Both the position numbers and the translations under genes were made by a program. From Bernardetia sp. ABR2-2B (lineage in GTDB: Bacteria > Bacteroidota > Bacteroidia > Cytophagales > Bernardetiaceae), in contig NZ_CP147020.1 in the NCBI RefSeq assembly GCF_037126435.1, forward strand, positions 2,469,293 through 2,533,292: DNA of 64,000 bases, written 5' to 3'. Shown piece after piece: positions 1 to 64,000 of the stretch. The notes beneath the pieces were generated by a model. The model did no database searches and was not told the origin of the DNA. It saw nothing but the letters and a program-made list of their open reading frames with translations. Within the stretch, counting starts at the first letter, position 1, and each line of letters opens with the position of its first letter.

Positions 1-2175
1 ACGCAAATCAATATTATCAATTAGTGTGCGCTCTAAACTTGGATTACCAATCAAGATAAAATCTCCGATAAAATCAAAGCTAGGGAAAGGCGCAAGTTCT
101 CTAAAGGTAGGACGAGCAAGTGTTCTACCATACGAAGCACGAAGATTTATCTTTTTATTCAACTCATAAATAAGATTCAAGGCAGGTAAAATATCATTTG
201 TTACTACTTCTCCCACTTCAATATCTGGATTATCACTTGTTGTTCTGATATTTGTTCCCTCATAACGAAGTCCCATTACTGAACGTAATTTTCCTGCAAT
301 TCTCCAATCTGTCATGGCATAAGCAGAAATTACTTCTTGTGTTCCTGTATAGCTATTTGTAAGTTGAGTTGCATCTAAAATAGTCATTCCACGCTGTCCA
401 CTTTCTAAGAAACCAACATCATTTAAGAAGTCGGCAGGGTCTCCTGTTCTTTCAAAATCATCTAAAACATTGAAACCAGTAAGACGCCCATAATCATAAC
501 GCTGCTCATTAAAATCTCTTTCTTTCATCAAATATCCACTACCTAATTTTATTTTGCTATCTCCTCCTTTACTTGTAAAAGGAATTGTAACATCTACTTT
601 ATTGTCCCAATTGGTTTCAACCATATCACGATAATAACGAGAAGGCGCAGGATAAGCTGCAACATTGATATTATAAACACGCTCATCGCCAGTTTGAATA
701 TAATCTCTTGAAAAATAACGCAAATCTGGTTCGTCTTGTGTAGATTGAGCCAATGAAGAAAGCCATTCAACTTCTATATTTCTTTTTCCTAGAGTATGTT
801 TTCCTTTAAGCTGTGCCGAACCGATAGAACGCTCTAAATATTGAAGAACATTTGTTTGGTAGATATTATTCTCTCCAAAAACTTCTTCACTCCAACGCCC
901 TTCTCTAAAATCAGCTACTTTATCAGAACTTCTGTTATACATCAAATTCAAAGCAATTTTGCTTGTAGGAGCAATTTTGTAAGCCATATTAAGGTTTGCA
1001 CCAGCCAAAACTGTTTCTGTTCCTTTTTCTGTACGCAAATCAAAGGCAGGATTTAGCTCTTCACTACCTACACCTGGTAAGTTATAACGCCCAGTAACTC
1101 CATCATTAAAATAGTTGAAGTTTCTTTGGTAAGAAAGTGATGTAACGAAACCGAAAGGACGACCCAAAACATCAATCTGATTACCAATAGCGACCGAATG
1201 AAATTGATTCATCATAGGCGACTTGTTTTCAAATCCAAAACCTTCTCCGAATGATTTTGATTCTTCTGCTAATTGTTCTCTATCCGTAGAAAGACCATCA
1301 GCTACAATAGCTGGAACTTCACGAGTACCGTCATCAAAACCTAAATAATCTGTTTTTCCACCTTCATAACTCAAAAAATCTTTATTAAAACTCGCTTGGT
1401 CATTGAAGCCAAAAGAAGAGTTCCACTGAAAAGTAAATCTATCTGGAAAATCTTTAGTAACTAAGTTTACATTTCCACCTGCAAATTCGCCTGAAAGCTC
1501 TGGAGAAAATGTTTTTGAAACGATGATATTATCTATTAAATTACTTGGGAATAAATCCATCTGAACTGAATTTCTGTTTGGGTCAAGGCTTGGAAGATTG
1601 GCTCCGTTTAAAGTTGTTTTGCTATAACGGTCGCCTAATCCACGTACATAAACATATTTTCCACCTTCTACCGAAACACCTGTTACTCTTGTAATAGCTG
1701 CTGCTGCATCTCTGTCGCCAGAACGAGCAATTTGTTCAGAAGCTAATCCATCTTGTACGACACCTGATTTTTTTTGTGCTGCCAAAACGGCTGTTGTAGA
1801 GGCTGTTTCTGCTTTTGAAGTTACTACTACAGCATCTAAAATTGCTGTATCTTCTCCTAGAGTTGCATCAAGAACAGTTACTTCTCCTGCTTTTACTTCT
1901 ACACCTGTGATGGTCTTTGATTGATAAGAAACGAAAGAAACTTGAAGGTCATATGTTCCTGCTTCTACTGAAATTGAATATTTCCCATCTAAATCGGCTG
2001 CTGAACCTGTTGTAGTTCCTACGATGACAACAGTAGCTCCTATTAGTTCTTCGCCATTACCAGCATCTTTGATTGTTCCTCTGATTGTGCCTTTTGTAGA
2101 TTGGGCTGATGAGTAAGAGAAAGTAGCAAATACAAGAAATATACTTGCTAGTAGAGATAGTAGATTGAGTTTCAT
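1..2175 (-). CDS. TonB-dependent outer membrane receptor (C-terminus beyond window)
   Basis: Translating the minus strand from the ATG at 2175 gives 725 codons open to base 1, so the barrel end lies outside the window. A signal peptide (MKLNLLSLLASIFLVFATFS, mature end near AQS) is followed by a carboxypeptidase-regulatory-like beta-sandwich (about residues 25-110, GTIRGTIKDAGNGEELIGA) and a plug domain with the family signature RGLGDRYSKTTLNGANLPSL and then LSGEFAGGNVNLVTKDFP. After that come beta-barrel strands. Receptors of this class import a bound substrate across the outer membrane using TonB/ExbBD energy; the substrate cannot be read from the sequence. The upstream neighbour on the same strand encodes a surface lipoprotein with PKD and beta-helix domains, which is a plausible partner, although a hairpin terminator lies between them. 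Confidence 0.93.
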   Translation of the reverse strand, partial: MKLNLLSLLASIFLVFATFSYSSAQSTKGTIRGTIKDAGNGEELIGATVVIVGTTTGSAADLDGKYSISVEAGTYDLQVSFVSYQSKTITGVEVKAGEVTVLDATLGEDTAILDAVVVTSKAETASTTAVLAAQKKSGVVQDGLASEQIARSGDRDAAAAITRVTGVSVEGGKYVYVRGLGDRYSKTTLNGANLPSLDPNRNSVQMDLFPSNLIDNIIVSKTFSPELSGEFAGGNVNLVTKDFPDRFTFQWNSSFGFNDQASFNKDFLSYEGGKTDYLGFDDGTREVPAIVADGLSTDREQLAEESKSFGEGFGFENKSPMMNQFHSVAIGNQIDVLGRPFGFVTSLSYQRNFNYFNDGVTGRYNLPGVGSEELNPAFDLRTEKGTETVLAGANLNMAYKIAPTSKIALNLMYNRSSDKVADFREGRWSEEVFGENNIYQTNVLQYLERSIGSAQLKGKHTLGKRNIEVEWLSSLAQSTQDEPDLRYFSRDYIQTGDERVYNINVAAYPAPSRYYRDMVETNWDNKVDVTIPFTSKGGDSKIKLGSGYLMKERDFNEQRYDYGRLTGFNVLDDFERTGDPADFLNDVGFLESGQRGMTILDATQLTNSYTGTQEVISAYAMTDWRIAGKLRSVMGLRYEGTNIRTTSDNPDIEVGEVVTNDILPALNLIYELNKKINLRASYGRTLARPTFRELAPFPSFDFIGDFILIGNPSLERTLIDNIDLR

Positions 2176-2264
2176 TACTTATTTTTTTGAACTAGAATAA
2201 TTAAATTACTTATTTTTTTTAAATGAAATTTTGGATTGCTTTAAAAAGCAATTTGAAACAATAT

Positions 2265-2296
2265 AAAAGCAGCTACTTTTTTCGGTAGCTGCTTTT
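2265..2296 (-). terminator. Hairpin terminator after the PKD/beta-helix gene
   Basis: A 12-bp perfect stem (AAAAGCAGCTAC with GTAGCTGCTTTT) closes an 8-nt loop. It lies 25 bases past the stop codon of the minus-strand gene that ends at 2322 and before the start of the receptor gene at 2175. The stem ends are A/T runs on both strands, so it could act in either direction. Confidence 0.75.
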
Positions 2297-2321
2297 TTTG
2301 AGCGTTCGAAACGCTATTTTT

Positions 2322-3977
2322 TTATTGGATAAAAGCTTCTGTTGCTGTCCAACCTGTGTACCAAGGTGTAGAACCTACTGCAAACGCACCTCTATAATCA
2401 GTTGCTGTAAAGAATGTGTTTGAAGAAGTAGAGACTGCTCCACCTGCCTCTGTAGGAACAAGGCTAGAACGAGTAACACCTATTGAGCCTACTGTATTTC
2501 CATTTGTTGGGAAGTAAGTTACCAATGCAGCTACAGCGTCAGCCAAATCTGTTGGCTCACTTCCTGATACAGCAGTAATAGTAAATAATGTATCAGCAGA
2601 AGCAGCAATATTTGAGAATGTGTTATTCATCAATTTTAATTCACCTGCTTGAAAACGCTTATAACTGCTTTCTCCAGTAGCTAGATATTCAATATCAATT
2701 CCTCTTTCATAGTTTACAAATACGCTATTGTGATATTCTCCACCTGCATTATCACGGAACGTAATCGCACGGCTTTCAGGATTTCCAACAGAAGTAATAT
2801 TAAAGAATTTAGGAAGTGCATAAGGAGTTCCGTCTTCTGGATCTGTACCACCATCATGCTCACCACCACGGTCTCCATCATCTTCACGTTGATAGATAAG
2901 ACCAAACTGAACATTTCCTCTGAAACCTTCATCATAATCAAAAGCATCATCACCACATGCCGTAGCAACAAGATACTTACAGTTTACAGTTCCACCAAAC
3001 CATTCAAAGGCATCATCTTGATTTGCATATACTTCAATGTGTTCTACAATTGTTCCTGTACCTACACCACCAAAAGTAACACCATTGATTTCATTACCTG
3101 CTCCAATATTTGAACCCCCATGACGAACTGAAATATAACGATACACACCAGAGTTATCAGCATCATCTGTTCCACCATAAATACCACGAGTTTCAGTAGT
3201 TGGAATACCTTCAATAGCAGAAGTACCTGGAGATGAATTAAGACCAGCTTTTCCTAAAATGATAAGTCCACCCCATTCTCCATTTTCATCAGCACCAAGA
3301 TTTCCATTTAAGTTATCAGCTTCTGCTGTAAAAATGACAGGTTCATTAGCCGTTCCGTTAGCAATTACTTTTCCACCACGAGCTACAACTAAAGCAGAAG
3401 CATTTTCTCCTTCTCCTGTTTTGCCTTTGATTACAGTACCTGCCTCAATAGTAAGCGTTTGACCTTCATTTACGAAAACAAATCCATCAAGCACCCAAAC
3501 CTTGTCTTTTGTCCAAGTGATTGTATCTTTTCCAATACCTGTATCACCTGCTGCTATTACGAGAGAAGCTCTGCTTGTAGCTGCGTCTGAACTTTCTGTA
3601 TAATTAGCTGGATATTCACGAGGAGGTATTACGACAGCATCTTCTGGTGCAACTGTAATAGTTTGTGTTTCTGTATCTGTACCACCTTCTCCTGTTGCTG
3701 TAAGTGTTACTTGATAGCTTCCTTCTGTTGTAAAAGTGAAGCTAGGGTTTTGTTCTGTTGAGCTAAAACCTGCTGGTACAGAAGCCCAAGCATATGCAGA
3801 AGCATCTGTACTTGTATTAGAAAAAGTAACTGCTTGACCTACTTTAGGACTTGCAGGACTGAATGTAAAAGCTGCTACTGGAGCTTTTTTGTCGTCTTCA
3901 TCGTCTTTACAGCTGACTAGTACAAGAGCTGCAAATAAAAAAATGAATGCCAGTTGAAAGAAATTTTGTAATTTCAT
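2322..3977 (-). CDS. Surface lipoprotein with PKD domain and right-handed beta-helix
   Basis: The start is taken at the ATG at 3977 because it opens directly into a lipoprotein signal peptide (MKLQNFFQLAFIFLFAALVL then VSC); the open frame extends 17 codons further upstream but adds only polar sequence. The mature lipid-anchored protein has an acidic linker (KDDEDDKK), one PKD domain (AAFTFSPASPKVGQAVTFSN ... TVTVAP-like end) and then a long region with repeated short beta-strand turns (EAGTVIKGKTG, ALVVARGGKVIANGTANEPV) typical of right-handed parallel beta-helix proteins. Such proteins are often found beside TonB receptors in Bacteroidota. An outer-surface binding or adhesive role is inferred; no catalytic motif is visible. 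Confidence 0.85.
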   Translation of the reverse strand: MKLQNFFQLAFIFLFAALVLVSCKDDEDDKKAPVAAFTFSPASPKVGQAVTFSNTSTDASAYAWASVPAGFSSTEQNPSFTFTTEGSYQVTLTATGEGGTDTETQTITVAPEDAVVIPPREYPANYTESSDAATSRASLVIAAGDTGIGKDTITWTKDKVWVLDGFVFVNEGQTLTIEAGTVIKGKTGEGENASALVVARGGKVIANGTANEPVIFTAEADNLNGNLGADENGEWGGLIILGKAGLNSSPGTSAIEGIPTTETRGIYGGTDDADNSGVYRYISVRHGGSNIGAGNEINGVTFGGVGTGTIVEHIEVYANQDDAFEWFGGTVNCKYLVATACGDDAFDYDEGFRGNVQFGLIYQREDDGDRGGEHDGGTDPEDGTPYALPKFFNITSVGNPESRAITFRDNAGGEYHNSVFVNYERGIDIEYLATGESSYKRFQAGELKLMNNTFSNIAASADTLFTITAVSGSEPTDLADAVAALVTYFPTNGNTVGSIGVTRSSLVPTEAGGAVSTSSNTFFTATDYRGAFAVGSTPWYTGWTATEAFIQ

Positions 3978-4278
3978 TTTGATTAAATTAATCTTAGTGA
4001 ATTGATTTTTAGTAAATTGGTAGAACAAATACTGATTTTTTATTTCATTTTTGTTCGGAAGTTTTTTTCTTTTTCTTAAACTTGCTGCAAAGGAACAATC
4101 CTATCTTTACTATCAAATTGCTTCAAGATTAACATTGAGTTACGTAACAAGAAGTTCATATTTAATTTACAAAATAGTCTTTTACGGCTGCTGGGGCATT
4201 CGATTCAATTATCATTAGTTTTTTTTGAGCTAAACCATTAACAGATAACTCAAAGCAATAAAAATCAGTAGGAAAGAG
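3978..4278. other. Intergenic stretch without recognisable gene
   Basis: About 300 bases between the lipoprotein start and the first IS copy. I see no ORF with coding character and no RNA gene. The promoter of the lipoprotein gene should lie in its left half, but no clear TAnnTTTG box with a spaced TTG stands out. Confidence 0.5.
4270..4278. repeat. Target-site duplication, IS copy 1 (left)
   Basis: AGGAAAGAG at 4270-4278 is repeated exactly at 5447-5455, flanking the element on both sides. Confidence 0.9.
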
Positions 4279-4279
4279 C

Positions 4280-5368
4280 TTACTCCATTGACAAAACTTT
4301 AATTTTTTGATCAAATTTAGTTTCACTAGTCATTGGATTATTGAGTATTTTTTTAATTTCTATTAATCCATATCTGAAAAAAGAGTATTCATTATATCCA
4401 TTTGAACAGACTCTTATTTTTGTTTTTTTATGTTTCCATTCTCCTACTTTGTAACACCAAACAAAGGCAATGGAACACAAAGCAATTAATTTAGCTATTT
4501 TATTTGGTTCTGTTAATTTTGTATTTTCTAAGTTAAAACCTTGTGATTTTAGTGCTTTAAACAACGTTTCGATTTCCCAACGTTGTTTATAAATTTCAAA
4601 AATATTATCCAATAAAACAGGTGATGCTAAATAAATATATCCTTTTTGTGTTCGACTTACAGATAAATATACCTCTGCTTCATTGACTACAAATGTTCCA
4701 TCTAGTTGATAGGTTTCTGAAATCGAAAGCCCTCTACACCATGCTACAATAGACTTTGTTTTCCCTTTTCTAGTAGCTTTAAAGTTAGATTTTATACGCA
4801 TTACAAAATCAAATTTTTTTGTAGCTAAATAGAAAAACCATTTTTTACCTATAAACTCTCTATCTGCTACAAGAGCAGTAATAGATAAATTAGGAAATTG
4901 ATTTAAGAAATCTTCTATCAAATCAATTCGTTGTTGAGTAGCTGAATTTCCTGTCCTCGAAAGTACAGACCAACAAAGAGGAATAGATACCCCTTTATGA
5001 GCTGCTGAGAGAAGCAAAATATTAATATGCTCTTTTCCAACTTTCCAATTCGTTCTATCCAAACACAGTACGATATTTTCCCATTGTTCAATGCCTTCTA
5101 AGGAAATAATCAAATTAGTAATTGCTTGAAAATCAAGCTCATAATAATTTAAAAAGCGTTCTATACGACGTAAAGAAGAACTGTATTCTACATTCCTTTC
5201 AAACGCAGTTGCAATTTGAATTAAACCTCCTAGACCTACCTTTATAACAGCTATTACAAAAAGACCTATAAATTGAACTCGGGCTAAATGAAACCCTTTT
5301 AAATGAGAAGATAAAACACTAACTAATTTTGTAACTTTACCACTAGAAGCATACTTTGCTTTCGCCAT
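4280..5368 (-). CDS. IS4-family DDE transposase (copy 1)
   Basis: The 362-residue protein has the IS4 hallmark Y-(2)-R-(3)-E-(6)-K in IYKQRWEIETLFKALK near residue 260, the catalytic Glu being part of it. An acidic residue in LCLDRTNW (near residue 104) and one in ALVADREF (near 168) are the likely first and second members of the DDE triad. The N-terminal part is basic and probably binds the ends. It catalyses cut-and-paste movement of the 1168-bp element. The protein is identical in sequence to those at 24173-25261 and 34685-35773. The ATG start lies in the right arm of a 12-bp inverted repeat, so translation from read-through mRNA may be blocked. Confidence 0.95.
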   Translation of the reverse strand: MAKAKYASSGKVTKLVSVLSSHLKGFHLARVQFIGLFVIAVIKVGLGGLIQIATAFERNVEYSSSLRRIERFLNYYELDFQAITNLIISLEGIEQWENIVLCLDRTNWKVGKEHINILLLSAAHKGVSIPLCWSVLSRTGNSATQQRIDLIEDFLNQFPNLSITALVADREFIGKKWFFYLATKKFDFVMRIKSNFKATRKGKTKSIVAWCRGLSISETYQLDGTFVVNEAEVYLSVSRTQKGYIYLASPVLLDNIFEIYKQRWEIETLFKALKSQGFNLENTKLTEPNKIAKLIALCSIAFVWCYKVGEWKHKKTKIRVCSNGYNEYSFFRYGLIEIKKILNNPMTSETKFDQKIKVLSME

Positions 5369-5406
5369 AATTGAGAAAAATTTTGTGAGAAACTCAATTA
5401 TGGCTT
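5355..5406 (-). promoter_or_regulatory. Inverted repeat that includes the transposase start codon
   Basis: On the transposase strand GCCATAATTGAG and CTCAATTATGGC form a 12-bp perfect stem with the ATG inside the right arm. The loop is about 17 nt. In a read-through transcript this would hide the start codon; a transcript that starts within the loop could not form it. This type of protection is known for IS10 and IS50; its use here is inferred. Confidence 0.65.
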
Positions 5407-5446
5407 TTTTTTATCTAAATTTAAAATCTTTTGTCAGAGGACTGAG

Positions 5447-5455
5447 AGGAAAGAG
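5447..5455. repeat. Target-site duplication, IS copy 1 (right)
   Basis: AGGAAAGAG, an exact copy of 4270-4278. Confidence 0.9.
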
Positions 5456-5584
5456 AGTAACCTTTGGTTTATTTTTATTTATTTAAATAAATCTGCTTCA
5501 TTTTAAATTTAGATTTTTGCTGCAAAAAAAGTATATTGCCTTATAAAACACATTGAGCTTATTTACTTCTGTATTTCACTCTTT

Positions 5585-5592
5585 TATCTTTG
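5585..5592 (+). promoter_or_regulatory. Bacteroidota -7 box upstream of the universal stress protein gene
   Basis: TATCTTTG fits the TAnnTTTG consensus. A TTTA rather than TTTG lies 19 bases upstream. The box ends 11 bases before the ATG at 5603, so the mRNA leader would be very short. Confidence 0.5.
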
Positions 5593-5602
5593 ATTGATTT
5601 TT

Positions 5603-6463
5603 ATGCAAAAAATTCTAGTTCCTGTTGATTTTTCCAAGCCTTCAGAGGCTGCCTTAGGTTATGCCGTACATTTTGCCCAAGTTATTGGTGCAGAGATTAT
5701 TTTGCTTCACGTTGCTTGTGCTCCTTTGCCATCTGCTACTAACTATCATCTACATGTAGGTTTGTTAAAAGAAGAAGTAGAAAAAGGAAAATCTAAGTTG
5801 GATAAGTATGTGAGCCAGTTTGCTGACCTTAATTATACAGATGGAAGTGGAAAGCTCAAAATCACACCTGTTTTGGAAAGTGAAAATGGTATAATTCCTT
5901 CTATTGAAAAAGTGTCGAAAGAACACAATACTTTTTTAGTTGTGATGGGTACGCACGGAATGACACGAGCTGAAGAGATTTTACTCGGAAGCGTAACAGC
6001 TGATATTATTTCATCCAACGAAGCTCCTGCTGTACTAGCAATTCCTAGCAGTGCTACTTTTTCGAATTGGGAACGCATTGTGTACGCTGCTGATTTTTCG
6101 GATAAAGATGAGAAAGTTATTGATATTCTCTTAGAACTTGCTGGTTACTTTCCAAATTCAAAAGTAGATTATTTACATATTAGTAATGAAAAAGAGCATG
6201 TTGAAGATATCAATAGGCTTCATCGTTTGAAGAAAACCTTCAAGAGTATTCCTGTTTCAATGTTAGATTTTAGATTTAAAGAAAACGATGATTTAGATGA
6301 GGGAATCGATAATTATTTGGATAATTATGAGACAAGTGTTTTGGTTATGCTTACACATCATCGCAGTTTTTTTGAGAGTTTGTGGCATAGAAGCAAAGCG
6401 AGAGAAATAAGCTTTCATACTGAAGTTCCTTTGTTAGTTTTGAAGACAAATACAATAAAATAA
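5603..6463 (+). CDS. Universal stress protein, tandem UspA domains
   Basis: The ATG at 5603 is chosen over an in-frame TTG nine bases earlier because it opens the canonical first strand MQKILVPVDFS and the putative -7 box overlaps the TTG region. The 286-residue protein has two UspA folds. Domain 1 (1-148) keeps the ATP-binding signature G-2x-G-9x-G(S/T), here Gly116, Gly119, Gly129-Ser130. Domain 2 (about 156-286, IVYAADFSDKDEKV ... VPLLVLKTN) lacks that motif, having MLTHHRSFFESLW instead. It is a cytoplasmic protein expected to respond to stress or energy state. The gene stands alone, with 65 bases to the permease gene downstream, which may be co-transcribed. Confidence 0.92.
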   Translation: MQKILVPVDFSKPSEAALGYAVHFAQVIGAEIILLHVACAPLPSATNYHLHVGLLKEEVEKGKSKLDKYVSQFADLNYTDGSGKLKITPVLESENGIIPSIEKVSKEHNTFLVVMGTHGMTRAEEILLGSVTADIISSNEAPAVLAIPSSATFSNWERIVYAADFSDKDEKVIDILLELAGYFPNSKVDYLHISNEKEHVEDINRLHRLKKTFKSIPVSMLDFRFKENDDLDEGIDNYLDNYETSVLVMLTHHRSFFESLWHRSKAREISFHTEVPLLVLKTNTIK

Positions 6464-6528
6464 AGTCAGAAGTAAATAATTCAGAGGAAAAAGCTTGTGT
6501 TTTCCTAGTAAAATCAGATAATTTTCAA

Positions 6529-7581
6529 ATGATTGCATATTTTTTAAAAAAACTGGGATATGGTTTTCTCGTCATTTTTGGAGTGACTGTGGTGGTGTTT
6601 TTTATATTTCATGCATTACCTGGCGACCCTACAAAGATGATTGCAGGACCTCGTTCGACTCCTGAGACAATTGCTATTATCAAGAATGATTTAGGGTTGG
6701 ATAAACCTCTAACTACCCAGTTTGCCTATTATCTGAATGATTTATCGATGGTTTCAGCTCATGAGGATACAAAAAAGAATGAACTAAAATACGATTACTT
6801 CAAACTTTTTAGTATTTCGGATAAAGCATTTGTCGTCAAAAAGCCTTATTTAAGAAAGTCTTATTATACTAATAACCGAGTAGATGAAATGCTCTTTGAT
6901 AGAGTAGGAGCAACTCTTGTTTTGTCTTTGGCTGCTATGCTTTTTGCTACTTTTTTTGGAGTTATTTTCGGTATTATTTGTGCGCTCAAACAGAACTCTT
7001 TCTTAGACCATACCTTAGTTTCTATTTCTGTTTTGGGTATTTCTACGCCCTCTTTTGTGGCAGCTATTTTTATAGCTCTTATTTTTGGTTATTATTTAAG
7101 TGAATATACAGGACTTGATATGACAGGTTCGCTTTGGATAATGAGTGTCTTTGATGGTAAGCAGTTAGCTCTTAAAAATATTATTCTACCTGCCCTCACT
7201 CTTGGTTTGCGTCCTTTGGCAATTATTACTCAACTTACACGCTCTTCGATGATAGAGGAACTTTCAAGGGATTATGTCAGAACAGCAAGAGCAAAAGGAC
7301 TTCCACAGTATGTTGTTATTTTCAAACATGCTCTTAAAAATGCAATTAACCCTGTCGTAACGGCTATATCAAATTGGCTTGCAACACTTATTGCAGGTGC
7401 TTTCTTTGTAGAATATGTCTTTAGTTGGAAAGGGTTAGGTTGGCTTACTATTGATGCCGTCCAAAAACTTGACCTTCCTGTTGTGATGGGTGCAACACTT
7501 GTAGTGGCAGTAATTTTCGTCTGTATTACGCTTGTGGTAGATTTATTATATGCCTTGCTTGATCCTCGTGTTAGGGCGTAA
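6529..7581 (+). CDS. ABC transporter permease, OppB/DppB family
   Basis: The 350-residue inner-membrane protein starts with the typical N-terminus of peptide/nickel transporter permeases (about six TM helices; first helix near residues 10-30, then FHALPGDPTKMIAGPRSTPE, a family signature). The ATP-hydrolase contact (EAA) motif is seen in YVRTARAKGLPQYVVIFKHA near 245-265, and the conserved end LLDPRVRA is present. It carries a charged periplasmic insert around residues 75-110. A working importer needs a second permease, one or two ATPases and a binding protein; none lies in this window, so this is an orphan subunit whose partners must be elsewhere. Peptide import is the most likely role. Confidence 0.92.
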   Translation: MIAYFLKKLGYGFLVIFGVTVVVFFIFHALPGDPTKMIAGPRSTPETIAIIKNDLGLDKPLTTQFAYYLNDLSMVSAHEDTKKNELKYDYFKLFSISDKAFVVKKPYLRKSYYTNNRVDEMLFDRVGATLVLSLAAMLFATFFGVIFGIICALKQNSFLDHTLVSISVLGISTPSFVAAIFIALIFGYYLSEYTGLDMTGSLWIMSVFDGKQLALKNIILPALTLGLRPLAIITQLTRSSMIEELSRDYVRTARAKGLPQYVVIFKHALKNAINPVVTAISNWLATLIAGAFFVEYVFSWKGLGWLTIDAVQKLDLPVVMGATLVVAVIFVCITLVVDLLYALLDPRVRA

Positions 7582-7661
7582 AAAATGAATATTGTAATAA
7601 ATACCCAAATGAAATTATGTCAACAAAAGAAAATTGCTGATTCGTTGAAAAAATAATCAAT

Positions 7662-7703
7662 AAAAAAACTGTTTCAAAGTTCTATTTCTGAAACAGTTTT
7701 TTT
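7662..7703. terminator. Bidirectional terminator between convergent genes
   Basis: A 15-bp perfect stem (7662-7676 with 7689-7703; core ACTGTTTCA/TGAAACAGT) with A and T runs at its base and a 12-nt loop separates the permease gene from the oppositely oriented peptidase gene. Confidence 0.85.
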
Positions 7704-7719
7704 TAGAAAGTCTAAATTA

Positions 7720-9888
7720 TTATTTCTGATTTACTTCATTATTTGGAAGTTTTTCAAATCCCATGTTGTAAAGCGTAAAAGCAAATACATCAGCATTTTC
7801 TTCTATAATTTTGCTTGTTGGTTTTCCTGCACCATGTCCTGCATCAGTTTCAATACGAATCATCACAGGAGTTGAGCCTTTGTGTTTGTCTTGTAATTCG
7901 GCAGCAAATTTAAACGAGTGTGCAGGAACAACTCTGTCGTCATGGTCGCCAGTAATTACAAGTGTAGCAGGATAAGAAACACCTTCTTTTACATTATGAA
8001 CAGGAGAATATCCTTTCAAATACTCAAACATTTCTTTGTTATCTTCTGCCGTTCCATAATCATACGCCCAACCTGCACCAGCCGTAAAGGTATGATAACG
8101 AAGCATATCCAAAACTCCAACAGCAGGAATAGCTACTTTCATAAGCTCTGGACGTTGTGTCATTGTTGCACCTACCAAAAGACCACCATTTGAGCCTCCT
8201 TTTATTGCTAGATAGTCACTAGAAGTATATTTTTCACTAATTAAAAATTCTGCTGCTGCAATAAAATCATCAAAAACATTTTGCTTTTTGAGTTGAGTTC
8301 CTGCGTCGTGCCATTCTTTTCCATATTCTCCTCCACCTCTAAGGTTTGCGACAGCATAAACACCTCCTTGCTCTAGCCAAACTGAATTAATCACACTAAA
8401 ACTTGGCGTAAGACTAATATTAAAGCCACCATAACCATACAAAATTGTTGGGTTTTTGCCGTTTAGTTCTGTTCCTTTTTTGTAAGTAATAATCATTGGA
8501 ATTTTAGTTCCATCTTTTGAATTATAAAAAACTTGTTTTGATTCGTAATTATCCGAATTAAAATCAATAGCAGGTTTCCAGTACGATTCGTATTCGCCTG
8601 TTTCTGCATCAAATTTATAAATACTACTAGGTGTATTGTAGTTGGTAAAAGAAAAATACATTTCTTTATCTTCTTTCTTTCCACCAAAACCACCAGCACT
8701 TCCTACTCCCGGTAATTTTATTTCTCTCACTTCTTTACCATCCATATCATACTGAATTACTTTTGAAATGGCATCTACCATATATTCAGCAAATAAATAT
8801 CCACCACCAGAAGAAGCACTCAAAACATTTTCTGTATGAGGAATTACATCTTTCCAGTTTTCAGGCGTAGGATTAGAAGCATCTGTCATTACTACTTTCT
8901 GATTTGGCGCATCAAGATTTGTAACTAAATAGAGTTTTGAACCTTCATTTTCCATTACATAGGTATCACTATCTTCATTATCAACAATTGTTACTAAAGG
9001 GCTATCTTTTTTTGATAAATCCTTCATAAATAACTTATTTCCCGAAGTAGAATTACTAGCTGAAAGCAATAAATAACTTTCATCTTCTGTCAAATATCCA
9101 CTTACATATCTGTGCTTTTGTTCTGGTGTTGCACCAAAAATAATTTTATCCTCGCTTTGAGGAGTTCCTGTTTTATGATAGTAGAGTTTGTGTTGGTCAG
9201 TTTTAGCTGAAAGTTCGCTTCCCTCTGGCTTATCATAGCTAGAATAATAAAAACCGTCGTTGCCTTTCCAACTCACACCACTAAATTTTACATTTTTGAG
9301 TGTGTCTTCAATCGCTTCTCTACTTTCTGTATTAATAACAATTACTTTTCTCCAATCGCTTCCACCTTCTGATATTTGGTAGGCTGCACGGCTTCCATCG
9401 TTTGAGAAATTAAGCCCAGCCATCGAAACTGTTCCGTCGTCTGAAAAAGTATTTGGGTCAATAAAAACTTGTTCGGTATCTTCCCCTTCTTTTTTCCTAT
9501 AAACTACGTATTGATTTTGCAAACCATCATTTTTGTAGAAATAGGTATAATTTCCTTCTTTAAATGGTCTTGAAAGTTTCTCATAATTCCAAACTTTCTC
9601 TAGTTGGTTTTTGAGTTCTTCACGGTAAGGAATAGATTTTAAATAATCAAAAGTAACTTTGTTTTGTGCTTTTACCCAACTTTCAGTTTCTGCGCTTCGG
9701 TCATCTTCTAACCAACGATAAGGGTCTGAAACTTTCGTTTCGAAATAAGTATCTTCAACTGTTCCTTTTGTAGTTTCTGGATATTGAAAAGCGACAGTTT
9801 CTGCCATGACTTCTTTTTCTTTTTTATCTGAATTACATGCCGACACAAGTAGTGCAGCAGCAAATAATGGTAAAATGAGTTTTTTCAT
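7720..9888 (-). CDS. Prolyl oligopeptidase family lipoprotein (S9A)
   Basis: The 722-residue protein begins with a lipoprotein signal ([18 protein letters not shown], Cys18), so it is probably anchored in the periplasm or outer membrane, unlike cytosolic mammalian enzymes. Residues about 35-440 form the seven-bladed propeller that limits access to peptides, beginning with the family signature DPYRWLEDD. The C-terminal alpha/beta-hydrolase domain carries the triad: Ser566 in GGSNGGLL, Asp in GDHDDRVVP near 650, and His685 in DAGHGAG. It should cleave short peptides after proline. The length fits the family and no key residue is missing. It is transcribed on its own. Confidence 0.95.
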
Positions 9889-9987
9889 TGTCTGTGTTTT
9901 TGATAATATATAAGTTTTATAATCTGTGTGATAAGATACAGAATAATTACAGATTGATGTTTGTAAAAATAGTTAATTAAAAACTTC

Positions 9988-10818
9988 CTAATCTTCATAG
10001 ACTCTGAGTATTCCCTCCAAAAAACTAAAAAGATAAAGAGAGTTATGAGTTTCATTTTCGAATTTAGAATAAGACAAACTGATATTTGACTCCTTTTTGA
10101 GTAATTCTATCAATTCTTCTATTTTCTTTGCGTGAAAAGCAGGTTCTGGCTGGTATCCAATATAAACGCTTATACTGTCTTTTATATCTTTATTTTTTTC
10201 AAGAAGCTTTATTGTTTCACCATCGCTGTACCAAATAGAAGGGTCAAGCACTAACATTTTACTAAAAGGTTGTTGTTTTTGAGATAATAAATATGCCCCA
10301 AAATATCCTCCATAAGAGTGTCCTACTAATACATTTTGTCCGTTCGTTGCATAATTTTCATCAACACTCTTAATTAGCTCTTCTTTTAAATACTGATAAA
10401 AACTTTCTCCCTTTCCAGAGTTACCTTCATTGTACCAAGTAGAATCTACTGCTTCTCCATCATATTCTATTCTTGACTGGCTGAAAGTTAAGTCTTGCCC
10501 TCTTTTATACTCCCAATCTATATGAGGAACTCCTATAATAATATGATGTGGTAGTTTTTTATTTCCTGATAAGTCATAAGCCACATTTCGTATTAAATCA
10601 AATCGCCATTCAGCATCTAATACATACATAACTGGATAGCTTTGAGTGCTGTCATAATTCATTGGCAGACTAACCCAAAACTCTCTATCTTCTTGTAAAG
10701 GCTCAGAGTGAATGATGTGTTTATTGAAACTAAAACAGGTATCTATCTGTGCAGGAAGGTTAGATGCACACATTAGAAAAAGAAATAAAGTAAGAACTAA
10801 GGTTTTCAATGTTCTCAT
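9988..10818 (-). CDS. Secreted alpha/beta hydrolase, putative esterase (PF00756-like)
   Basis: The 276-residue protein has a Sec signal peptide (about 1-24, ending LPAQ). The nucleophile elbow is GHSYGG with Ser168. The acid is probably Asp192 in VLDPSIWYSD and the His lies near the C-terminus in NETHNSLY. The layout EDREFWVSLPMNYDSTQSYP followed by PVMYVLDAEW matches the esterase D / Fes-like family, which hydrolyses ester bonds in siderophores, acyl-thioesters or feruloyl sugars. The real substrate cannot be told. It is transcribed away from the flippase gene at 10941. Confidence 0.85.
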   Translation of the reverse strand: MRTLKTLVLTLFLFLMCASNLPAQIDTCFSFNKHIIHSEPLQEDREFWVSLPMNYDSTQSYPVMYVLDAEWRFDLIRNVAYDLSGNKKLPHHIIIGVPHIDWEYKRGQDLTFSQSRIEYDGEAVDSTWYNEGNSGKGESFYQYLKEELIKSVDENYATNGQNVLVGHSYGGYFGAYLLSQKQQPFSKMLVLDPSIWYSDGETIKLLEKNKDIKDSISVYIGYQPEPAFHAKKIEELIELLKKESNISLSYSKFENETHNSLYLFSFLEGILRVYED

Positions 10819-10889
10819 AATTAAGTAAAGTGTAGTATTAAGTATTTATTGTGTTCAAAATTGAGGTTATTAATCCGATAGAATAATAG

Positions 10890-10920
10890 TTTGATAATCT
10901 TTTATTTTAAGCTACTTTTG
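10890..10920 (+). promoter_or_regulatory. Consensus Bacteroidota promoter of the flippase gene
   Basis: TTTG at 10890-10893 and TACTTTTG at 10913-10920 are separated by exactly 19 bases, matching the TTTG-N19-TAnnTTTG consensus of the primary sigma factor in this phylum. The start codon follows 20 bases later. Confidence 0.8.
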
Positions 10921-10940
10921 AGTTACAAAACTAATATAAA

Positions 10941-12455
10941 ATGTATAAAAAATTTCTTTCTCAAACAGCCATCTACGGACTTACTGGAATAATTGGTCGC
11001 TTACTAAATTATTTGCTAACTCCTTTTCATACAGATATTTTCCTGCCTGATGAATATGGTGGCGTTTCTGTTTTTTATGCGTATGCTGCACTGCTAAATG
11101 TGATTTATACACACGGAATGGAAACGACTTATTTTCGTTTTATAGCTAAAGAAAAAGAAGGCAAAAACGATAATAAAAATGGAAATTCTTATAATCTCTC
11201 TTTGAGTTCGGTCTTACTAACTTCGCTAATTTTTAGTGCTATTATGTGGATTTTTGCACAGCCGATAGCTAACTTTTTAGAATACCCTAACAATGCACAA
11301 TTTGTAAAATGGTTTGCCTGTATTATTGCTATTGATTCGGTAGTCGCTATTCCGTATGCTAGACTTAGAGCAGAAGGAAAAGCAATAAAATTTGCTTCGC
11401 TGCGAATGACTGTTATCGTTCTTACAGTTTTTCTCAACTTTTTCTTTCTTTATTTTTGCAAACATAGCGCAGAAGGAACAGATTTTTTATTTTTTCAAGA
11501 GTATGCAAAGTTGATTTATGACCCAGAAATGGGTTTGGGATATGTTTTTTTAGCAAATTTGATAGCAAACTCTTCTGTAATTCCACTTCTTTGGAAAGAG
11601 TTTAAAGATTTTCGTTTTACAATAAATTGGCAGATATATAAGCCGATGATAAAGTATTCTTACCCTCTGATTTTTGCAGGAATTGCCTATTCTATCAATG
11701 AAGTAATGGACAGAACGCTCTTACAAAAGTGGCTTCCAGATAATTTTTATCCAAATAAAACCCCAATGGATGCAGTAGGAATTTATTCGGCGTGTTACAA
11801 ACTTTCTATTTTTATTACTTTGGCTGTTCAAGCCTTTAAATACGGTGCAGAGCCATTTTTTTTCTCACAAGCGAGTCAGAAAGATTCGCCCAAAACATTT
11901 GCTACCATCACCCACTTTTTTACAATTGTTTGTGTTCTGATGATGCTGGGAGTGAGTATGAATATGGAGTGGATAGCCAATATTTTTATCAGAAATAAGG
12001 AATATCACGAAGGACTTTTTATTGTTCCAATTCTGCTTTTAGCAAATATTTGTTTGGGTCTGTATTATAATTTTTCGGTGTGGTTCAAGGTTTCCGACCG
12101 AACCCATTTTGGACTTTGGATAAGCTTGGCAGGTGCAACAATTACGATTAGCTTTAACTTTCTTTTGATTCCTTTTTATGGTTATTTTGGAAGTGCTATT
12201 GCAACGCTTTCTTGTTATTTTGTGATGGCTGCTTTGTGCTATCTTTTAGGAAGAAAATACCAACCTATTCCTTATCCAATTTTGAAAATGATTTTGTACT
12301 TAGGTGTTTCTACAACACTTATTTTTATTTGTTTGAATATAGAATGGACAGGGTTTTGGCAAAAACATTTGATTCAGAATGGGCTTTTAGCTTTGTTTTT
12401 AGTAGTTACTGTTTTGGTGGAATATAGAACATTCAAAAAACTAAAAAATAATTGA
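10941..12455 (+). CDS. Oligosaccharide flippase / polysaccharide exporter (Wzx-like, MOP superfamily)
   Basis: The 504-residue protein is almost entirely hydrophobic helices, with about 12-14 TM segments. It opens with KFLSQTAIYGLTGIIGRLLN, the usual first helix of polysaccharide biosynthesis MATE-like flippases, followed by TPFHTDIFLPDEYGGVSVFY. Such proteins move lipid-linked sugars across the inner membrane for cell surface polysaccharides. No glycosyltransferase or polymerase gene is adjacent, so the pathway is not given by context. It is preceded by a consensus promoter. Confidence 0.88.
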   Translation: MYKKFLSQTAIYGLTGIIGRLLNYLLTPFHTDIFLPDEYGGVSVFYAYAALLNVIYTHGMETTYFRFIAKEKEGKNDNKNGNSYNLSLSSVLLTSLIFSAIMWIFAQPIANFLEYPNNAQFVKWFACIIAIDSVVAIPYARLRAEGKAIKFASLRMTVIVLTVFLNFFFLYFCKHSAEGTDFLFFQEYAKLIYDPEMGLGYVFLANLIANSSVIPLLWKEFKDFRFTINWQIYKPMIKYSYPLIFAGIAYSINEVMDRTLLQKWLPDNFYPNKTPMDAVGIYSACYKLSIFITLAVQAFKYGAEPFFFSQASQKDSPKTFATITHFFTIVCVLMMLGVSMNMEWIANIFIRNKEYHEGLFIVPILLLANICLGLYYNFSVWFKVSDRTHFGLWISLAGATITISFNFLLIPFYGYFGSAIATLSCYFVMAALCYLLGRKYQPIPYPILKMILYLGVSTTLIFICLNIEWTGFWQKHLIQNGLLALFLVVTVLVEYRTFKKLKNN

Positions 12456-12532
12456 TAAAAACCAAACTTTTTCTAATCCAAACCCGTTATAATAGCGTAC
12501 TTTAATTTTACACCTTTCTCATTACTTGCAAG

Positions 12533-12604
12533 AAAATACCTTTTTCCATCGATGATAGTTTTCGTTTAAGTACAGGAAACTTGAGATAAGAAAGAGGTAT
12601 TTTT
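12533..12604 (+). terminator. Terminator-like hairpin after the flippase gene
   Basis: AAAATACCTTTTT and AAAGAGGTATTTT pair at 12 of 13 positions and are followed by a T run. The 45-nt loop is long and contains a small CATCGATG palindrome, so this is a weaker call. Confidence 0.45.
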
Positions 12605-12670
12605 TTTATAAAAAAATTTGTGTAGCTTTTTGATTTAATTGATTAACCAACTAAACTAAATCAGACTACA

Positions 12671-13270
12671 ATGAAATTACATTTTTACATTCTCGTTTTT
12701 TTATTGTTCTGCACTACTTTTTGTCTGTTTAGCTCTCCACTTTTTGCTCAAATGGATAGTACAGAAAGTATAATTAAAGAAAAAAAATCAACTCATCTTT
12801 GGGGAATCAACCCTTCTCTTACCGTCGAACCTTTCTATGAAAAGGGCGAATTTGACATTAATATTTTACCTATTATCTATCAAACCTCATTTTCCAAGCG
12901 AGTAGATTTTAGAATTAATCCTATCTTAAATTTAGGAATACGCAAAGATTTCAACGAGTTTAGCCACATCGGTTTTGAAGCTGCCCTTCCTGTTTTTATT
13001 TTCAAAAAAGAAGAGCGTTTTTTGCCTTCAAAGGGATTTTTTGTAGCTCCTATTTTTAGTCCTTCTATTAGTGCTTCTTATATTGGCAGAGTAGAAAACC
13101 GAACCAACTTAGGTTTTTGGGGAGAAGTAGGATATAATTTATTAATTGATGAAAAATTTGGGCTTTCATTTGGCTTACAATACGGTATAACTCATTTTAT
13201 ATATAAAGTCGGAGAAAATGAAATAACCAATCATTTTGGTATCAAAATTATTTTTGGAAAGTGGTATTAA
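12671..13270 (+). CDS. Secreted protein, probable outer-membrane beta-barrel; function unknown
   Basis: The 199-residue protein has a signal peptide (about 1-27, FCLFSSPLFAQ). The mature part has alternating strands with aromatic girdles (GINPSLTVEPFYEKG, INILPIIYQTSFSKRVDFRI, GFEAALPVF), as in small outer-membrane barrels of the OmpW or porin-like type, and ends in HFGIKIIFGKWY, an aromatic C-terminus favoured by barrel insertion. I do not recognise a named family. Confidence 0.7.
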   Translation: MKLHFYILVFLLFCTTFCLFSSPLFAQMDSTESIIKEKKSTHLWGINPSLTVEPFYEKGEFDINILPIIYQTSFSKRVDFRINPILNLGIRKDFNEFSHIGFEAALPVFIFKKEERFLPSKGFFVAPIFSPSISASYIGRVENRTNLGFWGEVGYNLLIDEKFGLSFGLQYGITHFIYKVGENEITNHFGIKIIFGKWY

Positions 13271-13279
13271 TTAAATCCT

Positions 13280-13302
13280 CAACGACGCTTTTAAGCTCGT
13301 TG
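13280..13302. repeat. Short hairpin repeat
   Basis: CAACGACGCTT and AAGCTCGTTG form a 10-bp stem with one bulge just after the stop codon of the gene before it. It may be a terminator or a REP-like hairpin; there is no T run. Confidence 0.45.
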
Positions 13303-13311
13303 ACGGTTGTA

Positions 13312-13373
13312 TAGAAATGATATTTCGAAAAAAATAAAAGTTTTTGTGTGGAATTTTGTGAAGTCGTGCATCT
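13312..13373 (+). repeat. Direct repeat, left copy (flanks the cytochrome/DUF3365 segment)
   Basis: Bases 13327-13364 are identical to 14650-14687, and with the following GTGCATCT 46 of 47 bases agree. Weaker similarity extends left to 13312. The two copies have the same orientation and enclose 1.26 kb. Confidence 0.85.
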
Positions 13374-13492
13374 GCTTTTTCTATTTTTTTTGCTTTTATA
13401 GAGTTTGAGATACATATAATCCTATTTTTATTTTCTTCGTTTACCTTTACGTAGTTTCGACCTATAAATTAAATCATTGATTGATTACTTCA

Positions 13493-13994
13493 TTATTCAC
13501 TTCTTTGTTTATCCATTTCGACTACCCAAATCCCTCGCAATTCATTTAATTTATAACCTGTTACTTTATTATTAGGATAAAGTGTATTGATTTTTGCCAA
13601 AGTCGTTGTCAAGACTTCTGTTTTGGGTTCGCCATGGCATTGCATACACATCTGATTCGTCATAATCGGATAATAAGCTACTTGTCTGTCATTCATAGTC
13701 AATAATTGAGGCGTAGGTTCTTTATCGTTGGCAATACATTTTTTACCTCTTTTACATAATTTAATTAATTTTTATTTGCCTTATTTTTGGATTTATATTT
13801 TTATTAGAAACTCTTTTTACATAGGCATTTAAGGCAACAGCCATACTATCTGTCAAATGAATTGCCTTTGTTGAGCAAAACGAAACGGCATGTTCTGTTC
13901 CTTTTGAATTAATTGCACCTAATAAGTTTTTCCCTAAAACTCCTTTTGTTTGCATAGCTATTTTTTGTCCTATTTCAAGAGGAGATAAATTGGA
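13493..13994 (-). pseudogene. Decaying DUF3365 (Tll0287-like haem domain) gene
   Basis: Two short minus-strand frames are parts of one domain. The frame read from 13994 to 13761 gives SNLSPLEIGQKIAMQTKGVL ... HAVSFCSTKAIHLTDSMAV, and the frame from about 13760 to 13493 gives KKCIANDKEPTPQLLTMNDR ... MCMQCHGEPKTEV with the c-type haem site CMQCH. Between 13700 and 13790 the reading frame must change at least twice, and A-rich runs there are the likely sites. The first piece is in frame with the cytochrome gene upstream and separated from it only by its TAG stop, so an ancestral cytochrome c-DUF3365 fusion is possible. No signal peptide is present. It is judged non-functional. Confidence 0.75.
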
Positions 13995-14504
13995 CTAGTT
14001 GCCTTTTCCTTTGTGTCTGGATTTGTAATGTTCTTCAAACCAATCAGGTTTTTCTAGCTCGGAGTTATAGATATAATTTGCAATTTTTTTGAGTTTTTCT
14101 TCACTAAAATTCATCTTCGACATCACTCCAAAACGCTCAACAGCATGCTTCATTTTTGCTTTTTCTTTGCTTGGATTGCTTACAAAGGCTATTAATTCTT
14201 TCGTAAACTCTTCCTGTGTAGTGCCTTCTTTTATATAATGTCTTTTGACTGCTTCCATTGGTGGAGCTGAAGCTACGGCTTGGGAGGCACTCGGACTATG
14301 GCAAGAATAACAGTTGGCTTCCATTAATTGCAATCCTTTGACGAGTTCTTCTTCAGGAGTAAGCACTTTTTCGACTTCTTTTTGAGATGTTTGAGTTATT
14401 TCTTCTTTTGGGCTAGAAGTGGTGTTGGTTTCTTTTTTTGAATCTGAACAACTCATCACTAAAAAAGAAATGAATAAAGCAATATATAACAAATTCGTAT
14501 TCAT
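13995..14504 (-). CDS. Cytochrome c family lipoprotein
   Basis: The 169-residue protein has a lipoprotein signal (Cys19 in LVMSCSDS), a Ser/Thr/Lys linker and one class I c-type haem site, CYSCH at residues 65-69, followed by ASAPPMEAVKRHY. A Met in the MSKMNF segment near residues 130-133 could be the distal ligand. It would carry electrons on the periplasmic side. The reading frame runs past its TAG stop directly into the DUF3365 remnant, so the stop could be a nonsense mutation in a longer protein. Confidence 0.82.
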   Translation of the reverse strand: MNTNLLYIALFISFLVMSCSDSKKETNTTSSPKEEITQTSQKEVEKVLTPEEELVKGLQLMEANCYSCHSPSASQAVASAPPMEAVKRHYIKEGTTQEEFTKELIAFVSNPSKEKAKMKHAVERFGVMSKMNFSEEKLKKIANYIYNSELEKPDWFEEHYKSRHKGKGN

Positions 14505-14634
14505 ACAATTAGATTTTGATTGAAAGTAGGATAATTATTTTATCAAAAATACAATTTAATTAAGTTGAGTTTGGTAACAAAAGTTACTCAAAAAACAACC
14601 TTACTCTTAATTCGGTAGCCTTAATCAACCTGCT

Positions 14635-14696
14635 TAGAAATCGTTAGTAGAAAAAAATAAAAGTTTTTGTGTGGAATTTTGTGAAGTGGTGCATCT
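14635..14696 (+). repeat. Direct repeat, right copy
   Basis: Same sequence as 13312-13373. It ends 45 bases before the start codon of the VWA gene, so it may contribute the promoter region of that gene. Confidence 0.85.
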
Positions 14697-14740
14697 ACTT
14701 ACCAAACAAACAATTTACCTCACTTTAATTTTTATCGATT

Positions 14741-16471
14741 ATGGAATCTCTTAGAAAATCTTTCAGACAATTAACTTCAATTACTAAAGTCAGTCTATTA
14801 GCAACTTCTACTGTATTTATCGTAGCTTGTAATTCTTCCAAAACAGGTAACTATGAAATGGCAGATACCACAGTAGCAACCGAACAAGACCACAGAACAG
14901 TTTCTTCCCCTACAAAAATTAGCCGTAATAAAGAGAAAAAAGATATTTCATATAATGCAACTCAAAATGCAGATTATGCTGCTGGTGCTGTAATGGATGA
15001 GGCAGAAATGTATATCTCTGATGATAGAGTTTCTCAAAATACAGAAAACTATCAAAAGCAAATAGAAAATAAATTCATTCAATCTCTGAAAGAACCTCTA
15101 TCTACTTTTTCGATTGATGTTGATAATGCTTCTTATTCAAATGCTCGTCGCTTTATTCAGTCTGGACAAGTTCCAAACCCTGATGCTGTTCGTATCGAAG
15201 AATTTATAAACTACTTTGATTACGATTATAAGAATCCAACAGGAAAACATCCTTTTTCAGTAAGCACAGAAATTTCTACTGCGCCTTGGAATGAAAAACA
15301 TAAACTGGTTCATGTAGGAATACAAGGAAAAGATTTGGATTATGATAACCTTGCACCTTCAAATTTAGTTTTCTTGATTGATGCTTCGGGTTCTATGTCG
15401 GCTCAAAACAAATTGCCTCTTCTTCGTTCTTCCCTCAAACTTCTGCTTTCACAGCTTAACGAAAACGACCGTATTGCAATTGTGGCTTATGCAGGTGCAG
15501 CAGGTTTAGTATTGGAATCTACACCAGCTTCTGAATCAGAAAAAATTATTAATGCCTTAGATGCTGTTTCGTCTGGTGGAAGTACGGCAGGGGGAGCAGG
15601 AATACAACTTGCTTATTCTTTAGCAAAAGATAACCTAATAAAAGAAGGAAATAACCGAGTTATTTTGTGTACTGATGGCGATTTTAATGTAGGTGTAAAT
15701 TCTCCAAAAGAATTGGTAAAAATGATTGAAACAAAGCGAAATGACGGAATTTATCTGACAGTTTGTGGTTTTGGAATGGGAAATTACAAAGATTATCAGA
15801 TGGAGGAATTGAGTAATGCAGGAAATGGAAATTACTTCTATATTGATAATATTCAAGAAGCTAAAAAGGTTTTTGTGAAAGAAATGAGAGCTACTATGTT
15901 TACGATTGCTAAAGATGTCAAGATTCAGATTGAATTTAACCCTGCAAAAGTAGCAGCTTATCGCCTTATCGGTTACGAAAACAGAATGCTAGAAAAAGAA
16001 GATTTCAATGACGACAAAAAAGATGCTGGAGAACTTGGTGCAGGACATACCGTAACAGCTTTGTATGAGATTATTCCAGTAGGTGTGAAGAGTGAATTTT
16101 TCCCTTCGGTAGATGATTTGCGTTACCAAAAAGAAGAGAATAAAATAAAGGAATCTTATACGGCAGCAGCTTCTTCTGATGAGCTTTTAAATTTGAAATT
16201 ACGTTACAAAAAACCAAATGAAGATACAAGTAATTTGATTGTAAATCCACTCAAAGATGACAATATTAAGTTAGATAAAACGTCTGATAACTTTCGCTTT
16301 TCGGCTGCTGTGGCAGAATTTGGAATGATTTTGAGAGGTTCAGAGTACAAATCAGAAGCAAATTATAATCAAGTGATGACACTTGCAAAAGCTGCAAAAG
16401 GAAAAGATACAGAAGGCTACCGAGCAGAGTTTTTAAAACTGGTAGAAAGTTGTCAGTTGATGAGTAAGTAA
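14741..16471 (+). CDS. VWA-domain lipoprotein (YfbK-like, with C-terminal DUF3520-type region)
   Basis: The 576-residue protein has a lipobox (FIVAC, Cys30), a low-complexity linker and an N-terminal domain seen in YfbK-type proteins (SFSIDVDNASYSNARRFI, VRIEEFINYFDYDY). The von Willebrand factor A domain spans about 205-380. Its metal-ion-dependent adhesion site is intact: DASGS at 214-218, and TDGDFNVG later in the domain. The C-terminal part matches the DUF3520 region (KVAAYRLIGYENRMLEKEDF, AGHTVTALYEIIP). These proteins are membrane-anchored and presumed to bind a partner through Mg2+; the partner is unknown. It stands alone and is followed by a terminator. Confidence 0.9.
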   Translation: MESLRKSFRQLTSITKVSLLATSTVFIVACNSSKTGNYEMADTTVATEQDHRTVSSPTKISRNKEKKDISYNATQNADYAAGAVMDEAEMYISDDRVSQNTENYQKQIENKFIQSLKEPLSTFSIDVDNASYSNARRFIQSGQVPNPDAVRIEEFINYFDYDYKNPTGKHPFSVSTEISTAPWNEKHKLVHVGIQGKDLDYDNLAPSNLVFLIDASGSMSAQNKLPLLRSSLKLLLSQLNENDRIAIVAYAGAAGLVLESTPASESEKIINALDAVSSGGSTAGGAGIQLAYSLAKDNLIKEGNNRVILCTDGDFNVGVNSPKELVKMIETKRNDGIYLTVCGFGMGNYKDYQMEELSNAGNGNYFYIDNIQEAKKVFVKEMRATMFTIAKDVKIQIEFNPAKVAAYRLIGYENRMLEKEDFNDDKKDAGELGAGHTVTALYEIIPVGVKSEFFPSVDDLRYQKEENKIKESYTAAASSDELLNLKLRYKKPNEDTSNLIVNPLKDDNIKLDKTSDNFRFSAAVAEFGMILRGSEYKSEANYNQVMTLAKAAKGKDTEGYRAEFLKLVESCQLMSK

Positions 16472-16477
16472 AAGTGT

Positions 16478-16515
16478 TTTTGTTGGTGTCGCTGCGCTAA
16501 AACACCAACAAAGGC
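16478..16515. repeat. Dispersed hairpin repeat, copy A
   Basis: An 11-bp perfect stem (TTTGTTGGTGT/ACACCAACAAA, 16479-16489 with 16502-16512) encloses a CGCTGCGC-containing loop. Related copies are at 30071-30108, 49565-49601 and 48466-48549. Confidence 0.8.
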
Positions 16516-16604
16516 AAAGGTTGATGTCTAAGTAACAAGAAAAAGTAAAACCACTTATGAAAAGCTAAAATCAAACACCAAATTTATCTATTTTTAATTT
16601 TTAA

Positions 16605-16641
16605 AAAAGCCATTTCTAATTTTAGGTTGGGAATGGCTTTT
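16605..16641 (+). terminator. Terminator after the VWA gene
   Basis: AAAAGCCATT pairs with AATGGCTTTT over a 17-nt loop, leaving a T-rich tail. Confidence 0.7.
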
Positions 16642-16687
16642 CATCATTTTTAAGAATTTACTCTATTTAGTTTCTAAAAATAACCCT

Positions 16688-16695
16688 TATCTTTG
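16688..16695 (+). promoter_or_regulatory. -7 box in front of the structured leader
   Basis: TATCTTTG fits the TAnnTTTG consensus perfectly. Transcription starting some 5-7 bases downstream would begin at the left arm of the leader structure (16702). The -33 region reads TTTA rather than TTTG. Confidence 0.6.
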
Positions 16696-16701
16696 CAACT
16701 C

Positions 16702-16933
16702 AATTATCAAGAATCTCTTTTCTCTACTCTATTATTTGAGTTTAGAAAAAGATAGCAACCTGCATGCGTAAGCAAGGTGCTGCAATCGATAAGCCGATAT
16801 ACTTTTTTTATAAAATTTATACCTTCGGAACAAAAACGCCTTAGTAATCTAACTAATTCAATAAGGTGGTTATCTGACTGCTTTTTATGCTTTTTTCTCT
16901 ATCAAAACAGAATAAAAGAGATTATTGATAATT
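16702..16933 (+). promoter_or_regulatory. Structured mRNA leader, SAM-I-riboswitch-like element upstream of NhaC-family gene
   Basis: Bases 16702-16721 and 16914-16933 are complementary at 19 of 20 positions and close the whole leader; the right arm ends 23 bases before the start codon. Inside the left part are pieces typical of the S-box: TATCAAGA at the 5' end, then GCAACC (16755-16760), an internal TGC/GCA stem, and AAGGTGCT (16775-16782). A short outer helix TTATC/GATAA (16704-16708 with 16788-16792) would close a small three-way junction that competes with the long-range pairing. The conserved GGGACTGGCCC arm and pseudoknot of true S-boxes are missing, so the class and ligand remain uncertain. 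Confidence 0.5.
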
Positions 16934-16956
16934 TTTACAATTAACCAATAATTTCT

Positions 16957-18306
16957 ATGAAAAAAGTAATTTCTAATACAGACTCTTCAAATTCTCTTTC
17001 TGAAAATTTTATACCTACTTCAAACTGGATTGCACTTATTCCTTTATTTGTTTTTGTAGGTACATTTTTAGGCGCAGGGATTTATTTCAATGATTTTTAT
17101 GCTCTTCCTTCTCCTATTGCTGTTTGTTTAGGCATTTTTGTAGCCTTTGTTTTGCTCAGAATTCCTTTCAAGGAAAACATGGATACCTTTTTAAGAGGTT
17201 GTGGTGATGAAAAAATCTTGACCATGTGTATCATTTACCTTTTAGCAGGTGCATTTTCAACAATCACAAAAGCAACTGGAAGTGTTGATGCTGTCGTCAA
17301 TTTAGGAATCAATTATATTTCTCCGAGTTATTATCCTGTTGGAATATTTTTGATAGCAGCTTTTTTGTCGTTGTCAGCAGGTACTTCTGTGGGTGCAATT
17401 GTGGCATTGGGTTCGGTTACGATGGCTCTAGCAGAACAAAGTGAGATTTCTGTTTCACTTATGGGTGCTGCTTTATTGACAGGCGCAATGTTTGGTGATA
17501 ATCTTTCTGTAATTTCTGATACCACTATTGCAGCGACGCAATCTTTGGGCTGTGAGATGAAAGACAAGATGAGAACCAACTTTAAAGTTGCCTTTCCTGC
17601 TGCTTTAGTAACAGTTATTATTCTGACTGTATATGGATTTTCTTTAGAAATAGATTCGACTTCTACTTTTGTTTCTAAATCTGTTTCTTGGGTTTTAATA
17701 GTTCCTTATGTTGTAGTTATTGTTTTATCTTTGGTAGGAATGAATGTCTTTGTTGTTTTATTTTTAGGTGTTCTTCTTTCTGGACTGATGGGATTATACT
17801 TGAATAGTTTTGATATAATTGGGTTTAGTAAAACGACTTACAAAGGTTTTGAAGGAATGAGCGAAATATTTTATCTTTCTTTACTTACTGGTGGACTGGC
17901 CGCAATGGTAGAAAAAGGGGGAGGAATACAGTTTATTCTAGAGAAAATTAGTAAATTCATCAAAAATCAACATACAGCTTTAATTGGAGTTGCTACTTTA
18001 GTAAGTGCCATTAATTTTTGTATTGCAAACAATACCGTTTCTATTTTGATTTCTGGAAAAATAGCCAAATCATTGAGTGATAAATATGAAATTGAACCAA
18101 AAATTACAGCTTCTTTATTAGATATTTTTGCTTGTATTGTTCAAGGATTGTTGCCTTATGGCGCACAAGTTTTGCTTTTGATTGGCTTGAGCGATGGACA
18201 AATAAATTACCTTGACCTTTTGAGCCAAGCGTGGTATTTACATATTTTATTTGTCTTTTCTTTGGGTTTACTTTTTTATAAAAAACAATCTGTTTCTAAA
18301 ATTTAG
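16957..18306 (+). CDS. NhaC-family Na+/H+ antiporter-like transporter
   Basis: The 449-residue inner-membrane protein has about 11-12 TM helices. It carries the NhaC-type signatures SLSAGTSVGAIVALGSVTMA and TGAMFGDNLSVISDTTIAAT, which contains the conserved Asp residues expected at the ion site, and a second half with LLTGGLAAMVEKGGG and the broken-helix segment AINFCIANNTVSILISGK. Members exchange Na+ and H+ or use Na+ to import organic substrates; some S-box- or L-box-controlled members are predicted methionine (MetT) or lysine (LysW) importers. The leader with an S-box-like core makes methionine import the most attractive guess, but this is inference. Confidence 0.88.
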   Translation: MKKVISNTDSSNSLSENFIPTSNWIALIPLFVFVGTFLGAGIYFNDFYALPSPIAVCLGIFVAFVLLRIPFKENMDTFLRGCGDEKILTMCIIYLLAGAFSTITKATGSVDAVVNLGINYISPSYYPVGIFLIAAFLSLSAGTSVGAIVALGSVTMALAEQSEISVSLMGAALLTGAMFGDNLSVISDTTIAATQSLGCEMKDKMRTNFKVAFPAALVTVIILTVYGFSLEIDSTSTFVSKSVSWVLIVPYVVVIVLSLVGMNVFVVLFLGVLLSGLMGLYLNSFDIIGFSKTTYKGFEGMSEIFYLSLLTGGLAAMVEKGGGIQFILEKISKFIKNQHTALIGVATLVSAINFCIANNTVSILISGKIAKSLSDKYEIEPKITASLLDIFACIVQGLLPYGAQVLLLIGLSDGQINYLDLLSQAWYLHILFVFSLGLLFYKKQSVSKI

Positions 18307-18314
18307 AAAAAATT

Positions 18315-18347
18315 AAACCTATACAGTTTTAAAAATTGTATAGGTTT
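18315..18347. terminator. Bidirectional terminator
   Basis: AAACCTATAC and GTATAGGTTT form a stem that continues with A-T pairs almost to closure, between two convergent genes. Confidence 0.75.
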
Positions 18348-18358
18348 GATTCTAAATT

Positions 18359-19009
18359 TTACTCAAATTTTGTAGGTGCAGTTTCTAGTTTTGTAGGGCG
18401 AAAAATAGTTGCTTTTTCTTCAATTTTGACAAATGGAATTTCATTTCCATCTTTGAACTTGAATAACTCAACAGTTTCTAATAAAATACCTTCTTCATAT
18501 TTATAATGTTGGGTAATTCTCATTGTATTATAAGGTGCAAATGAGCTAATTCCATCTAAAGAAAATTGCATAGTTTGTTCTCTAAACTCATTATCAGATT
18601 CGCCTTTTCCATTTCCTAATGAGGAATTTATAGTAGAAACTATTTTGTTTTGATTTGCAGAAAAATCAATTCCAAAAAACATAGTTTGCTCTCTTTCTCC
18701 AGCTTTTCCGTCATAATTTGGATGAATACGATGCATGTTTTTGATAGATTTCCACGAATTTTTGTATCGCCTTTGTACAACTTCGAAAGTATAATCGTTT
18801 GACTCGTTACGTTCATATTTTCCATCAAGATAAATATAAGACTCTCCACTTCCTTGCCATATAATAGAATAATTATCTTCTAATGTTGGAAGTTTTTCAC
18901 TTGTTGGAATAATTACTTGGCTAGATGTGCCACAAGAAGTTAAAGAAAAAGTAATTGCTAAGAGAGCATACATTACCATTTTTACTGCTGTTTTTTTTGT
19001 CTTTTGCAT
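18359..19009 (-). CDS. Lipoprotein of unknown function
   Basis: The 216-residue protein has a lipoprotein signal (ITFSLTSCG, Cys26). The mature part is a mixed alpha/beta domain with no motif I recognise (YSIIWQGSGESYIYLDGKYE, TFEVVQRRYKNSWKSIKNMH). It lies 92 bases from the Crp-type regulator gene on the same strand, whose product could control it. Confidence 0.7.
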   Translation of the reverse strand: MQKTKKTAVKMVMYALLAITFSLTSCGTSSQVIIPTSEKLPTLEDNYSIIWQGSGESYIYLDGKYERNESNDYTFEVVQRRYKNSWKSIKNMHRIHPNYDGKAGEREQTMFFGIDFSANQNKIVSTINSSLGNGKGESDNEFREQTMQFSLDGISSFAPYNTMRITQHYKYEEGILLETVELFKFKDGNEIPFVKIEEKATIFRPTKLETAPTKFE

Positions 19010-19100
19010 AATAAAATACTTTAGGAGTAAATAAAATAGTTACACTACAAAAGTATAAGTCTATACCTTGAAAAAAATTGATGTATGTTACAATCGAAAT

Positions 19101-19676
19101 TTAGTTTGCAATTTCTTTTCGGATTCTACTCAAACTTTCCCTCTCAATTCCTAAATAAGAAGCCAAATGATACAAAGGAATTTTTTGGATAAACAAAGGA
19201 TAATCTTTTATCATCTGTAAATACCTTTCTTTGGCTGATAAAAATAAAAAAGATTCGACACGATTTGTAGCAGTTGCATACACACTCTCGGCAATGATTC
19301 TACCAAAACGTTCCCAGTTTTTTGATTCTTGATAAGCAATTTGTAGAGCTTGAGAATTAAAGGTAATCAATTCACAATCTTCTAAAGCCTGAATATAATA
19401 CCTGCTTGGCGTTCCTTTCAAAAAATCTAAATAGGAAACAGCATAATCATTTTCTAAAAAAAAGTGATTATTGATTTCTTTATCATTAGACAAATAAAAC
19501 AAACGTAAAACACCCTTTTCAACAAAAGCTATTTCATTTACTTTTTGTCCTTCATTCAATAAAAATTCTCCTTTTTGAAGTATTTTACGCTTTAGGTTTG
19601 GAGCAAACATAGAACATTCTTCTTCTGAGAAATCAGTTACTTTTCTAATTTGTATTTTGAAATTATCTAAATTCAT
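19101..19676 (-). CDS. Crp/Fnr-family transcriptional regulator
   Basis: The ATG at 19676 is chosen; an upstream TTG would add 11 residues unlike the family. The 191-residue protein has an N-terminal cyclic-nucleotide-binding beta-roll (about 25-115, ILQKGEFLLNEGQKVNEIAF, then VEKGVLRLFYL) and a shortened C-terminal winged helix with recognition helix in LASYLGIERESLSRIRKE. The residues that contact cAMP in E. coli Crp are not conserved, and no Cys cluster for an Fe-S centre is seen, so the signal is unknown. This subgroup is very common in Bacteroidota. Confidence 0.88.
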   Translation of the reverse strand: MNLDNFKIQIRKVTDFSEEECSMFAPNLKRKILQKGEFLLNEGQKVNEIAFVEKGVLRLFYLSNDKEINNHFFLENDYAVSYLDFLKGTPSRYYIQALEDCELITFNSQALQIAYQESKNWERFGRIIAESVYATATNRVESFLFLSAKERYLQMIKDYPLFIQKIPLYHLASYLGIERESLSRIRKEIAN

Positions 19677-19719
19677 ATATCGGTTTTGGTATAAACAATT
19701 CTCAAGCAATTAAAACAAA

Positions 19720-19761
19720 AATACCATTTCTATATTCATTTTGAATAATAAAAATGGTATT
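19720..19761 (-). terminator. Terminator of the T9SS cargo gene
   Basis: AATACCATTT and AAATGGTATT pair across 22 bases, and on the minus strand the stem is followed by TTTTGTTTT. It lies 43 bases past the stop codon of the gene ending at 19805. Confidence 0.65.
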
Positions 19762-19804
19762 CTTGTAAAATTGCTTCTCACACTAAAGTGTAAGCTACAA
19801 AATA

Positions 19805-22800
19805 TTAATCTCTCAAAATCGTAAGCCAGTTTTTGTATGTTTTATTTCTGTATTTGATTAGGAAATAATACTGACCAGATGAAGCATTACCTCCATCCCA
19901 TTCAAAGTTACGGTCTGTACTTTCGAAGAGCAATGTTCCCCAACGGTTATAAATTTCTACACCTTGAAACTGGTCATTACAATCATCTTCTGGAAGGTTT
20001 GGAATGTAGAAAGTATCATTTATACCATCACTGTTTGGAGTAAATACGTTGGCAGGTGTAAAATCAAGATTTACAGAAGCATCTTCTACAATGATAACAA
20101 GTGTTTTTGGTGTAGAAGCACGAAGCCCACAACGAGTAGTATCCGAAGCCGTAAAAATTACTTTGAACTCTTTACTAAATTCTCCTTCCAAAATATCACA
20201 CTCTGGAGTCCAAGAAAAATTACTTTCAAGAACAGGAAAACCTTGTTTGTTTTCATATTGCATTCCCAAATCTGAAAGGACAAAACCAACACCACGAGCA
20301 GAAAGTGAAAGTCTATCACCATCTACATCATTAGCAAGTGACGGAATAATTAATTCTTGTCCAATCCCTACACGAACAACACACTCATCTGGATTAGAAG
20401 TAGAAACAGAATCTATATTTTGAAGCTCTAAAGTAGGAGGTGTATTTTGTGAATCAATGGTCAAATCAAAACGAACTTTTATTGTATCGGTATAAATAAT
20501 ATCACAGTTGGCAATATCTGTAATAATAAATTCAGCAAAATACGAAGTATCTGCATTCTGAAAACCAAGATTCGAACACGAAGGCTGCCACGTAAACTCG
20601 CTTGTGAGAGTAGGTAAACCAAATACATTTTCAAAATTCATATTCAAATCTGCAAAATCAAATCCTATTCCATTTCCCACCAAAGAAAGTGAACTATTAT
20701 CTACATCTTCTCCTATTACATCAAAACGAACGAACTCATCTACACGGACAGAACGAACATACAAATCTTGTGCAGCATCAAAAGTAAGGTTTGCAGATAT
20801 TTCAGGTTCACGATTTGGATTTCTTTCATACAATAAAATCAATTTTACTCTAACTGTATCCCCCAAAGATTCTTGACATTCATTAAAATCTCTACTGATA
20901 AAATCAATCAAAAACTCTCTTCTAGGGTTTGCAACTGGATTAGTTCCCAAATATTCACACAAAGTTTGCCAATTAAATGTACTTTCAACAGGAGCAAAAC
21001 CACTCACTTCAGGAAAAGTCATATCAAAGTCAGAAAGCTCAAAATCTACTCCTTGTGCATATAAAAGAACACTATCATTTTGAGCATCAAGCCCTAAAAC
21101 ATCAAACGAAATGGCATCGCCTACAAAAACGGTATCTACAAAAACTTCTTCATTTGTATCGAAGGTAGTTATTTCTGGTCTTACTTCTGGTGCTGTATTA
21201 TTTGGGTCTGGAGGAAGCACAACTAATTTTACATCAATTTCTTCTTCTAATGGATTTTCACATTCATTAAAATCATTTACTTTGAATTTCAGATTTATTG
21301 GTTCTCCAATTGGAATATTTGTTTGGTCACATTCTGTGTTCCATACAAAATCAGTTGTTAGAATTGGTCTGCCTTCTACTGGCGCAAATTGCATTTGATA
21401 TTCAGCAAAAGAAAATCCTATTCCATTTCCTGTAACCTGAATACTGTCGCCATTTTCATCATCTCCTGTGAGTGTAAAACGATAAGCTTCTCCCAACGTA
21501 AGTGTATCACAATATGCCATCATTGTCGAATCATATACAAGTGAAGCACGAATAGTAGGTGCTATATTTGGGCGAGGAAGCAAAACAACACGTACTGCAA
21601 TTTGGTCTGTCGAATCAGCATTTCCACATGCATCATAATCTGTTACCTTAAAATTCATGATAAAAGTTTGAGGACTAAGAGGATTTTCTAAATCATCACA
21701 AGTTGTTTGCCATAAGAAATTAGAATTTATACCTCCAACTCCCTCTAGTGGCGAATAAGTAATACTTCTTCCATTAAGAGTAAAGTTGTCAGGAGTAAAC
21801 TCTACACTTACACTATCGTTATCTATGTCAATAACATCTGTATTGAAGTCTATTACTTCTCCTACAAACACACTATTATAAATATATTGATTAGCAGTAG
21901 CATCAAAGACAAGACCTGCTGTAATGCTAGATGCAATATTTTCAGTAGTATCAGCCAAAACTTTGATTTTCAAACAAGTCTGTACACTTTCAGAGTTATC
22001 ACATTTTCTCGTGTCTGTTGTTGTGAAACTAACATCAAAGGTTTGTTCAGTCTCGTTAGAAGGTAAAACAGAACAGTTAGGTCTCCAAAGAACTTGCCCT
22101 CTCAAAACAGGATTTCCTTGTGTTGCTCCTGTAAAACTAGCTCCTGCTGGTAACCCTGTAACAGTTATATTTAGAGGGTCGCCATTTGCATCATCAGCAG
22201 TTGTATTGATTGTTAGTTGTTCTCCTACTACTACTTCTTTTATGTAGCAATTTGTGGCTGGATCGAAGGTCGCATCAGCAACAAAAGTAGGAGGCTCGTT
22301 TGGAGGATTTCGGACAAGTACATTTACTCTTATTGTATCCAAAAGAGGAACAGCACAACTATTGTCCAATACAATAAAATCCATTATATACGGTTCATTA
22401 GGGTCATTTGGATTGAGAGGACATTCAGGAAAACAAACATTTAATGAAAGTTCATCACCTTGCCCACTAATATTACCTCCATTTTGAAGTAAAATTCCAT
22501 CTGCATCTGTAAAATTAATAGGTTTTACCTGTGCTGTAATTACAGTATTCTCATCTGAATCTGTAACAAATAAATTTCCACATTTATCCTCATTTTGGTC
22601 AAGAATAATTGTAGTTCCTTCTACATAACGGCTAGGTTCTGCGTTAGCTTGAAAGGCTATATTTGGTTTTGTAGCTGTCGGACAATCAATTACTAAAAGT
22701 TGATAATCTCGTCTTACTTCTCCTATTTTTCTACCATTTCTATATTCTTCTACTACAATAGCAAAGACAAAAAGTCCTGTTTGAGATGCTGTAAGAGATA

Positions 22801-23605
22801 AGATTCCATCTTGGTCTATTTGCAATGGAATACTTCCTGGTACTACATTAGTTAAGCTTATCCCTGGTACAAACTCCACCAATTGATAAGGAGCAGAACT
22901 TGGTATTGGAGGGCGTGGGTCATTAAACGTACTATTTCCATTTATCGGAACAGTAAGACGATAACGCAGCTCATCTCCATCTGGGTCTTGCCCACTAAAG
23001 TCAAAAAAGAAAGGCTGATTGACACACACATAATCACTAAGTGGTGGGAAAATTTGAGGCTCAGAATTAATAAATGGTCTTCCTATGGGGTCTAACAAAG
23101 CTGGAAATTCTAAATACATAGTAAGTCCTGCATTTTGAGGAGCTATTATATTACTAATAATATTATTTCTACAACAACGCTCCCAAACCATATAATACCC
23201 CTCTTGTTCAGCAAAATCACTTCTATTAAGTGTAATTTCTTGAGCATAATAAATTCGACGAATCAAAAGAGTACCAACAGCACAATCAGGGTCGGTATAA
23301 GGAACAGGATTATCAGAAACGAGAGGAATTTCTAATTGAAGCAGTAACCGATTATCTCTTTTAGAAAAAATTCCTATCGTAGCAGAATTTCCAATTGCCC
23401 CTGGGTTTCCATTTACAGCATCAAAATATTTTACCATTCCGACACGGTACACATCTCCCCTAACGTGTACAAATTCTAGCTCTCCTCCTACAATGTGTGT
23501 AGCAAAAGATGAAAAATTTACTAAAAATAATAAAGTAAATAAAAACGACAGAAAAACAATTCGCTTTTGGAATGAGGATAAGATAGTATAAATTAAATTT
23601 TTCAA
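19805..23605 (-). CDS. Large secreted repeat protein with type B T9SS (gliding-motility-associated) C-terminal domain
   Basis: The 1266-residue protein has a long signal peptide (about 1-36). Residues about 36-330 form an N-terminal region (IVGGELEFVHVRGDVYRVGM) seen in many Cytophagales surface proteins. From about 460 to 1150 there are six related 115-130-residue repeats that each open like PNIAPTIRASLVYDSTMMAY, contain GNGIGFSFAE-type turns and end with a V-K-L-V-V strand; these look like cadherin/Ig-type sandwiches. The last ~85 residues are the type B sorting domain (VFTPNSDGINDTFYIPN ... VEIYNRWGTLLFE ... WDGG ... YYFLIKY), which directs export by the type IX secretion system and retention at the cell surface. 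A role in adhesion or gliding is likely. Confidence 0.92.
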   Translation of the reverse strand: MKNLIYTILSSFQKRIVFLSFLFTLLFLVNFSSFATHIVGGELEFVHVRGDVYRVGMVKYFDAVNGNPGAIGNSATIGIFSKRDNRLLLQLEIPLVSDNPVPYTDPDCAVGTLLIRRIYYAQEITLNRSDFAEQEGYYMVWERCCRNNIISNIIAPQNAGLTMYLEFPALLDPIGRPFINSEPQIFPPLSDYVCVNQPFFFDFSGQDPDGDELRYRLTVPINGNSTFNDPRPPIPSSAPYQLVEFVPGISLTNVVPGSIPLQIDQDGILSLTASQTGLFVFAIVVEEYRNGRKIGEVRRDYQLLVIDCPTATKPNIAFQANAEPSRYVEGTTIILDQNEDKCGNLFVTDSDENTVITAQVKPINFTDADGILLQNGGNISGQGDELSLNVCFPECPLNPNDPNEPYIMDFIVLDNSCAVPLLDTIRVNVLVRNPPNEPPTFVADATFDPATNCYIKEVVVGEQLTINTTADDANGDPLNITVTGLPAGASFTGATQGNPVLRGQVLWRPNCSVLPSNETEQTFDVSFTTTDTRKCDNSESVQTCLKIKVLADTTENIASSITAGLVFDATANQYIYNSVFVGEVIDFNTDVIDIDNDSVSVEFTPDNFTLNGRSITYSPLEGVGGINSNFLWQTTCDDLENPLSPQTFIMNFKVTDYDACGNADSTDQIAVRVVLLPRPNIAPTIRASLVYDSTMMAYCDTLTLGEAYRFTLTGDDENGDSIQVTGNGIGFSFAEYQMQFAPVEGRPILTTDFVWNTECDQTNIPIGEPINLKFKVNDFNECENPLEEEIDVKLVVLPPDPNNTAPEVRPEITTFDTNEEVFVDTVFVGDAISFDVLGLDAQNDSVLLYAQGVDFELSDFDMTFPEVSGFAPVESTFNWQTLCEYLGTNPVANPRREFLIDFISRDFNECQESLGDTVRVKLILLYERNPNREPEISANLTFDAAQDLYVRSVRVDEFVRFDVIGEDVDNSSLSLVGNGIGFDFADLNMNFENVFGLPTLTSEFTWQPSCSNLGFQNADTSYFAEFIITDIANCDIIYTDTIKVRFDLTIDSQNTPPTLELQNIDSVSTSNPDECVVRVGIGQELIIPSLANDVDGDRLSLSARGVGFVLSDLGMQYENKQGFPVLESNFSWTPECDILEGEFSKEFKVIFTASDTTRCGLRASTPKTLVIIVEDASVNLDFTPANVFTPNSDGINDTFYIPNLPEDDCNDQFQGVEIYNRWGTLLFESTDRNFEWDGGNASSGQYYFLIKYRNKTYKNWLTILRD

Positions 23606-23692
23606 AATTCTATAGAGTTCTAGTAATAATTTTATAAGATAATTTGAGAAAGGAGCATATTAGTTCTTTATTTTTTCATAAAAATACAATAA

Positions 23693-23726
23693 AAAAACCT
23701 TACTAAGACTAGCTTATAAGGTTTTT
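23693..23726 (-). terminator. Terminator of the small membrane-protein gene
   Basis: AAAAACCTTA pairs with TAAGGTTTTT over a 14-nt loop. It lies 50 bases past the stop codon of the small gene on the minus strand and is followed by a T run on that strand. Confidence 0.7.
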
Positions 23727-23778
23727 AACAATTCGAAAATACACTTTATACGTATTCTGTCATAAAATGCTATGAAAT

Positions 23779-23940
23779 TTAAGACTTGAAAATACTATAA
23801 AGAAGATAAATTCCTCCAATAATTACAGCAAAAGTAAAGACTGTAGATAATGCTCCAATTAATAATGCGCCTACGAACTTAATAGCTATAATAGCTACAA
23901 CTACTAAAACGGCTACTTTGACGGCTTTCATGATATTCAT
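23779..23940 (-). CDS. Small hydrophobic membrane protein (53 aa)
   Basis: Reading the minus strand from the ATG at 23940 gives 53 codons and a TAA. The product is almost all hydrophobic: a first helix (KVAVLVVVAIIAIKFVGALL) and a second (TVFTFAVIIGGIYLLYSIF). A second ATG lies three codons in. It is too short to carry a known domain. A terminator follows, and the codons are ordinary for the genome, so I consider it real. Two-helix proteins of this size are often stress-related or membrane modulators, but nothing fixes its role. Confidence 0.65.
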   Translation of the reverse strand: MNIMKAVKVAVLVVVAIIAIKFVGALLIGALSTVFTFAVIIGGIYLLYSIFKS

Positions 23941-24162
23941 AATTTCTTTTGATTTAAGTGTGAAAAGGTAAAATAATGTTAGCTTGAAGCTTTCTTCTTA
24001 AAAACGTTGATTAGCTTTCAAGATACAAAAATTGAGTGATTTATAGAAATATAATTAGTCTGTACTTTGTTGTACGTAAAAACGTATCAAAAAGATAAGT
24101 TAAATTTTAGTTTAAATTTTTTCTTTTGTTGATGTTTATCCAATAAATATCTATTATTTATA

Positions 24163-24171
24163 GATATTTTC
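24163..24171. repeat. Target-site duplication, IS copy 2 (left)
   Basis: GATATTTTC, repeated exactly at 25340-25348. Confidence 0.9.
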
Positions 24172-25339
24172 CTTACTCCATTGACAAAACTTTAATTTTT
24201 TGATCAAATTTAGTTTCACTAGTCATTGGATTATTGAGTATTTTTTTAATTTCTATTAATCCATATCTGAAAAAAGAGTATTCATTATATCCATTTGAAC
24301 AGACTCTTATTTTTGTTTTTTTATGTTTCCATTCTCCTACTTTGTAACACCAAACAAAGGCAATGGAACACAAAGCAATTAATTTAGCTATTTTATTTGG
24401 TTCTGTTAATTTTGTATTTTCTAAGTTAAAACCTTGTGATTTTAGTGCTTTAAACAACGTTTCGATTTCCCAACGTTGTTTATAAATTTCAAAAATATTA
24501 TCCAATAAAACAGGTGATGCTAAATAAATATATCCTTTTTGTGTTCGACTTACAGATAAATATACCTCTGCTTCATTGACTACAAATGTTCCATCTAGTT
24601 GATAGGTTTCTGAAATCGAAAGCCCTCTACACCATGCTACAATAGACTTTGTTTTCCCTTTTCTAGTAGCTTTAAAGTTAGATTTTATACGCATTACAAA
24701 ATCAAATTTTTTTGTAGCTAAATAGAAAAACCATTTTTTACCTATAAACTCTCTATCTGCTACAAGAGCAGTAATAGATAAATTAGGAAATTGATTTAAG
24801 AAATCTTCTATCAAATCAATTCGTTGTTGAGTAGCTGAATTTCCTGTCCTCGAAAGTACAGACCAACAAAGAGGAATAGATACCCCTTTATGAGCTGCTG
24901 AGAGAAGCAAAATATTAATATGCTCTTTTCCAACTTTCCAATTCGTTCTATCCAAACACAGTACGATATTTTCCCATTGTTCAATGCCTTCTAAGGAAAT
25001 AATCAAATTAGTAATTGCTTGAAAATCAAGCTCATAATAATTTAAAAAGCGTTCTATACGACGTAAAGAAGAACTGTATTCTACATTCCTTTCAAACGCA
25101 GTTGCAATTTGAATTAAACCTCCTAGACCTACCTTTATAACAGCTATTACAAAAAGACCTATAAATTGAACTCGGGCTAAATGAAACCCTTTTAAATGAG
25201 AAGATAAAACACTAACTAATTTTGTAACTTTACCACTAGAAGCATACTTTGCTTTCGCCATAATTGAGAAAAATTTTGTGAGAAACTCAATTATGGCTTT
25301 TTTTTATCTAAATTTAAAATCTTTTGTCAGAGGACTGAG
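24172..25339 (-). mobile_element. IS4-family insertion sequence, copy 2 (1168 bp)
   Basis: Same length and ends as copy 1, with its own 9-bp duplication. It is inserted between the small membrane-protein gene and the gene at 25440 and does not appear to break a gene. Confidence 0.95.
24173..25261 (-). CDS. IS4-family DDE transposase (copy 2)
   Basis: Protein identical to that of copy 1 (362 residues, YREK motif in IYKQRWEIETLFKALK). The ATG is again inside the right arm of the 12-bp inverted repeat at about 25248-25299. Confidence 0.95.
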   Translation of the reverse strand: MAKAKYASSGKVTKLVSVLSSHLKGFHLARVQFIGLFVIAVIKVGLGGLIQIATAFERNVEYSSSLRRIERFLNYYELDFQAITNLIISLEGIEQWENIVLCLDRTNWKVGKEHINILLLSAAHKGVSIPLCWSVLSRTGNSATQQRIDLIEDFLNQFPNLSITALVADREFIGKKWFFYLATKKFDFVMRIKSNFKATRKGKTKSIVAWCRGLSISETYQLDGTFVVNEAEVYLSVSRTQKGYIYLASPVLLDNIFEIYKQRWEIETLFKALKSQGFNLENTKLTEPNKIAKLIALCSIAFVWCYKVGEWKHKKTKIRVCSNGYNEYSFFRYGLIEIKKILNNPMTSETKFDQKIKVLSME

Positions 25340-25348
25340 GATATTTTC
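25340..25348. repeat. Target-site duplication, IS copy 2 (right)
   Basis: GATATTTTC, an exact copy of 24163-24171. Confidence 0.9.
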
Positions 25349-25439
25349 AAACAAAATGCCTTCGATAGTAGATATGATAGTAATCAATTAATGATTCATT
25401 TTTTTATCTAATTATTTTTATTTCAACTTTTTATTAATT

Positions 25440-25898
25440 ATGCAATCAATGCAAACAGCAAACGAATATTTAGAATTACCTTATGAGGTAGAGATTCTAC
25501 AACAAGATGAAATTGCTAATATTTATTGGATTCCAAAAGCCAATACTATTGTCTGTGAAGCTGTACATGAGTACATGCCACAAGAAGATTTTAAAGCTTT
25601 ATTCAATACTATTTCAAATCACGTAGCCAAATATCGTCCAATAAACTTTGTTTTTGACAAAAGAGCCTTAAAAGCATTTCATCAGCCTTCTATGGAATGG
25701 TATTTTACAGAATGGAAATCAGAGATGTCAAAACTGCATGGCTTGAAAAGACACCGTAAACTTTTGCCTAATATTACTTGGTTCGCTCTTGCCGTTAAAG
25801 CTGGACGGGCAGAATTAGCAAAAAAATACCCAGACGGAGAATTTCACAATTTAGATATTCAGTATAAAGATACTATTTTAGAAGCTATTAATTCATAA
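25440..25898 (+). CDS. STAS-like cytoplasmic protein, function unknown
   Basis: The 152-residue protein has no signal peptide. Its pattern (EVEILQQDEIANIYWIPKAN, strand-strand, then MPQEDFKALFNTISNHVAKY, FVFDKRALKAF, and a late helix KAGRAELAKKYP) resembles the STAS/SpoIIAA-like fold seen in many single-domain Bacteroidota proteins, but the match is by eye only. IS copy 2 ends 100 bases upstream, so the insertion may have replaced or changed its promoter. A second in-frame ATG lies at codon 4. Confidence 0.65.
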   Translation: MQSMQTANEYLELPYEVEILQQDEIANIYWIPKANTIVCEAVHEYMPQEDFKALFNTISNHVAKYRPINFVFDKRALKAFHQPSMEWYFTEWKSEMSKLHGLKRHRKLLPNITWFALAVKAGRAELAKKYPDGEFHNLDIQYKDTILEAINS

Positions 25899-25930
25899 GC
25901 TTGGTAAGAATGAAATTTTACAAAATCACA

Positions 25931-25965
25931 AAAAGTCTTATTTTAAATTCTAAATCAAGACTTTT
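25931..25965. terminator. Bidirectional terminator
   Basis: AAAAGTCTT pairs with AAGACTTTT over 17 bases, followed by more T, between convergent genes. Confidence 0.75.
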
Positions 25966-25994
25966 TTTGTTGAAGTTGAATATAACTCCAAAAA

Positions 25995-27191
25995 TTATGC
26001 TTTTTGTTTTTGCTTTTTCTTCTGTGCTTTCTGCTCGTTTTTGAGCTTTCGTTTTTCTCTAAATTTTTTGATTCTTGTTACTGCCATTTCTACCTGTTTT
26101 TCTAGGTGAATCTTTTCTCTTCTATTTTTCTGTATCTTTTTCTGTAATGCTCTAAGCTGTGTTTCTGGGTTTGGATACATAATTCGCTGTACCATATCAG
26201 CCAAAACCAAAGCTTCTCTTACTTTAGTAATAACACCCTTAAAACGATAAGCTCTAGCTACTTGATTTACTCTTGCCAGTCCTTGAATAGCTCTAAAAGT
26301 TCTTAGGAAGGAAACTAAAGGCAGCAAAATAATAAATAAGTCAATCCAATTTGCCTTACAATAATCTAATTTGTCCCTTGTAACTGAAAACATCAAGATA
26401 AACTCAAAAGTAAAAGCTACCCAAATAAAAGCCTGTACAGATTCTAAATATAGCTTAATATCAGGAACACGAGCTGCCACCTGTTCGCCTACTGTTTTAT
26501 TCAAATCAATAAATAAGATAGGAATAATAAGTAAGGCAATCGCAATCATGGGCATACTAAATTTTCGTTTTAGCTCTTCTAAAAGTATGTCATTACACTT
26601 GCTCCACCTCCAAAACGGAATCCACAACCAATCACTATCAGACAAACGCCTTGCACCCATTCGTAGGGGCATAAGTGGAATAGCAACTGCCCTAAAAATA
26701 AGCTGACTCTTAGATACTTTTAGTCCTTCTTTATTTTTTAAATAAAAAACATAAATGAGTTCTGCCAAAGGAACAAGCATCAAAATACCATACAATAGTG
26801 TTGATTGCCACAAAACAAAAGGCGTAACAAGTTCTCTTGCTTGTGGCGAAAAGCTAAACATAATAATAAAACCCATCAGCATCAACATAACGATACTAAA
26901 CCAAAACATCAGAGGTGCAAAACGATTTTCAAAAATCTGTAATTTACTGATTGCTGGTAATTCTTGACGTATCAAAAGAGGCTCATCTTTCTGTTTATAG
27001 ATTGCCAACACTTCATCAATCATCTTGCTATATTCATCTACTCCCTCCTCTGTTTCTTGTTCATTGATGGTTTCATCATCAAAAAAGACACGCAGACGTA
27101 AGAGTTCAGAAGGATTATCGATAGCGTTTATCCTTTCAATTAATTCTTCTTTGGTAGGTAAATGATTATCTGTATTTGTTGTTGATGACAT
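25995..27191 (-). CDS. Membrane protein with voltage-sensor-like helices and basic coiled-coil tail
   Basis: The start is set at the ATG at 27191; an ATG 57 bases further upstream is possible but adds a stretch that overlaps a TATCTTTA box which may be the promoter. The 398-residue protein has a polar N-terminus, two helix pairs (about residues 93-120 and 128-155), then further TM helices at about 215-235 and 255-280. The last membrane part, WIDLFIILLPLVSFLRTFRA followed by IQGLARVNQVARAYRF, has regularly spaced Arg residues like the S3-S4 part of voltage sensors. No pore helix or selectivity filter is seen. The tail is a Lys/Glu-rich coiled coil. Function unknown. Confidence 0.65.
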   Translation of the reverse strand: MSSTTNTDNHLPTKEELIERINAIDNPSELLRLRVFFDDETINEQETEEGVDEYSKMIDEVLAIYKQKDEPLLIRQELPAISKLQIFENRFAPLMFWFSIVMLMLMGFIIMFSFSPQARELVTPFVLWQSTLLYGILMLVPLAELIYVFYLKNKEGLKVSKSQLIFRAVAIPLMPLRMGARRLSDSDWLWIPFWRWSKCNDILLEELKRKFSMPMIAIALLIIPILFIDLNKTVGEQVAARVPDIKLYLESVQAFIWVAFTFEFILMFSVTRDKLDYCKANWIDLFIILLPLVSFLRTFRAIQGLARVNQVARAYRFKGVITKVREALVLADMVQRIMYPNPETQLRALQKKIQKNRREKIHLEKQVEMAVTRIKKFREKRKLKNEQKAQKKKQKQKA

Positions 27192-27308
27192 CTTGTTTAT
27201 TTTCTGTTTGAGAGAATGTAAAGATACAAAAAAAGCTAAAATAGCCATTTACTATTTTTTCTGACAAAAGACACTATTACCAAATTCTTAAATTTAGACT
27301 TTAAAAGT

Positions 27309-27316
27309 TATCTTTG
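27309..27316 (+). promoter_or_regulatory. -7 box of the dehydrogenase gene
   Basis: TATCTTTG, 75 bases before the start codon at 27391. I see no TTG at the expected spacing upstream. Confidence 0.5.
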
Positions 27317-27390
27317 TAAAAACAATACTAATCAACTCATAATTAGTAAATTCAAGATTATAATATAAAACTGAAACAAACTCTACAACT

Positions 27391-28308
27391 ATGAATCATA
27401 TCGCAGTCATCGGTGCAGGAACTATGGGAAACGGAATTGCTCACGTTTTTGCTCAAAATAATCATCAAGTATCTTTTATTGATATTTCTGAAAATGCCCT
27501 TACAAAAGGCTTGAATACAATAGGCAAAAACCTTGACCGTCAGGTAAAAAAAGGTGTTTTGTCAGAAGAAGAAAAAATAGCTACACTCAAAAGAATAAAA
27601 ACATTTACGAAAGTTGAGGAAGGCGTAAAAGGAGTAGATTTGGTAGTAGAAGCTGCTACTGAAAATATGGAAATTAAGCTCAAAATTTTTGAGAACCTAG
27701 ATAAGGTTTGTGATGAAAAAACAATTTTGGCAACAAATACCTCCTCTATTTCTATTACTCGTATTGCTGGAGCTACCCAACGCCCAGAAAAAGTAATCGG
27801 AATGCACTTTATGAATCCTGTTCCTGTCATGAAACTTGTTGAGGTAATTCGTGGCTATTCTACGTCTGATGAAATCACAAACAGAATTATGGAAATGTCT
27901 AAAAATTTAGGCAAAATTCCTGTTGAAGTAAGTGATTATCCAGGATTTGTATCGAATCGTATTTTGATGCCAATGATTAATGAGGCAATTTATGCACTTT
28001 ATGAAGGTGTTGCTGGTGTAGAAGAAATTGATACAGTAATGAAATTAGGAATGTCGCACCCAATGGGACCTTTACAGTTAGCTGATTTTATTGGTCTTGA
28101 TGTATGTCGTTCTATTTTAGAAGTATTATTTGAAGGCTTCGGAAATCCAAAGTATGCTCCGTGTCCACTCTTAGTAAATATGGTAAATGCAGGACACAAA
28201 GGCGCAAAATCAGGTAATGGTTTTTATGATTGGTCAAATGGAATGAAAGATTTGAAAGTAGCAAAACGTTTTGAGAAGAAATCAAACAAAACTTCACAAG
28301 AAGCATAA
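27391..28308 (+). CDS. 3-hydroxybutyryl-CoA dehydrogenase (3-hydroxyacyl-CoA dehydrogenase family)
   Basis: The 305-residue cytosolic enzyme starts with the NAD-binding Rossmann loop GAGTMGNGIAH (Gly8, Gly10, Gly13) and has the acidic residue at the end of strand 2 (FIDIS) that selects NAD over NADP. The family signature MHFMNPVPVMKLVEVIRG contains the catalytic His, and the helical dimer domain (about 190-295, YPGFVSNRILMPMINEAIYA) follows, with the catalytic Glu in the NTSS/EAATEN region. It interconverts 3-hydroxyacyl-CoA and 3-oxoacyl-CoA in butanoate or fatty-acid metabolism. It stands alone, opposite a hotdog thioesterase gene. Confidence 0.95.
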   Translation: MNHIAVIGAGTMGNGIAHVFAQNNHQVSFIDISENALTKGLNTIGKNLDRQVKKGVLSEEEKIATLKRIKTFTKVEEGVKGVDLVVEAATENMEIKLKIFENLDKVCDEKTILATNTSSISITRIAGATQRPEKVIGMHFMNPVPVMKLVEVIRGYSTSDEITNRIMEMSKNLGKIPVEVSDYPGFVSNRILMPMINEAIYALYEGVAGVEEIDTVMKLGMSHPMGPLQLADFIGLDVCRSILEVLFEGFGNPKYAPCPLLVNMVNAGHKGAKSGNGFYDWSNGMKDLKVAKRFEKKSNKTSQEA

Positions 28309-28313
28309 AAAAA

Positions 28314-28384
28314 TAATGGTAAATTGTGAATGATAAATTATAACTGAGGTTATCTTAATTCTATTTCATTCATAATTTACCATT
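28314..28384. repeat. Imperfect inverted repeat between convergent genes
   Basis: AATGGTAAATT-GTGAATGA on the left is mirrored by TCATTCAT-AATTTACCATT on the right. It may serve as a terminator for both neighbours; there is no clean T run. Confidence 0.5.
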
Positions 28385-28393
28385 AATAATTCA

Positions 28394-28870
28394 TCATTCA
28401 AAGGTCTGTTTATTCATAGGATAGAGATTAAATGTTCCTATTCCTTTGGCTACTACTTTTCCTGTTTTTTTGTTTTTTATATCACAAACAGTATGAACAA
28501 GACGGTTTCCTGTATGTTCTAGATTTGCTTCTGCAATCAGTTCATCGTGAAGCTTGACAGGCAGAAAATAATTGATTTTAAATTCTACTGTCGCACATAG
28601 TTTTCCTTGAGCAAAGGCATAACTCAAAGCCGAGCCTCCTAAAGTTGCATCCATAAGTCCAGAAATTACACCTCCATGACAATGCCCTGGTGCGCTTTGA
28701 TGCTTTTCTACAATCTTCATTTCAGAAATTGCATGACCTACTTCTTTTATCTCTAATGTCATTCCATTATCTTTTGCAAAAAAATTGAATTGATTATAGA
28801 GTTCTATAAGCTGTGTGTGATTTTTATTATCTGTAAAAAAGCCTTTTTTGTCTTCTTTTATTTTTTCCAT
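28394..28870 (-). CDS. Hotdog-fold thioesterase, PaaI family
   Basis: The ATG at 28870 is preferred; an upstream TTG would add 19 residues rich in Lys, Asn and Gln. The 158-residue protein carries the PaaI-type active-site segment HGGVISGLMDATLGGSAL, with the conserved GG and the Asp that activates water, and the strand CATVEFKINYFLPV. Such enzymes hydrolyse acyl- or aryl-CoA thioesters, often in aromatic or fatty-acid breakdown or as housekeeping. The neighbouring hydroxyacyl-CoA dehydrogenase points to acyl-CoA metabolism but is on the other strand. Confidence 0.9.
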   Translation of the reverse strand: MEKIKEDKKGFFTDNKNHTQLIELYNQFNFFAKDNGMTLEIKEVGHAISEMKIVEKHQSAPGHCHGGVISGLMDATLGGSALSYAFAQGKLCATVEFKINYFLPVKLHDELIAEANLEHTGNRLVHTVCDIKNKKTGKVVAKGIGTFNLYPMNKQTFE

Positions 28871-28992
28871 AGATTGGTAATGGTTGATTTTTAATAAATA
28901 CTGCTTTATTTTCAAACAGTTTCTCAATATAGCAAATATAATTTTACTAGATTAAAACAAGAAATAAGTTTAACTTACTAAAAAATAAAAAA

Positions 28993-30015
28993 ATGTCAAA
29001 AATAAGCCGAAGATTTAATCCAGAGTTAGATTTTATCATTGATAGAGAGAATGAGTTTGAAAATTATTACGAAGGAAATCCTCTTTTTGATGGTGTCTTT
29101 TGTAATGAAGGAGCAACTCAAAATGAAGAAACTTCTCTAGCAACAGTTTTGAAATGGCAACTTCAAACCAATCCACAAAAAGAAGAAAAGAAAAATGAAA
29201 ATTTTAGTGTAGAGACGATTCCAAACGCTACACTTTTTGAAGAAACAAAAGATTGTATTGTTTGGCTCGGACACGCTTGTTTTTTTATTCGTCTAAACGG
29301 AATTAATTTTCTCACAGACCCTTGCTTGGAAAGTATGCCTTTTGTTCCTCGCAAATCTTCACTCCCTTGTAAGATTTCTGAAATCAAGAATATTGATTAT
29401 TTACTTCTTTCTCATAATCACCGTGACCATTTGGATATTCCTTCTCTTAAAAAGCTGATTCCTCAAAATCCTGCTATGGAATTTCTTGTTCCATTAGAAA
29501 CGGCTGATTTTCTGCATAGACAGGTTTCGAAAGACTTAAAAATACAAGAAGCAGGTTGGTATCAACAGTTCAAGACAAAAAAAGGAATAAATATCAATTT
29601 TTTACCTTCCAAACACTGGTGTAGAAGAGGTTTATTTGATTTTAATGAAATGCTTTGGGGTGGCTTTTGGTTGGAAAGTAACGACCACAAATTATTCTTT
29701 GTCGGAGATACAGCCTATGCAAATCACTTCAAAAGAATAGAGAAAATTTTGGGTGCTGCAGGTACGGTCGTTATGCCAATAGGAGCTTACAAACCTTCAT
29801 TTATGATGCAAAATGCACACATCAACCCAGAAGAAGCCGTAAAAGCATTTCAAGAAACAAAAGGAAAAACAATGATTCCGATGCACTATGGAACATTCGA
29901 TTTGGCAGACGAACCACTTGGAGAACCTATAAAATGGCTAACTTCAGAAATGAAAAAACAAAACCTTTCTGAAAAACTGACTGTTCCCAAAATTGGAGAA
30001 GTCATTTATTTGTAG
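28993..30015 (+). CDS. Metallo-beta-lactamase-fold hydrolase, NAPE-PLD-like
   Basis: The 340-residue cytosolic protein has the order of the NAPE-PLD/UlaG-like branch: LGHACFFIRLNGINFLTDPC (about 92-111), the metal motif H-x-H-x-D-H as HNHRDH at 141-146, LPSKHWCRRG near 200 with another His, VGDTAY with the bridging Asp, and MIPMHYGTFDL near the end with the last His. In the family this fold cleaves phosphodiester bonds, including those of N-acyl phosphatidylethanolamines, but many bacterial members have untested substrates. The metal ligands all seem present. Confidence 0.9.
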   Translation: MSKISRRFNPELDFIIDRENEFENYYEGNPLFDGVFCNEGATQNEETSLATVLKWQLQTNPQKEEKKNENFSVETIPNATLFEETKDCIVWLGHACFFIRLNGINFLTDPCLESMPFVPRKSSLPCKISEIKNIDYLLLSHNHRDHLDIPSLKKLIPQNPAMEFLVPLETADFLHRQVSKDLKIQEAGWYQQFKTKKGININFLPSKHWCRRGLFDFNEMLWGGFWLESNDHKLFFVGDTAYANHFKRIEKILGAAGTVVMPIGAYKPSFMMQNAHINPEEAVKAFQETKGKTMIPMHYGTFDLADEPLGEPIKWLTSEMKKQNLSEKLTVPKIGEVIYL

Positions 30016-30070
30016 ATTTTCAGAAATCAATGATGTTAGGAAAAAATATAATACTCAAACCACTTCCATA

Positions 30071-30108
30071 GCCTTTGTCAGTGTTTTAGCGCAGCGATAC
30101 CGACAAAC
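30071..30108. repeat. Dispersed hairpin repeat, copy B
   Basis: GCCTTTGTCAGTGTTTTAGC followed by GCAGCGATACCGACAAAC; the stem has two mismatches that remain G-U pairs in RNA, consistent with selection on the RNA form. It sits between convergent genes. Confidence 0.75.
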
Positions 30109-30127
30109 ACATTTATAAAGTAAACTC

Positions 30128-30613
30128 TTAGACAGATGCTTTAATTGGAATCCAAACTTCCTCTTCTGAGTTTTCATTTGTTGAGTTATATTTTTCTCCC
30201 AAAACTTCAAAATGCTCTCTTGTATCTAGTTGATAGGCTGAGTTTGGCAACCACTCTTCAAAAACATATTGTGCCATTTTTGGAAAGTCTTTGGGCAAAC
30301 CTTTATATAAAAATACAGCGTACAAACCACCTTCCAAAACTCGTTTTTCCATTCCTTGTGGAATATCTTCAAAGAAATCTACTTCAATCATGGCACATTT
30401 TGTAAATTCTGTTTTTGGATTAAAATCTTTAAAATCTAACGATTTATCATAAATTTGAATAGAATATAAATCTTTTCCAATAGTATGTTTAATCATCTTT
30501 TTTTTAGGCATAAAGCTCTGCCATAACTCCATTGTCTTATTATCTGACAAAGACATTTTTAAAGAGTTACCAATTAATCTTTTCGCAGGAAGGATTTTGA
30601 TTTTTGGATTCAT
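30128..30613 (-). CDS. GyrI-like / AraC effector-binding-domain protein
   Basis: The 161-residue protein is one effector-binding domain (the fold of GyrI, Rob C-terminus and BmrR): first strand KIKILPAKRLIGNSLKMSLS, middle TKCAMIEVDFFEDIPQGMEK, then GLYAVFLYKGLPKDFPKMAQ and the family end WLPNSAYQLDTREHFEVLGE. There is no DNA-binding domain, so it probably binds a small molecule or protein alone. It ends 9 bases after the stop of the dispersed repeat region and lies 9 bases from the lipoprotein gene upstream, so the two may be co-transcribed. Confidence 0.82.
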   Translation of the reverse strand: MNPKIKILPAKRLIGNSLKMSLSDNKTMELWQSFMPKKKMIKHTIGKDLYSIQIYDKSLDFKDFNPKTEFTKCAMIEVDFFEDIPQGMEKRVLEGGLYAVFLYKGLPKDFPKMAQYVFEEWLPNSAYQLDTREHFEVLGEKYNSTNENSEEEVWIPIKASV

Positions 30614-30622
30614 TTCTACACT

Positions 30623-31321
30623 TTATTTATTTTCTAAAAAATTTTCATATTCATTAGTAAGCATTTTCCAACTTCTATAAGGCACAATGGAATTTGGATT
30701 TTCCTCATCATATTCACTCAAAATATCATTTATCAAATCAACTTTTATTGAATTTGGTTCTACATCAACAAAATAATAAATACTTGAGTTTTTCTTATCT
30801 CCTATCAAAATCAAATTTGATTTTGCAGTTTTAGAATAATAATTGACATAAGTAGGCAAATTTTCTACTAGTTCAAATTTGACTTGTATGGCCGTTTCTT
30901 TTTCCACACACCCTTTTTCTAGAAACTGACAAATAATTTGCTTCGGAAATTCAACTGGAGTTTTGACTGGAATTTCAAAACTTAGATTTGTAGAATAACA
31001 ATCAGGTGCGCCACAATCAAAACTATGAAGGTCAAAAGGAAGTTTAAATTCAATTTTATCATTTACTTGCTTTACTAGATTTCTAATATAAAATTCTTGA
31101 AAGAAGTCAGATTTTAGAATAGCATTAGATTTTGATTCAAGCAGAACATTTCGAAGAGAATCTTGTCTTTCTTCCCAAGAATCATGTTTTTCTACTTGTT
31201 TATTACTTTCTGTTTTTATTAGTTTTGCTTGTTGTAAAGTTGTAACTTTATCTTTACTCTTTTCAGTTCTCAAAGAACAAGAAAATAGCAGAAGACTAAT
31301 TAAGACAAAAAGCACCTTCAT
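30623..31321 (-). CDS. Lipoprotein of unknown function
   Basis: The ATG at 31321 opens directly into a lipoprotein signal (MKVLFVLISLLLFSC); an ATG four codons earlier is possible. The mature protein of about 217 residues is charged at the N-terminus, then has a Cys-containing core (SFDCGAPDCYSTNLSFEIP, CQFLEKGCVEKE) whose four Cys could form disulfides. I do not recognise a domain. It precedes the GyrI-like gene by 9 bases. Confidence 0.7.
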   Translation of the reverse strand: MKVLFVLISLLLFSCSLRTEKSKDKVTTLQQAKLIKTESNKQVEKHDSWEERQDSLRNVLLESKSNAILKSDFFQEFYIRNLVKQVNDKIEFKLPFDLHSFDCGAPDCYSTNLSFEIPVKTPVEFPKQIICQFLEKGCVEKETAIQVKFELVENLPTYVNYYSKTAKSNLILIGDKKNSSIYYFVDVEPNSIKVDLINDILSEYDEENPNSIVPYRSWKMLTNEYENFLENK

Positions 31322-31386
31322 AGAAATAGTCATTATTATTTTTTTAAATTATACTAGCATTAAGTAACGAAGAATAATTTAACTCT

Positions 31387-32085
31387 CTACTCTTTATTAT
31401 ACTTTTTTCTAATTTCCTCTGAGAAAGATAGAGCTAAACTAAATTTTTGCTCTATTATTTTTCCATTTTTTGTGGCAGTTGTCCATTTTGGCAATATTTC
31501 AATTACTCGTTTTACTTCCTGTCTGAATTCTAGAGAATGTATTCTGACGATTGAATCTACCTTTACATTTCCTAGAGTGTCAATATGTATTTGTGCAAAA
31601 GCCCTGTATTTTTTGTCCTCTTTATTTTGGTATTTACTTTCATAAAAATCTAGTTTGTACCACTTCAAATTGGAATAAATAAACTCATTCATTTTTTCAT
31701 TTCCTTCTTCAAAAACGGAATTTCTATCTCCCAACCCCACACTATCCATATATTTTGCTTTTTGCCATGTTTTTTCAATTATCGTTGAACCGAATTTTTC
31801 TTTGATTTTTTCTTTCATATAATTTGAATAACATTCTGGTTCTTGATAGACAATACAACCCATATAAGCTACATTTATTCCATAGTCTTTATACAATAGC
31901 CTTCCGAAAGTATAAGAATTACTAGAATTTAATCCAAAAACTAAGTAGGTATAGTTTCCTTTTTCAATATGCACTTTTGCACTATCAATTCCTTGCTGAC
32001 ATTCTAGGTCATTATTTTGAGAAAAAACTGTTTTAGGAAAAAAGAAACTACTGATACAAATTGATAAATAGATAAAAATTTTCAT
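31387..32085 (-). CDS. Secreted protein with TonB-C-like C-terminal domain
   Basis: The 232-residue protein has a signal peptide (about 1-22, KTVFSQ). The last 75 residues (YRAFAQIHIDTLGNVKVDSI, then LEFRQEVKRVIEILPKWTTA and KIIEQKFSLALSF) follow the TonB C-terminal pattern used by many Bacteroidota periplasmic proteins, though without a TM anchor or proline-rich spacer. So it is not a complete energy transducer. The N-terminal two thirds has four Cys and no recognised fold. Confidence 0.7.
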   Translation of the reverse strand: MKIFIYLSICISSFFFPKTVFSQNNDLECQQGIDSAKVHIEKGNYTYLVFGLNSSNSYTFGRLLYKDYGINVAYMGCIVYQEPECYSNYMKEKIKEKFGSTIIEKTWQKAKYMDSVGLGDRNSVFEEGNEKMNEFIYSNLKWYKLDFYESKYQNKEDKKYRAFAQIHIDTLGNVKVDSIVRIHSLEFRQEVKRVIEILPKWTTATKNGKIIEQKFSLALSFSEEIRKKYNKE

Positions 32086-32185
32086 TTTTGAATGGATTCA
32101 AGATAAAATAAAGTCTTTCTATTTTAATTCAAAAATAGTAGATTAGTAACACGAAAGAATCTCAAAAATACAAACAGAGCAAAAC

Positions 32186-33793
32186 ATGAAAATTCTATCA
32201 GCAAAACAAATGGCTTTAGCCGACCAAGAAACTATCAAAAATGAGCCTGTTTCTTCCTTAGATTTAATGGAAAGGGCATCAAAAAAGGCTTTTTATTGGA
32301 TTCAGAATTACTTTGGTCAGAATCTTCATAATGATTTAATAAATACAGAATTTCATATTTTTTGTGGCATTGGAAATAATGGTGGCGACGGACTTGTACT
32401 TGCTAGACTCCTCTCAAACTTTGCCTTTCAAATAAATGTGTATGTAGTAGCTTTTTCAGATAAACGAAGCGAAGATTTTGAAGCTAACTTTGAAAGAATA
32501 CAAGAAGTTTCGAATATCAAAATCACAGAAATAAAGACAGAGGAAGATTTAGAGCAACTAAATTCTATTTCTAAAAACGATTGGATTATCGATGCTATTT
32601 TTGGATATGGATTAAATAGAGTTCCTGAAGGAATTGCAGGAAAAACAATTGAATTTATAAATCAACACTCCAACAAAAATGTAATTTCGATAGATATTCC
32701 CTCTGGTCTTTTTGCAGATGAAAACCAAAGTAAAGAACAGCGTTTTGATAAAAATATGACCATAAAAGCAACGCATACACTTACTTTTCAAAGTCCAAAA
32801 TTATCTTTTTTCTTTGATGAATACAGTGAATTTGTAGGTAATTTTGAAGTATTAGACATTGGGTTGGATAAAAATTTCATTGAAAAATTAGATGCTCAAA
32901 ACTACTGGCTCACTACTCAAAAAGCAAAACAGATTTACAAACCTCGCAGCCGAACAGGACACAAAGGAACTTTTGGACATGCACTTTTGATTGTGGGAAG
33001 TTATGGAAAAATAGGCGCAGCACAGCTTTCTGCAAAGACTGCTCTTCGAAGTGGAATCGGTCTTTTATCTATCCGAACGCCAAAATGTGGAGTTATTCCA
33101 CTTCAAAGTTCAGTTCCAGAAGCGATGATTTTGGTAGATGATTTTGAGAAAAGTAAGAAGAAAAATAAATATGTTTTGAATTCTTTTTCAGATGAGTTAG
33201 TAGAAAAATTGAGTGATTACAAAACTATCGGAATTGGTTGTGGTATTGGAACGGCTAAAAAAACAAAAAAACTCCTTTTACAAATTTTGAGAAATGTTGA
33301 TTATCCTATCGTCATTGATGCTGATGCACTTAATATTTTGGCTAAGAACAGAAATTATGAAAATAATGATACTGATTGGTTAGATTTTGTTCCCAAAAAC
33401 TCAATCTTGACACCACACCCAAAAGAATTTGAACGGCTTTTTGGAAAAACTTCATCAGCAGAAGAAAGACACCGACTTTTAAGAAATTTAGCTAAAGAAT
33501 ATCAAGTTTATATTTTACTCAAAGGCTCTTTTTCGGCTTTAGCTCTACCCAATGGAGATATTTATCACAGCTCTTTTGGTGATATTGGAATGGCGACTGG
33601 TGGAAGTGGCGATGTTTTGACAGGAATCTTGACTTCACTTTTGGCGCAAGGTTATAATTCGGAAGAAAGTCTGTTGCTTAGTGTTTTTTTACATGGAAAA
33701 GCTGGAGAACTGGCAGCAAAAAATAAATCTAGTGAAGCTATGCTTCCTTCTGATTTGATTGAAGAATTGGGGAATGTTTTTAAGATGATTTGA
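32186..33793 (+). CDS. nnr: Bifunctional NAD(P)H-hydrate epimerase / ADP-dependent NAD(P)H-hydrate dehydratase
   Basis: The 535-residue protein combines two repair enzymes. The N-terminal YjeF_N domain (1-240) has the nucleotide loop FCGIGNNGGDGLVLARL (59-75) and the epimerase acid in the AIFGYGL segment; it interconverts R- and S-forms of hydrated NAD(P)H. The C-terminal ribokinase-like domain (250-535) has GSYGKIGAAQLSAKTALRSG, VIDADALN, LTPHPKEFERLFG and the ATP/ADP-site loop ATGGSGDVLTG. It dehydrates the S-form using ADP. Together they restore NAD(P)H damaged by heat or by GAPDH. Domain order and length match E. coli NnrD/E fusion. Confidence 0.95.
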   Translation: MKILSAKQMALADQETIKNEPVSSLDLMERASKKAFYWIQNYFGQNLHNDLINTEFHIFCGIGNNGGDGLVLARLLSNFAFQINVYVVAFSDKRSEDFEANFERIQEVSNIKITEIKTEEDLEQLNSISKNDWIIDAIFGYGLNRVPEGIAGKTIEFINQHSNKNVISIDIPSGLFADENQSKEQRFDKNMTIKATHTLTFQSPKLSFFFDEYSEFVGNFEVLDIGLDKNFIEKLDAQNYWLTTQKAKQIYKPRSRTGHKGTFGHALLIVGSYGKIGAAQLSAKTALRSGIGLLSIRTPKCGVIPLQSSVPEAMILVDDFEKSKKKNKYVLNSFSDELVEKLSDYKTIGIGCGIGTAKKTKKLLLQILRNVDYPIVIDADALNILAKNRNYENNDTDWLDFVPKNSILTPHPKEFERLFGKTSSAEERHRLLRNLAKEYQVYILLKGSFSALALPNGDIYHSSFGDIGMATGGSGDVLTGILTSLLAQGYNSEESLLLSVFLHGKAGELAAKNKSSEAMLPSDLIEELGNVFKMI

Positions 33794-34584
33794 ATTACTT
33801 TTGTAACTGATTAGCAAGTGATTTTTATGATGAAATGCAGGATTTTACATTGTTTTCTTCACTATTAATTCTAATGAATCTTTCAAATTTTGACTTGAAA
33901 TATATTTCATATTCATATCAAGACTAATTCCATCTTTGATTTTTATTTTCTTGGAAGCATAAAAGATAGAATCATTTTGAACAGAAACTCCTACCACAAC
34001 AGCCTCTTTTCCGATGGGTAGTTTTGTATAAATTTCATTTTCTTTCGTAAAAGAATACAAACCATTATTTCTTTTAAAACTCATCAATCGGACATTCATA
34101 TCTGGAATTACTAAAGAAAAATCTATAAAATTCAATTTAGTATTAGATGTATTGGCTAGTAATATTTCAGCTTTCCCTGCTTTTGGATCATCATAAAACC
34201 TATCACAATTAATCCAACCTAGTTTTTTGACAGCAAAGACAGTTTTTTCATAGAGTTTTGTAACTGCCTTTTGGTCTTCCATAGCTTGTTTTTGATTTTT
34301 TAATTCTTGAATGAGTGCTTCTCTTCTAAGATTATACTCCAAAATTTCACTTATTTCTTTTTCTGAAACTTTTAAATCAACTAGCTTTTGGTAAGCATCT
34401 TTAGCATTCAAATCTATTCCGTAATTCTTTATGATTTTTAGTTCTCTTCGTTCTTCTTTTGGGAAATATTTTAAAGGATAGTCAATATGGTTATTGATAA
34501 ATTCATCAGAGTTTTGGAAATATTTTTTTAACTTTTCTCTATTTCCATTTATATATTTCAAATAAGTAGTTTTAGCTATTGAAT

Positions 34585-34593
34585 CTAAATACC
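34585..34593. repeat. Target-site duplication, IS copy 3 (left)
   Basis: CTAAATACC, repeated exactly at 35775-35783. Confidence 0.9.
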
Positions 34594-35774
34594 CTCAGTC
34601 CTCTGACAAAAGATTTTAAATTTAGATAAAAAAAAGCCATAATTGAGTTTCTCACAAAATTTTTCTCACAAAATTTTCTCAATTATGGCGAAAGCAAAGT
34701 ATGCTTCTAGTGGTAAAGTTACAAAATTAGTTAGTGTTTTATCTTCTCATTTAAAAGGGTTTCATTTAGCCCGAGTTCAATTTATAGGTCTTTTTGTAAT
34801 AGCTGTTATAAAGGTAGGTCTAGGAGGTTTAATTCAAATTGCAACTGCGTTTGAAAGGAATGTAGAATACAGTTCTTCTTTACGTCGTATAGAACGCTTT
34901 TTAAATTATTATGAGCTTGATTTTCAAGCAATTACTAATTTGATTATTTCCTTAGAAGGCATTGAACAATGGGAAAATATCGTACTGTGTTTGGATAGAA
35001 CGAATTGGAAAGTTGGAAAAGAGCATATTAATATTTTGCTTCTCTCAGCAGCTCATAAAGGGGTATCTATTCCTCTTTGTTGGTCTGTACTTTCGAGGAC
35101 AGGAAATTCAGCTACTCAACAACGAATTGATTTGATAGAAGATTTCTTAAATCAATTTCCTAATTTATCTATTACTGCTCTTGTAGCAGATAGAGAGTTT
35201 ATAGGTAAAAAATGGTTTTTCTATTTAGCTACAAAAAAATTTGATTTTGTAATGCGTATAAAATCTAACTTTAAAGCTACTAGAAAAGGGAAAACAAAGT
35301 CTATTGTAGCATGGTGTAGAGGGCTTTCGATTTCAGAAACCTATCAACTAGATGGAACATTTGTAGTCAATGAAGCAGAGGTATATTTATCTGTAAGTCG
35401 AACACAAAAAGGATATATTTATTTAGCATCACCTGTTTTATTGGATAATATTTTTGAAATTTATAAACAACGTTGGGAAATCGAAACGTTGTTTAAAGCA
35501 CTAAAATCACAAGGTTTTAACTTAGAAAATACAAAATTAACAGAACCAAATAAAATAGCTAAATTAATTGCTTTGTGTTCCATTGCCTTTGTTTGGTGTT
35601 ACAAAGTAGGAGAATGGAAACATAAAAAAACAAAAATAAGAGTCTGTTCAAATGGATATAATGAATACTCTTTTTTCAGATATGGATTAATAGAAATTAA
35701 AAAAATACTCAATAATCCAATGACTAGTGAAACTAAATTTGATCAAAAAATTAAAGTTTTGTCAATGGAGTAAG
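34594..35774 (+). mobile_element. IS4-family insertion sequence, copy 3 (1181 bp, 13-bp tandem duplication)
   Basis: Same ends as copies 1 and 2 but opposite orientation and 13 bases longer. The extra bases are a second copy of CTCACAAAATTTT in the loop of the start-codon hairpin. It interrupts the lipoprotein gene at 33845-36619. Confidence 0.95.
34685..35773 (+). CDS. IS4-family DDE transposase (copy 3)
   Basis: Protein identical to copies 1 and 2. The ATG at 34685 is used. The frame happens to run upstream to a TTG at 34643 only because of the 13-base duplication, so that longer form should not be annotated. Confidence 0.95.
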   Translation: MAKAKYASSGKVTKLVSVLSSHLKGFHLARVQFIGLFVIAVIKVGLGGLIQIATAFERNVEYSSSLRRIERFLNYYELDFQAITNLIISLEGIEQWENIVLCLDRTNWKVGKEHINILLLSAAHKGVSIPLCWSVLSRTGNSATQQRIDLIEDFLNQFPNLSITALVADREFIGKKWFFYLATKKFDFVMRIKSNFKATRKGKTKSIVAWCRGLSISETYQLDGTFVVNEAEVYLSVSRTQKGYIYLASPVLLDNIFEIYKQRWEIETLFKALKSQGFNLENTKLTEPNKIAKLIALCSIAFVWCYKVGEWKHKKTKIRVCSNGYNEYSFFRYGLIEIKKILNNPMTSETKFDQKIKVLSME

Positions 35775-35783
35775 CTAAATACC
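35775..35783. repeat. Target-site duplication, IS copy 3 (right)
   Basis: CTAAATACC, an exact copy of 34585-34593. Confidence 0.9.
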
Positions 35784-36833
35784 ACAAAGGTTCTCTTTTA
35801 TTTTGATAATATATGTTTGTTATAGTGTAATTAAGATTTATTTTTGAGCAGTTTACATAATTCCAATAATCATTATTTTCCCAACTCATAATATCAATCA
35901 TGTGAAATAAAAGCCAAAATCTATTTTTAAAATCTTGAGTAGCTATAATCGTATTTTCATACTTTGGATTTGTGAAATTAATTAGAGTCGTATCGTAACT
36001 ACAATATTTTCCATCTACAACCCAAAAATATTTTAACCACTCATTCCCCTCAGGATAAAGCAACTCCAAAGGCAAAGGAATTAAATATTCTTCTTCTAGC
36101 ATAGAGCTATCTACTTTCCAATTTGTACCATTTCCTGTGAACATTTGAAAACCTTCTTTGCTTATATTTCCCATTGTTGGCATCGAAACGGTAAGTTCTT
36201 TTCCTTCTTGTAATTGTAGGGAATTTCCGTCTGTCGTGGCATCAATAAATAACATTCCATTCGAAAGAAGAAGTTTATCATCAGAAAGTGTCGTCAGTCC
36301 AGAAGTAATAAAATCAGATAATTCGAAGGCTTCCACAACTTCTATAGTTACTTTTCCTTCAATAGGTTTGCCATTGGTATCTACAAAGCTGTTTTGTGGA
36401 ATAAAAATCTGAGTTCCTGCTTTCATTTCAAGCGTAACAGGTTTACTAGTATCAATTTCAAAACTTTGCTTTTCGGGTCTTAATGAAGAATAAGCATTAT
36501 CGACAGGACTTTCATTGAAAACAGTTGTTTTGATTTTCTTGGTTTGTTCTTTTTTATTCTCCGAACATGAAATAAAAAAAAATAGAGAAAATCAGTAATG
36601 CTAGAATATGATATTTCATGTTATTTTTTAGTTGTGTATAAATAACCATTACATTTTTAATCTTGTAATAAGGTAAAAGTAACAGATATTTTACGAAATT
36701 CCTTTAATGTAAAATTTCTTAATATCAAGCACAAATACTCTTGCTTTTTTAGTAAAATTTTCTTTAATTGTGTTACCTATCAAAACAGAATTGAGAAAAC
36801 AATAAGTAATACAGTAATTTTTAAGACACTTAA

Positions 36834-37370
36834 ATGAATTTAAATATAGATAAATACATTATACCAACAAAACTTCTTTCCATAGATAATGGCACTGATG
36901 AGTACAGAAAGGCTCGGTTGATTGGTTGGACACTTTTGGTTGTTATCTTATTTATGATTATTGGCATTCCTATCCATTGGATATTATCCAATTATATGGG
37001 GAGTTATATTAATGCTCTTATGCTTATATTTAGCTTAATAGTATATTTTTTTTATAAGAAAAAAGGTAATTTTGTAATTACAGGAAATTTGATTGCTACA
37101 ATAGCATACCTTGAATTTTTATGTCTTATTATTTTAGCTTTTAACTCAACTTCTTTAGTAATTTGGTTCATTGTTTCTCCCATATCAGCATTTTTATATG
37201 CTAATAAATCCTCAGGAGTTATTTGGGGGGGGATTACAATAATAACCCTATTTATTTATTTTGGAATTCCATTTTTTGGATATAGTTATCCTCACTCGTC
37301 GTTAGTGCAGTTATCAGACTCAAAGACACTTCTATTTAATCTTAATTCAATATTATTTTTATTTATTTAA
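36834..37370 (+). pseudogene. Membrane half of a SpoIIE-type phosphatase split by a frameshift
   Basis: The 178-residue product has about six TM helices (WTLLVVILFMIIGIPIHWIL, then ALMLIFSLIVYFFY, NLIATIAYLEFLCLIILAF and more). It stops at TAA at 37368. Adding one T to the T5 run at 37356-37360 lets the frame continue through ILFFIYLICIVFIYEKEKN into the phosphatase half, giving one ordinary sensor phosphatase of about 498 residues. So this is the N-terminal half of a broken or slippage-expressed gene. Confidence 0.75.
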
Positions 37371-38329
37371 TTTGTATTGTTTTTATATACGAAAAAGAAA
37401 AAAACATTTTAGTTAGCCATTTGCTTCAAACAAATAATGAAATACTTACACAAAATGAAGAAATACGCCAACAGCAAGAAGAAATAGTTACCATTAATGA
37501 TAATTTAGCATTAAAAAATGTAGAGCTAGATACAATACTTAGAAACCTAGAACACAAAAATTTAAAAATTACTGACAGTATTAGGTATGCTAAAACAATA
37601 CAACAGGCTATGTTGCCTTTTTCCAAAAAAATAAATAGCTTTTTTGTGGATCATTTTATCTTATATCGTGCAAAAGATATTGTCTCGGGAGATTTTTATT
37701 GGTTAGAAAACAAGTCTGATAGTAATACTATATTTTTAGCCGTTGGAGATTGCACTGGTCATGGAGTTCCTGGTGCTTTTATGTCTCTAATTTCTTTTTA
37801 TATTCTTAATGATATTGTACTTAAAAAAAGTCTCTCTAACCCTGATACTATATTAGAAGAAACACATAAGCTTACTCAAATAGCTTTAAAACAGAATAGT
37901 TCTAATAATTCGGATGGAATGGATATCGCTCTTTGTGTTATTACTAAACTAGAGGACAAAGTACAAGTTTCTTTTTCTGGAGCGAAACGTCCACTATATT
38001 ATACAAACCCCTCCTCAAATAAAATTGAACAACTCAAAGGAACTCGCCGTTCTATAGGTGGAATAACTCATAAAATATTAAAACCTTTTGAAGTAGAAAC
38101 TTTGTTTTTAGAAAAAGGAACTACACTATATTTAACTACTGATGGTTTCGCTGACCAAAATAATAAAGACAATGAAAAATTCTCTAGCTTACAATTGATA
38201 ACAATGTTGTCCGAAATAAATCATTTACCACTTCATGAGCAAAAAAAGCAATTAGAAATTGCATTAGATAAACACCAAGAAGGAACTGAACAACGTGATG
38301 ATATTACAGTTTTAGGTATAAAATTATAA
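37346..38329 (+). pseudogene. Phosphatase half: coiled coil plus SpoIIE/PP2C domain
   Basis: The frame is open from 37346; an internal TTG at 37421 or no start at all is available, so separate translation is doubtful. A coiled coil (NEILTQNEEIRQQQEEIVTI ...) leads to a SpoIIE-family PP2C domain: SIRYAKTIQQAMLPF, the metal motif VSGDFYW, VGDCTGHGVPGAFMS with its Asp, SGAKRPLYY, TTDGFADQ and the last Asp pair in RDDITVLGI. All metal ligands look intact. In this phylum such proteins dephosphorylate Ser/Thr residues of anti-sigma-antagonist-like STAS proteins. See the membrane half just upstream. Confidence 0.75.
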
Positions 38330-38353
38330 GTTTTACTTTCTTATTTAAGTTAG

Positions 38354-38386
38354 ATTGGGGGTTAATAATCTGTTTCTTACCCCAAT
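38354..38386 (+). terminator. Weak terminator after the phosphatase gene
   Basis: ATTGGGG pairs with CCCCAAT over 19 bases; the following tail is A/T-rich but not a clean T run. Confidence 0.35.
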
Positions 38387-38399
38387 TAAATTAATCTTT

Positions 38400-39257
38400 A
38401 TGGAAATCAGAAATTTAAGTGAAACCAATTTTGATACTTTAATAGAATGTTTTTTACTTTCTTTTGAAAACTATTTTGTCAAAATGCCTACTGATATAGA
38501 GTATTATAAACAGAGATGGAAAACAGCAAAGGTAGATTATCGTCTTTCTTATGGAATGTTTGATAATGAAAAATTAGTTGGTTTTATCATTCATGCTATT
38601 GATGAGAGAAACCAAAAAAAAATTGCTTACAACACAGGAACAGGTGTAACTCCTTCTTACAGAGGACAGAAAATTGTTCAATCTATTTATGACTATGCTA
38701 TTGATGATTTACAAAATAATGGAGTTAAGAGGTCTATCTTGGAAGTGATTACAGAAAACACAAAAGCTATAAAATCTTATCAAAATACTGGCTTTAAAAT
38801 AACGAAACGCTACAAATGCTTTGCTGGAGAAATCAACATTGAAAATCAGTTTAGAGATAATTTTGAAGTCAAAAAAGTAAATTATTCAGATATAGACTGG
38901 TCAGAACTTCCAAATCAAGATGCTTATTCTTGGGACAATCACTTTAAGATTATCAAGAATGGAAACTATACGTATTATCAAATTTGGAATAAAAACGGCT
39001 TAGAAAATAGATTGGAATCCTTCTTTGTCATAAACCCTAGTAATGGATATATCGCACAATTTGAAGTTTTGGTAAATGAAAAGCAATCTAAAAAACTAGC
39101 TTATCAAAGGCTTTTTTCTGCTGTCAAAGATATTTCTCCCTTCATCAAAATCAATAATATTGACACAAAATTTGAAGATAAGATCAATTTTCTTGATTCA
39201 GTAGGCATCGAAAATATAATTGACCAATATGAAATGGAAATGAATTTGATAAAATAA
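38400..39257 (+). CDS. GNAT-family N-acetyltransferase
   Basis: The ATG at 38400 is used; the frame reaches back to a TTG inside the terminator-like hairpin. The 285-residue protein has an N-terminal GNAT domain (1-145). The acetyl-CoA loop is GVTPSYRGQKIVQSIYDYA, an R-G-x-x-(I) variant of the Q/RxxGxG/A motif, and motif B is VKRSILEVITENTKAIKSYQ. The C-terminal 140 residues look like a second, degenerate GNAT fold (YTYYQIWNKNGLENRLESFF), as in tandem GNAT enzymes. The acceptor is not predictable. Confidence 0.85.
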   Translation: MEIRNLSETNFDTLIECFLLSFENYFVKMPTDIEYYKQRWKTAKVDYRLSYGMFDNEKLVGFIIHAIDERNQKKIAYNTGTGVTPSYRGQKIVQSIYDYAIDDLQNNGVKRSILEVITENTKAIKSYQNTGFKITKRYKCFAGEINIENQFRDNFEVKKVNYSDIDWSELPNQDAYSWDNHFKIIKNGNYTYYQIWNKNGLENRLESFFVINPSNGYIAQFEVLVNEKQSKKLAYQRLFSAVKDISPFIKINNIDTKFEDKINFLDSVGIENIIDQYEMEMNLIK

Positions 39258-39340
39258 CCTTTGGTCTTCATTTTGCAACTACTTATTTGATTAATAAATA
39301 ATTCTTTTCACTAAAAAATCATTTTAATCTAAACTCTACT

Positions 39341-39832
39341 ATGAAAATCATTAAAACTACATCGAATCTAATGAGTAAAATTACCCTTCTATCATTACTC
39401 TTCTTTTTTATTGGGCTAACAACTACTTTTGCTCAAAGTGAAAGAGGAAGGCAAATGCGAAATAAGAATGCAACAGTAGAAGGAAAAGCAGAAAAACGCT
39501 CACAGCAGTGGCAAAGAAAGTTTGGATTAAATACTACACAAACTTCTCAATTAGAAACTGCTATGGCAGAACAAATGAGAGCAAAAAATGCCCTAAAGGG
39601 AAAAGGCAATGGCTCAAGCAAGAAAGATAAAAGACAAGCAATAAATAATACCTTTGACGCAAAAGTAAAGAGGATATTTACCCCTACACAATATGCTCAA
39701 TATAGAGCAATGAAAGATGATAAAAAAGCAAAAGGTAGAAAAAACAAGAAGAAATGGAAAAAGAAGAAAAAAAATAAGCACAAACATCAGAATGATGATG
39801 ATGAAGACGACGAGGATGATGATGACTTTTAG
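39341..39832 (+). CDS. Secreted small protein with Lys-rich then Asp-rich tail, Spy-like core
   Basis: The 163-residue protein has a signal peptide (about 1-31, TTTFAQ). The core (KRSQQWQRKFGLNTTQTSQL ... RIFTPTQYAQYRAMK) resembles the helical LTxxQ-type motifs of Spy/CpxP-family periplasmic chaperones. The tail is extreme: about 22 residues almost all Lys/Asn/Arg, then HKHQ and an all-acidic end (DDDEDDEDDDDF). Such a charge-block tail could bind metal, phosphate or nucleic acid. I do not know of a named family with this exact tail. Confidence 0.72.
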   Translation: MKIIKTTSNLMSKITLLSLLFFFIGLTTTFAQSERGRQMRNKNATVEGKAEKRSQQWQRKFGLNTTQTSQLETAMAEQMRAKNALKGKGNGSSKKDKRQAINNTFDAKVKRIFTPTQYAQYRAMKDDKKAKGRKNKKKWKKKKKNKHKHQNDDDEDDEDDDDF

Positions 39833-39859
39833 TCCATTTCAATATCTTTGTTAGGATTG

Positions 39860-39938
39860 AAGACCTGTTCAGACGAAATGCTTCCAGTTATTGTTTCTTC
39901 AATAATTAGGATTTATTTTACTCTTTTGAGCAGGTCTT
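39860..39938 (-). terminator. Possible long-loop hairpin between convergent genes
   Basis: AAGACCTG (39860-39867) pairs with CAGGTCTT (39931-39938), which overlaps the stop codon of the oxidase gene. The loop is 63 bases, so this is a weak call. Confidence 0.3.
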
Positions 39939-41277
39939 AAACCTTTTTAATCGTTTCCATAATCTCCTCAACAGCCCTTTCTGCCGTTTCAAGTGCGCCA
40001 TGAACGGTTGCAAAATGACCGTTGTAATGTGTGGCTTCTCCTGCAAAGAAAATTTTGTCTTCAATCGGACGAGCTAAGTGTTTTCTAAGTTTGTGCGAAC
40101 CTATGGAAGCATACGAGTAAGAACCTTCAATATATTCCACCTTTGCCCAGTCCAAATATTCAAAATCTAAAATAGTAGCCGACGCATTTCCGTCAAAATG
40201 TTTGTCTAGCTCATCAATTAGTTTTTCTAAAATCTGTCCTTTTGAAAATCCATTTTCTGTATAATGTTTGGCTTTATCTCCCATAATAAATGCCGTCAGA
40301 CCAAATGTAGAAGGATTTTTTATATACGGAACAGTTTCCCAATATTCGTTTGCTGCTTCCATTCCTACTAAATATTCTGTTTCTGTGCCGTCATTATATT
40401 TTTTCTGCCAAAAATTTTCAGAAAAATTTAGGAAAAATTTAATTGCATAATTATCCATTCCTATTTTATCAATGGCTTCTTGTTTTTTGGGTGGAAGTTC
40501 TGGTAAGAAAATGATTTTGTTTTGCTTTAATTGTGTCAATGGAACAGTTACCAAAACAGCATCTGCTCTATAATTTTGAAAATCTTTTGTGATAATCTCT
40601 ACACCTTCTGCAAACGAACGAATCATAATTACAGGTTTTTCTAGCTGCAAAAATGGCTTTGTTTGCTCTTTCCATTCCTCCAAAAGACTCTCAAAGGACA
40701 TACACATTCTATAATTTTGTTCCCCAGCTTCCCATTTATACTCTTCAATAGCTAATGATTTCATTCCTAAACTCTTTAGGTTTGTTCCCAAAGCACCAGC
40801 AAAAGCTTCATACCAACGATATGCATCGGGCTGACCAGTAGGCGTAATGTTGTGCTGCTCCAAAAAATCACTCAATGAAATATCATCGCCTTTATATAAA
40901 TGATGTCCTTCGTAAAACTCTTCATAATCAGAAAAATACTGCTTGGCATCTTGCAGTTTTTTGATTTTTTTGCGTGAAAATAATTCATCTCGCCACAAAA
41001 AAGAAGAATTACCTTCTTTGTGTAATTTGTCTGCTTTTTTTGCCATTTTGTGAAATAGCGTACCTTTTCCGTGTACAAACTCTGCTCCCATTTCTAACTT
41101 GTAGGGAAAACGCTCCGTTTTTGTCCAAACTCGCCCTCCTGTTCGGTCAGAGGCTTCTAAGAGGGTTACTTCGTGTCCTTGTTCTATTAATAAAGAGGCT
41201 GCATAAAGTCCTGCTGCACCTGCACCAACAACAATAATTTGTTTTTTATTCGTAACTTTTGAAGAAGGAGTTTCCAT
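39937..41277 (-). CDS. FAD-dependent amine oxidase (flavin monoamine oxidase family)
   Basis: The 446-residue protein begins with the FAD-binding Rossmann motif VVGAGAAGLYAASLLIEQGH (about 16-35), the acidic strand end LLEASDRTGGRVWTKTERFP and the family's GGR turn. The C-terminal FAD closure FAGEATHYNGHFATVHGALE is present. It should oxidise an amine (polyamine, aromatic or amino-acid) with O2, or act as a related desaturase. There is no signal peptide, so it is cytosolic. The gene stands alone. Confidence 0.92.
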   Translation of the reverse strand: METPSSKVTNKKQIIVVGAGAAGLYAASLLIEQGHEVTLLEASDRTGGRVWTKTERFPYKLEMGAEFVHGKGTLFHKMAKKADKLHKEGNSSFLWRDELFSRKKIKKLQDAKQYFSDYEEFYEGHHLYKGDDISLSDFLEQHNITPTGQPDAYRWYEAFAGALGTNLKSLGMKSLAIEEYKWEAGEQNYRMCMSFESLLEEWKEQTKPFLQLEKPVIMIRSFAEGVEIITKDFQNYRADAVLVTVPLTQLKQNKIIFLPELPPKKQEAIDKIGMDNYAIKFFLNFSENFWQKKYNDGTETEYLVGMEAANEYWETVPYIKNPSTFGLTAFIMGDKAKHYTENGFSKGQILEKLIDELDKHFDGNASATILDFEYLDWAKVEYIEGSYSYASIGSHKLRKHLARPIEDKIFFAGEATHYNGHFATVHGALETAERAVEEIMETIKKV

Positions 41278-41357
41278 AGAAATAGCTATTTTTTTTGGAT
41301 TGAAAGAATGAGCTTAGTGTAAAAATAGCTTTATTTTTTTGGTTAGAAAACTAATAG

Positions 41358-41738
41358 TTATTCTTCCTCTTGATTTAAGTCATCTAAAAATTCATCTGTT
41401 ACTTCACTAACTAAACTTTTTAGGCGATTATCTGATATATTTTCTTGTATTGATTTATCGTAAATACTCATCAAAAAAATAGTAATTTCTTCCTCGTCGT
41501 CAATATTTACCTTTACTAGATAATTAATTACTCTCAATCCACCACTTTTCCCCTTTCCTTTACTTTTTACAGCTAATCGAACCTTATAAATATTTTCTTT
41601 TATAAGTACTCCTGTTTTAGGGTTTGCTAGTAGAGTTTCTTCTAAGTCTATTAATTCTCCTTTCAAAGAAGAATACTTTTTTAATAGTTTCTTAGACTCT
41701 CTTCTAAAATTTTCAGTAATTATTATACTAGATTTCAT
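41358..41738 (-). CDS. RelE/HigB-like type II toxin
   Basis: The 126-residue protein has the RelE/ParE-like order: an N-terminal helix pair (ENFRRESKKLLKKYSSLKGE), the strand IYKVRLAVKSKGKGKSGGLR with many basic residues, VINYLV and the late strand ITIFLMSIYDKS. The C-terminus carries an acidic extension (LVSEVTDEFLDDLNQEEE) longer than in typical RelE. It probably cuts mRNA on the ribosome. It starts within the end of the antitoxin gene (11-base overlap), the usual layout for such pairs. Confidence 0.85.
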   Translation of the reverse strand: MKSSIIITENFRRESKKLLKKYSSLKGELIDLEETLLANPKTGVLIKENIYKVRLAVKSKGKGKSGGLRVINYLVKVNIDDEEEITIFLMSIYDKSIQENISDNRLKSLVSEVTDEFLDDLNQEEE

Positions 41739-41949
41739 TCAAAAAATCCTTTAATGTAGTTGCTTTTTTTTCTCCTCTTTGTATTTGTCCTACTTCTTTA
41801 AAAGCATCTTTTAGTTGCCTTTTTAGTTCTGTTTCTGCTTTTAGTTGTTTTACTTCCTTCAAAAATGTTTCCCATTCTGAAACAGAAAGTTGAACAAATA
41901 ATTTTTGTCCTTGTTTATCAACTACGTAATTTGCCTTTGGATAATTCAT
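41728..41949 (-). CDS. Antitoxin of the RelE-like pair
   Basis: The 73-residue protein is translated first and overlaps the toxin gene by 11 bases. It opens with a short strand domain (YVVDKQGQKLFVQLSVSEWE) followed by a long charged helix (FLKEVKQLKAETELKRQLKD) and ends with TTLKDFLNEI. The layout fits Phd/RelB-type or AbrB-like antitoxins that bind both DNA and toxin. An autoregulated promoter should lie in the 120 bases upstream. Confidence 0.82.
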   Translation of the reverse strand: MNYPKANYVVDKQGQKLFVQLSVSEWETFLKEVKQLKAETELKRQLKDAFKEVGQIQRGEKKATTLKDFLNEI

Positions 41950-42072
41950 ATTGTTTTTAGTATTTAGATAGACTTTTTCTAAAAAACGTTGTTTTGACTG
42001 ATTTAGTTTTTAGTAATTGTAAAATAGCTTTATTTGTAAGCAAAGACAAAAAAACTAGACTTTAAATTATTT

Positions 42073-42534
42073 ATGAAAAACAGACATCCAAACCGTACAG
42101 TTCAAATTGGTTTTTTAGTAAGTATTATACTATCATTTCTTATTTCTCTTCTCTTGGATAGTAGTAGTGCAGTAGAAATGCCGTTTCAAGATACTTATAT
42201 TGTATTACCACTTTATCTTTTTATTGGTTTATTAATTTCCCCATTCATTTTTTATTTTCTCTTTTATTCCGTCATAATCTTGATTAGAAGACAAACAAAT
42301 CCTTTACTATCAAAGCTTCATTATTATATTAGTGCTTTTTCAACACTTATTTTATTTGGTTTATATTTCCTCTCTACTTCTCATGATTTCATTCCAAGAA
42401 GATATTTTTCCCATAATGAGTACGAACCTATACTTACCTTTTCAAATTCATTTTTTATTCCATTGATTATTTATTTGACTATTCAGTTCGGCTTCTTCTT
42501 CTACTTCCTTTTCACAATCAAAAAAATAAAATAA
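42073..42534 (+). CDS. Four-TM membrane protein of unknown function
   Basis: The 153-residue protein has four predicted TM helices (IGFLVSIILSFLISLLLD, YIVLPLYLFIGLLISPFIFY, LHYYISAFSTLILFGLYFLS, FFIPLIIYLTIQFGFFFYFL) and a basic N-terminus. I do not recognise a family. The gene is alone, 124 bases from the antitoxin gene on the opposite strand. Confidence 0.7.
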   Translation: MKNRHPNRTVQIGFLVSIILSFLISLLLDSSSAVEMPFQDTYIVLPLYLFIGLLISPFIFYFLFYSVIILIRRQTNPLLSKLHYYISAFSTLILFGLYFLSTSHDFIPRRYFSHNEYEPILTFSNSFFIPLIIYLTIQFGFFFYFLFTIKKIK

Positions 42535-42688
42535 GTTCAAATTAGAAAAAACCAAAACTTTTCGTTTAAAAAAAGGTTCTATTATATATAACGCACAATC
42601 ATATATATATTCTAAATCAATATTCTTGATATAAGTAGATTTAGAAATATTTTTAATATATATCATTTTTTAATCTAAAGAAAAAAAC

Positions 42689-43195
42689 ATGTCAGAAGTA
42701 AAAAATCTCATTGCTAAAGAAGCTATCGATAAAATGAAAGAAGTCGTGAAAGACCAACGAATTTGTATGTTTGCAACTCAACTTGCAAAAGCACCTTTTT
42801 CGGTTTGTCCGATGACAGCACAAGAAGTATCAGACGACGGACACATTTTGTTTTTGAGTGCAGCAGATAGCGACCACAACGAAAAAATATTATTAGACCC
42901 ACGAGTTCAGCTTACATTTTCAAACGTTTCGAATAGTGAATTTTTGAGCGTTTATGGAAAAGCAACAATTTCGAAAAATAAAGAGAAAATTGATAAAATT
43001 TGGGACCCATTAGCAAAAGCATGGTTTCCAAACGGAAAAGATGACGTAAATCTTACAATTATTGAAGTATTTCCAGAAGATGCCTATTACTGGGATACAA
43101 AAGACGGAAAAGTTGTTTCTATGCTAAAGATTGTAGCATCAGCAATGACAGGCGAACAAATGGATGGAGGAATTGAAGGGCATTTGAAAGTGTAA
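42689..43195 (+). CDS. Pyridoxamine 5'-phosphate oxidase-like (general stress protein 26) flavoprotein
   Basis: The 168-residue protein has the split beta-barrel fold of the PNPOx-like family: ICMFATQLAKAPFSVCPMTA, ILFLSAADSDHNEKILLDPR, VQLTFSNVSNSEFLSVYGKA and the C-terminal YYWDTKDGKVV. Members bind FMN or F420 and are often stress-induced oxidoreductases; the true PNPOx active-site set is incomplete here. It is followed directly by a palindromic terminator that it shares with the sensor kinase gene. Confidence 0.87.
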   Translation: MSEVKNLIAKEAIDKMKEVVKDQRICMFATQLAKAPFSVCPMTAQEVSDDGHILFLSAADSDHNEKILLDPRVQLTFSNVSNSEFLSVYGKATISKNKEKIDKIWDPLAKAWFPNGKDDVNLTIIEVFPEDAYYWDTKDGKVVSMLKIVASAMTGEQMDGGIEGHLKV

Positions 43196-43213
43196 TTTAA
43201 AGCTCCTATAAGT

Positions 43214-43255
43214 AGCACCTATGAGATTTTGAAAGTCTTATAGGTGCTTTTTTTT
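43214..43255. terminator. Palindromic terminator (Bacteroidota-type, core TTTTGAAA)
   Basis: AGCACCTATGAGATTTT and GAAAGTCTTATAGGTGCT form a stem with few mismatches, followed on the plus strand by eight T that overlap the kinase stop codon. It resembles the palindrome at 47585-47617, with the same TTTTGAAA centre. Confidence 0.7.
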
Positions 43256-46200
43256 ACTGTTCTAAGGTTTCATTTCTCTCAACTGGAAGATAAATCAAAA
43301 ACGTAGTTCCTTCTCCAATCGTACTTTCTACTTCTAGCTTTCCTTGATGTTTTTCTATCAATCCAAAACTTATTGAAAGTCCTAAACCTGTTCCTTGTCC
43401 AACTCCTTTTGTGGTAAAAAAAGGTTCGAAAATCTTCTGTCTTGTTTCTTCGTTCATTCCTCCTGCTGTATCTTGAATCAAAACTTTTGCTGTTTCTATC
43501 TTTAATGGAGATTCTTCTTTGGATAGTTTTTGGGTAGAAATAATAATTTGGTCTTTTTTAGTTGATTGCTTTTCTTCTTTTTCTCTTTTCTCTCTTTGTT
43601 CGTCTATTGCTTGAATTGCATTTGCAATAATATTTGTAAAAACTTGATTGAGCTTACCAGGAAAGCATTCTATTTGGGAAATCTGACTATCAAAATTTCG
43701 AACTATCTCAATATGGTCTTTATACTGTGGACGCAAAATAACAAGTGTAGCTACAATATTTTCATGCAAATCTGCCCATCGTAATTCTACCTCATCTAAC
43801 CTAGAAAAAGTACGCAGCCCCTTTACAATCTCGCTCGTTCGGTGCGCTCCGTATCGAATATCTTTTACCAGTTGGTGTAAATCTTCTTTTAATTCTTCAA
43901 ACTGAATTTCTTTTTTTAAGACCAAAATTTCATCAAACTTTTCTTTCATTTTGCTCTTTTTCACTTCTGACTCATCTTGTTTTTCTATTCTTTCATATTC
44001 TTCATACAAAGTCATAAGCTCTAAAAACTCATCTAATGTAACTTGAAGCGCATCAACTCCTGCATAGACAAAATTGATTGGATTATTTATCTCATGAGCA
44101 ATCCCTGCTGTAAGCTGTCCCAAACTTGCCATTTTTTCAGACTGTACTAAATGAATTTGAGTTTGATTCAGACGTTGAACGGTGTCTTGTAGTTCTTCTT
44201 TTTGAGTTTGAAGTTGTGTTTTTTGTTTTACTATTTCTTCTGTTCGACTAGTAACTTCTCTTTCTAAATAAATTTGATTGCGTTTGTACTGCAAATTACG
44301 AAGGTAATAGACGAGAATTAAAATCAAAATCAGTCCTAAAACTCCTCCCACTTGAAACACCAAACGCTGATACCAATGAGGTTGTATAATCAAATTGATA
44401 ACTGAAGGATTTTCTTCGTTCCAACTTCCATCGGCCTTTCTAGTAATCACTTCAAAACGATACTCGTTAGGAGGAAGATTTGTATAAGCTGCATTGCGCT
44501 GGTTTTGAGAATCGATCCAATCTTTATCAAAAGGAATAAGACGGTATTTGAAATCTAAAGAAGCTGAGTTTTGATAATCAAAGGCTGTAAAGAAAATCGA
44601 TAAATATTGAGTTCCTGCTTCTAAGGAAATTTCTTTACTGAAATCATAAATTTTTCTCTCATCAGTTTCTATTTTTTCAAAAATTGCTTTTGAGTCGTTC
44701 TTTCTTTTTGCAATCGTCTCAGGATTTATCTTTGCAACACCTCTATATGTTGGAAACCAAATATTACCCTTAGAATCGACAAGACCTTTTCCTGTTCCGA
44801 CCATTTGGTCACTTTTCATTCCATCAGTACGATTGAAAAAGCGACAGTCGACAAGCTTTCTTTCTCCACTAGCAAAATCATTGAGCTGCTTAGTTGCTAT
44901 TCTCATTATTCCATTATTAGAAGGCAACCAAAAATATCCTTCATTATCTTCCAAAATATCAAAAACAGTAGCCTCACAAAGTCCTGAACTAGCATCAAAA
45001 TTCGTTATTTTATCATCTTCTATACGTGTAAGTCCTGCATCTGTACCTAACCAAATAATATTATTCGCATCGACAAAAATGGAGAAAATAATATTACTTA
45101 CGAGCCCGTTTTGTACCCAAAGTTGTTTTGTAATTATTTTGTTTTCTATAAATGAAATCCCTCTTTTTGTTCCGACAATTAATTTTCCTGTTTTATCTTC
45201 TGCCATACTCATTACGGTTTCGGAAGCTAAATTACTGTCTATTTGCTTGAACGAATCTGCTTCCGTGAGATAAAAAAGACCTGCTCTTCGTGTCCCTGCC
45301 CATATTGTAGAGTCTTTTGTTTGAAAAGTTAGGCGAACGTGGTCATCTATAAGTCCACTATTAGGAGCATAAATTTTGTGTTCGTTTTCTCGTGTAATCT
45401 TGACAAGTCCTCCATACGTACTTATCCAAAGACTAGAATCCCTATCGAAAAGCATATGTCTAACACGCTGACTAGGAAGCTGCAAAGGAAGTTTGGCATT
45501 TCTGACCGTATTTCCATAGACAATAGAAATAGAATCACTCTCTCCTGCCACTAAATATTTTTCAGGTGTAAATTGAATAATAGAATAAATTACGTTCGAA
45601 CAAAGTCCTTCACTCGGACTAATATTTACAAAACTACCATCTAAAACCTGTACAAGCCCTCCTCTAAACATTCCTATCCAAATATTTCCTTCTTTATCAA
45701 CAAGTAGTTTTTGAAGAATATTACTTGCAAGACCTTGCTTTTCATTGTAGTTTTCAAGACTATTTGTTTTTTTATTGAACCGATACAATCCATTTTCAGA
45801 AGCAATCCAAAAAAAACCGTTTGTATCTTCCAAAATATCATAGGCATCTTTTATTGCATTTATTTTTGGATAGGGAGAGTTAGCTAAAGAATCTCCTCTC
45901 AAAAGTCTTAGTCCTTTATCTGTTCCTACCCACAAGTTTTTATTGATATTCTTTGCAAATGAAATACCTCTAGTTTGCTCAAAATCTACTATTCTAGTTA
46001 TTTTTTCATTTTGATAACGCACTATATCTCCACGCTGTGAAGCAAAATAAAGTGAATTGTCTTTTTCTAAAATAAAATAAATTGCACCTTGAAGATGCAA
46101 ACGAAGCTCTTTAAGAGGTCTTAGTTGTCCATCTTTGTAAGAAAAAACGCCATTCGAACTTGTTCCTATCCAAATAGTACCTTTCTTATCTTCATAAATA

Positions 46201-46637
46201 ACTTCAATGCTATATTCATTTATAATAGAAAGCTCTATCGGAACAGTCAGTTGGTTGTTTTCATATTTCAAAAGTCCTCGTTGTGTGCCTATCCATACAT
46301 TTCCTTTCGAATCTGATAAAAGCGAACGAATTGCATGAGAGCGAATAATGGGTGTGTTTCTGACAGTATAAGAAGTAAATTTTGCGCCATCAAAACGAGC
46401 TAATCCGTCGTGTGTAGCAATCCAAATATACCCTTTTTGGTCTTGAATAACATCTAAAATAGCATTTGAAGGTAGTCCTTCTTCGGTAGTCCATTTTCTA
46501 AAAATATATTGAGAAAGGCTTTTTTTAGAATCAAGATTAATAGTTTGTTGAGCGAAACAAAAAGAAGGAAATACTAGAAAAGAGAGAAAAAAAAGCACAA
46601 ATAAAAAACCTACTAAATAAGTAGTTTTTTTGAGCAT
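43254..46637 (-). CDS. Hybrid-architecture sensor histidine kinase with periplasmic beta-propellers
   Basis: The ATG at 46637 opens the signal peptide MLKKTTYLVGFLFVLFFLSF; an ATG 19 codons earlier is also possible. The periplasmic part (about 35-700) is a chain of reg_prop propeller strands (GYIWIATHDGLARFDGAKFT, NVWIGTQRGLLKYENN, and many more) closed by a Y_Y_Y domain (YRFEVITRKADGSWNEENPS). One TM helix (LGLILILILVYYLRN) leads to a coiled coil, the dimerisation helix with the phospho-acceptor His848 in GIAHEINNPINF, and the ATPase domain (NIIANAIQAIDE, DTAGGMNEET, GTGLGLSISFGL). No receiver or AraC domain follows and no response regulator gene is nearby. Confidence 0.92.
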   Translation of the reverse strand: MLKKTTYLVGFLFVLFFLSFLVFPSFCFAQQTINLDSKKSLSQYIFRKWTTEEGLPSNAILDVIQDQKGYIWIATHDGLARFDGAKFTSYTVRNTPIIRSHAIRSLLSDSKGNVWIGTQRGLLKYENNQLTVPIELSIINEYSIEVIYEDKKGTIWIGTSSNGVFSYKDGQLRPLKELRLHLQGAIYFILEKDNSLYFASQRGDIVRYQNEKITRIVDFEQTRGISFAKNINKNLWVGTDKGLRLLRGDSLANSPYPKINAIKDAYDILEDTNGFFWIASENGLYRFNKKTNSLENYNEKQGLASNILQKLLVDKEGNIWIGMFRGGLVQVLDGSFVNISPSEGLCSNVIYSIIQFTPEKYLVAGESDSISIVYGNTVRNAKLPLQLPSQRVRHMLFDRDSSLWISTYGGLVKITRENEHKIYAPNSGLIDDHVRLTFQTKDSTIWAGTRRAGLFYLTEADSFKQIDSNLASETVMSMAEDKTGKLIVGTKRGISFIENKIITKQLWVQNGLVSNIIFSIFVDANNIIWLGTDAGLTRIEDDKITNFDASSGLCEATVFDILEDNEGYFWLPSNNGIMRIATKQLNDFASGERKLVDCRFFNRTDGMKSDQMVGTGKGLVDSKGNIWFPTYRGVAKINPETIAKRKNDSKAIFEKIETDERKIYDFSKEISLEAGTQYLSIFFTAFDYQNSASLDFKYRLIPFDKDWIDSQNQRNAAYTNLPPNEYRFEVITRKADGSWNEENPSVINLIIQPHWYQRLVFQVGGVLGLILILILVYYLRNLQYKRNQIYLEREVTSRTEEIVKQKTQLQTQKEELQDTVQRLNQTQIHLVQSEKMASLGQLTAGIAHEINNPINFVYAGVDALQVTLDEFLELMTLYEEYERIEKQDESEVKKSKMKEKFDEILVLKKEIQFEELKEDLHQLVKDIRYGAHRTSEIVKGLRTFSRLDEVELRWADLHENIVATLVILRPQYKDHIEIVRNFDSQISQIECFPGKLNQVFTNIIANAIQAIDEQREKREKEEKQSTKKDQIIISTQKLSKEESPLKIETAKVLIQDTAGGMNEETRQKIFEPFFTTKGVGQGTGLGLSISFGLIEKHQGKLEVESTIGEGTTFLIYLPVERNETLEQ

Positions 46638-46805
46638 AGAAATAAAGAAGTATTTTTTTTTAAGATAATTCACTCTCTTTTTTGTTTTTTTCAAAATTGA
46701 AGTACGTCAAATTTTTTGAGTTTTGGAAATTAATAAAGTATATAAACATAGGTTTGAGAAGTTAGTTAGAAAACAAGACTATTTCAAAACCTTATTTTTC
46801 ATTTA

Positions 46806-47519
46806 ATGACCTTTCTACTCAAAGCACTAAATACATTACAAAAACATATTCGAAGCATCGGTATGGTAATTTTGTCAGCCTTATTACCCATTTTGGCAAG
46901 TACAGGCATTACGGTATTGCTTTTGTATTTTGAAAGTGAACTCTTACTATGGAATTTTTGGCAATGGCTTTTTCTATATTTAGCAGTAAGTATTTTGATG
47001 GGTTTTGCGCTTATGCCTACCACCTTGATGGCTTTTTTGACAGGCTATTTTTTGAGTTTTGAAGGAACGCCTTTAATGATTATTTCTTATTTGATGGCTT
47101 CTTATATAGGTTATCAATTAGGATTATTTTTGGAAGGAAAAAAAATTCATAAAAATTTACTAGAAAAACCAAAAGTAAATCGTTTTTTGTCTTCCTTAAA
47201 AGAAAAAAGCTGGAAATTGATTATTTTAGTAAGATTATCGCCAGTTTTGCCTTTTTCTGTAATGAATTTGGTGCTTTCAGCGATTCGTTTTCCAATAAAG
47301 ATTTTTTTGATAGGCTCTTTTATAGGAATGCTGCCCAGAACTCTTTTTGCCATCTATATCGGAACAAAAGCTCAAACACTAAAAAGTTTGATAGAAAATG
47401 AAACAAAAACTGACTTTCCATATTCCGAAATTATCATTATTTTATTGACCTTAATTACTATTTTTGGAATTGGTAGAATGGTCAGAAATTCAATGAAAGA
47501 AGTAAATAGTGATAAGTGA
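46806..47519 (+). CDS. TVP38/TMEM64-family (DedA-related) membrane protein
   Basis: The 237-residue protein has about six TM helices. The SNARE-associated/TVP38 core is visible: LAVSILMGFALMPTTLMAFL, ASYIGYQLGLFLEGKKIHKN and, in the second half, LIILVRLSPVLPFSVMNLVL with the conserved R-x-x-P-x-x-P and FLIGSFIGMLPRTLFAIYIG. Such proteins act in membrane homeostasis and in some cases in lipid scrambling or flipping. It stands alone. Confidence 0.87.
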   Translation: MTFLLKALNTLQKHIRSIGMVILSALLPILASTGITVLLLYFESELLLWNFWQWLFLYLAVSILMGFALMPTTLMAFLTGYFLSFEGTPLMIISYLMASYIGYQLGLFLEGKKIHKNLLEKPKVNRFLSSLKEKSWKLIILVRLSPVLPFSVMNLVLSAIRFPIKIFLIGSFIGMLPRTLFAIYIGTKAQTLKSLIENETKTDFPYSEIIIILLTLITIFGIGRMVRNSMKEVNSDK

Positions 47520-47584
47520 TTAATTATTAGTGAACAGCTAAAACATTTTTTCAGAATAAACAGTAATAAATAAAAAAAACACAA

Positions 47585-47617
47585 AGACCCTAAGGGTTTT
47601 GAAAACCTTTAGGGTCT
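47585..47617. repeat. Palindromic repeat (core TTTTGAAAA)
   Basis: AGACCCTAAGGGTTTT-G-AAAACCTTTAGGGTCT has 16-bp arms with one mismatch. It is the same kind as 43214-43248 and lies between the TVP38 gene and the rhomboid gene, 20 bases before the latter's start. Confidence 0.8.
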
Positions 47618-47637
47618 AGTTATAAAAATAAAAAAAC

Positions 47638-48462
47638 ATGCCTAGACTAACACCTGTTGTAAAAGTATTATTGATTCTAAATATTGCTATTTTTGCTTTG
47701 CAATACTTTGTTTTTGGAGGAAATAACCCAAATCAAATAGATGTATTGACCCAATTGTTTGGGTTACGTTATTTTGGTGCAGAGAGCTTTGCTCCTTATC
47801 AGCTTATTACGCACATGTTTTTGCATGGAGGCTTGTGGCATATTTTAGGAAATATGTATGCACTCTTTATTTTTGGTCCTCCTTTAGAAACTTATTTTGA
47901 TTCCAAACGCTTTCTTGCTTTATATATGATTGCAGGTTTGGGAGCTGCTGTTTTGCATGTGGGAGCGAGTGCGTGGGAAGTGCAAAATAGAGAAATATTA
48001 ATTGTTGAATTTGAGGCTCATCCAGAACCTGCTTTATTTTCAGCTTTTATAGACAAAGAAGGTTATCTTAATTATAATCCTGCGACGGTAGATAATTTCA
48101 TAGGTGAGTTTAGACAAAATCCTAAAAATCAATCTTATGTTATTGAAGCCAAACGAGTAATGAATGAAATGGCACAAACAAAACGAAATATTCCAACTGT
48201 AGGAGCATCAGGTGCAATATTTGGAATCTTGGCAGCCTTTGGGATTGTTTTCGCTAATGTGAAGTTGGTTTTACTTTTTCCTCCTATTCCAATAAAAGCG
48301 AAATATCTTGTTTTTGGTTATGCGTTGTATGAAATTTATGCCATTTACCAAGCCAATCCGACGGATAATGTAGCTCACTTTGCACACATTGGAGGATTTA
48401 TTTTTGGAATTATCTTGGTTAAATTGTGGGGAAAGAATGACAAACCGATGAGGTGGAATTAG
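47638..48462 (+). CDS. Rhomboid-family intramembrane serine protease (1)
   Basis: The 274-residue protein has about six TM helices. The catalytic Ser191 is in VGASGAIFG and the base His250 is in AHFAHIGGF; the HxxN-type oxyanion helix (GGLWHILGNMYALFIFG) is present. It differs from its neighbour by a polar insert of some 60 residues between the third and fourth helices (EILIVEFEAHPEPALFSAF, then a helical part), which projects from the membrane. Rhomboids cut single-pass substrates inside the bilayer. No substrate gene is adjacent. Confidence 0.93.
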   Translation: MPRLTPVVKVLLILNIAIFALQYFVFGGNNPNQIDVLTQLFGLRYFGAESFAPYQLITHMFLHGGLWHILGNMYALFIFGPPLETYFDSKRFLALYMIAGLGAAVLHVGASAWEVQNREILIVEFEAHPEPALFSAFIDKEGYLNYNPATVDNFIGEFRQNPKNQSYVIEAKRVMNEMAQTKRNIPTVGASGAIFGILAAFGIVFANVKLVLLFPPIPIKAKYLVFGYALYEIYAIYQANPTDNVAHFAHIGGFIFGIILVKLWGKNDKPMRWN

Positions 48463-48465
48463 AGT

Positions 48466-48549
48466 TTTATGTCGTTGGTGGGGACACCAACAACGGCAAG
48501 AGTAAATTTTAAAAAGACCGTTGCTCGTGTCCCCACGAGTGACACCATA
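48466..48549. repeat. Dispersed hairpin repeat, double inverted unit D
   Basis: Two hairpins (GTTGGTG/CACCAAC at 48474-48491 and CTCGTG/CACGAG at 48524-48539) face each other. TTTTATG on the left is mirrored by CATAAAA on the right, and the two units are inverted copies of one another with a GTGTCCCCAC core. It fills the gap between the two rhomboid genes. Confidence 0.75.
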
Positions 48550-48565
48550 AAAAAAATATATAACT

Positions 48566-49483
48566 ATGGACTTTTCAGAACGAATAAAATACGAGTGGAA
48601 CAAATCTGATAATACCTTGATGCGTATTGTGATGATAAATGTGGTATTGTATCTTCTCTTTGCTGTCATTATTATTGTGGCAAAGTTTGGTAATCTACCT
48701 GCTTTGAGTGAGTTTGCTGTTAAGGCTTTTTATTTACCTCCAAGTCTGCCTGAACTAGCCTTCCGACCTTGGACACTAATTACATACGGCTTCACACACT
48801 CTTTAGGAGATATTTTTCATATTCTTTTTAATATGCTAATTCTCTATTGGTTTGGCTCAATAATAGTTTCAGAAATTGGTTCGAATCGTTTATTAGGACT
48901 TTATATTTGGGGGATTTTGGCTGGAGCAGTTGCATTTTTGATGCTTTATAATCTTGTTCCTTTCTTTATTCAACTTCGTAGCTCTACTTTGGGGCTTATT
49001 GGTGCTTCAGCAGGTGTTTATGCTGTGGTAGCAGCAGCAGGAACATTACTTCCCAATATGAAAATGAATTTGTTTTTGATTGGAGAGGTAAGCTTAAAAT
49101 GGATTGCCATAGGTTATGTTGCTTTGTCCTTTGTTTCTTTAGCAGGGTTCAATGCAGGTGGAAATATGGCACATTTGGGAGGAGCTTTGATAGGTTATTT
49201 ATTTATTATTCAATATAAAAAAGGAAATGATTGGAGCAAACCTGTGGTAAGTTTTGTTACTTTCTTTCAAAATCTGTTCAAAAGAAAACCTAAGATGAAA
49301 GCTCGTAGAGGAGGAAGTGCAGCAAGTAATGAAGAGTACAATCAACAAAAACAAGCACGAGCAAAAAAATCTACTGAAGAACAAAATCAGATTGATGATA
49401 TTTTAGATAAAATATCAGCTTCTGGTTATGAATCTCTCACACAAAAAGAAAAACAGATTTTATTCCAAGCTAGTAAAAAGTAG
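48566..49483 (+). CDS. Rhomboid-family intramembrane serine protease (2)
   Basis: The 305-residue protein has the six-TM rhomboid core: SLGDIFHILFNMLILYWFG with the conserved His/Asn of the oxyanion helix, Ser148 in IGASAGVYAV, and His203 in NMAHLGGALI. The last ~75 residues are a basic, charged cytosolic tail (KRKPKMKARRGGSAASNEEY, then an acidic helix DDILDKISASGYESLTQKEK), a short motif often seen at the end of Bacteroidota rhomboids. It is a paralogue of the gene before it, separated by repeat D. Confidence 0.93.
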   Translation: MDFSERIKYEWNKSDNTLMRIVMINVVLYLLFAVIIIVAKFGNLPALSEFAVKAFYLPPSLPELAFRPWTLITYGFTHSLGDIFHILFNMLILYWFGSIIVSEIGSNRLLGLYIWGILAGAVAFLMLYNLVPFFIQLRSSTLGLIGASAGVYAVVAAAGTLLPNMKMNLFLIGEVSLKWIAIGYVALSFVSLAGFNAGGNMAHLGGALIGYLFIIQYKKGNDWSKPVVSFVTFFQNLFKRKPKMKARRGGSAASNEEYNQQKQARAKKSTEEQNQIDDILDKISASGYESLTQKEKQILFQASKK

Positions 49484-49564
49484 TTTTAGGTGTATTTAAT
49501 ATATTTCTGATTCTAAAAGTCTGAACTATTTGAATTACATTTGATTAAAATTACTGAATTACTT

Positions 49565-49601
49565 GCCTTTATTGGTGTTTTAGTGTAACGATACCAACAA
49601 A
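49565..49601. repeat. Dispersed hairpin repeat, copy C
   Basis: GCCTTTATTGGTGTTTTAGT followed by GTAACGATACCAACAAA matches copies A and B with a few changes. It precedes the polyprenyl synthase gene. Confidence 0.7.
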
Positions 49602-49628
49602 TATATAAAGCAAAATAAATATCTTAAA

Positions 49629-50648
49629 ATGTCAAAAGAAACTCAAATCCTTCCAACATTCTCTTTACAAGAAGCACAAAAAGCATTAGAAAGTCATATC
49701 AAAGACCTCAATACAGAAGGTAAGCCAAAAGATTTGTATGCTCCTATAGAATATATTATGTCACTAGGAGGTAAGAGAATGCGTCCTTTACTTGTTCTTT
49801 TGGGTTATTCGTTATATGATTCGGAATGGAGAAATGCTGTTGCTCCTGCTATCGTAACAGAGGTTTTTCATAATTTTACACTCTTGCACGATGATATTAT
49901 GGACAATGCGCCTATTCGTAGAGGACAACCAACAGCACATGAGAAGTGGGACGAAAATACAGCTCTTTTGTCAGGAGATTTGATGCTTATCAAGACCTAT
50001 CAATGGTTTGGAGAGTCTATTCCTTCAGATAAATTGCATTCTGTTTTGCAGCTTTTTAATAAATGTGCGATTGGAGTTTGTGAAGGGCAGCAGTTTGATA
50101 TGGAATTTGAAACTCGGAATAATCCAGAGAACGATGTAAAAATAGAGGAATATCTTGAAATGATAAAACTCAAAACAGCCGTTTTATTAGGCTTTTCTTT
50201 AGAATTAGGAGCTGTTTTGGGAGGAGCAAAACCTTATGAGGCACAGCAACTTAGAGAAGTCGGAATTTCGGCAGGTATTGGCTTCCAACTTCATGATGAT
50301 ATTTTAGATGTTTATGCCGACCCAAAAACTTTTGGAAAGCGAGTAGGTGGAGATATTACAGAAAACAAAAAAACTTATTTGATGCTAACAGCTTTACAAA
50401 AAGAAAAAGAAGCTGGACAAAATCAATTACAAAACTGGATTAATAAAACTGATTTTGATGAAGCAGAAAAAGTAAAAGCTGTTACTCAGATTTATAACAA
50501 ATTGAATATAAGAGCAATCACGGAAGATAAAATGAATCAATACTTTGAGAAGTCTTATACTACTTTAGAAAATCTTTCTGTCAGACATCCAAAACAGAAA
50601 GAGTTTTTGAAGCAATTTTTGATACAAATACAGGAAAGACAGAAGTAA
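49629..50648 (+). CDS. Trans-polyprenyl diphosphate synthase (IspA/IspB family)
   Basis: The 339-residue enzyme has both aspartate-rich motifs: DDIMD in FTLLHDDIMDNAPIRRGQPT and DDILD in GIGFQLHDDILDVYADPKTF, with the Lys of the GGKRMRPLL start. It joins isopentenyl diphosphate to an allylic primer. Chain length (farnesyl, octaprenyl or other) cannot be fixed by eye; the residues upstream of the first motif are EVFHNFTLLH, and a Phe and Asn there do not block long chains strongly. The protein would serve quinone or undecaprenyl synthesis. Confidence 0.93.
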   Translation: MSKETQILPTFSLQEAQKALESHIKDLNTEGKPKDLYAPIEYIMSLGGKRMRPLLVLLGYSLYDSEWRNAVAPAIVTEVFHNFTLLHDDIMDNAPIRRGQPTAHEKWDENTALLSGDLMLIKTYQWFGESIPSDKLHSVLQLFNKCAIGVCEGQQFDMEFETRNNPENDVKIEEYLEMIKLKTAVLLGFSLELGAVLGGAKPYEAQQLREVGISAGIGFQLHDDILDVYADPKTFGKRVGGDITENKKTYLMLTALQKEKEAGQNQLQNWINKTDFDEAEKVKAVTQIYNKLNIRAITEDKMNQYFEKSYTTLENLSVRHPKQKEFLKQFLIQIQERQK

Positions 50649-50657
50649 ACATAAATA

Positions 50658-50700
50658 GTCATTTTTCATAGCATTGCTTAGTTACACTATGAAAAATGAC
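50658..50700. terminator. Strong hairpin between convergent genes
   Basis: A 14-bp perfect stem (GTCATTTTTCATAG with CTATGAAAAATGAC, 50658-50671 and 50687-50700) with a 15-nt loop lies between the polyprenyl synthase gene and the next gene on the opposite strand. It has no long T run. Confidence 0.65.
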
Positions 50701-50714
50701 TTGGTTTCAATGAT

Positions 50715-53300
50715 TTAATTATTAGATTCTAGCTTATTAATTCTAGAGATATAATCTTTTGCATTTTTATTATTTGGGTTCAATTCTAATGATATTTTAT
50801 AATTTAGAAGAGCTTTCTTGTAGTCATTATCATTAAAATAAGCCTCTCCCAAACTATCATAAAGGTTTGCATTTTTTGGGTCTTCTGAAATAGCAAATTC
50901 AAATATTTCTATTGCTTTTTTTGTTTGATTATTAAATAATAGTTCATAGCCAAAACGATTCAAATAATTAGAACCAAATGCATAGTTAGTAGTATCACTT
51001 TTTAATCTTCTATACTCTGTTTGAGCCTTTTTAGGATTTTCTATGAAATCTGTTTTTAATAAAGAAACTAAATTAAGTTTGGGATATTGAATTAAGTCTG
51101 TTTCAATTTTATTATACAAATTTACCCAGTCATTAAAAGCAGCGTCAGAAGTATTATTCATCATTAATATCAATCCATAATCTGATTCTGGACAAACTAA
51201 AATAACACTTTGGACACCATTCGATGTTCCTGTTTTAGAATAATAAAAACCTTCAACTTCTTCTACTCCTACATCCCACAAATAACCTATGCTTTCCTCT
51301 TCATTCTCAAACAGAAAACGAGTAGATTCTTCGATGAGTGGATTTTTACTTTCTAATTGAAATTGCATAAACTTTGTCAAATCTGGTAATGTAGAAAGAA
51401 CGCCGTATGCTCCACCAGGCAAAGTGTTTTTAAGTAAAGGTACTTGCTTTTTATCTTCACCATAGCCATTAATAATGTAATCTTTTTGTTTTTCATATTC
51501 TTGTAGATAGCTATTTCTCATACCTAATTCATCAAAAAAATCTTCAAGTAATTCTTTATACGGTTTTTCATATACTTTACTCAAAATACAGGTAAGCAGT
51601 TCAGAACCAACAAGGTTGTATTCATAGAATGTTCCTGGTTTTTTGTCTAATTTTGCAGTTTCAAGTTCTTCCAATAAATCATTGGTGTCATAATCAAATT
51701 CTTTATTTTCATAGTACCCAGCCCTAACTTGTTCATTTATTTTTTCTAGTTTTTTAGGTGTTCTATTTTTTAATCCAAGAGTATGAGTAAGTAAATTTTT
51801 AATCTTGATGGGTGTTCCTTCAAACTCTAAATTAGAGAAATCGTTTTCAAAATACATTCTGATGTCATCTTCTAATGTTATTTTACCTTCTACAACAGCT
51901 TTTGCGACAAGAGAACCAACAAAAACTTTTGAGATTGAAGCCACTTCATAAAGTGTGCTATCAGTAGGGGAGTTATTAGCATTTGTATCTATTTCTCCAT
52001 AATAATTATGATACATCTCCTCATTTTTATAAACGCTTATTGCTAGTGAGTTTATGTTCCCTTTTTTTAGTGTATTCTGTGCGTATTGGTCGATAATTTT
52101 TTGAAGTTTTTTAAATTTCTTCTGTTGCTCTATTTTCAAATTTATTCTTTCAATAAATTTCTTTGCGCCTTTGTTTTTTGGGTTTAATGCAAGTGATTTT
52201 TCATAGTTTATCTTAGCTTTCTCGTAGTTATTATTTTCAAAATAGGCTTCTCCAAAACTATCAAAAAGATTAGCATCACTTGGCATAAGTGTAGTTCCAT
52301 AATCAAAAACCTTAATAGCAGCTTGAGGATTATTATTATCATTTAACCATTCGTAGCCAATCATATTTATGATATTGTTGAAACCCATTTCTTGCAATTC
52401 TTTCTCAGTTATATCTTCCGAACTATCTACTAATTCTTTCAAAAAACGAGTAGGGTTTTCTTTGTCATTATATTTTTGATAATGCTTGTTTCCAACAGAT
52501 TCCTTTGAAAACAAATCAGCTATCATCATTCTATGATTTCCTTTTTTTAGTTCTTCTATCAAATCAAGCTCTATAAAAGTTGAATAATCATGAAAAAGAT
52601 ATACTCTAACTTTGAGAGTGTTCAAGTTATAAATAGTAGAATATTGTGTTCCAAAGGTTTTAGAGCTAGAAAGACTTTTCATGACTTCACTACAATAATC
52701 TAAAGAAGCATTAGCCTTTGAGGATTTGATAAATTTTAGCCCACATTGAACATTTTCAAGCTTTATATCTTTCTCTGATTTGATTTGTGAGTAATAGAAG
52801 TTTGAAAATATTTTTTCTTTATCTTCTCCTATAATTAACTCATCTCCTTCTACTATTAGATACGCTCCAGACTTGTCGACAAATACAATCTGACTACTTG
52901 ATAATGAACTCAAATTTATTTTTGATAAATACTCTTTTACTTCTTCTACATTATCCATTGTCTGCATTATTTTTCTAATTGCACGACCAATAGGAATATC
53001 TGTTTTTCCTTCTGTATTATTTACGGGTAATTCAGGATTCGCAAAACCATCAAAAACTAAACCTGCTTCGTTAATTGCACCTTGAGCAAAGTTATCAAGT
53101 AAACCCATATACATAACACCATAATTGTCAGTATTTCCACTCTCAAACCAAAATTGACTGTTGGGGCTTACCCAATCTTCATTGTTTCCTACAATGGTTT
53201 TTCCATCTTTACTAATTTTATACATGCTACAAGCATTTGATAGCAATGGATTTAAAAAAAGTAGTAACAGCGTATATAAAAATATGAGATTATTTTTCAT
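50715..53300 (-). CDS. Secreted fusion: Ntn hydrolase, TPR, class C beta-lactamase-like domain, TPR
   Basis: The 861-residue protein has a signal peptide whose predicted cleavage (LLSNA-C24) leaves Cys24 as first mature residue. CSMYKISKDGKTIVGNNEDW is the start of choloylglycine-hydrolase/acyltransferase-type Ntn hydrolases, where that Cys is the nucleophile; this domain spans about 24-250. Two TPR repeats follow (about 305-380). A serine hydrolase of the beta-lactamase/DD-peptidase class C type spans about 400-730: Ser455-x-x-Lys458 in ASISKVFVG, YEYNL (YxN) and YYSKTGTS (KTG). A second TPR pair closes the protein. All catalytic residues of both enzymes appear intact. Substrates are unknown. 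Confidence 0.88.
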   Translation of the reverse strand: MKNNLIFLYTLLLLFLNPLLSNACSMYKISKDGKTIVGNNEDWVSPNSQFWFESGNTDNYGVMYMGLLDNFAQGAINEAGLVFDGFANPELPVNNTEGKTDIPIGRAIRKIMQTMDNVEEVKEYLSKINLSSLSSSQIVFVDKSGAYLIVEGDELIIGEDKEKIFSNFYYSQIKSEKDIKLENVQCGLKFIKSSKANASLDYCSEVMKSLSSSKTFGTQYSTIYNLNTLKVRVYLFHDYSTFIELDLIEELKKGNHRMMIADLFSKESVGNKHYQKYNDKENPTRFLKELVDSSEDITEKELQEMGFNNIINMIGYEWLNDNNNPQAAIKVFDYGTTLMPSDANLFDSFGEAYFENNNYEKAKINYEKSLALNPKNKGAKKFIERINLKIEQQKKFKKLQKIIDQYAQNTLKKGNINSLAISVYKNEEMYHNYYGEIDTNANNSPTDSTLYEVASISKVFVGSLVAKAVVEGKITLEDDIRMYFENDFSNLEFEGTPIKIKNLLTHTLGLKNRTPKKLEKINEQVRAGYYENKEFDYDTNDLLEELETAKLDKKPGTFYEYNLVGSELLTCILSKVYEKPYKELLEDFFDELGMRNSYLQEYEKQKDYIINGYGEDKKQVPLLKNTLPGGAYGVLSTLPDLTKFMQFQLESKNPLIEESTRFLFENEEESIGYLWDVGVEEVEGFYYSKTGTSNGVQSVILVCPESDYGLILMMNNTSDAAFNDWVNLYNKIETDLIQYPKLNLVSLLKTDFIENPKKAQTEYRRLKSDTTNYAFGSNYLNRFGYELLFNNQTKKAIEIFEFAISEDPKNANLYDSLGEAYFNDNDYKKALLNYKISLELNPNNKNAKDYISRINKLESNN

Positions 53301-53515
53301 GTGTTCAGCTAGAGGTTGTTAGTTTGATTTTTTACAAAATGTAAAAAAAATAAATTATTATTTTTATACATAGACAAGGAAAGCAAAAAAAGGTTGCTTT
53401 TTTGGACAAAAAAACTAAATTTTATCTTCACAAGAGCGTTTTCAAAAAACTGAAATTAATTTATCTTAAACTTCTATCAAAATCACAAGAAATTCTTTTT
53501 TAATCAAAAAATCTG

Positions 53516-53523
53516 TATTTTTG
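53516..53523 (+). promoter_or_regulatory. -7 box of the tatA gene
   Basis: TATTTTTG fits TAnnTTTG; the start codon is 44 bases downstream. No clear -33 TTG at the right spacing. Confidence 0.45.
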
Positions 53524-53566
53524 CAGTATCAAATCTGTTTATCAGAACCTTTTAAATCAATCAACT

Positions 53567-53788
53567 ATGTTAAATACACTTCTCTTTATCGGTGGACTTG
53601 GAGCTTGGGAAATTGCTCTCATTATGCTTATCGTCCTTGTATTCTTTGGCGCAAAGCGCATTCCTGAACTTGCTCGTGGAGTAGGGCGTGGAATCCGTGA
53701 GTTTAAAGATGCAACCAGCGAAGTAAAAAACTCAATAGAAGCAGAAAGTAAAAAAGAAGATGTTTCTACAACTAAAAAAGACGCCTAA
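53567..53788 (+). CDS. tatA: Twin-arginine translocase subunit TatA/E
   Basis: The 73-residue protein has the single N-terminal TM helix of TatA (WEIALIMLIVLVFFGAKRIP), the hinge FGAKRIPEL with the conserved Phe-Gly, and the amphipathic helix RGVGRGIREFKDATSEV, then a charged tail. It forms the pore of the Tat system that exports folded proteins. No tatC lies in this window. A -7 box precedes it. Confidence 0.94.
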   Translation: MLNTLLFIGGLGAWEIALIMLIVLVFFGAKRIPELARGVGRGIREFKDATSEVKNSIEAESKKEDVSTTKKDA

Positions 53789-53989
53789 AAAGTACAACGG
53801 ACTTCCTAGTCTGTTCGAAAAAGACAAAAAATAAATTAATACGAAAGAAAACAAACAGAATTTTGTAAGTTCTATGTTTTCCTTCGTATTTTTGCTTTTA
53901 TATAAAATGACGTAGAATAATTGTTTTGAGCATTCAAAATTAAACCAATTTTTCTATTCGTAATTCGTAATTTTTAATTCGTAATTAAA

Positions 53990-55420
53990 TTGAAAACTCA
54001 TATAGATTCCTTTGCTTCTGTCCAAAAAGCCATTCATAACAAAACGATTACTTGCGTAGAGTTGGTCAATCATTATTTGAAAGTCATCAATGAAAAAAAT
54101 CCTTCTCTAAATGCTTTTTTAGAAGTGTATGAAGAAGAAGCCAAAACACAGGCAAAAGTTGTCGATGAAAAAATCCAAAACGGCACAGCAGGAAAATTAG
54201 CTGGAATGGTCGTCGGATTGAAAGATGTTTTGTGTCATAAAGACCACAAACTACAAGCAGCTTCAAAAATGCTAGAAGGTTTTGAATCTCAATTTGATGG
54301 AACTGCCGTAGAACGTCTTTTGAAAGAAGATGCTATCGTCATTGGTCGTCAGAATTGTGATGAGTTTGCGATGGGTTCTACCAATGAAAATTCTGCTTTT
54401 GGAGTAGCAAAAAATGAAATCGGCGAAAATAGAGTTCCAGGAGGAAGTTCTGGAGGCTCGGCTGTGGCAGTTCAGGCAGGAATGTGTATGGTTTCTTTAG
54501 GTTCTGATACAGGTGGTTCGGTTCGCCAACCCGCTGCTTTTTGTGGAATTGTTGGTTTGAAACCTACCTATTCACGCATTTCTCGTTATGGTCTGATTGC
54601 CTTTGCCTCGTCTTTTGATAGCATTGGGATTTTTGCAAATAATGCTGCTGATACAGCGATTACTTTAGAAGTTATTGCAGGAAAAGATGATAATGATAGT
54701 ACCGTTTCTCAAAGAGAAGTTCCGAATTATTCAGAATTAGTAAAACAAGAGCAAAGCAAAAAGCCAAAAATCGCTTACTTCAAAGAAACATTGAACAGTG
54801 AAGGACTGAATGAAGAAGTAAAAGCTGCAACCGTAGCCAAAATAGATAAATTGAGAAGTGAAGGCTATGAGGTAGAGGAAGTTGATTTTTCTCTTCTAAA
54901 ATATGCTCTACCAACTTATTATATTCTGATTACGGCAGAGGCAAGTACAAACTTGTCAAGATATGATGGTGTTCGTTATGGTTTCCGTAGTCCGAATGTT
55001 ACTGACTTAGAATCCATGTACAAAAGAACTCGTACAGAAGGATTTGGTAAGGAAGTCAAGCGCAGAATTATGTTAGGAACATTTGTCTTGAGTGCAAGTT
55101 ATTATGATGCCTACTTTACGAAAGCACAAAAAGTAAGACGTAAAATACAAGAGGCAATGAAAGAAGTATTTAAAGAATATGACTTCATTATTTCTCCAAC
55201 AACACCTACAACAGCTTTTGAGATTGGAAAATACGAAGGCGAAACGGTAGAGCTTTATTTAGCTGATTTGTTTACTGTTCCTGCTTCTGTGGTCGGTATT
55301 CCTGCGATTTCTATTCCAAACGGAACAGACAAAGAAGGTTTGCCTATCGGACTTCAAATAATGGGAAATTATTTTTCAGAAGATAAATTATTGGCTTTTG
55401 CTGATGAGTTGATGAATTAA
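53990..55420 (+). CDS. gatA: Aspartyl/glutamyl-tRNA(Asn/Gln) amidotransferase subunit A
   Basis: The 476-residue amidase has the Ser-cisSer-Lys triad at Lys78 (VGLKDV), Ser153 (GGSSGGSAVA) and Ser177 (GSDTGGSVRQ). It releases ammonia from glutamine to convert misacylated Asp-tRNA(Asn) or Glu-tRNA(Gln). gatB and gatC are not in the window, so they are encoded elsewhere. The reading frame begins with TTG at 53990; an in-frame stop lies a few codons upstream and no ATG exists before the conserved N-terminal helix (SFASVQKAIHNKTITCVELV), so the TTG start is quite firm. Confidence 0.94.
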   Translation: MKTHIDSFASVQKAIHNKTITCVELVNHYLKVINEKNPSLNAFLEVYEEEAKTQAKVVDEKIQNGTAGKLAGMVVGLKDVLCHKDHKLQAASKMLEGFESQFDGTAVERLLKEDAIVIGRQNCDEFAMGSTNENSAFGVAKNEIGENRVPGGSSGGSAVAVQAGMCMVSLGSDTGGSVRQPAAFCGIVGLKPTYSRISRYGLIAFASSFDSIGIFANNAADTAITLEVIAGKDDNDSTVSQREVPNYSELVKQEQSKKPKIAYFKETLNSEGLNEEVKAATVAKIDKLRSEGYEVEEVDFSLLKYALPTYYILITAEASTNLSRYDGVRYGFRSPNVTDLESMYKRTRTEGFGKEVKRRIMLGTFVLSASYYDAYFTKAQKVRRKIQEAMKEVFKEYDFIISPTTPTTAFEIGKYEGETVELYLADLFTVPASVVGIPAISIPNGTDKEGLPIGLQIMGNYFSEDKLLAFADELMN

Positions 55421-55434
55421 AATAACATTAGACA

Positions 55435-56064
55435 ATGACTAAAGATAAAGAAAGTAAAAAAGAGCAAATTTGGATGACTATTTTTACAGTTATTCCAGTT
55501 GTTCTTTTTATGAATGTTGGAGAATATTTTACTGATGATAGTAAAATGAAGATTCTTTATTCAGCAGTATTTGGGGGGCTAAGTGGAGGTATTGGAGCAG
55601 GACTGTTTCTTCTATTTAAGAATAAATCTTCTTTGATTAAGATAATAGCCTTAATTTCGTTTATTTCTATTTTTGCTGTTTTTATTAGAGCAATTTACAT
55701 CTATTCTTTTCCAGAAAAAGAGGTCTTAATTGAAGAGGAAGTTTTAATTACTTGTTCTGTATGTGGTTATAAAACTCTAACAAAAGATGATAAACTATGT
55801 GGAGAGTGTTTGGTCGAACTCACAGAATCTGAAATGACCGAAGAAGGATATAGTTCAATGGAAGAGTTTATAAAAGAAGAACAGATAATATTTTTTTCTT
55901 CAGACTCATTAGTTGATACTGTTGATTTTTATAATCCAAAAATATCTGAGTATGAATATGAAAAAGATTTGAATTGGACACCCCTTGTTTCTAAAGATTC
56001 TGTTTTGAAATTTAACAAAGAATATGTGAATTTTAAAGAAAACTACTCTTTGGATGTAGAGTAG
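55435..56064 (+). CDS. Membrane protein with three TM helices and a zinc-ribbon-like motif
   Basis: The 209-residue protein has three TM helices near the N-terminus (IWMTIFTVIPVVLFMNVG, KILYSAVFGGLSGGIGAGLF, IIALISFISIFAVFIRAIY). A CxxC-x(12)-CxxC module (ITCSVCGYKTLTKDDKLCGE) follows around residue 105, probably zinc-binding, then an acidic C-terminal part. I do not recognise a family. It lies 14 bases after gatA and may be co-transcribed. Confidence 0.68.
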   Translation: MTKDKESKKEQIWMTIFTVIPVVLFMNVGEYFTDDSKMKILYSAVFGGLSGGIGAGLFLLFKNKSSLIKIIALISFISIFAVFIRAIYIYSFPEKEVLIEEEVLITCSVCGYKTLTKDDKLCGECLVELTESEMTEEGYSSMEEFIKEEQIIFFSSDSLVDTVDFYNPKISEYEYEKDLNWTPLVSKDSVLKFNKEYVNFKENYSLDVE

Positions 56065-56123
56065 AAGTAGATAGCCTAACAGGTTAAAAAATGAAGAGTT
56101 TTTCTCAGTATAATAGAACTTCC

Positions 56124-56159
56124 AAAAAATCGTTTGAGTAATTACTTGAACGATTTTTT
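56124..56159 (+). terminator. Terminator after the zinc-ribbon membrane-protein gene
   Basis: AAAAAATCGTTTGAGTAA and its mirror TTACTTGAACGATTTTTT form a nearly perfect stem that ends in T. It overlaps a spurious upstream extension of the next reading frame. Confidence 0.75.
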
Positions 56160-56187
56160 TATATCAAAACATCCTAACCTTATATCT

Positions 56188-56973
56188 ATGAAAAATATCA
56201 TCTTAATAATAATCTGCTTTTTTACTTTTGTTTCTTCTTCATTTTCTTGTGAAAATGCCGAACAACTCAAATTATTTCCTATTGGAATTTATAATAACAC
56301 AGTTATTTCAGTTGATATAGAAATTACAAGAAGGTTTGCTTATGAAATTGGTAAAAGGTATAATGTAACTATTCATGACAGTATAAGCACAAATTCTGCT
56401 GTATCTTTAAAAAATCGTTTATCTGTCTATGATTTGAATCAAAATCTTATTTCTTCAGAAATTATTGATTCTACTTATTTTATTGGAAGAGATTACACAA
56501 AAGAACTAAGAAAAAATCATGACAAAGTAGTAAAATTGATTTTGAAGAAATATCCTACTATCGAACTCTTTGAAGTAAAATATTTGTCTTTTTGTGATTT
56601 TCAAGAGAAATGTAATTATATCAAAACTAATTATAATGATAGTACAAAAACTAAAAAAGTAATACATGAAGGCAAGAGCTATGATTTAGAAGGTTTGAAA
56701 GATAAGAACAATTACTTTTTGAGTGATAATTATTTAGAAAACTATATTCCTTCCCTACCTATTAGTTCGATTCGAATTTATGAAACTCAAAAAGTAAAAC
56801 TGATTACTGTTCATTTAGGAACACAAAGCAATTTACCTGTGTTTGCTAACATGCCTAAAAAGGAATATCAAGATGAGAAAATAGATTATTCCTCTATCAA
56901 AACATTTGTCTATCAAGAACCTCTAAATCATCATGGATATGGATTAGATGTCTTTTTTTCTATTGTAAAATAA
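56188..56973 (+). CDS. Secreted protein of unknown function
   Basis: The ATG at 56188 opens a signal peptide (MKNIILIIICFFTFVSSSFS); the frame extends 18 codons upstream only through the terminator, so that start is rejected. The 261-residue mature part is mixed alpha/beta with a conserved-looking segment (LIITR-like VDIEITRRFAYEIGKRYN) and two Cys (SFCDFQEKC). The cleavage site next to a Cys (FSC) would also fit a lipoprotein. No family recognised. Confidence 0.68.
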   Translation: MKNIILIIICFFTFVSSSFSCENAEQLKLFPIGIYNNTVISVDIEITRRFAYEIGKRYNVTIHDSISTNSAVSLKNRLSVYDLNQNLISSEIIDSTYFIGRDYTKELRKNHDKVVKLILKKYPTIELFEVKYLSFCDFQEKCNYIKTNYNDSTKTKKVIHEGKSYDLEGLKDKNNYFLSDNYLENYIPSLPISSIRIYETQKVKLITVHLGTQSNLPVFANMPKKEYQDEKIDYSSIKTFVYQEPLNHHGYGLDVFFSIVK

Positions 56974-57075
56974 GCTAATGAGGAAGCAAATAACGAGTCA
57001 TTCTTATACCAAATAAAATTATTTTTTCTTTTTAAATAAGATAAAATTATAGATTTTAAGTTAGTAGGTACAAAA

Positions 57076-57105
57076 AAAAGCTAGTAAAATTAATTACTAG
57101 CTTTT
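57076..57105. terminator. Bidirectional terminator at the boundary of the mobile-like region
   Basis: A 12-bp perfect stem (AAAAGCTAGTAA with TTACTAGCTTTT) with a 6-nt loop and A/T runs on both sides. Left of it lie chromosomal-type genes and right of it the dense small-gene region begins. Confidence 0.75.
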
Positions 57106-57157
57106 AAAGATAAGAGGTTGCGAGCGTACAGTCAAAACCCCATTCATTGTGGCAAAT

Positions 57158-57240
57158 AAGGTATTTTTTGGCTTGTGTTGCCTATGGTGTTTCCCATCAA
57201 AAATACCTTCCTTTAGGCAAGTAGCTAGGCTACTTTTTCC
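57158..57240. repeat. Complex inverted repeat (three-way-junction-like) downstream of the repressor
   Basis: AAGGTATTTTT (57158-57168) pairs with AAAAATACCTT (57199-57209). The 30-nt loop holds two smaller hairpins, GGC...GCC and ATGG...CCAT, giving a three-way junction. An alternative stem TTGCCTA/TAGGCAA overlaps it, and a further hairpin AGTAGC-TAG-GCTACT covers the repressor stop codon. Confidence 0.7.
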
Positions 57241-57725
57241 TCTTCTGCTTCTACGTTGTTATAAGCAGAATAAGAAACAAATAGATTTGCAGAACTACTA
57301 CTTGCCTTACCCTTTCCCAAATTTAATTCTTCCACTAACTGTGAAATATCTAACTTGTCAGAGTTTCTTAGAATAAATTGGTACATAATGTTCATTTGAC
57401 TTTGTAACTCCATAAACCTTCTCTCCAAAGAAGTTACTTTTTTCTCTTTCTCTTCTGATTCCTTTTCTAGCTTCTCATATTTATTCTTCCATTCGGAATT
57501 ATTGTCTGATTCAGATTTAAGCATTTCTCCAGTTCCAAACTTGAGCCACGAATTGTTGATTCCTTTTTTGTCAAAATATGCTAGTACATTATCATTGATA
57601 GTTTTTACTTTTCCTCGTTCAATCATACTGATTGTTTCCGTAGATGTGTTGGTTTCTTCTCCTAATTTTACTTGAGTTAGTCCAAAATGTTTACGAATTT
57701 CTTTAAATCTAACTTGTTGATTCAT
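57225..57725 (-). CDS. XRE-family repressor with long coiled coil
   Basis: The 166-residue protein has a helix-turn-helix of the Cro/CI type at about 5-60 (RFKEIRKHFGLTQVKLGEET, then TSTETISMIERGKVKTI). Residues about 78-125 form a coiled coil (EWKNKYEKLEKESEEKEKKV), probably for dimerisation. There is no peptidase (LexA-type) domain, so SOS cleavage is unlikely. It is transcribed away from the small-gene run, with a promoter region shared between them, the layout of a phage or element repressor. Confidence 0.88.
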   Translation of the reverse strand: MNQQVRFKEIRKHFGLTQVKLGEETNTSTETISMIERGKVKTINDNVLAYFDKKGINNSWLKFGTGEMLKSESDNNSEWKNKYEKLEKESEEKEKKVTSLERRFMELQSQMNIMYQFILRNSDKLDISQLVEELNLGKGKASSSSANLFVSYSAYNNVEAEEEKVA

Positions 57726-57760
57726 AGGTATTTACGTTTTAATCCAAAAAATAATACAGA

Positions 57761-57807
57761 TTTATCGATAAAAATACTTGTAAATCCGTAACTGTTTACT
57801 ATATTTG
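57761..57807 (+). promoter_or_regulatory. Rightward promoter with operator-like repeats
   Basis: TTG at 57778-57780, a 19-base spacer and TATATTTG at 57800-57807 form a consensus Bacteroidota promoter. The spacer region holds GTAAA-N10-TTTAC (57780-57799), and a perfect palindrome TTTATCGATAAA lies just upstream at 57761-57772. These are good candidates for repressor operators between the divergent genes. Confidence 0.72.
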
Positions 57808-57857
57808 TCGTATAGAGTAACAACAATACTCAACAAATTTACGAATTTTATCAACAA

Positions 57858-58250
57858 ATGTTTTATATCCAAATGGAAAAAGTTGAAAATGGTTTAGCAT
57901 CAATCACGGCAAGGGATATAAGCAGCAGTCTAAAAGATGATTTTTTGAAGGTTATTGACCGTCAAAAAATGAAAATAAAAGATGCAATGACAGTCTTTAT
58001 GGAGGCTTCTGTATTGTATCCAGACACAATACCCGAATTACTCACTAAAGTAAATGCTTATTCTATTATGGCAAAACGAAATGACTATTCAGATAAGGAC
58101 AAGATAGCCATATTTGATTTGGACACCCAGTACAGGCAACTTACTGATGCCATGCGAAATGCAAAAAATGACACAGTAAAGAAAGATTTTGAAAATAGGC
58201 GAGATAAGGTAGTAGAGCAAAAAAAGCTCATTACGAATAAATATGCCTAA
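57858..58250 (+). CDS. Small helical protein, first gene of the rightward run; function unknown
   Basis: The 130-residue soluble protein is mainly helical (DISSSLKDDFLKVIDRQKMK, then LTKVNAYSIMAKRNDYSDKD, KKDFENRRDKVVEQKKLITN) and basic. It starts with ATG at 57858 about 50 bases after the promoter; a second ATG is at codon 6. It might be an early regulatory protein of the element. No family recognised. Confidence 0.68.
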   Translation: MFYIQMEKVENGLASITARDISSSLKDDFLKVIDRQKMKIKDAMTVFMEASVLYPDTIPELLTKVNAYSIMAKRNDYSDKDKIAIFDLDTQYRQLTDAMRNAKNDTVKKDFENRRDKVVEQKKLITNKYA

Positions 58251-58254
58251 CCTA

Positions 58255-58305
58255 CTCTTTCAAAAAAATATTCATTCACAACCCAACTAAAAACTCAAAA
58301 TTATG
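58255..58305 (+). repeat. Repeated 51-nt leader, copy 1
   Basis: The leader from CTCTTTCAAAAAAATATTC to CTCAAAATTATG precedes the gene at 58303. It differs at one base from copy 2 at 58540-58590. Confidence 0.9.
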
Positions 58306-58527
58306 GAAGCTGTTAGCGAAAAATGTAAAATCAAATTTGATGGCGAAACACCTCAAATTGTAGTTCCAAATAATGATTATGCTCTGGCTGCACTCTTTGA
58401 AGAAAGCCAAGCAAATGAAGTATTCTTTATGCCTGTTGATTTTCCAGATGGACAAATGATTATTCAGCTTCAAGATGAGAGCTATACAGAGCAGTTTGTA
58501 GAAGATTTGAACTACAACATAGGATAA
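58303..58527 (+). CDS. Small acidic protein, function unknown (74 aa)
   Basis: The protein is acidic and soluble (KIKFDGETPQIVVPNNDYAL, LFEESQANEVFFMPVDFPDG). It follows the gene at 57858 by 52 bases, sharing a leader with the gene at 58588. No domain recognised. Confidence 0.65.
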   Translation: MEAVSEKCKIKFDGETPQIVVPNNDYALAALFEESQANEVFFMPVDFPDGQMIIQLQDESYTEQFVEDLNYNIG

Positions 58528-58539
58528 AACTTTAATCCT

Positions 58540-58590
58540 CTCTTTCAAAAAAATATTCATTCACAACCCAACTAAATACTCAAAATTATG
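58540..58590 (+). repeat. Repeated 51-nt leader, copy 2
   Basis: Same as 58255-58305 apart from one base, including the start codon of the gene at 58588. Confidence 0.9.
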
Positions 58591-59025
58591 CAAGCGCAAT
58601 CAGAAATAACCATCAAAAAAGTAGAAGTAGGCGACACTATAAAAATACGAACACCTAAAGGAATAGCCACAGCCAAAGCAGCTTCATTAAAGCCTTTAGA
58701 TAGAGTACAAATCAAAAATTGTTCAGACCCTTCTTACAACTATATCATTTTTGATAATGAGGACATACTGGAAATTGTAGAAAACCCTGTTAATGAAATA
58801 GACTACAAACAGAAGTATGAAAAACTTTTGGCAGAGAATAAAGAACTGAAATATCAAGCTGACCTTAAAGATTTTTCAATAGGACAGATTGATTTATACA
58901 CAAGAGAAAATAAAGCTCTTATCAAAGAACGAGATGCTTTTCGTGCTAAAGCATACGACTTGGAGAGTAAAGTTACTGAAATGAGTGTAGAAATAAAGTT
59001 TCTAAAAAAACTACTTGATAGATAG
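58588..59025 (+). CDS. Protein with N-terminal beta domain and C-terminal coiled coil
   Basis: The 145-residue protein begins with a small strand-rich domain (ITIKKVEVGDTIKIRTPKGI, ATAKAASLKPLDRVQIK) reminiscent of an SH3-like barrel and ends with a coiled coil from about residue 72 (KQKYEKLLAENKELKYQADL, then a second heptad stretch). The coiled-coil half resembles the tails of the small membrane proteins downstream, so it may join the same complex. Confidence 0.68.
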   Translation: MQAQSEITIKKVEVGDTIKIRTPKGIATAKAASLKPLDRVQIKNCSDPSYNYIIFDNEDILEIVENPVNEIDYKQKYEKLLAENKELKYQADLKDFSIGQIDLYTRENKALIKERDAFRAKAYDLESKVTEMSVEIKFLKKLLDR

Positions 59026-59145
59026 TATTTGTATGTATTGAGAGGACAAAAATATTGTTTCTGTCTTCTTTAAAAAAAACGATTGAACGTAATATGAGGA
59101 TGCCCTTTGTCCTCAAAAAAAGGGAATATTATAAGTAAGTCGTCA

Positions 59146-59227
59146 GCTAGGTTAGTACAGTGGTTAGTACGCTGATGTGAGCCTCTAGGAGCAGTCAGAA
59201 ACAGGAGTTCGAATCTCTTACCTAGTG
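59146..59227 (+). tRNA. tRNA-like sequence with a 17-nt anticodon loop
   Basis: All arms except the anticodon loop fit a tRNA. The acceptor stem is GCTAGGT/ACCTAGT (7 bp, one G-U). The D arm is GTAC-AGTGGTTA-GTAC. The T arm is AGGAG-TTCGAAT-CTCTT with the canonical TTCGAAT loop, and the discriminator is G. The anticodon stem CTGAT/GTCAG (59172-59176 with 59194-59198) closes 17 bases instead of 7, with CTA in the middle. The 3' CCA is not encoded. It could be a degenerate tRNA, a structure mimic or an odd suppressor; I cannot assign an amino acid. Confidence 0.4.
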
Positions 59228-59315
59228 CAAAATATCACTTTGATATTTTTTGGGTAAAGAAGAGAATAACAAGGGGGTTATTCTCTTCCAACTAAAATCA
59301 ACTAGCACTTTAAAA

Positions 59316-59456
59316 ATGAATCTCATAGTAGAAATTATCATTTACATTTTGGCAGTTTTGGTGTGTTTAATCATTGTAGCTATGCTTATTGATTCTATCA
59401 TCATAGATTTTATGCCAAAGAAAATACAAGACTGGTGGGAACATCGCTACTGGTAA
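59316..59456 (+). CDS. Tiny single-TM protein (46 aa)
   Basis: The ATG at 59316 is used; the frame reaches back to a TTG but that part is polar and overlaps the sequence after the tRNA-like element. The protein has one long TM helix (VEIIIYILAVLVCLIIVAML) and a basic, aromatic end (FMPKKIQDWWEHRYW). It opens the run of membrane microproteins. Confidence 0.6.
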   Translation: MNLIVEIIIYILAVLVCLIIVAMLIDSIIIDFMPKKIQDWWEHRYW

Positions 59457-59481
59457 TGTAAACCTTAAAATCAATAGAAAA

Positions 59482-59733
59482 ATGGCAAAACAACGATTAC
59501 CCTACCAAATGACGATACAAGAACGGAATGCTAAAGTAGTTACGATGAATCGTGCATTGAAAGTTATTGTAAGTCATAAAATTGAGTGTAGGAAAGCAAG
59601 AAAGGCAGAAGAGCCAGAACCGTATTTGAAACTGTCAGAAGTAGAAGTACAAACATTGATAGATGCTTGTTGTCTTGCAAAAGATGCCTTAAAAGGTGTC
59701 CAGATAGAAATGTTTAAAGAAGGAATGCCGTAG
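59482..59733 (+). CDS. Small soluble helical protein (83 aa)
   Basis: The basic protein has a helical pattern (MTIQERNAKVVTMNRALKVI, then EVEVQTLIDACCLAKDALKG) and a CC pair near residue 62. No TM or known domain. It is 25 bases after the preceding small gene. Confidence 0.62.
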   Translation: MAKQRLPYQMTIQERNAKVVTMNRALKVIVSHKIECRKARKAEEPEPYLKLSEVEVQTLIDACCLAKDALKGVQIEMFKEGMP

Positions 59734-59754
59734 AACTATAAAACAACTGACAGT

Positions 59755-59949
59755 ATGGAACATCTTATCTCATTGATAGAAAATAATTTAGAACTTACTT
59801 TTTCATTTTTCTGTGTGGTTACAAGTTGTATATCAGTCATTTTACTAAGTAGAGTGAATATGTCATTGCGTAAAGAAAACGATAAGTTACGCCACGAAAA
59901 TACACGTTTACACAATCGTCAAATAACTGGATTCGGAATACGTCCTTAA
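59755..59949 (+). CDS. Small membrane protein: one TM helix plus coiled coil (64 aa)
   Basis: A TM helix (TFSFFCVVTSCISVILLSRV) is followed by a charged heptad stretch (SLRKENDKLRHENTRLHNRQ). The positive residues right after the helix suggest that the C-terminal half is in the cytosol. Confidence 0.65.
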   Translation: MEHLISLIENNLELTFSFFCVVTSCISVILLSRVNMSLRKENDKLRHENTRLHNRQITGFGIRP

Positions 59950-59960
59950 AAAATAATCTT

Positions 59961-60215
59961 ATGGAAGACTTTTTAAATTTCTTAATAGTAATGTTAGTGC
60001 CTTATATGCTTGGAGTGGCTGTTACGCTTGTTCTTTTTAGAAAAACATTTGAAGAAGAAAGGGAGGGACAAAAGCTACTAGAAGAAAAAAATAAGGAGCT
60101 AGAACGCAAGAACTATCGTCTTCAGAACAAAATATATGAAGATGAAAAACACATTGAATTTCTACATACAGCAGTAGATGTAGAATATGAAAAGCAACAA
60201 AATAACCTATGGTAA
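59961..60215 (+). CDS. Small membrane protein: one TM helix plus long coiled coil (84 aa)
   Basis: A TM helix (LIVMLVPYMLGVAVTLVLFR) is followed by Lys/Glu heptads (KLLEEKNKELERKNYRLQNK, then a further helical part to the end). It starts 11 bases after the previous gene and its last codons overlap the start of the next small gene. Confidence 0.68.
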   Translation: MEDFLNFLIVMLVPYMLGVAVTLVLFRKTFEEEREGQKLLEEKNKELERKNYRLQNKIYEDEKHIEFLHTAVDVEYEKQQNNLW

Positions 60216-60355
60216 CTCTAATTTACACGCTACTCATAAGCCTTGTTTTCGTATTTGTGATTTTGGTATTCTTTATCCGAAAAGCAGCCAAATCAGAAGT
60301 AGAAAACGAAGCTCTACGAAAGCAGAATCAACAACTAAAATCTAAACCAAAATGA
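60209..60355 (+). CDS. Small membrane protein: one TM helix plus coiled coil (48 aa)
   Basis: ATG at 60209 overlaps the end of the preceding gene, and its TGA stop at 60353 overlaps the next ATG (ATGA). The 48-residue product has a TM helix (TLLISLVFVFVILVFFIRKA) and a short heptad tail (SEVENEALRKQNQQLKSK). It repeats the architecture of both neighbours, and the overlaps on both sides point to translational coupling. Confidence 0.68.
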   Translation: MVTLIYTLLISLVFVFVILVFFIRKAAKSEVENEALRKQNQQLKSKPK

Positions 60356-60627
60356 CTTACTTACTTATTTTTTTACTCGTTTTGTGTGTGTTTTTACTAA
60401 TCAAAAAGTCTTTTCAGTTGAGAAAGGAAAAAAGTAAATTCATACAACTGGAACTAGAAAGATGGCAAGTTCATCTTTTATTCAAAGACTATGTTTTCAA
60501 CAAGAATTTGCAAAATGAGATAGCCACTTTGGAATACTTCAAAAAGTATGGTTTGGGAGAGGAAAATCCAGAATCTGCTAAAATCTATGAGAGTTTTGAG
60601 AAATATTTAGAACAACAAGAACTATGA
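60352..60627 (+). CDS. Small membrane protein: one TM helix plus helical cytosolic tail (91 aa)
   Basis: A TM helix (YLLIFLLVLCVFLLIKKSFQ) is followed by a helical, charged tail (LELERWQVHLLFKDYVFNKN). It overlaps both neighbours by 4 bases (ATGA), so translation is probably coupled. It lacks an obvious strong coiled coil but keeps the same overall plan. Confidence 0.68.
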   Translation: MTYLLIFLLVLCVFLLIKKSFQLRKEKSKFIQLELERWQVHLLFKDYVFNKNLQNEIATLEYFKKYGLGEENPESAKIYESFEKYLEQQEL

Positions 60628-61793
60628 AAGCAACTGACAAAATACTGCAAGCCTTTGGAGGACTAGGAAAGAAGCCAAGTGAAAATCATAGTGGCGACCC
60701 ATTCCAACAGGCTCTGAATGAAACACGAGCTAAAGGCTACTATGAAGAAGCAGCCCAAAAACTCACACCGACCACACAAGCCCAAAAAAGGCGTGGTTCG
60801 TTCAAAATAGTAAAGTCTTTAAAAGGCTTCTATCATATTGTTTCTTTCCTTTTAGGATTGATAACAGCTTATTTGGTAGGCAAAACCTTTGCCCCCAACT
60901 TTGACAGCGTAGAAATGATAGCAATGGCTATTCTGATAGGGCTTTTTTCAGTAGGAATATTCTACGCCCTTGAAAAAATGAAAGCTGAATCTGCTCAATC
61001 TATTGCTCAATCAAGAGCCATAGGAGACAAAGCAAGTACCATGTCGTGGATTGGTTTGCTCACTTGTACACTTGCCAGTATTGTTATTTCGGCAACAGGT
61101 GGAGCGCATATTTCGGCTACTCTCCAAGATAAGAGTTCAGAAATTACGGCTACTTCTAACCAAGAAGCTGACAGTATAAAAGCTAGTTTTTCCGAACAAA
61201 TAAGTAGTTATGACCTACTTATCAATAGTGCGAATGAAACTCTCAAAAAACACAAAACAAGTTGGCAAGCCATAACTGCTAGAAAAGACTTGAAAGAAGC
61301 ACAAGAACAGAAAAATAAACTTTTAGAAATGCAAACAGCAGCTTTATCTGAAATTAAAGCAGATACTAAAAGCTCACTTTCTGCCAATGACAAAGACAGT
61401 TCAAAGAATGCGCTCATTGCAGCAGTCGTAATTCTGATACTAGAAATACTTTGTATTTATGGCTACTTCTATGAATATTCATATTATCGTTTTGCACTTG
61501 ATGAAGGCGTTGCTTTCAATGTCATACCTCCAGTTGTTATCTTTCCAGAGGTTCAATATCAACAGGCAAGTTTAGGAGGGTTTCAAGCTCAACACCAACA
61601 TAAAAATCCGATTGGATTTGGTAGTCAGAATAGAAATAATGACCCTCAAGCAAGTAGTCAGAATCACGTTTGTAGGAACTGTGGAACTAGCTTATCACAT
61701 AAGCGTTCTGATGCCGTTTTTTGCTCCAATAATTGTAGAGTAATACATCATCGCAACATTGGAACAGGAACAAAAGGACAAGTGTACCGATGA
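60624..61793 (+). CDS. Multi-TM protein with C-terminal zinc ribbon
   Basis: The 389-residue protein has an N-terminal cytosolic part, then TM pairs at about residues 70-90 and 95-117 and again at about 135-160 and 255-280. Between the last two pairs lies a Glu/Lys/Ser-rich helical domain (EITATSNQEADSIKASFSEQ, LINSANETLKKHKTSWQAIT) outside the membrane. The C-terminus has a CxxC-x-CxxxC-type ribbon (VCRNCGTSLSHKRSDAVFCS followed by NNCRVIHHR), likely a zinc site. It overlaps the preceding small gene by 4 bases. Function unknown; it may be the hub of this membrane cassette. Confidence 0.72.
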   Translation: MKATDKILQAFGGLGKKPSENHSGDPFQQALNETRAKGYYEEAAQKLTPTTQAQKRRGSFKIVKSLKGFYHIVSFLLGLITAYLVGKTFAPNFDSVEMIAMAILIGLFSVGIFYALEKMKAESAQSIAQSRAIGDKASTMSWIGLLTCTLASIVISATGGAHISATLQDKSSEITATSNQEADSIKASFSEQISSYDLLINSANETLKKHKTSWQAITARKDLKEAQEQKNKLLEMQTAALSEIKADTKSSLSANDKDSSKNALIAAVVILILEILCIYGYFYEYSYYRFALDEGVAFNVIPPVVIFPEVQYQQASLGGFQAQHQHKNPIGFGSQNRNNDPQASSQNHVCRNCGTSLSHKRSDAVFCSNNCRVIHHRNIGTGTKGQVYR

Positions 61794-61820
61794 GAAAAAA
61801 AATGTTCATCAAAAAATCGT

Positions 61821-61940
61821 GTAACGGATAACTGTAACGGTTTGTAACGGCTATTAACGCCTAGAACGGCTATAAAGAGGTTTTTGTAACGGATAAAAAC
61901 GGATAGGATTATCCGTTACACAAGTGTTACACAAACGTTC
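61821..61940. promoter_or_regulatory. Iteron-like GTAACGG cluster with an 11-bp inverted repeat
   Basis: GTAACGG or a close variant begins at 61821, 61834, 61844, 61854 (TTAACGC), 61863 (AGAACGG), 61886 and 61896 (AAAACGG). The first steps are about 9-13 bases, near one helical turn. GTAACGGATAA at 61821 and 61886 recurs inverted at 61909-61919 (TTATCCGTTAC), and GTTAC repeats continue to about 61951. It lies between the zinc-ribbon gene and the gene at 61996. Confidence 0.72.
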
Positions 61941-61995
61941 GGAAAACGTTACAACCATTTTTATTAATTAAAACCCAACTTTAAAGCTAAAAATT

Positions 61996-62295
61996 ATGGC
62001 AGACCAAACCCAAACTCCAGAACCAAATGTAGCAGACACAAATGTTGCAAATGAATCAGCTACTGATAGTGTAGTTGTTGAAAAATTTGCTACAACGATT
62101 GTAGAATTATGGCTTTCTCCAACAGGACAAAAAAGCTATGTTCGTACCGTGGTAAGAAATGATAAAGAGGAAATTGTTGAGGACTTTAAAGCCAATTTAC
62201 CTAAGACCACAGCTAGAAAATTTCTCAACCAACCAGCTTTTGAGGAATTAGAAATGACAATGAAAAAAGGTTATACAGTTGTCCGTATGCCTTAG
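61996..62295 (+). CDS. Small acidic protein, possible DNA-binding or regulatory (99 aa)
   Basis: A low-complexity Thr/Asn/Val N-terminus (TQTPEPNVADTNVANESATD) leads to a folded part (TTIVELWLSPTGQKSYVRTV, KANLPKTTARKFLNQPAFEE). It is the first gene after the iteron-like cluster and is followed by a terminator, so it is probably transcribed from a promoter in that cluster. No family recognised. Confidence 0.65.
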   Translation: MADQTQTPEPNVADTNVANESATDSVVVEKFATTIVELWLSPTGQKSYVRTVVRNDKEEIVEDFKANLPKTTARKFLNQPAFEELEMTMKKGYTVVRMP

Positions 62296-62322
62296 TAAAA
62301 TGCAATAAATAAGAAAAGACAA

Positions 62323-62358
62323 AAACCCCTATTCTTCTAGGGTAGGGATTTTTTTTTA
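62323..62358 (+). terminator. Terminator after the small acidic protein gene
   Basis: AAACCCCTA pairs with TAGGGATTT at 8 of 9 positions over 11 bases, followed by a T run. Confidence 0.72.
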
Positions 62359-62386
62359 CTCAATAATCACTTACTATCTGAAAATT

Positions 62387-62674
62387 ATGAACCCAGTAGA
62401 AGACCAAGTCAAAGAAACACTAGCTATTTTCCTCAAAGAACTCACAGAGCTTCACGAAGCTGATGAGAAACAGGAGCAGTTGAAAAAGGAAAGTGAAAAG
62501 GTAAATACCTTGATAGTTGAAATAGATGAAAGAGGAAGCTACTTGACACACTTTTTCAATGCAGCAGAATCTGAACCAAACGAACATTTGGCAGGTATCT
62601 CTTACAATGATTTGAAACGTCAAATACAGATTCTCAACTCTCAAAAAAGGAAAGAAAAACAGACAAACTCTTAA
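62387..62674 (+). CDS. Small helical protein (95 aa), function unknown
   Basis: The soluble protein is helical and charged (VKETLAIFLKELTELHEADE, KQEQLKKESEKVNTLIVEID), with a short strand-like end (LAGISYNDLKRQIQILNSQK). It begins 29 bases after the terminator and is followed after 3 bases by the next gene. Confidence 0.63.
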   Translation: MNPVEDQVKETLAIFLKELTELHEADEKQEQLKKESEKVNTLIVEIDERGSYLTHFFNAAESEPNEHLAGISYNDLKRQIQILNSQKRKEKQTNS

Positions 62675-62677
62675 AAT

Positions 62678-62974
62678 ATGATACAGTATTTTAAATATGA
62701 AAATAGAGAAAATAAATGGTTTTATATTTCTGTCAATGAGCAGGTATTTTTTGATAAGAAATTTGCTACCATTTTATACGATGACAAACCAAAGCTTAAA
62801 ATAGAAGTAAAGGAAATACATCGCATTGAGAAATACTGGGAGAACTCAAATAAAGAAGAGTTCACTAAAATACTTCAATCAAAAATCGATTTTTTATTGC
62901 AAGTACAGGAGCTTAAAAATACAAATGATGAAGACACCCCAAACCCAACCCAACTAAAAACTCAAATTAAATGA
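62678..62974 (+). CDS. Small protein (98 aa), function unknown
   Basis: A mixed strand/helix protein (IQYFKYENRENKWFYISVNE, KLKIEVKEIHRIEKYWENSN, then EFTKILQSKIDFLLQVQELK). It overlaps the next gene by 4 bases (ATGA at 62971-62974), suggesting coupled translation with the HTH protein. Confidence 0.63.
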   Translation: MIQYFKYENRENKWFYISVNEQVFFDKKFATILYDDKPKLKIEVKEIHRIEKYWENSNKEEFTKILQSKIDFLLQVQELKNTNDEDTPNPTQLKTQIK

Positions 62975-63681
62975 ATCAAGTACAACCCAAAGGCAAAGAG
63001 AAACCGAATCACATTGCCTACGAAAAGATGCACCGTAGTCTGCTCGCAAAAATAGATGACTACAATGATGGAAAGGAGGTAGGAGAGGCTATCAATTCCA
63101 ATGAACAAGCTACTCTACTCTTTATTTACGATACCTTTGTTCGTCTCTACAAAGAGAAAAGCAAAGATACCAAGCTCATCACTTGGACAAATGGAAAGCA
63201 GTATGCCTGTTTGGTTACAAACAACCAATCTCTAGCCACACAACGAGGAGTAAGGTCTGAAAAAACCATCCGTAATCACGTCAAGAAACTATCTAAAGCA
63301 GGTTTTTTGTTCAAACCTAAAAAGGGTACTGACCCTTATAGTAAGTGGTTTAATTTCTCTATTTTTCTTGACCCTAGCCACCTTATCACTTACGCAGGAT
63401 ACACCATAGCAGAAGCCAAAAGAATCCTACCAGAAGCCCAAAAATTCTACCGTTTGAAGGAAGATTTTTGCAGCATTGCAGGAATAAGCGAAGTGCAAAA
63501 ACAGCACTTCAGAAACTTCTCTTTACAGTCCTTTTCAAAGGAAAATAACACACTTATTGTAAAGTGTTCACAACAAGCCTGTGAAGCTATCAGAAATGCT
63601 CCAGAAGGCAAGATATATAGACAACTAGCTCAAAATTTCTACGGTAAAAATGTGTCGGTACAACACGTTTTTGATGCCTAA
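62971..63681 (+). CDS. HTH protein, possible replication initiation or regulatory protein
   Basis: The 236-residue protein has a winged-helix-like middle (about 80-115): QSLATQRGVRSEKTIRNHVK followed by KLSKAGFLFKPKKGTDPYS, a helix-turn-helix with basic wing. The C-terminal end (TLIVKCSQQACEAIRNAPEG, then IYRQLAQNFYGKNVSVQHVF) recalls the N-terminal interaction domain of DnaA by pattern only. With iteron-like repeats upstream and another repeat cluster downstream, a role in element replication is a reasonable guess. Confidence 0.6.
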   Translation: MNQVQPKGKEKPNHIAYEKMHRSLLAKIDDYNDGKEVGEAINSNEQATLLFIYDTFVRLYKEKSKDTKLITWTNGKQYACLVTNNQSLATQRGVRSEKTIRNHVKKLSKAGFLFKPKKGTDPYSKWFNFSIFLDPSHLITYAGYTIAEAKRILPEAQKFYRLKEDFCSIAGISEVQKQHFRNFSLQSFSKENNTLIVKCSQQACEAIRNAPEGKIYRQLAQNFYGKNVSVQHVFDA

Positions 63682-64000
63682 GAAGTAATCCAATTTTTTC
63701 TCAAAATTTTTAAAAGTTGCTCAAAAGCGACCCTATAAAGAACACCCTAAAAAAAGCCTCAAAAATGAACAATACGGAAAAAAATACCACTATTATAGTC
63801 TTTCTATGTAATATTTCTCTGTATATAGAAATACTTAGAAATACATGTAAAGTCGGTAAATTTTTCCGTTTTGTGGGAGTGGGTCAAACACAGAGAAAAG
63901 AGAAAGGCAATACGTCTCTGTACAAAGAAAAATTACAGAGAAAGAGTTTTCTCCTCTGGCTAGATAGGGGAACGGATAAAAACAGAGAAAGAAAAAAGCC
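63682..64000. other. Repeat-rich end of window (possible origin region)
   Basis: After the HTH gene, ACAGAGAAA or its complement occurs at 63814-63823, 63890-63900, 63915-63922, 63935-63944 and 63982-63991, and AACGGATAAAAAC near 63971 echoes the GTAACGG cluster. Because no clear gene fills the region, it could be an origin or regulatory segment. Confidence 0.5.
63765..64000 (+). CDS. Possible partial gene running off the window
   Basis: An ATG at 63765 opens a frame of 78 codons that reaches the window edge without a stop (MNNTEKNTTIIVFLCNISLY ...). The composition is basic and odd because it runs through the ACAGAGAAA repeats, so it may be accidental. Confidence 0.25.
   Translation, partial: MNNTEKNTTIIVFLCNISLYIEILRNTCKVGKFFRFVGVGQTQRKEKGNTSLYKEKLQRKSFLLWLDRGTDKNRERKK

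Follow-up and report, generated by a model that had tools for sequence, protein, structure and literature searches.

A membrane protein family with a zinc motif encoded beside replication genes in mobile elements of Bernardetiaceae: a candidate membrane anchor

Gene content of the locus

The window, a 64,000-nucleotide stretch of Bernardetia sp. ABR2-2B DNA, carries the early region, with a repressor at its flank, of an integrative element of 38 kb located at tRNA-Cys (element A). In this region, a run of small open reading frames (ORFs) leads into the gene for a 389-aa membrane protein, referred to here as F0, and on to a replication locus, as follows.

57114-57126, no strand: attL, one copy of the 13-bp repeat GAGGTTGCGAGCG
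57225-57725, minus strand: CI-like repressor, divergent from the early genes (phrog_8, E 1.6e-9)
59316-59456, plus strand: 46-aa single-TM protein, family F4, with at least one copy per related element
59482-59733, plus strand: 83-aa soluble protein, family F14, also found in element B (as a 95-aa ORF), G002, G006 and G3C79
59755-59949, plus strand: 64-aa TM protein with a charged tail
59961-60215, plus strand: 84-aa TM protein with a charged tail, family F39 (elements A and B)
60209-60355, plus strand: 48-aa TM ORF, overlapping, uncertain and not conserved
60352-60627, plus strand: 91-aa single-TM protein, family F8, directly 5' of F0
60624-61793, plus strand: F0, 389 aa, with TM1-3, a predicted periplasmic helical hairpin, TM4, a disordered linker and a zinc motif
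61820-61936, no strand: iteron array TGTAACGG[A/C]TA with inverted copies, a putative origin
61996-62295, plus strand: 99-aa conserved protein F21, 3' of the iterons
62387-62674, plus strand: 95-aa conserved protein F22
62971-63681, plus strand: 236-aa Rep-like protein with a predicted C-terminal DnaA-domain-I-like fold

The second copy of GAGGTTGCGAGCG lies outside the window, some 38 kb further downstream and past the integrase, where it forms the 3' end of tRNA-Cys. Element A has a close relative, element B (83% identical), and restriction-type genes, read from the sequence, are found elsewhere in both. No recognised terminase, portal or capsid was detected among the late proteins scanned. 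Such an unusual late module would suit virion membrane proteins of an internal-membrane phage, but this reading of F0 and its small neighbors is very improbable, given that F0 is also found on plasmids and islands that lack this module and that F0 and the small genes are early by position.

The run of small membrane proteins

The original prediction described five single-TM microproteins of 46 to 91 aa preceding the 389-aa protein, and these are indeed present: one strong hydrophobic helix is found in each of five of the six small proteins (46, 64, 84, 48 and 91 aa). The 83-aa protein has no TM helix, so the run comprises five TM proteins and one soluble protein. The described overlaps at the starts 60209, 60352 and 60624 are real and measure 7, 4 and 4 nt, respectively. 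On the plus strand of positions 59301-60650, there are five TM-bearing ATG-initiated ORFs of at least 44 aa, compared to a shuffle mean of 0.03, and five were reached in none of 500 shuffles. An upstream TTG start would extend the 46-aa ORF to 68 aa.

Conservation of order and overlaps in related elements had been named beforehand as the test of the original prediction; the order is largely kept, and the 4-nt overlap into the F0 gene recurs even in the G3C79 copy, at 21% identity. Purifying selection was seen on the 46-, 91- and 389-aa proteins. Codon usage favors the own frame over the others for the 46-, 83-, 64-, 84- and 389-aa ORFs and not for the 48- and 91-aa ones; the 91-aa gene is conserved regardless (dN 0.24, dS 1.97 between A and B), and F8 lies directly upstream of F0 in 6 contexts (the G6p87 contig stops 58 residues into F0). 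The 48-aa ORF does have the TM helix and overlap ascribed to it, but it has no counterpart at the same place in elements B, G002 and G006, and its status as a gene is uncertain, the weakest of the run. A counterpart of the 64-aa protein was sought in the other copies, and none was found. At the place of the 84-aa protein, G002 and G006 encode a 100-aa protein (F34) whose tail bears two CxxC pairs and whose helix scores 1.32, under the TM threshold of 1.6.

All five TM microproteins have no Lys or Arg before the helix and 2 to 5 in the next 15 residues, which supports the prediction that their C-termini are cytosolic. In the 46- and 84-aa proteins, acidic residues equal or outnumber Lys/Arg in that segment, so the net charge there is not positive. 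The proposed Lys/Glu heptads were not borne out by a crude test (lowest p 0.083 in 16 proteins). Spanins had been raised as an alternative countered by the charge pattern, and that pattern again places the tails in the cytosol, not in the periplasm as for a spanin. A lysis role, as holin or spanin of a prophage, would be favored by the weak matches that 4 of 23 F0 members have to holin profiles (best E 3.1e-4), yet F0 occurs on plasmids in which no lysis gene was seen and the amidase of the element sits in the distant late module, which leaves F0 outside any lysis-cassette position and makes lysis the least probable of the readings considered.

Domain architecture of F0

The 389-aa protein is, as first described, a multi-TM protein with a zinc tail: it has four predicted TM helices and ends in the four-cysteine motif C-x2-C-x13-C-x3-C. 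Its own coiled coil is predicted to be periplasmic, as is the helical hairpin between TM3 and TM4, so that the proposed cytosolic placement fits the microprotein tails, judged by charge, but not the coiled coil of F0. The disordered linker carries an IGF motif. In 19 of 23 members, the zinc domain shows similarity to part of phage HNH nucleases, and the motif is absent from one Bernardetiaceae copy (G3C79) and seven distant copies. Some distant relatives have helix-turn-helix (HTH)-like tails, a weak match (E 0.019 in one of six scanned), and in 2 of 43 F0 proteins the last five residues are QLDLF, which corresponds to a clamp-binding consensus (PMC12309361).

Neither Pfam nor PHROGs gave a substantial match to the membrane part of F0, and a profile search found no recognised ATPase domain. 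The F0 model had no match in the PDB at E≤0.001 in Foldseek; in BFVD, it matched four viral proteins without a named function (best E 1.7e-6, TM-score 0.48). Viral contigs contained no relative of F0 or of a late protein (228 aa) that the element encodes, GenBank phages gave only two short matches in the zinc region (E 0.5-0.7), and a plasmid search matched one Bernardetia plasmid. The DUF4407 family (PF14362) appears similar to F0 in plan, with a long helical stretch ahead of the last of its TM helices, and is weakly matched by 4 of 23 F0 members (best E 9.7e-6). Membership was rejected: the sole genome match inside an F0 gene (G003:C94) is under the Pfam curated cut-off, with none in G000, and hhalign against four DUF4407 proteins gave a probability of 11% over 125 columns. 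A zinc motif of the F0 type was not seen in those four proteins, and none of the papers listed in a literature search for DUF4407 bore on this topic.

Association of F0 with replication genes

F0 recurs on plasmids and integrated elements of marine Bernardetia. In 22 of 25 Bernardetiaceae copies (among them a plasmid that was assembled twice and two copies that are nearly identical), a replication-type gene lies within 5 kb of F0. These genes encode Toprim, VapE, RepB-primase, or a Rep protein with a DnaA-I-like fold. Among the families found in at least 3 contexts, F0 alone occurs in each of the three replicon types (with 8, 9 and 6 contexts), a count over contexts that were picked because they hold F0. 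Conversely, Rep adjoins F0 in 5 of 5 cases and Toprim in 7 of 9, leaving two Toprim genes without F0. The truncated F0 genes of G3C145 and G6p87 are outside the copy count; two short unrelated membrane proteins joined to F0 by clustering (G13 and own3054 17996-18520) were dropped, as was G6C30, an exact match of G2C5, from alignment A1. The ORF caller, greedy by length, missed the 83-aa homologue in element B and a Toprim gene beside F0 in G6C17.

In element A, F0 is followed directly by the iteron array and then by Rep. The C-terminal part of Rep is modeled with a DnaA domain I fold, in blocks from residue 161 on (pLDDT 82-91), with a TM-score of 0.78 to 4tps_B by target length and Foldseek E values of only 0.03-0.2 against DnaA chains; the N-terminal half is perhaps, on weak grounds, a winged helix. 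Iterons lie directly 3' of F0 in all four type-A elements (none of 200 shuffles each). Three repeat copies follow F0 in own3054, own1056, ownC4 and G6C90, a number reached by 1 to 7 of 200 shuffles, and nothing was found right after F0 in the other 15 copies tested. The control consisted of 123 stretches that follow other genes (150 aa or longer); 8 of them had at least 5 copies of one 8-mer, and 6 of these 8 directly follow a VapE-type gene. Two contigs whose ends overlap (7,927 and 7,527 bp), apparently circular plasmids, hold F0, a primase, two genes of DNA-binding type (for an HTH-like/coiled-coil/TM protein and a short RHH-like protein), and little else. The scaffold or platform proposed originally fits best among the first suggestions. 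Its location at the replication locus of a mobile element had been missed.

The main rival explanation is superinfection or entry exclusion, whereby F0 and the small TM proteins, seated in the inner membrane, would block DNA delivery by related plasmids, islands or phages to a cell where such an element is already present. Known exclusion genes sit in the early region by the repressor, where the F0 region also adjoins a CI-like repressor, and F0 is found on elements that compete within a single host (G000 has 5 matches and G006 has 14, some of the latter being fragments). Because many F0 elements coexist in these genomes, including the 83% identical pair A and B, exclusion would need high specificity; this, together with the presence of F0 on minimal plasmids and next to primases, makes exclusion unlikely.

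F0 outside Bernardetiaceae

Replication-type genes were found in only 5 of 18 distant F0 neighborhoods, which weakens the link to replication, clearly in two (VapE and RepB primase), while the other three rest on DUF3987/DUF6371 genes, which we take to be of the primase-helicase type. The L136 neighborhood was judged by its likeness to L135, and 2 of 20 distant loci (L141 and L142), without a called F0 ORF, were excluded from the 18. In one of the 18 (L124), ParA is 3.5 kb from F0. F0 lies beside a gene for a STAND NTPase in L127 and beside one for an AAA_25 ATPase, which matches STAND more weakly, in L137; these, like the restriction-type genes mentioned above, would be in line with an anti-phage defence or stress sensor, with infection detected by the membrane proteins and nucleic acid acted upon by the zinc domain in the cytosol. 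The sensor suggested originally gained only weak and partial PADLOC matches (the 84-aa protein to ZorA, E 7e-4; F0 to CARF_TM, E 0.0026), and the close neighbors in the Bernardetia elements are replication genes, so that defence is improbable. The defence, lysis and virion readings all have little support.

F0 and ParA on plasmids

Stable plasmid inheritance is a possible common job of F0 and ParA-type partition systems, which differ in that F0 has no recognised ATPase domain. The two are on separate contigs in the plasmid set examined: of 12 informative plasmid contigs with one primase type (F10), including G006:C72, 6 carry F0 without ParA and 6 ParA without F0, a pattern that may reflect size and descent, as most F0 plasmids are smaller than those with ParA and several plasmids are closely related. 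The ParA ATPase (PF13614) had no match at E up to 1 on six F0-bearing plasmid contigs (five genomes searched). In one survey, 7 of 12 F10-type plasmid contigs lacked F0.

A possible membrane anchor for mobile DNA

Our preferred reading, held tentatively and at slightly less than even confidence, is that F0, with the microproteins as partners, is an inner-membrane anchor of the element DNA or its replication machinery. F0 would be fixed in the inner membrane by its four TM helices, with the antiparallel helical hairpin projecting into the periplasm and the small zinc domain borne on a flexible cytosolic linker; in some distant relatives, an HTH-like tail may take the place of the zinc domain, or a sliding-clamp-binding motif may follow it. 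F0 could then catch the element's origin DNA or replisome and hold it at the membrane, where copies would be replicated or passed on, and in small plasmids it may substitute for partitioning by ParA. The small TM proteins, with their predicted cytosolic tails and overlapping or closely spaced genes, could be accessory subunits of F0. The analysis shows the predicted topology, the location at replication loci, the conservation, the gene overlaps and, for a small set, that F0 and ParA exclude each other; the binding of DNA or clamp, the tethering, the partition role and the F0-microprotein contact are inferred.

One of the closest parallels is p16.7 of phage phi29, which has a coiled coil and a DNA-binding tail, but a single TM helix and a DNA-binding fold of another kind, whereas F0 has four TM helices, a predicted periplasmic hairpin and a zinc-motif tail. 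Like F0, p16.7 (and p1) is an early-region membrane protein linked to replication, and PMC11476376 ascribes to p16.7 a membrane role in phage DNA replication. No homology to p16.7 was found: the F0 profile matched 7 PDB sequences, none of them a p16.7 structure. Among the papers listed in searches on membrane-anchored plasmid replication or partition, none concerned this topic, and no work joining 'Bernardetia' and 'prophage' was found.

A bolder and rather doubtful proposal is that F0 and its TM partners form a maintenance system, tethered to the membrane and independent of ParA, that keeps the sliding clamp or origin DNA at the envelope and is common to plasmids, satellite-like islands and the 38-kb integrative element of Cytophagales, with the cytosolic tail (zinc motif, HTH-like or clamp motif) swapped between lineages. 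To our knowledge, the replication and inheritance of small plasmids and phage-like elements in Bacteroidota are poorly described. One membrane family that is common to three replication types and may replace ParA would offer a direct handle on membrane-based replication or segregation of mobile DNA beyond the few studied phages.

Small genes of the run and their products

The original prediction described a run of tiny single-TM proteins leading into a multi-TM protein with a zinc ribbon, and its open reading frames (ORFs), sizes, and overlaps are all present in the window sequence.

59316-61793, + strand: six small ORFs of 46, 83, 64, 84, 48, and 91 aa, then a 389-aa gene
59482-59733, + strand: the 83-aa ORF of the run
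60624-61793, + strand: the 389-aa gene, a membrane protein with a zinc tail (family F0)
62971-63681: Rep, 236 aa

Five of the six small ORFs encode one strong TM helix each, the 83-aa ORF being the exception, and the sharing of one strand by five TM ORFs is far beyond chance (0 of 500 shuffles). Codon usage favors the 46-, 83-, 64-, 84-, and 389-aa ORFs as coding and gives no support to the 48- or 91-aa ORF. Between element A, the integrative element that carries the run, and element B, a related one in the same genome, the 46-aa gene (dN 0.16, dS 1.25), the 91-aa gene (dN 0.24, dS 1.97), and the 389-aa gene (dN 0.11, dS 0.67) have diverged in a manner that identifies all three as selected proteins. 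No counterpart of the 48-aa ORF was found at the same place in other elements, and its status as a real gene is doubtful. In all five TM proteins, Lys and Arg occur solely after the helix, which points to cytosolic tails, as had been proposed, although acidic residues equal or outnumber them there in two. The proposed Lys/Glu heptads were not borne out, the heptad test being nonsignificant in 16 of 16 proteins (lowest p, 0.083).

Element A and its relatives

The window lies on the largest contig of its genome (5.38 Mb), whose named close relatives are Bernardetia sp. MNP-M8 and Bernardetia sp. MAG-102. A 13-bp repeat at 57114 has its second copy where a tRNA-Cys gene ends, with an integrase adjoining, which gives element A a length of ~38 kb. 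The run sits in its left, early region, alongside a divergent CI-like repressor. Related elements are B and those in the sampled genomes G002 and G006. Element A also contains a tRNA-Leu (gag) gene (59146-59228), and a degenerate tRNA-like match lies upstream of the run of B.

The gene order of the run is common to A, B, G002, G006, and, as far as its contig end, a fifth, partial copy. It runs from a 45- to 46-aa TM protein through small soluble proteins (among them the 83-aa family, whose member in B is a 95-aa ORF), a charged-tail protein, and an 81- to 95-aa TM protein to F0, which is followed in all four complete copies by an iteron array and a 234- to 237-aa Rep. In A and B, the charged-tail protein has a clear TM helix; the G002 and G006 versions have a helix under the TM threshold used and two CxxC pairs in the tail. 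The 64- and 48-aa TM proteins were seen in element A only. The overlap into the large gene is 4 nt in A and the distant copy G3C79 but 38 nt in G002 and G006, with a 5-nt gap in B. In other elements (G6C63b, G6C31, and G6C88), a different small TM protein, F7, lies immediately or one ORF upstream of F0.

Several further regions were noted in the extracted loci (L-numbers):

L007 8463 to L008 9936 (window coordinate about 72,200-93,600, past the window end): late module of element A
L007 3726-7390: apparent type I restriction slot (sequence reading)
L009 16090-23096: the same
L048 and L049 joined, 20449-26370: the same
L050 and L051 joined, reverse, 14034-17641: the same
L009, L010, and L021 joined, 49226-57800: stretch of similar plan beyond the integrase of element B

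The apparent restriction genes lie between the Rep region and the late module; those of A resemble those of G006, and those of B and G002 differ. The similar plan, directly after the integrase of B, comprises a repressor-like gene, small TM proteins, a 317-aa multi-TM protein, and a Rep-like gene. Late genes encode an amidase, a transglutaminase-like KR-rich protein, an SNF2 helicase, and a Sak4/ATPase-like protein; PHROGs recognized no terminase, portal, or capsid in the 18 of ~26 late ORFs scanned. GL[NSD]G-type motifs, picked post hoc, number 12 in 6,836 late residues versus 1 in 15,742 residues of host ORFs and are possibly protein-processing sites. Element A with its late module could be a new virus type.

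Structure and spread of the F0 family

F0 has four TM helices. The AlphaFold prediction (four sequences; mean pLDDT, 64.7) contains a helical hairpin between TM3 and TM4 with pLDDT near 90, the linker and tail being of low confidence; by topology, the hairpin would be periplasmic and both termini cytosolic. (Nearly) invariant residues include four tail cysteines, E117, K120, W214, E274, and G331-F332 of an IGF motif. Twenty-three members scanned against Pfam and PHROGs yielded weak matches only; in 19 of the 23, the tail resembles a zinc region of HNH nucleases from phages (phrog_1271; E at best 1e-6). Some F0 match was found in 56 of 291 genomes of the order-level sample, reaching beyond the zinc tail in ~23 (ranges judged by eye), and in 18 of 395 genomes of the phylum-level sample, where all but G000, the genome of element A, had tail-only or very short matches. 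The membrane part thus looks confined to Cytophagales within these samples.

Tails vary. The zinc motif is absent from seven distant F0 proteins (L130 to L136), and the tails of L130 to L132 read as helix-turn-helix (HTH), with weak Pfam support in one (E, 0.019). Two other distant members of the 43 examined (L138 and L139) end exactly in QLDLF; in 873 other proteins, this strict motif recurs only in a single gene, carried by two plasmids that are near-identical. The sliding-clamp-binding motif found most commonly is described as having the consensus QL[S/D]LF (PMC12309361). Tail swapping (zinc, HTH-like, clamp motif) is a lead and not yet a finding.

Association of F0 with replication genes

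A replication-type gene lies within 5 kb of F0 in 22 of 25 Bernardetiaceae copies. Of the exceptions, contigs C4 and G2C5 had distances measured along a plasmid sequence cut open to linear form (G2C5 is the same molecule as plasm4, whose annotation is circular; no terminal overlap was found in C4), and G9C109 is a 6.7-kb contig without a replication-type gene. Pfam identifies the neighbors as Toprim (E, 1.4e-15), VapE (2.3e-32), and RepB primase (1.3e-19) proteins; a 1144-aa plasmid protein matches Toprim weakly (1.6e-4). Rep of element A has no strong sequence match to anything, and the fold of its C-terminal 80 residues resembles those of DciA, a helicase loader, and domain I of DnaA. With TM-scores of up to 0.78 (normalized by target length) and Foldseek E values of 0.03 to 0.3, this likeness is suggestive.

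Repeats of the form TGTAACGG[A/C]TA directly follow F0 in 4 of 4 type-A elements, those with a Rep like that of A (0 of 200 shuffles each), and four of the five hits of this pattern in the window sit there (expected total, 0.28). In other contexts, post-F0 repeats are weak or absent and strong ones instead follow VapE-type genes: of 123 control stretches, eight hold at least five copies, and six of these come after such genes. Converse searches, covering seven Bernardetia genomes, found F0 adjoining Rep in 5 of 5 cases, with Toprim in 7 of 9 distinct genes, and with the plasmid primase-helicase on 5 of 12 contigs, a count to which G006:C72, a further contig with both genes, is additional.

Beyond Bernardetiaceae, the link is weaker (replication-type genes in 5 of 18 F0 neighborhoods), so the family may have other uses. 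The main rival explanation is that F0 serves in the exclusion of related elements.

F0 and ParA on plasmids

Twelve contigs with F10, a plasmid primase-type gene, were informative (G006:C72 added; G005:C168, a 4-kb fragment without F0 or ParA, dropped). Among these, several of them closely related plasmids, the six with F0 (G000:C4, G002:C5, G004:C21, and G006:C30, C69, and C72; F0 contigs span 7.5-20 kb versus 11-64 kb for ParA contigs) match no ParA profile at E values up to 1, and the six that do (G000:C3, G002:C2, G002:C4, G005:C393, and G006:C55 and C9) have no F0. Pfam backs ParA on five of the latter, two of them barely above the cutoff. The seven small contigs of the two best assemblies (four annotated plasmids of G002 and three contigs of G000) carry ParA on five and F0 on the remaining two. 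The kinship among these plasmids and the smaller size of the F0 contigs are caveats to this pattern, as is the distant genome G136, in which 3.5 kb separates F0 from ParA (L124).

Terminal overlaps of 34 bp in C69 and 46 bp in C72 are as expected of circular molecules; both contigs encode a primase, F0, an HTH-like/coiled-coil/TM protein (HTH weakly supported, E 0.008 in one of four scanned), a short protein read from its sequence as RHH-like, and little more. G004:C21 carries F0 twice, as identical genes spaced by 8,808 bp and flanked by the same neighbors (L065 4322-5566 and 13130-14374), and is probably a single circular plasmid assembled twice. On the 12.9-kb contig C4, a PhageMin_Tail domain (E, 2.7e-37) is part of an 827-aa protein (L020 4861-7344, - strand), with no further tail gene seen. 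The 42-kb Bernardetia plasmid NZ_CP147013 (L150) combines ParA with a type VI secretion-like set (tssD, tssO, VgrG, gp25, and Clp ATPase).

Proposed role of F0

A role as a membrane anchor best explains the position of F0, its spread over replication types, its presence on minimal plasmids, and its pattern relative to ParA: F0 would be held in the membrane while its cytosolic tail would contact DNA or the replication machinery. It would then work in a way similar to phi29 p16.7, reported as an organizer of membrane-associated viral DNA replication (PMC11476376), a likeness of role and not of established family membership.
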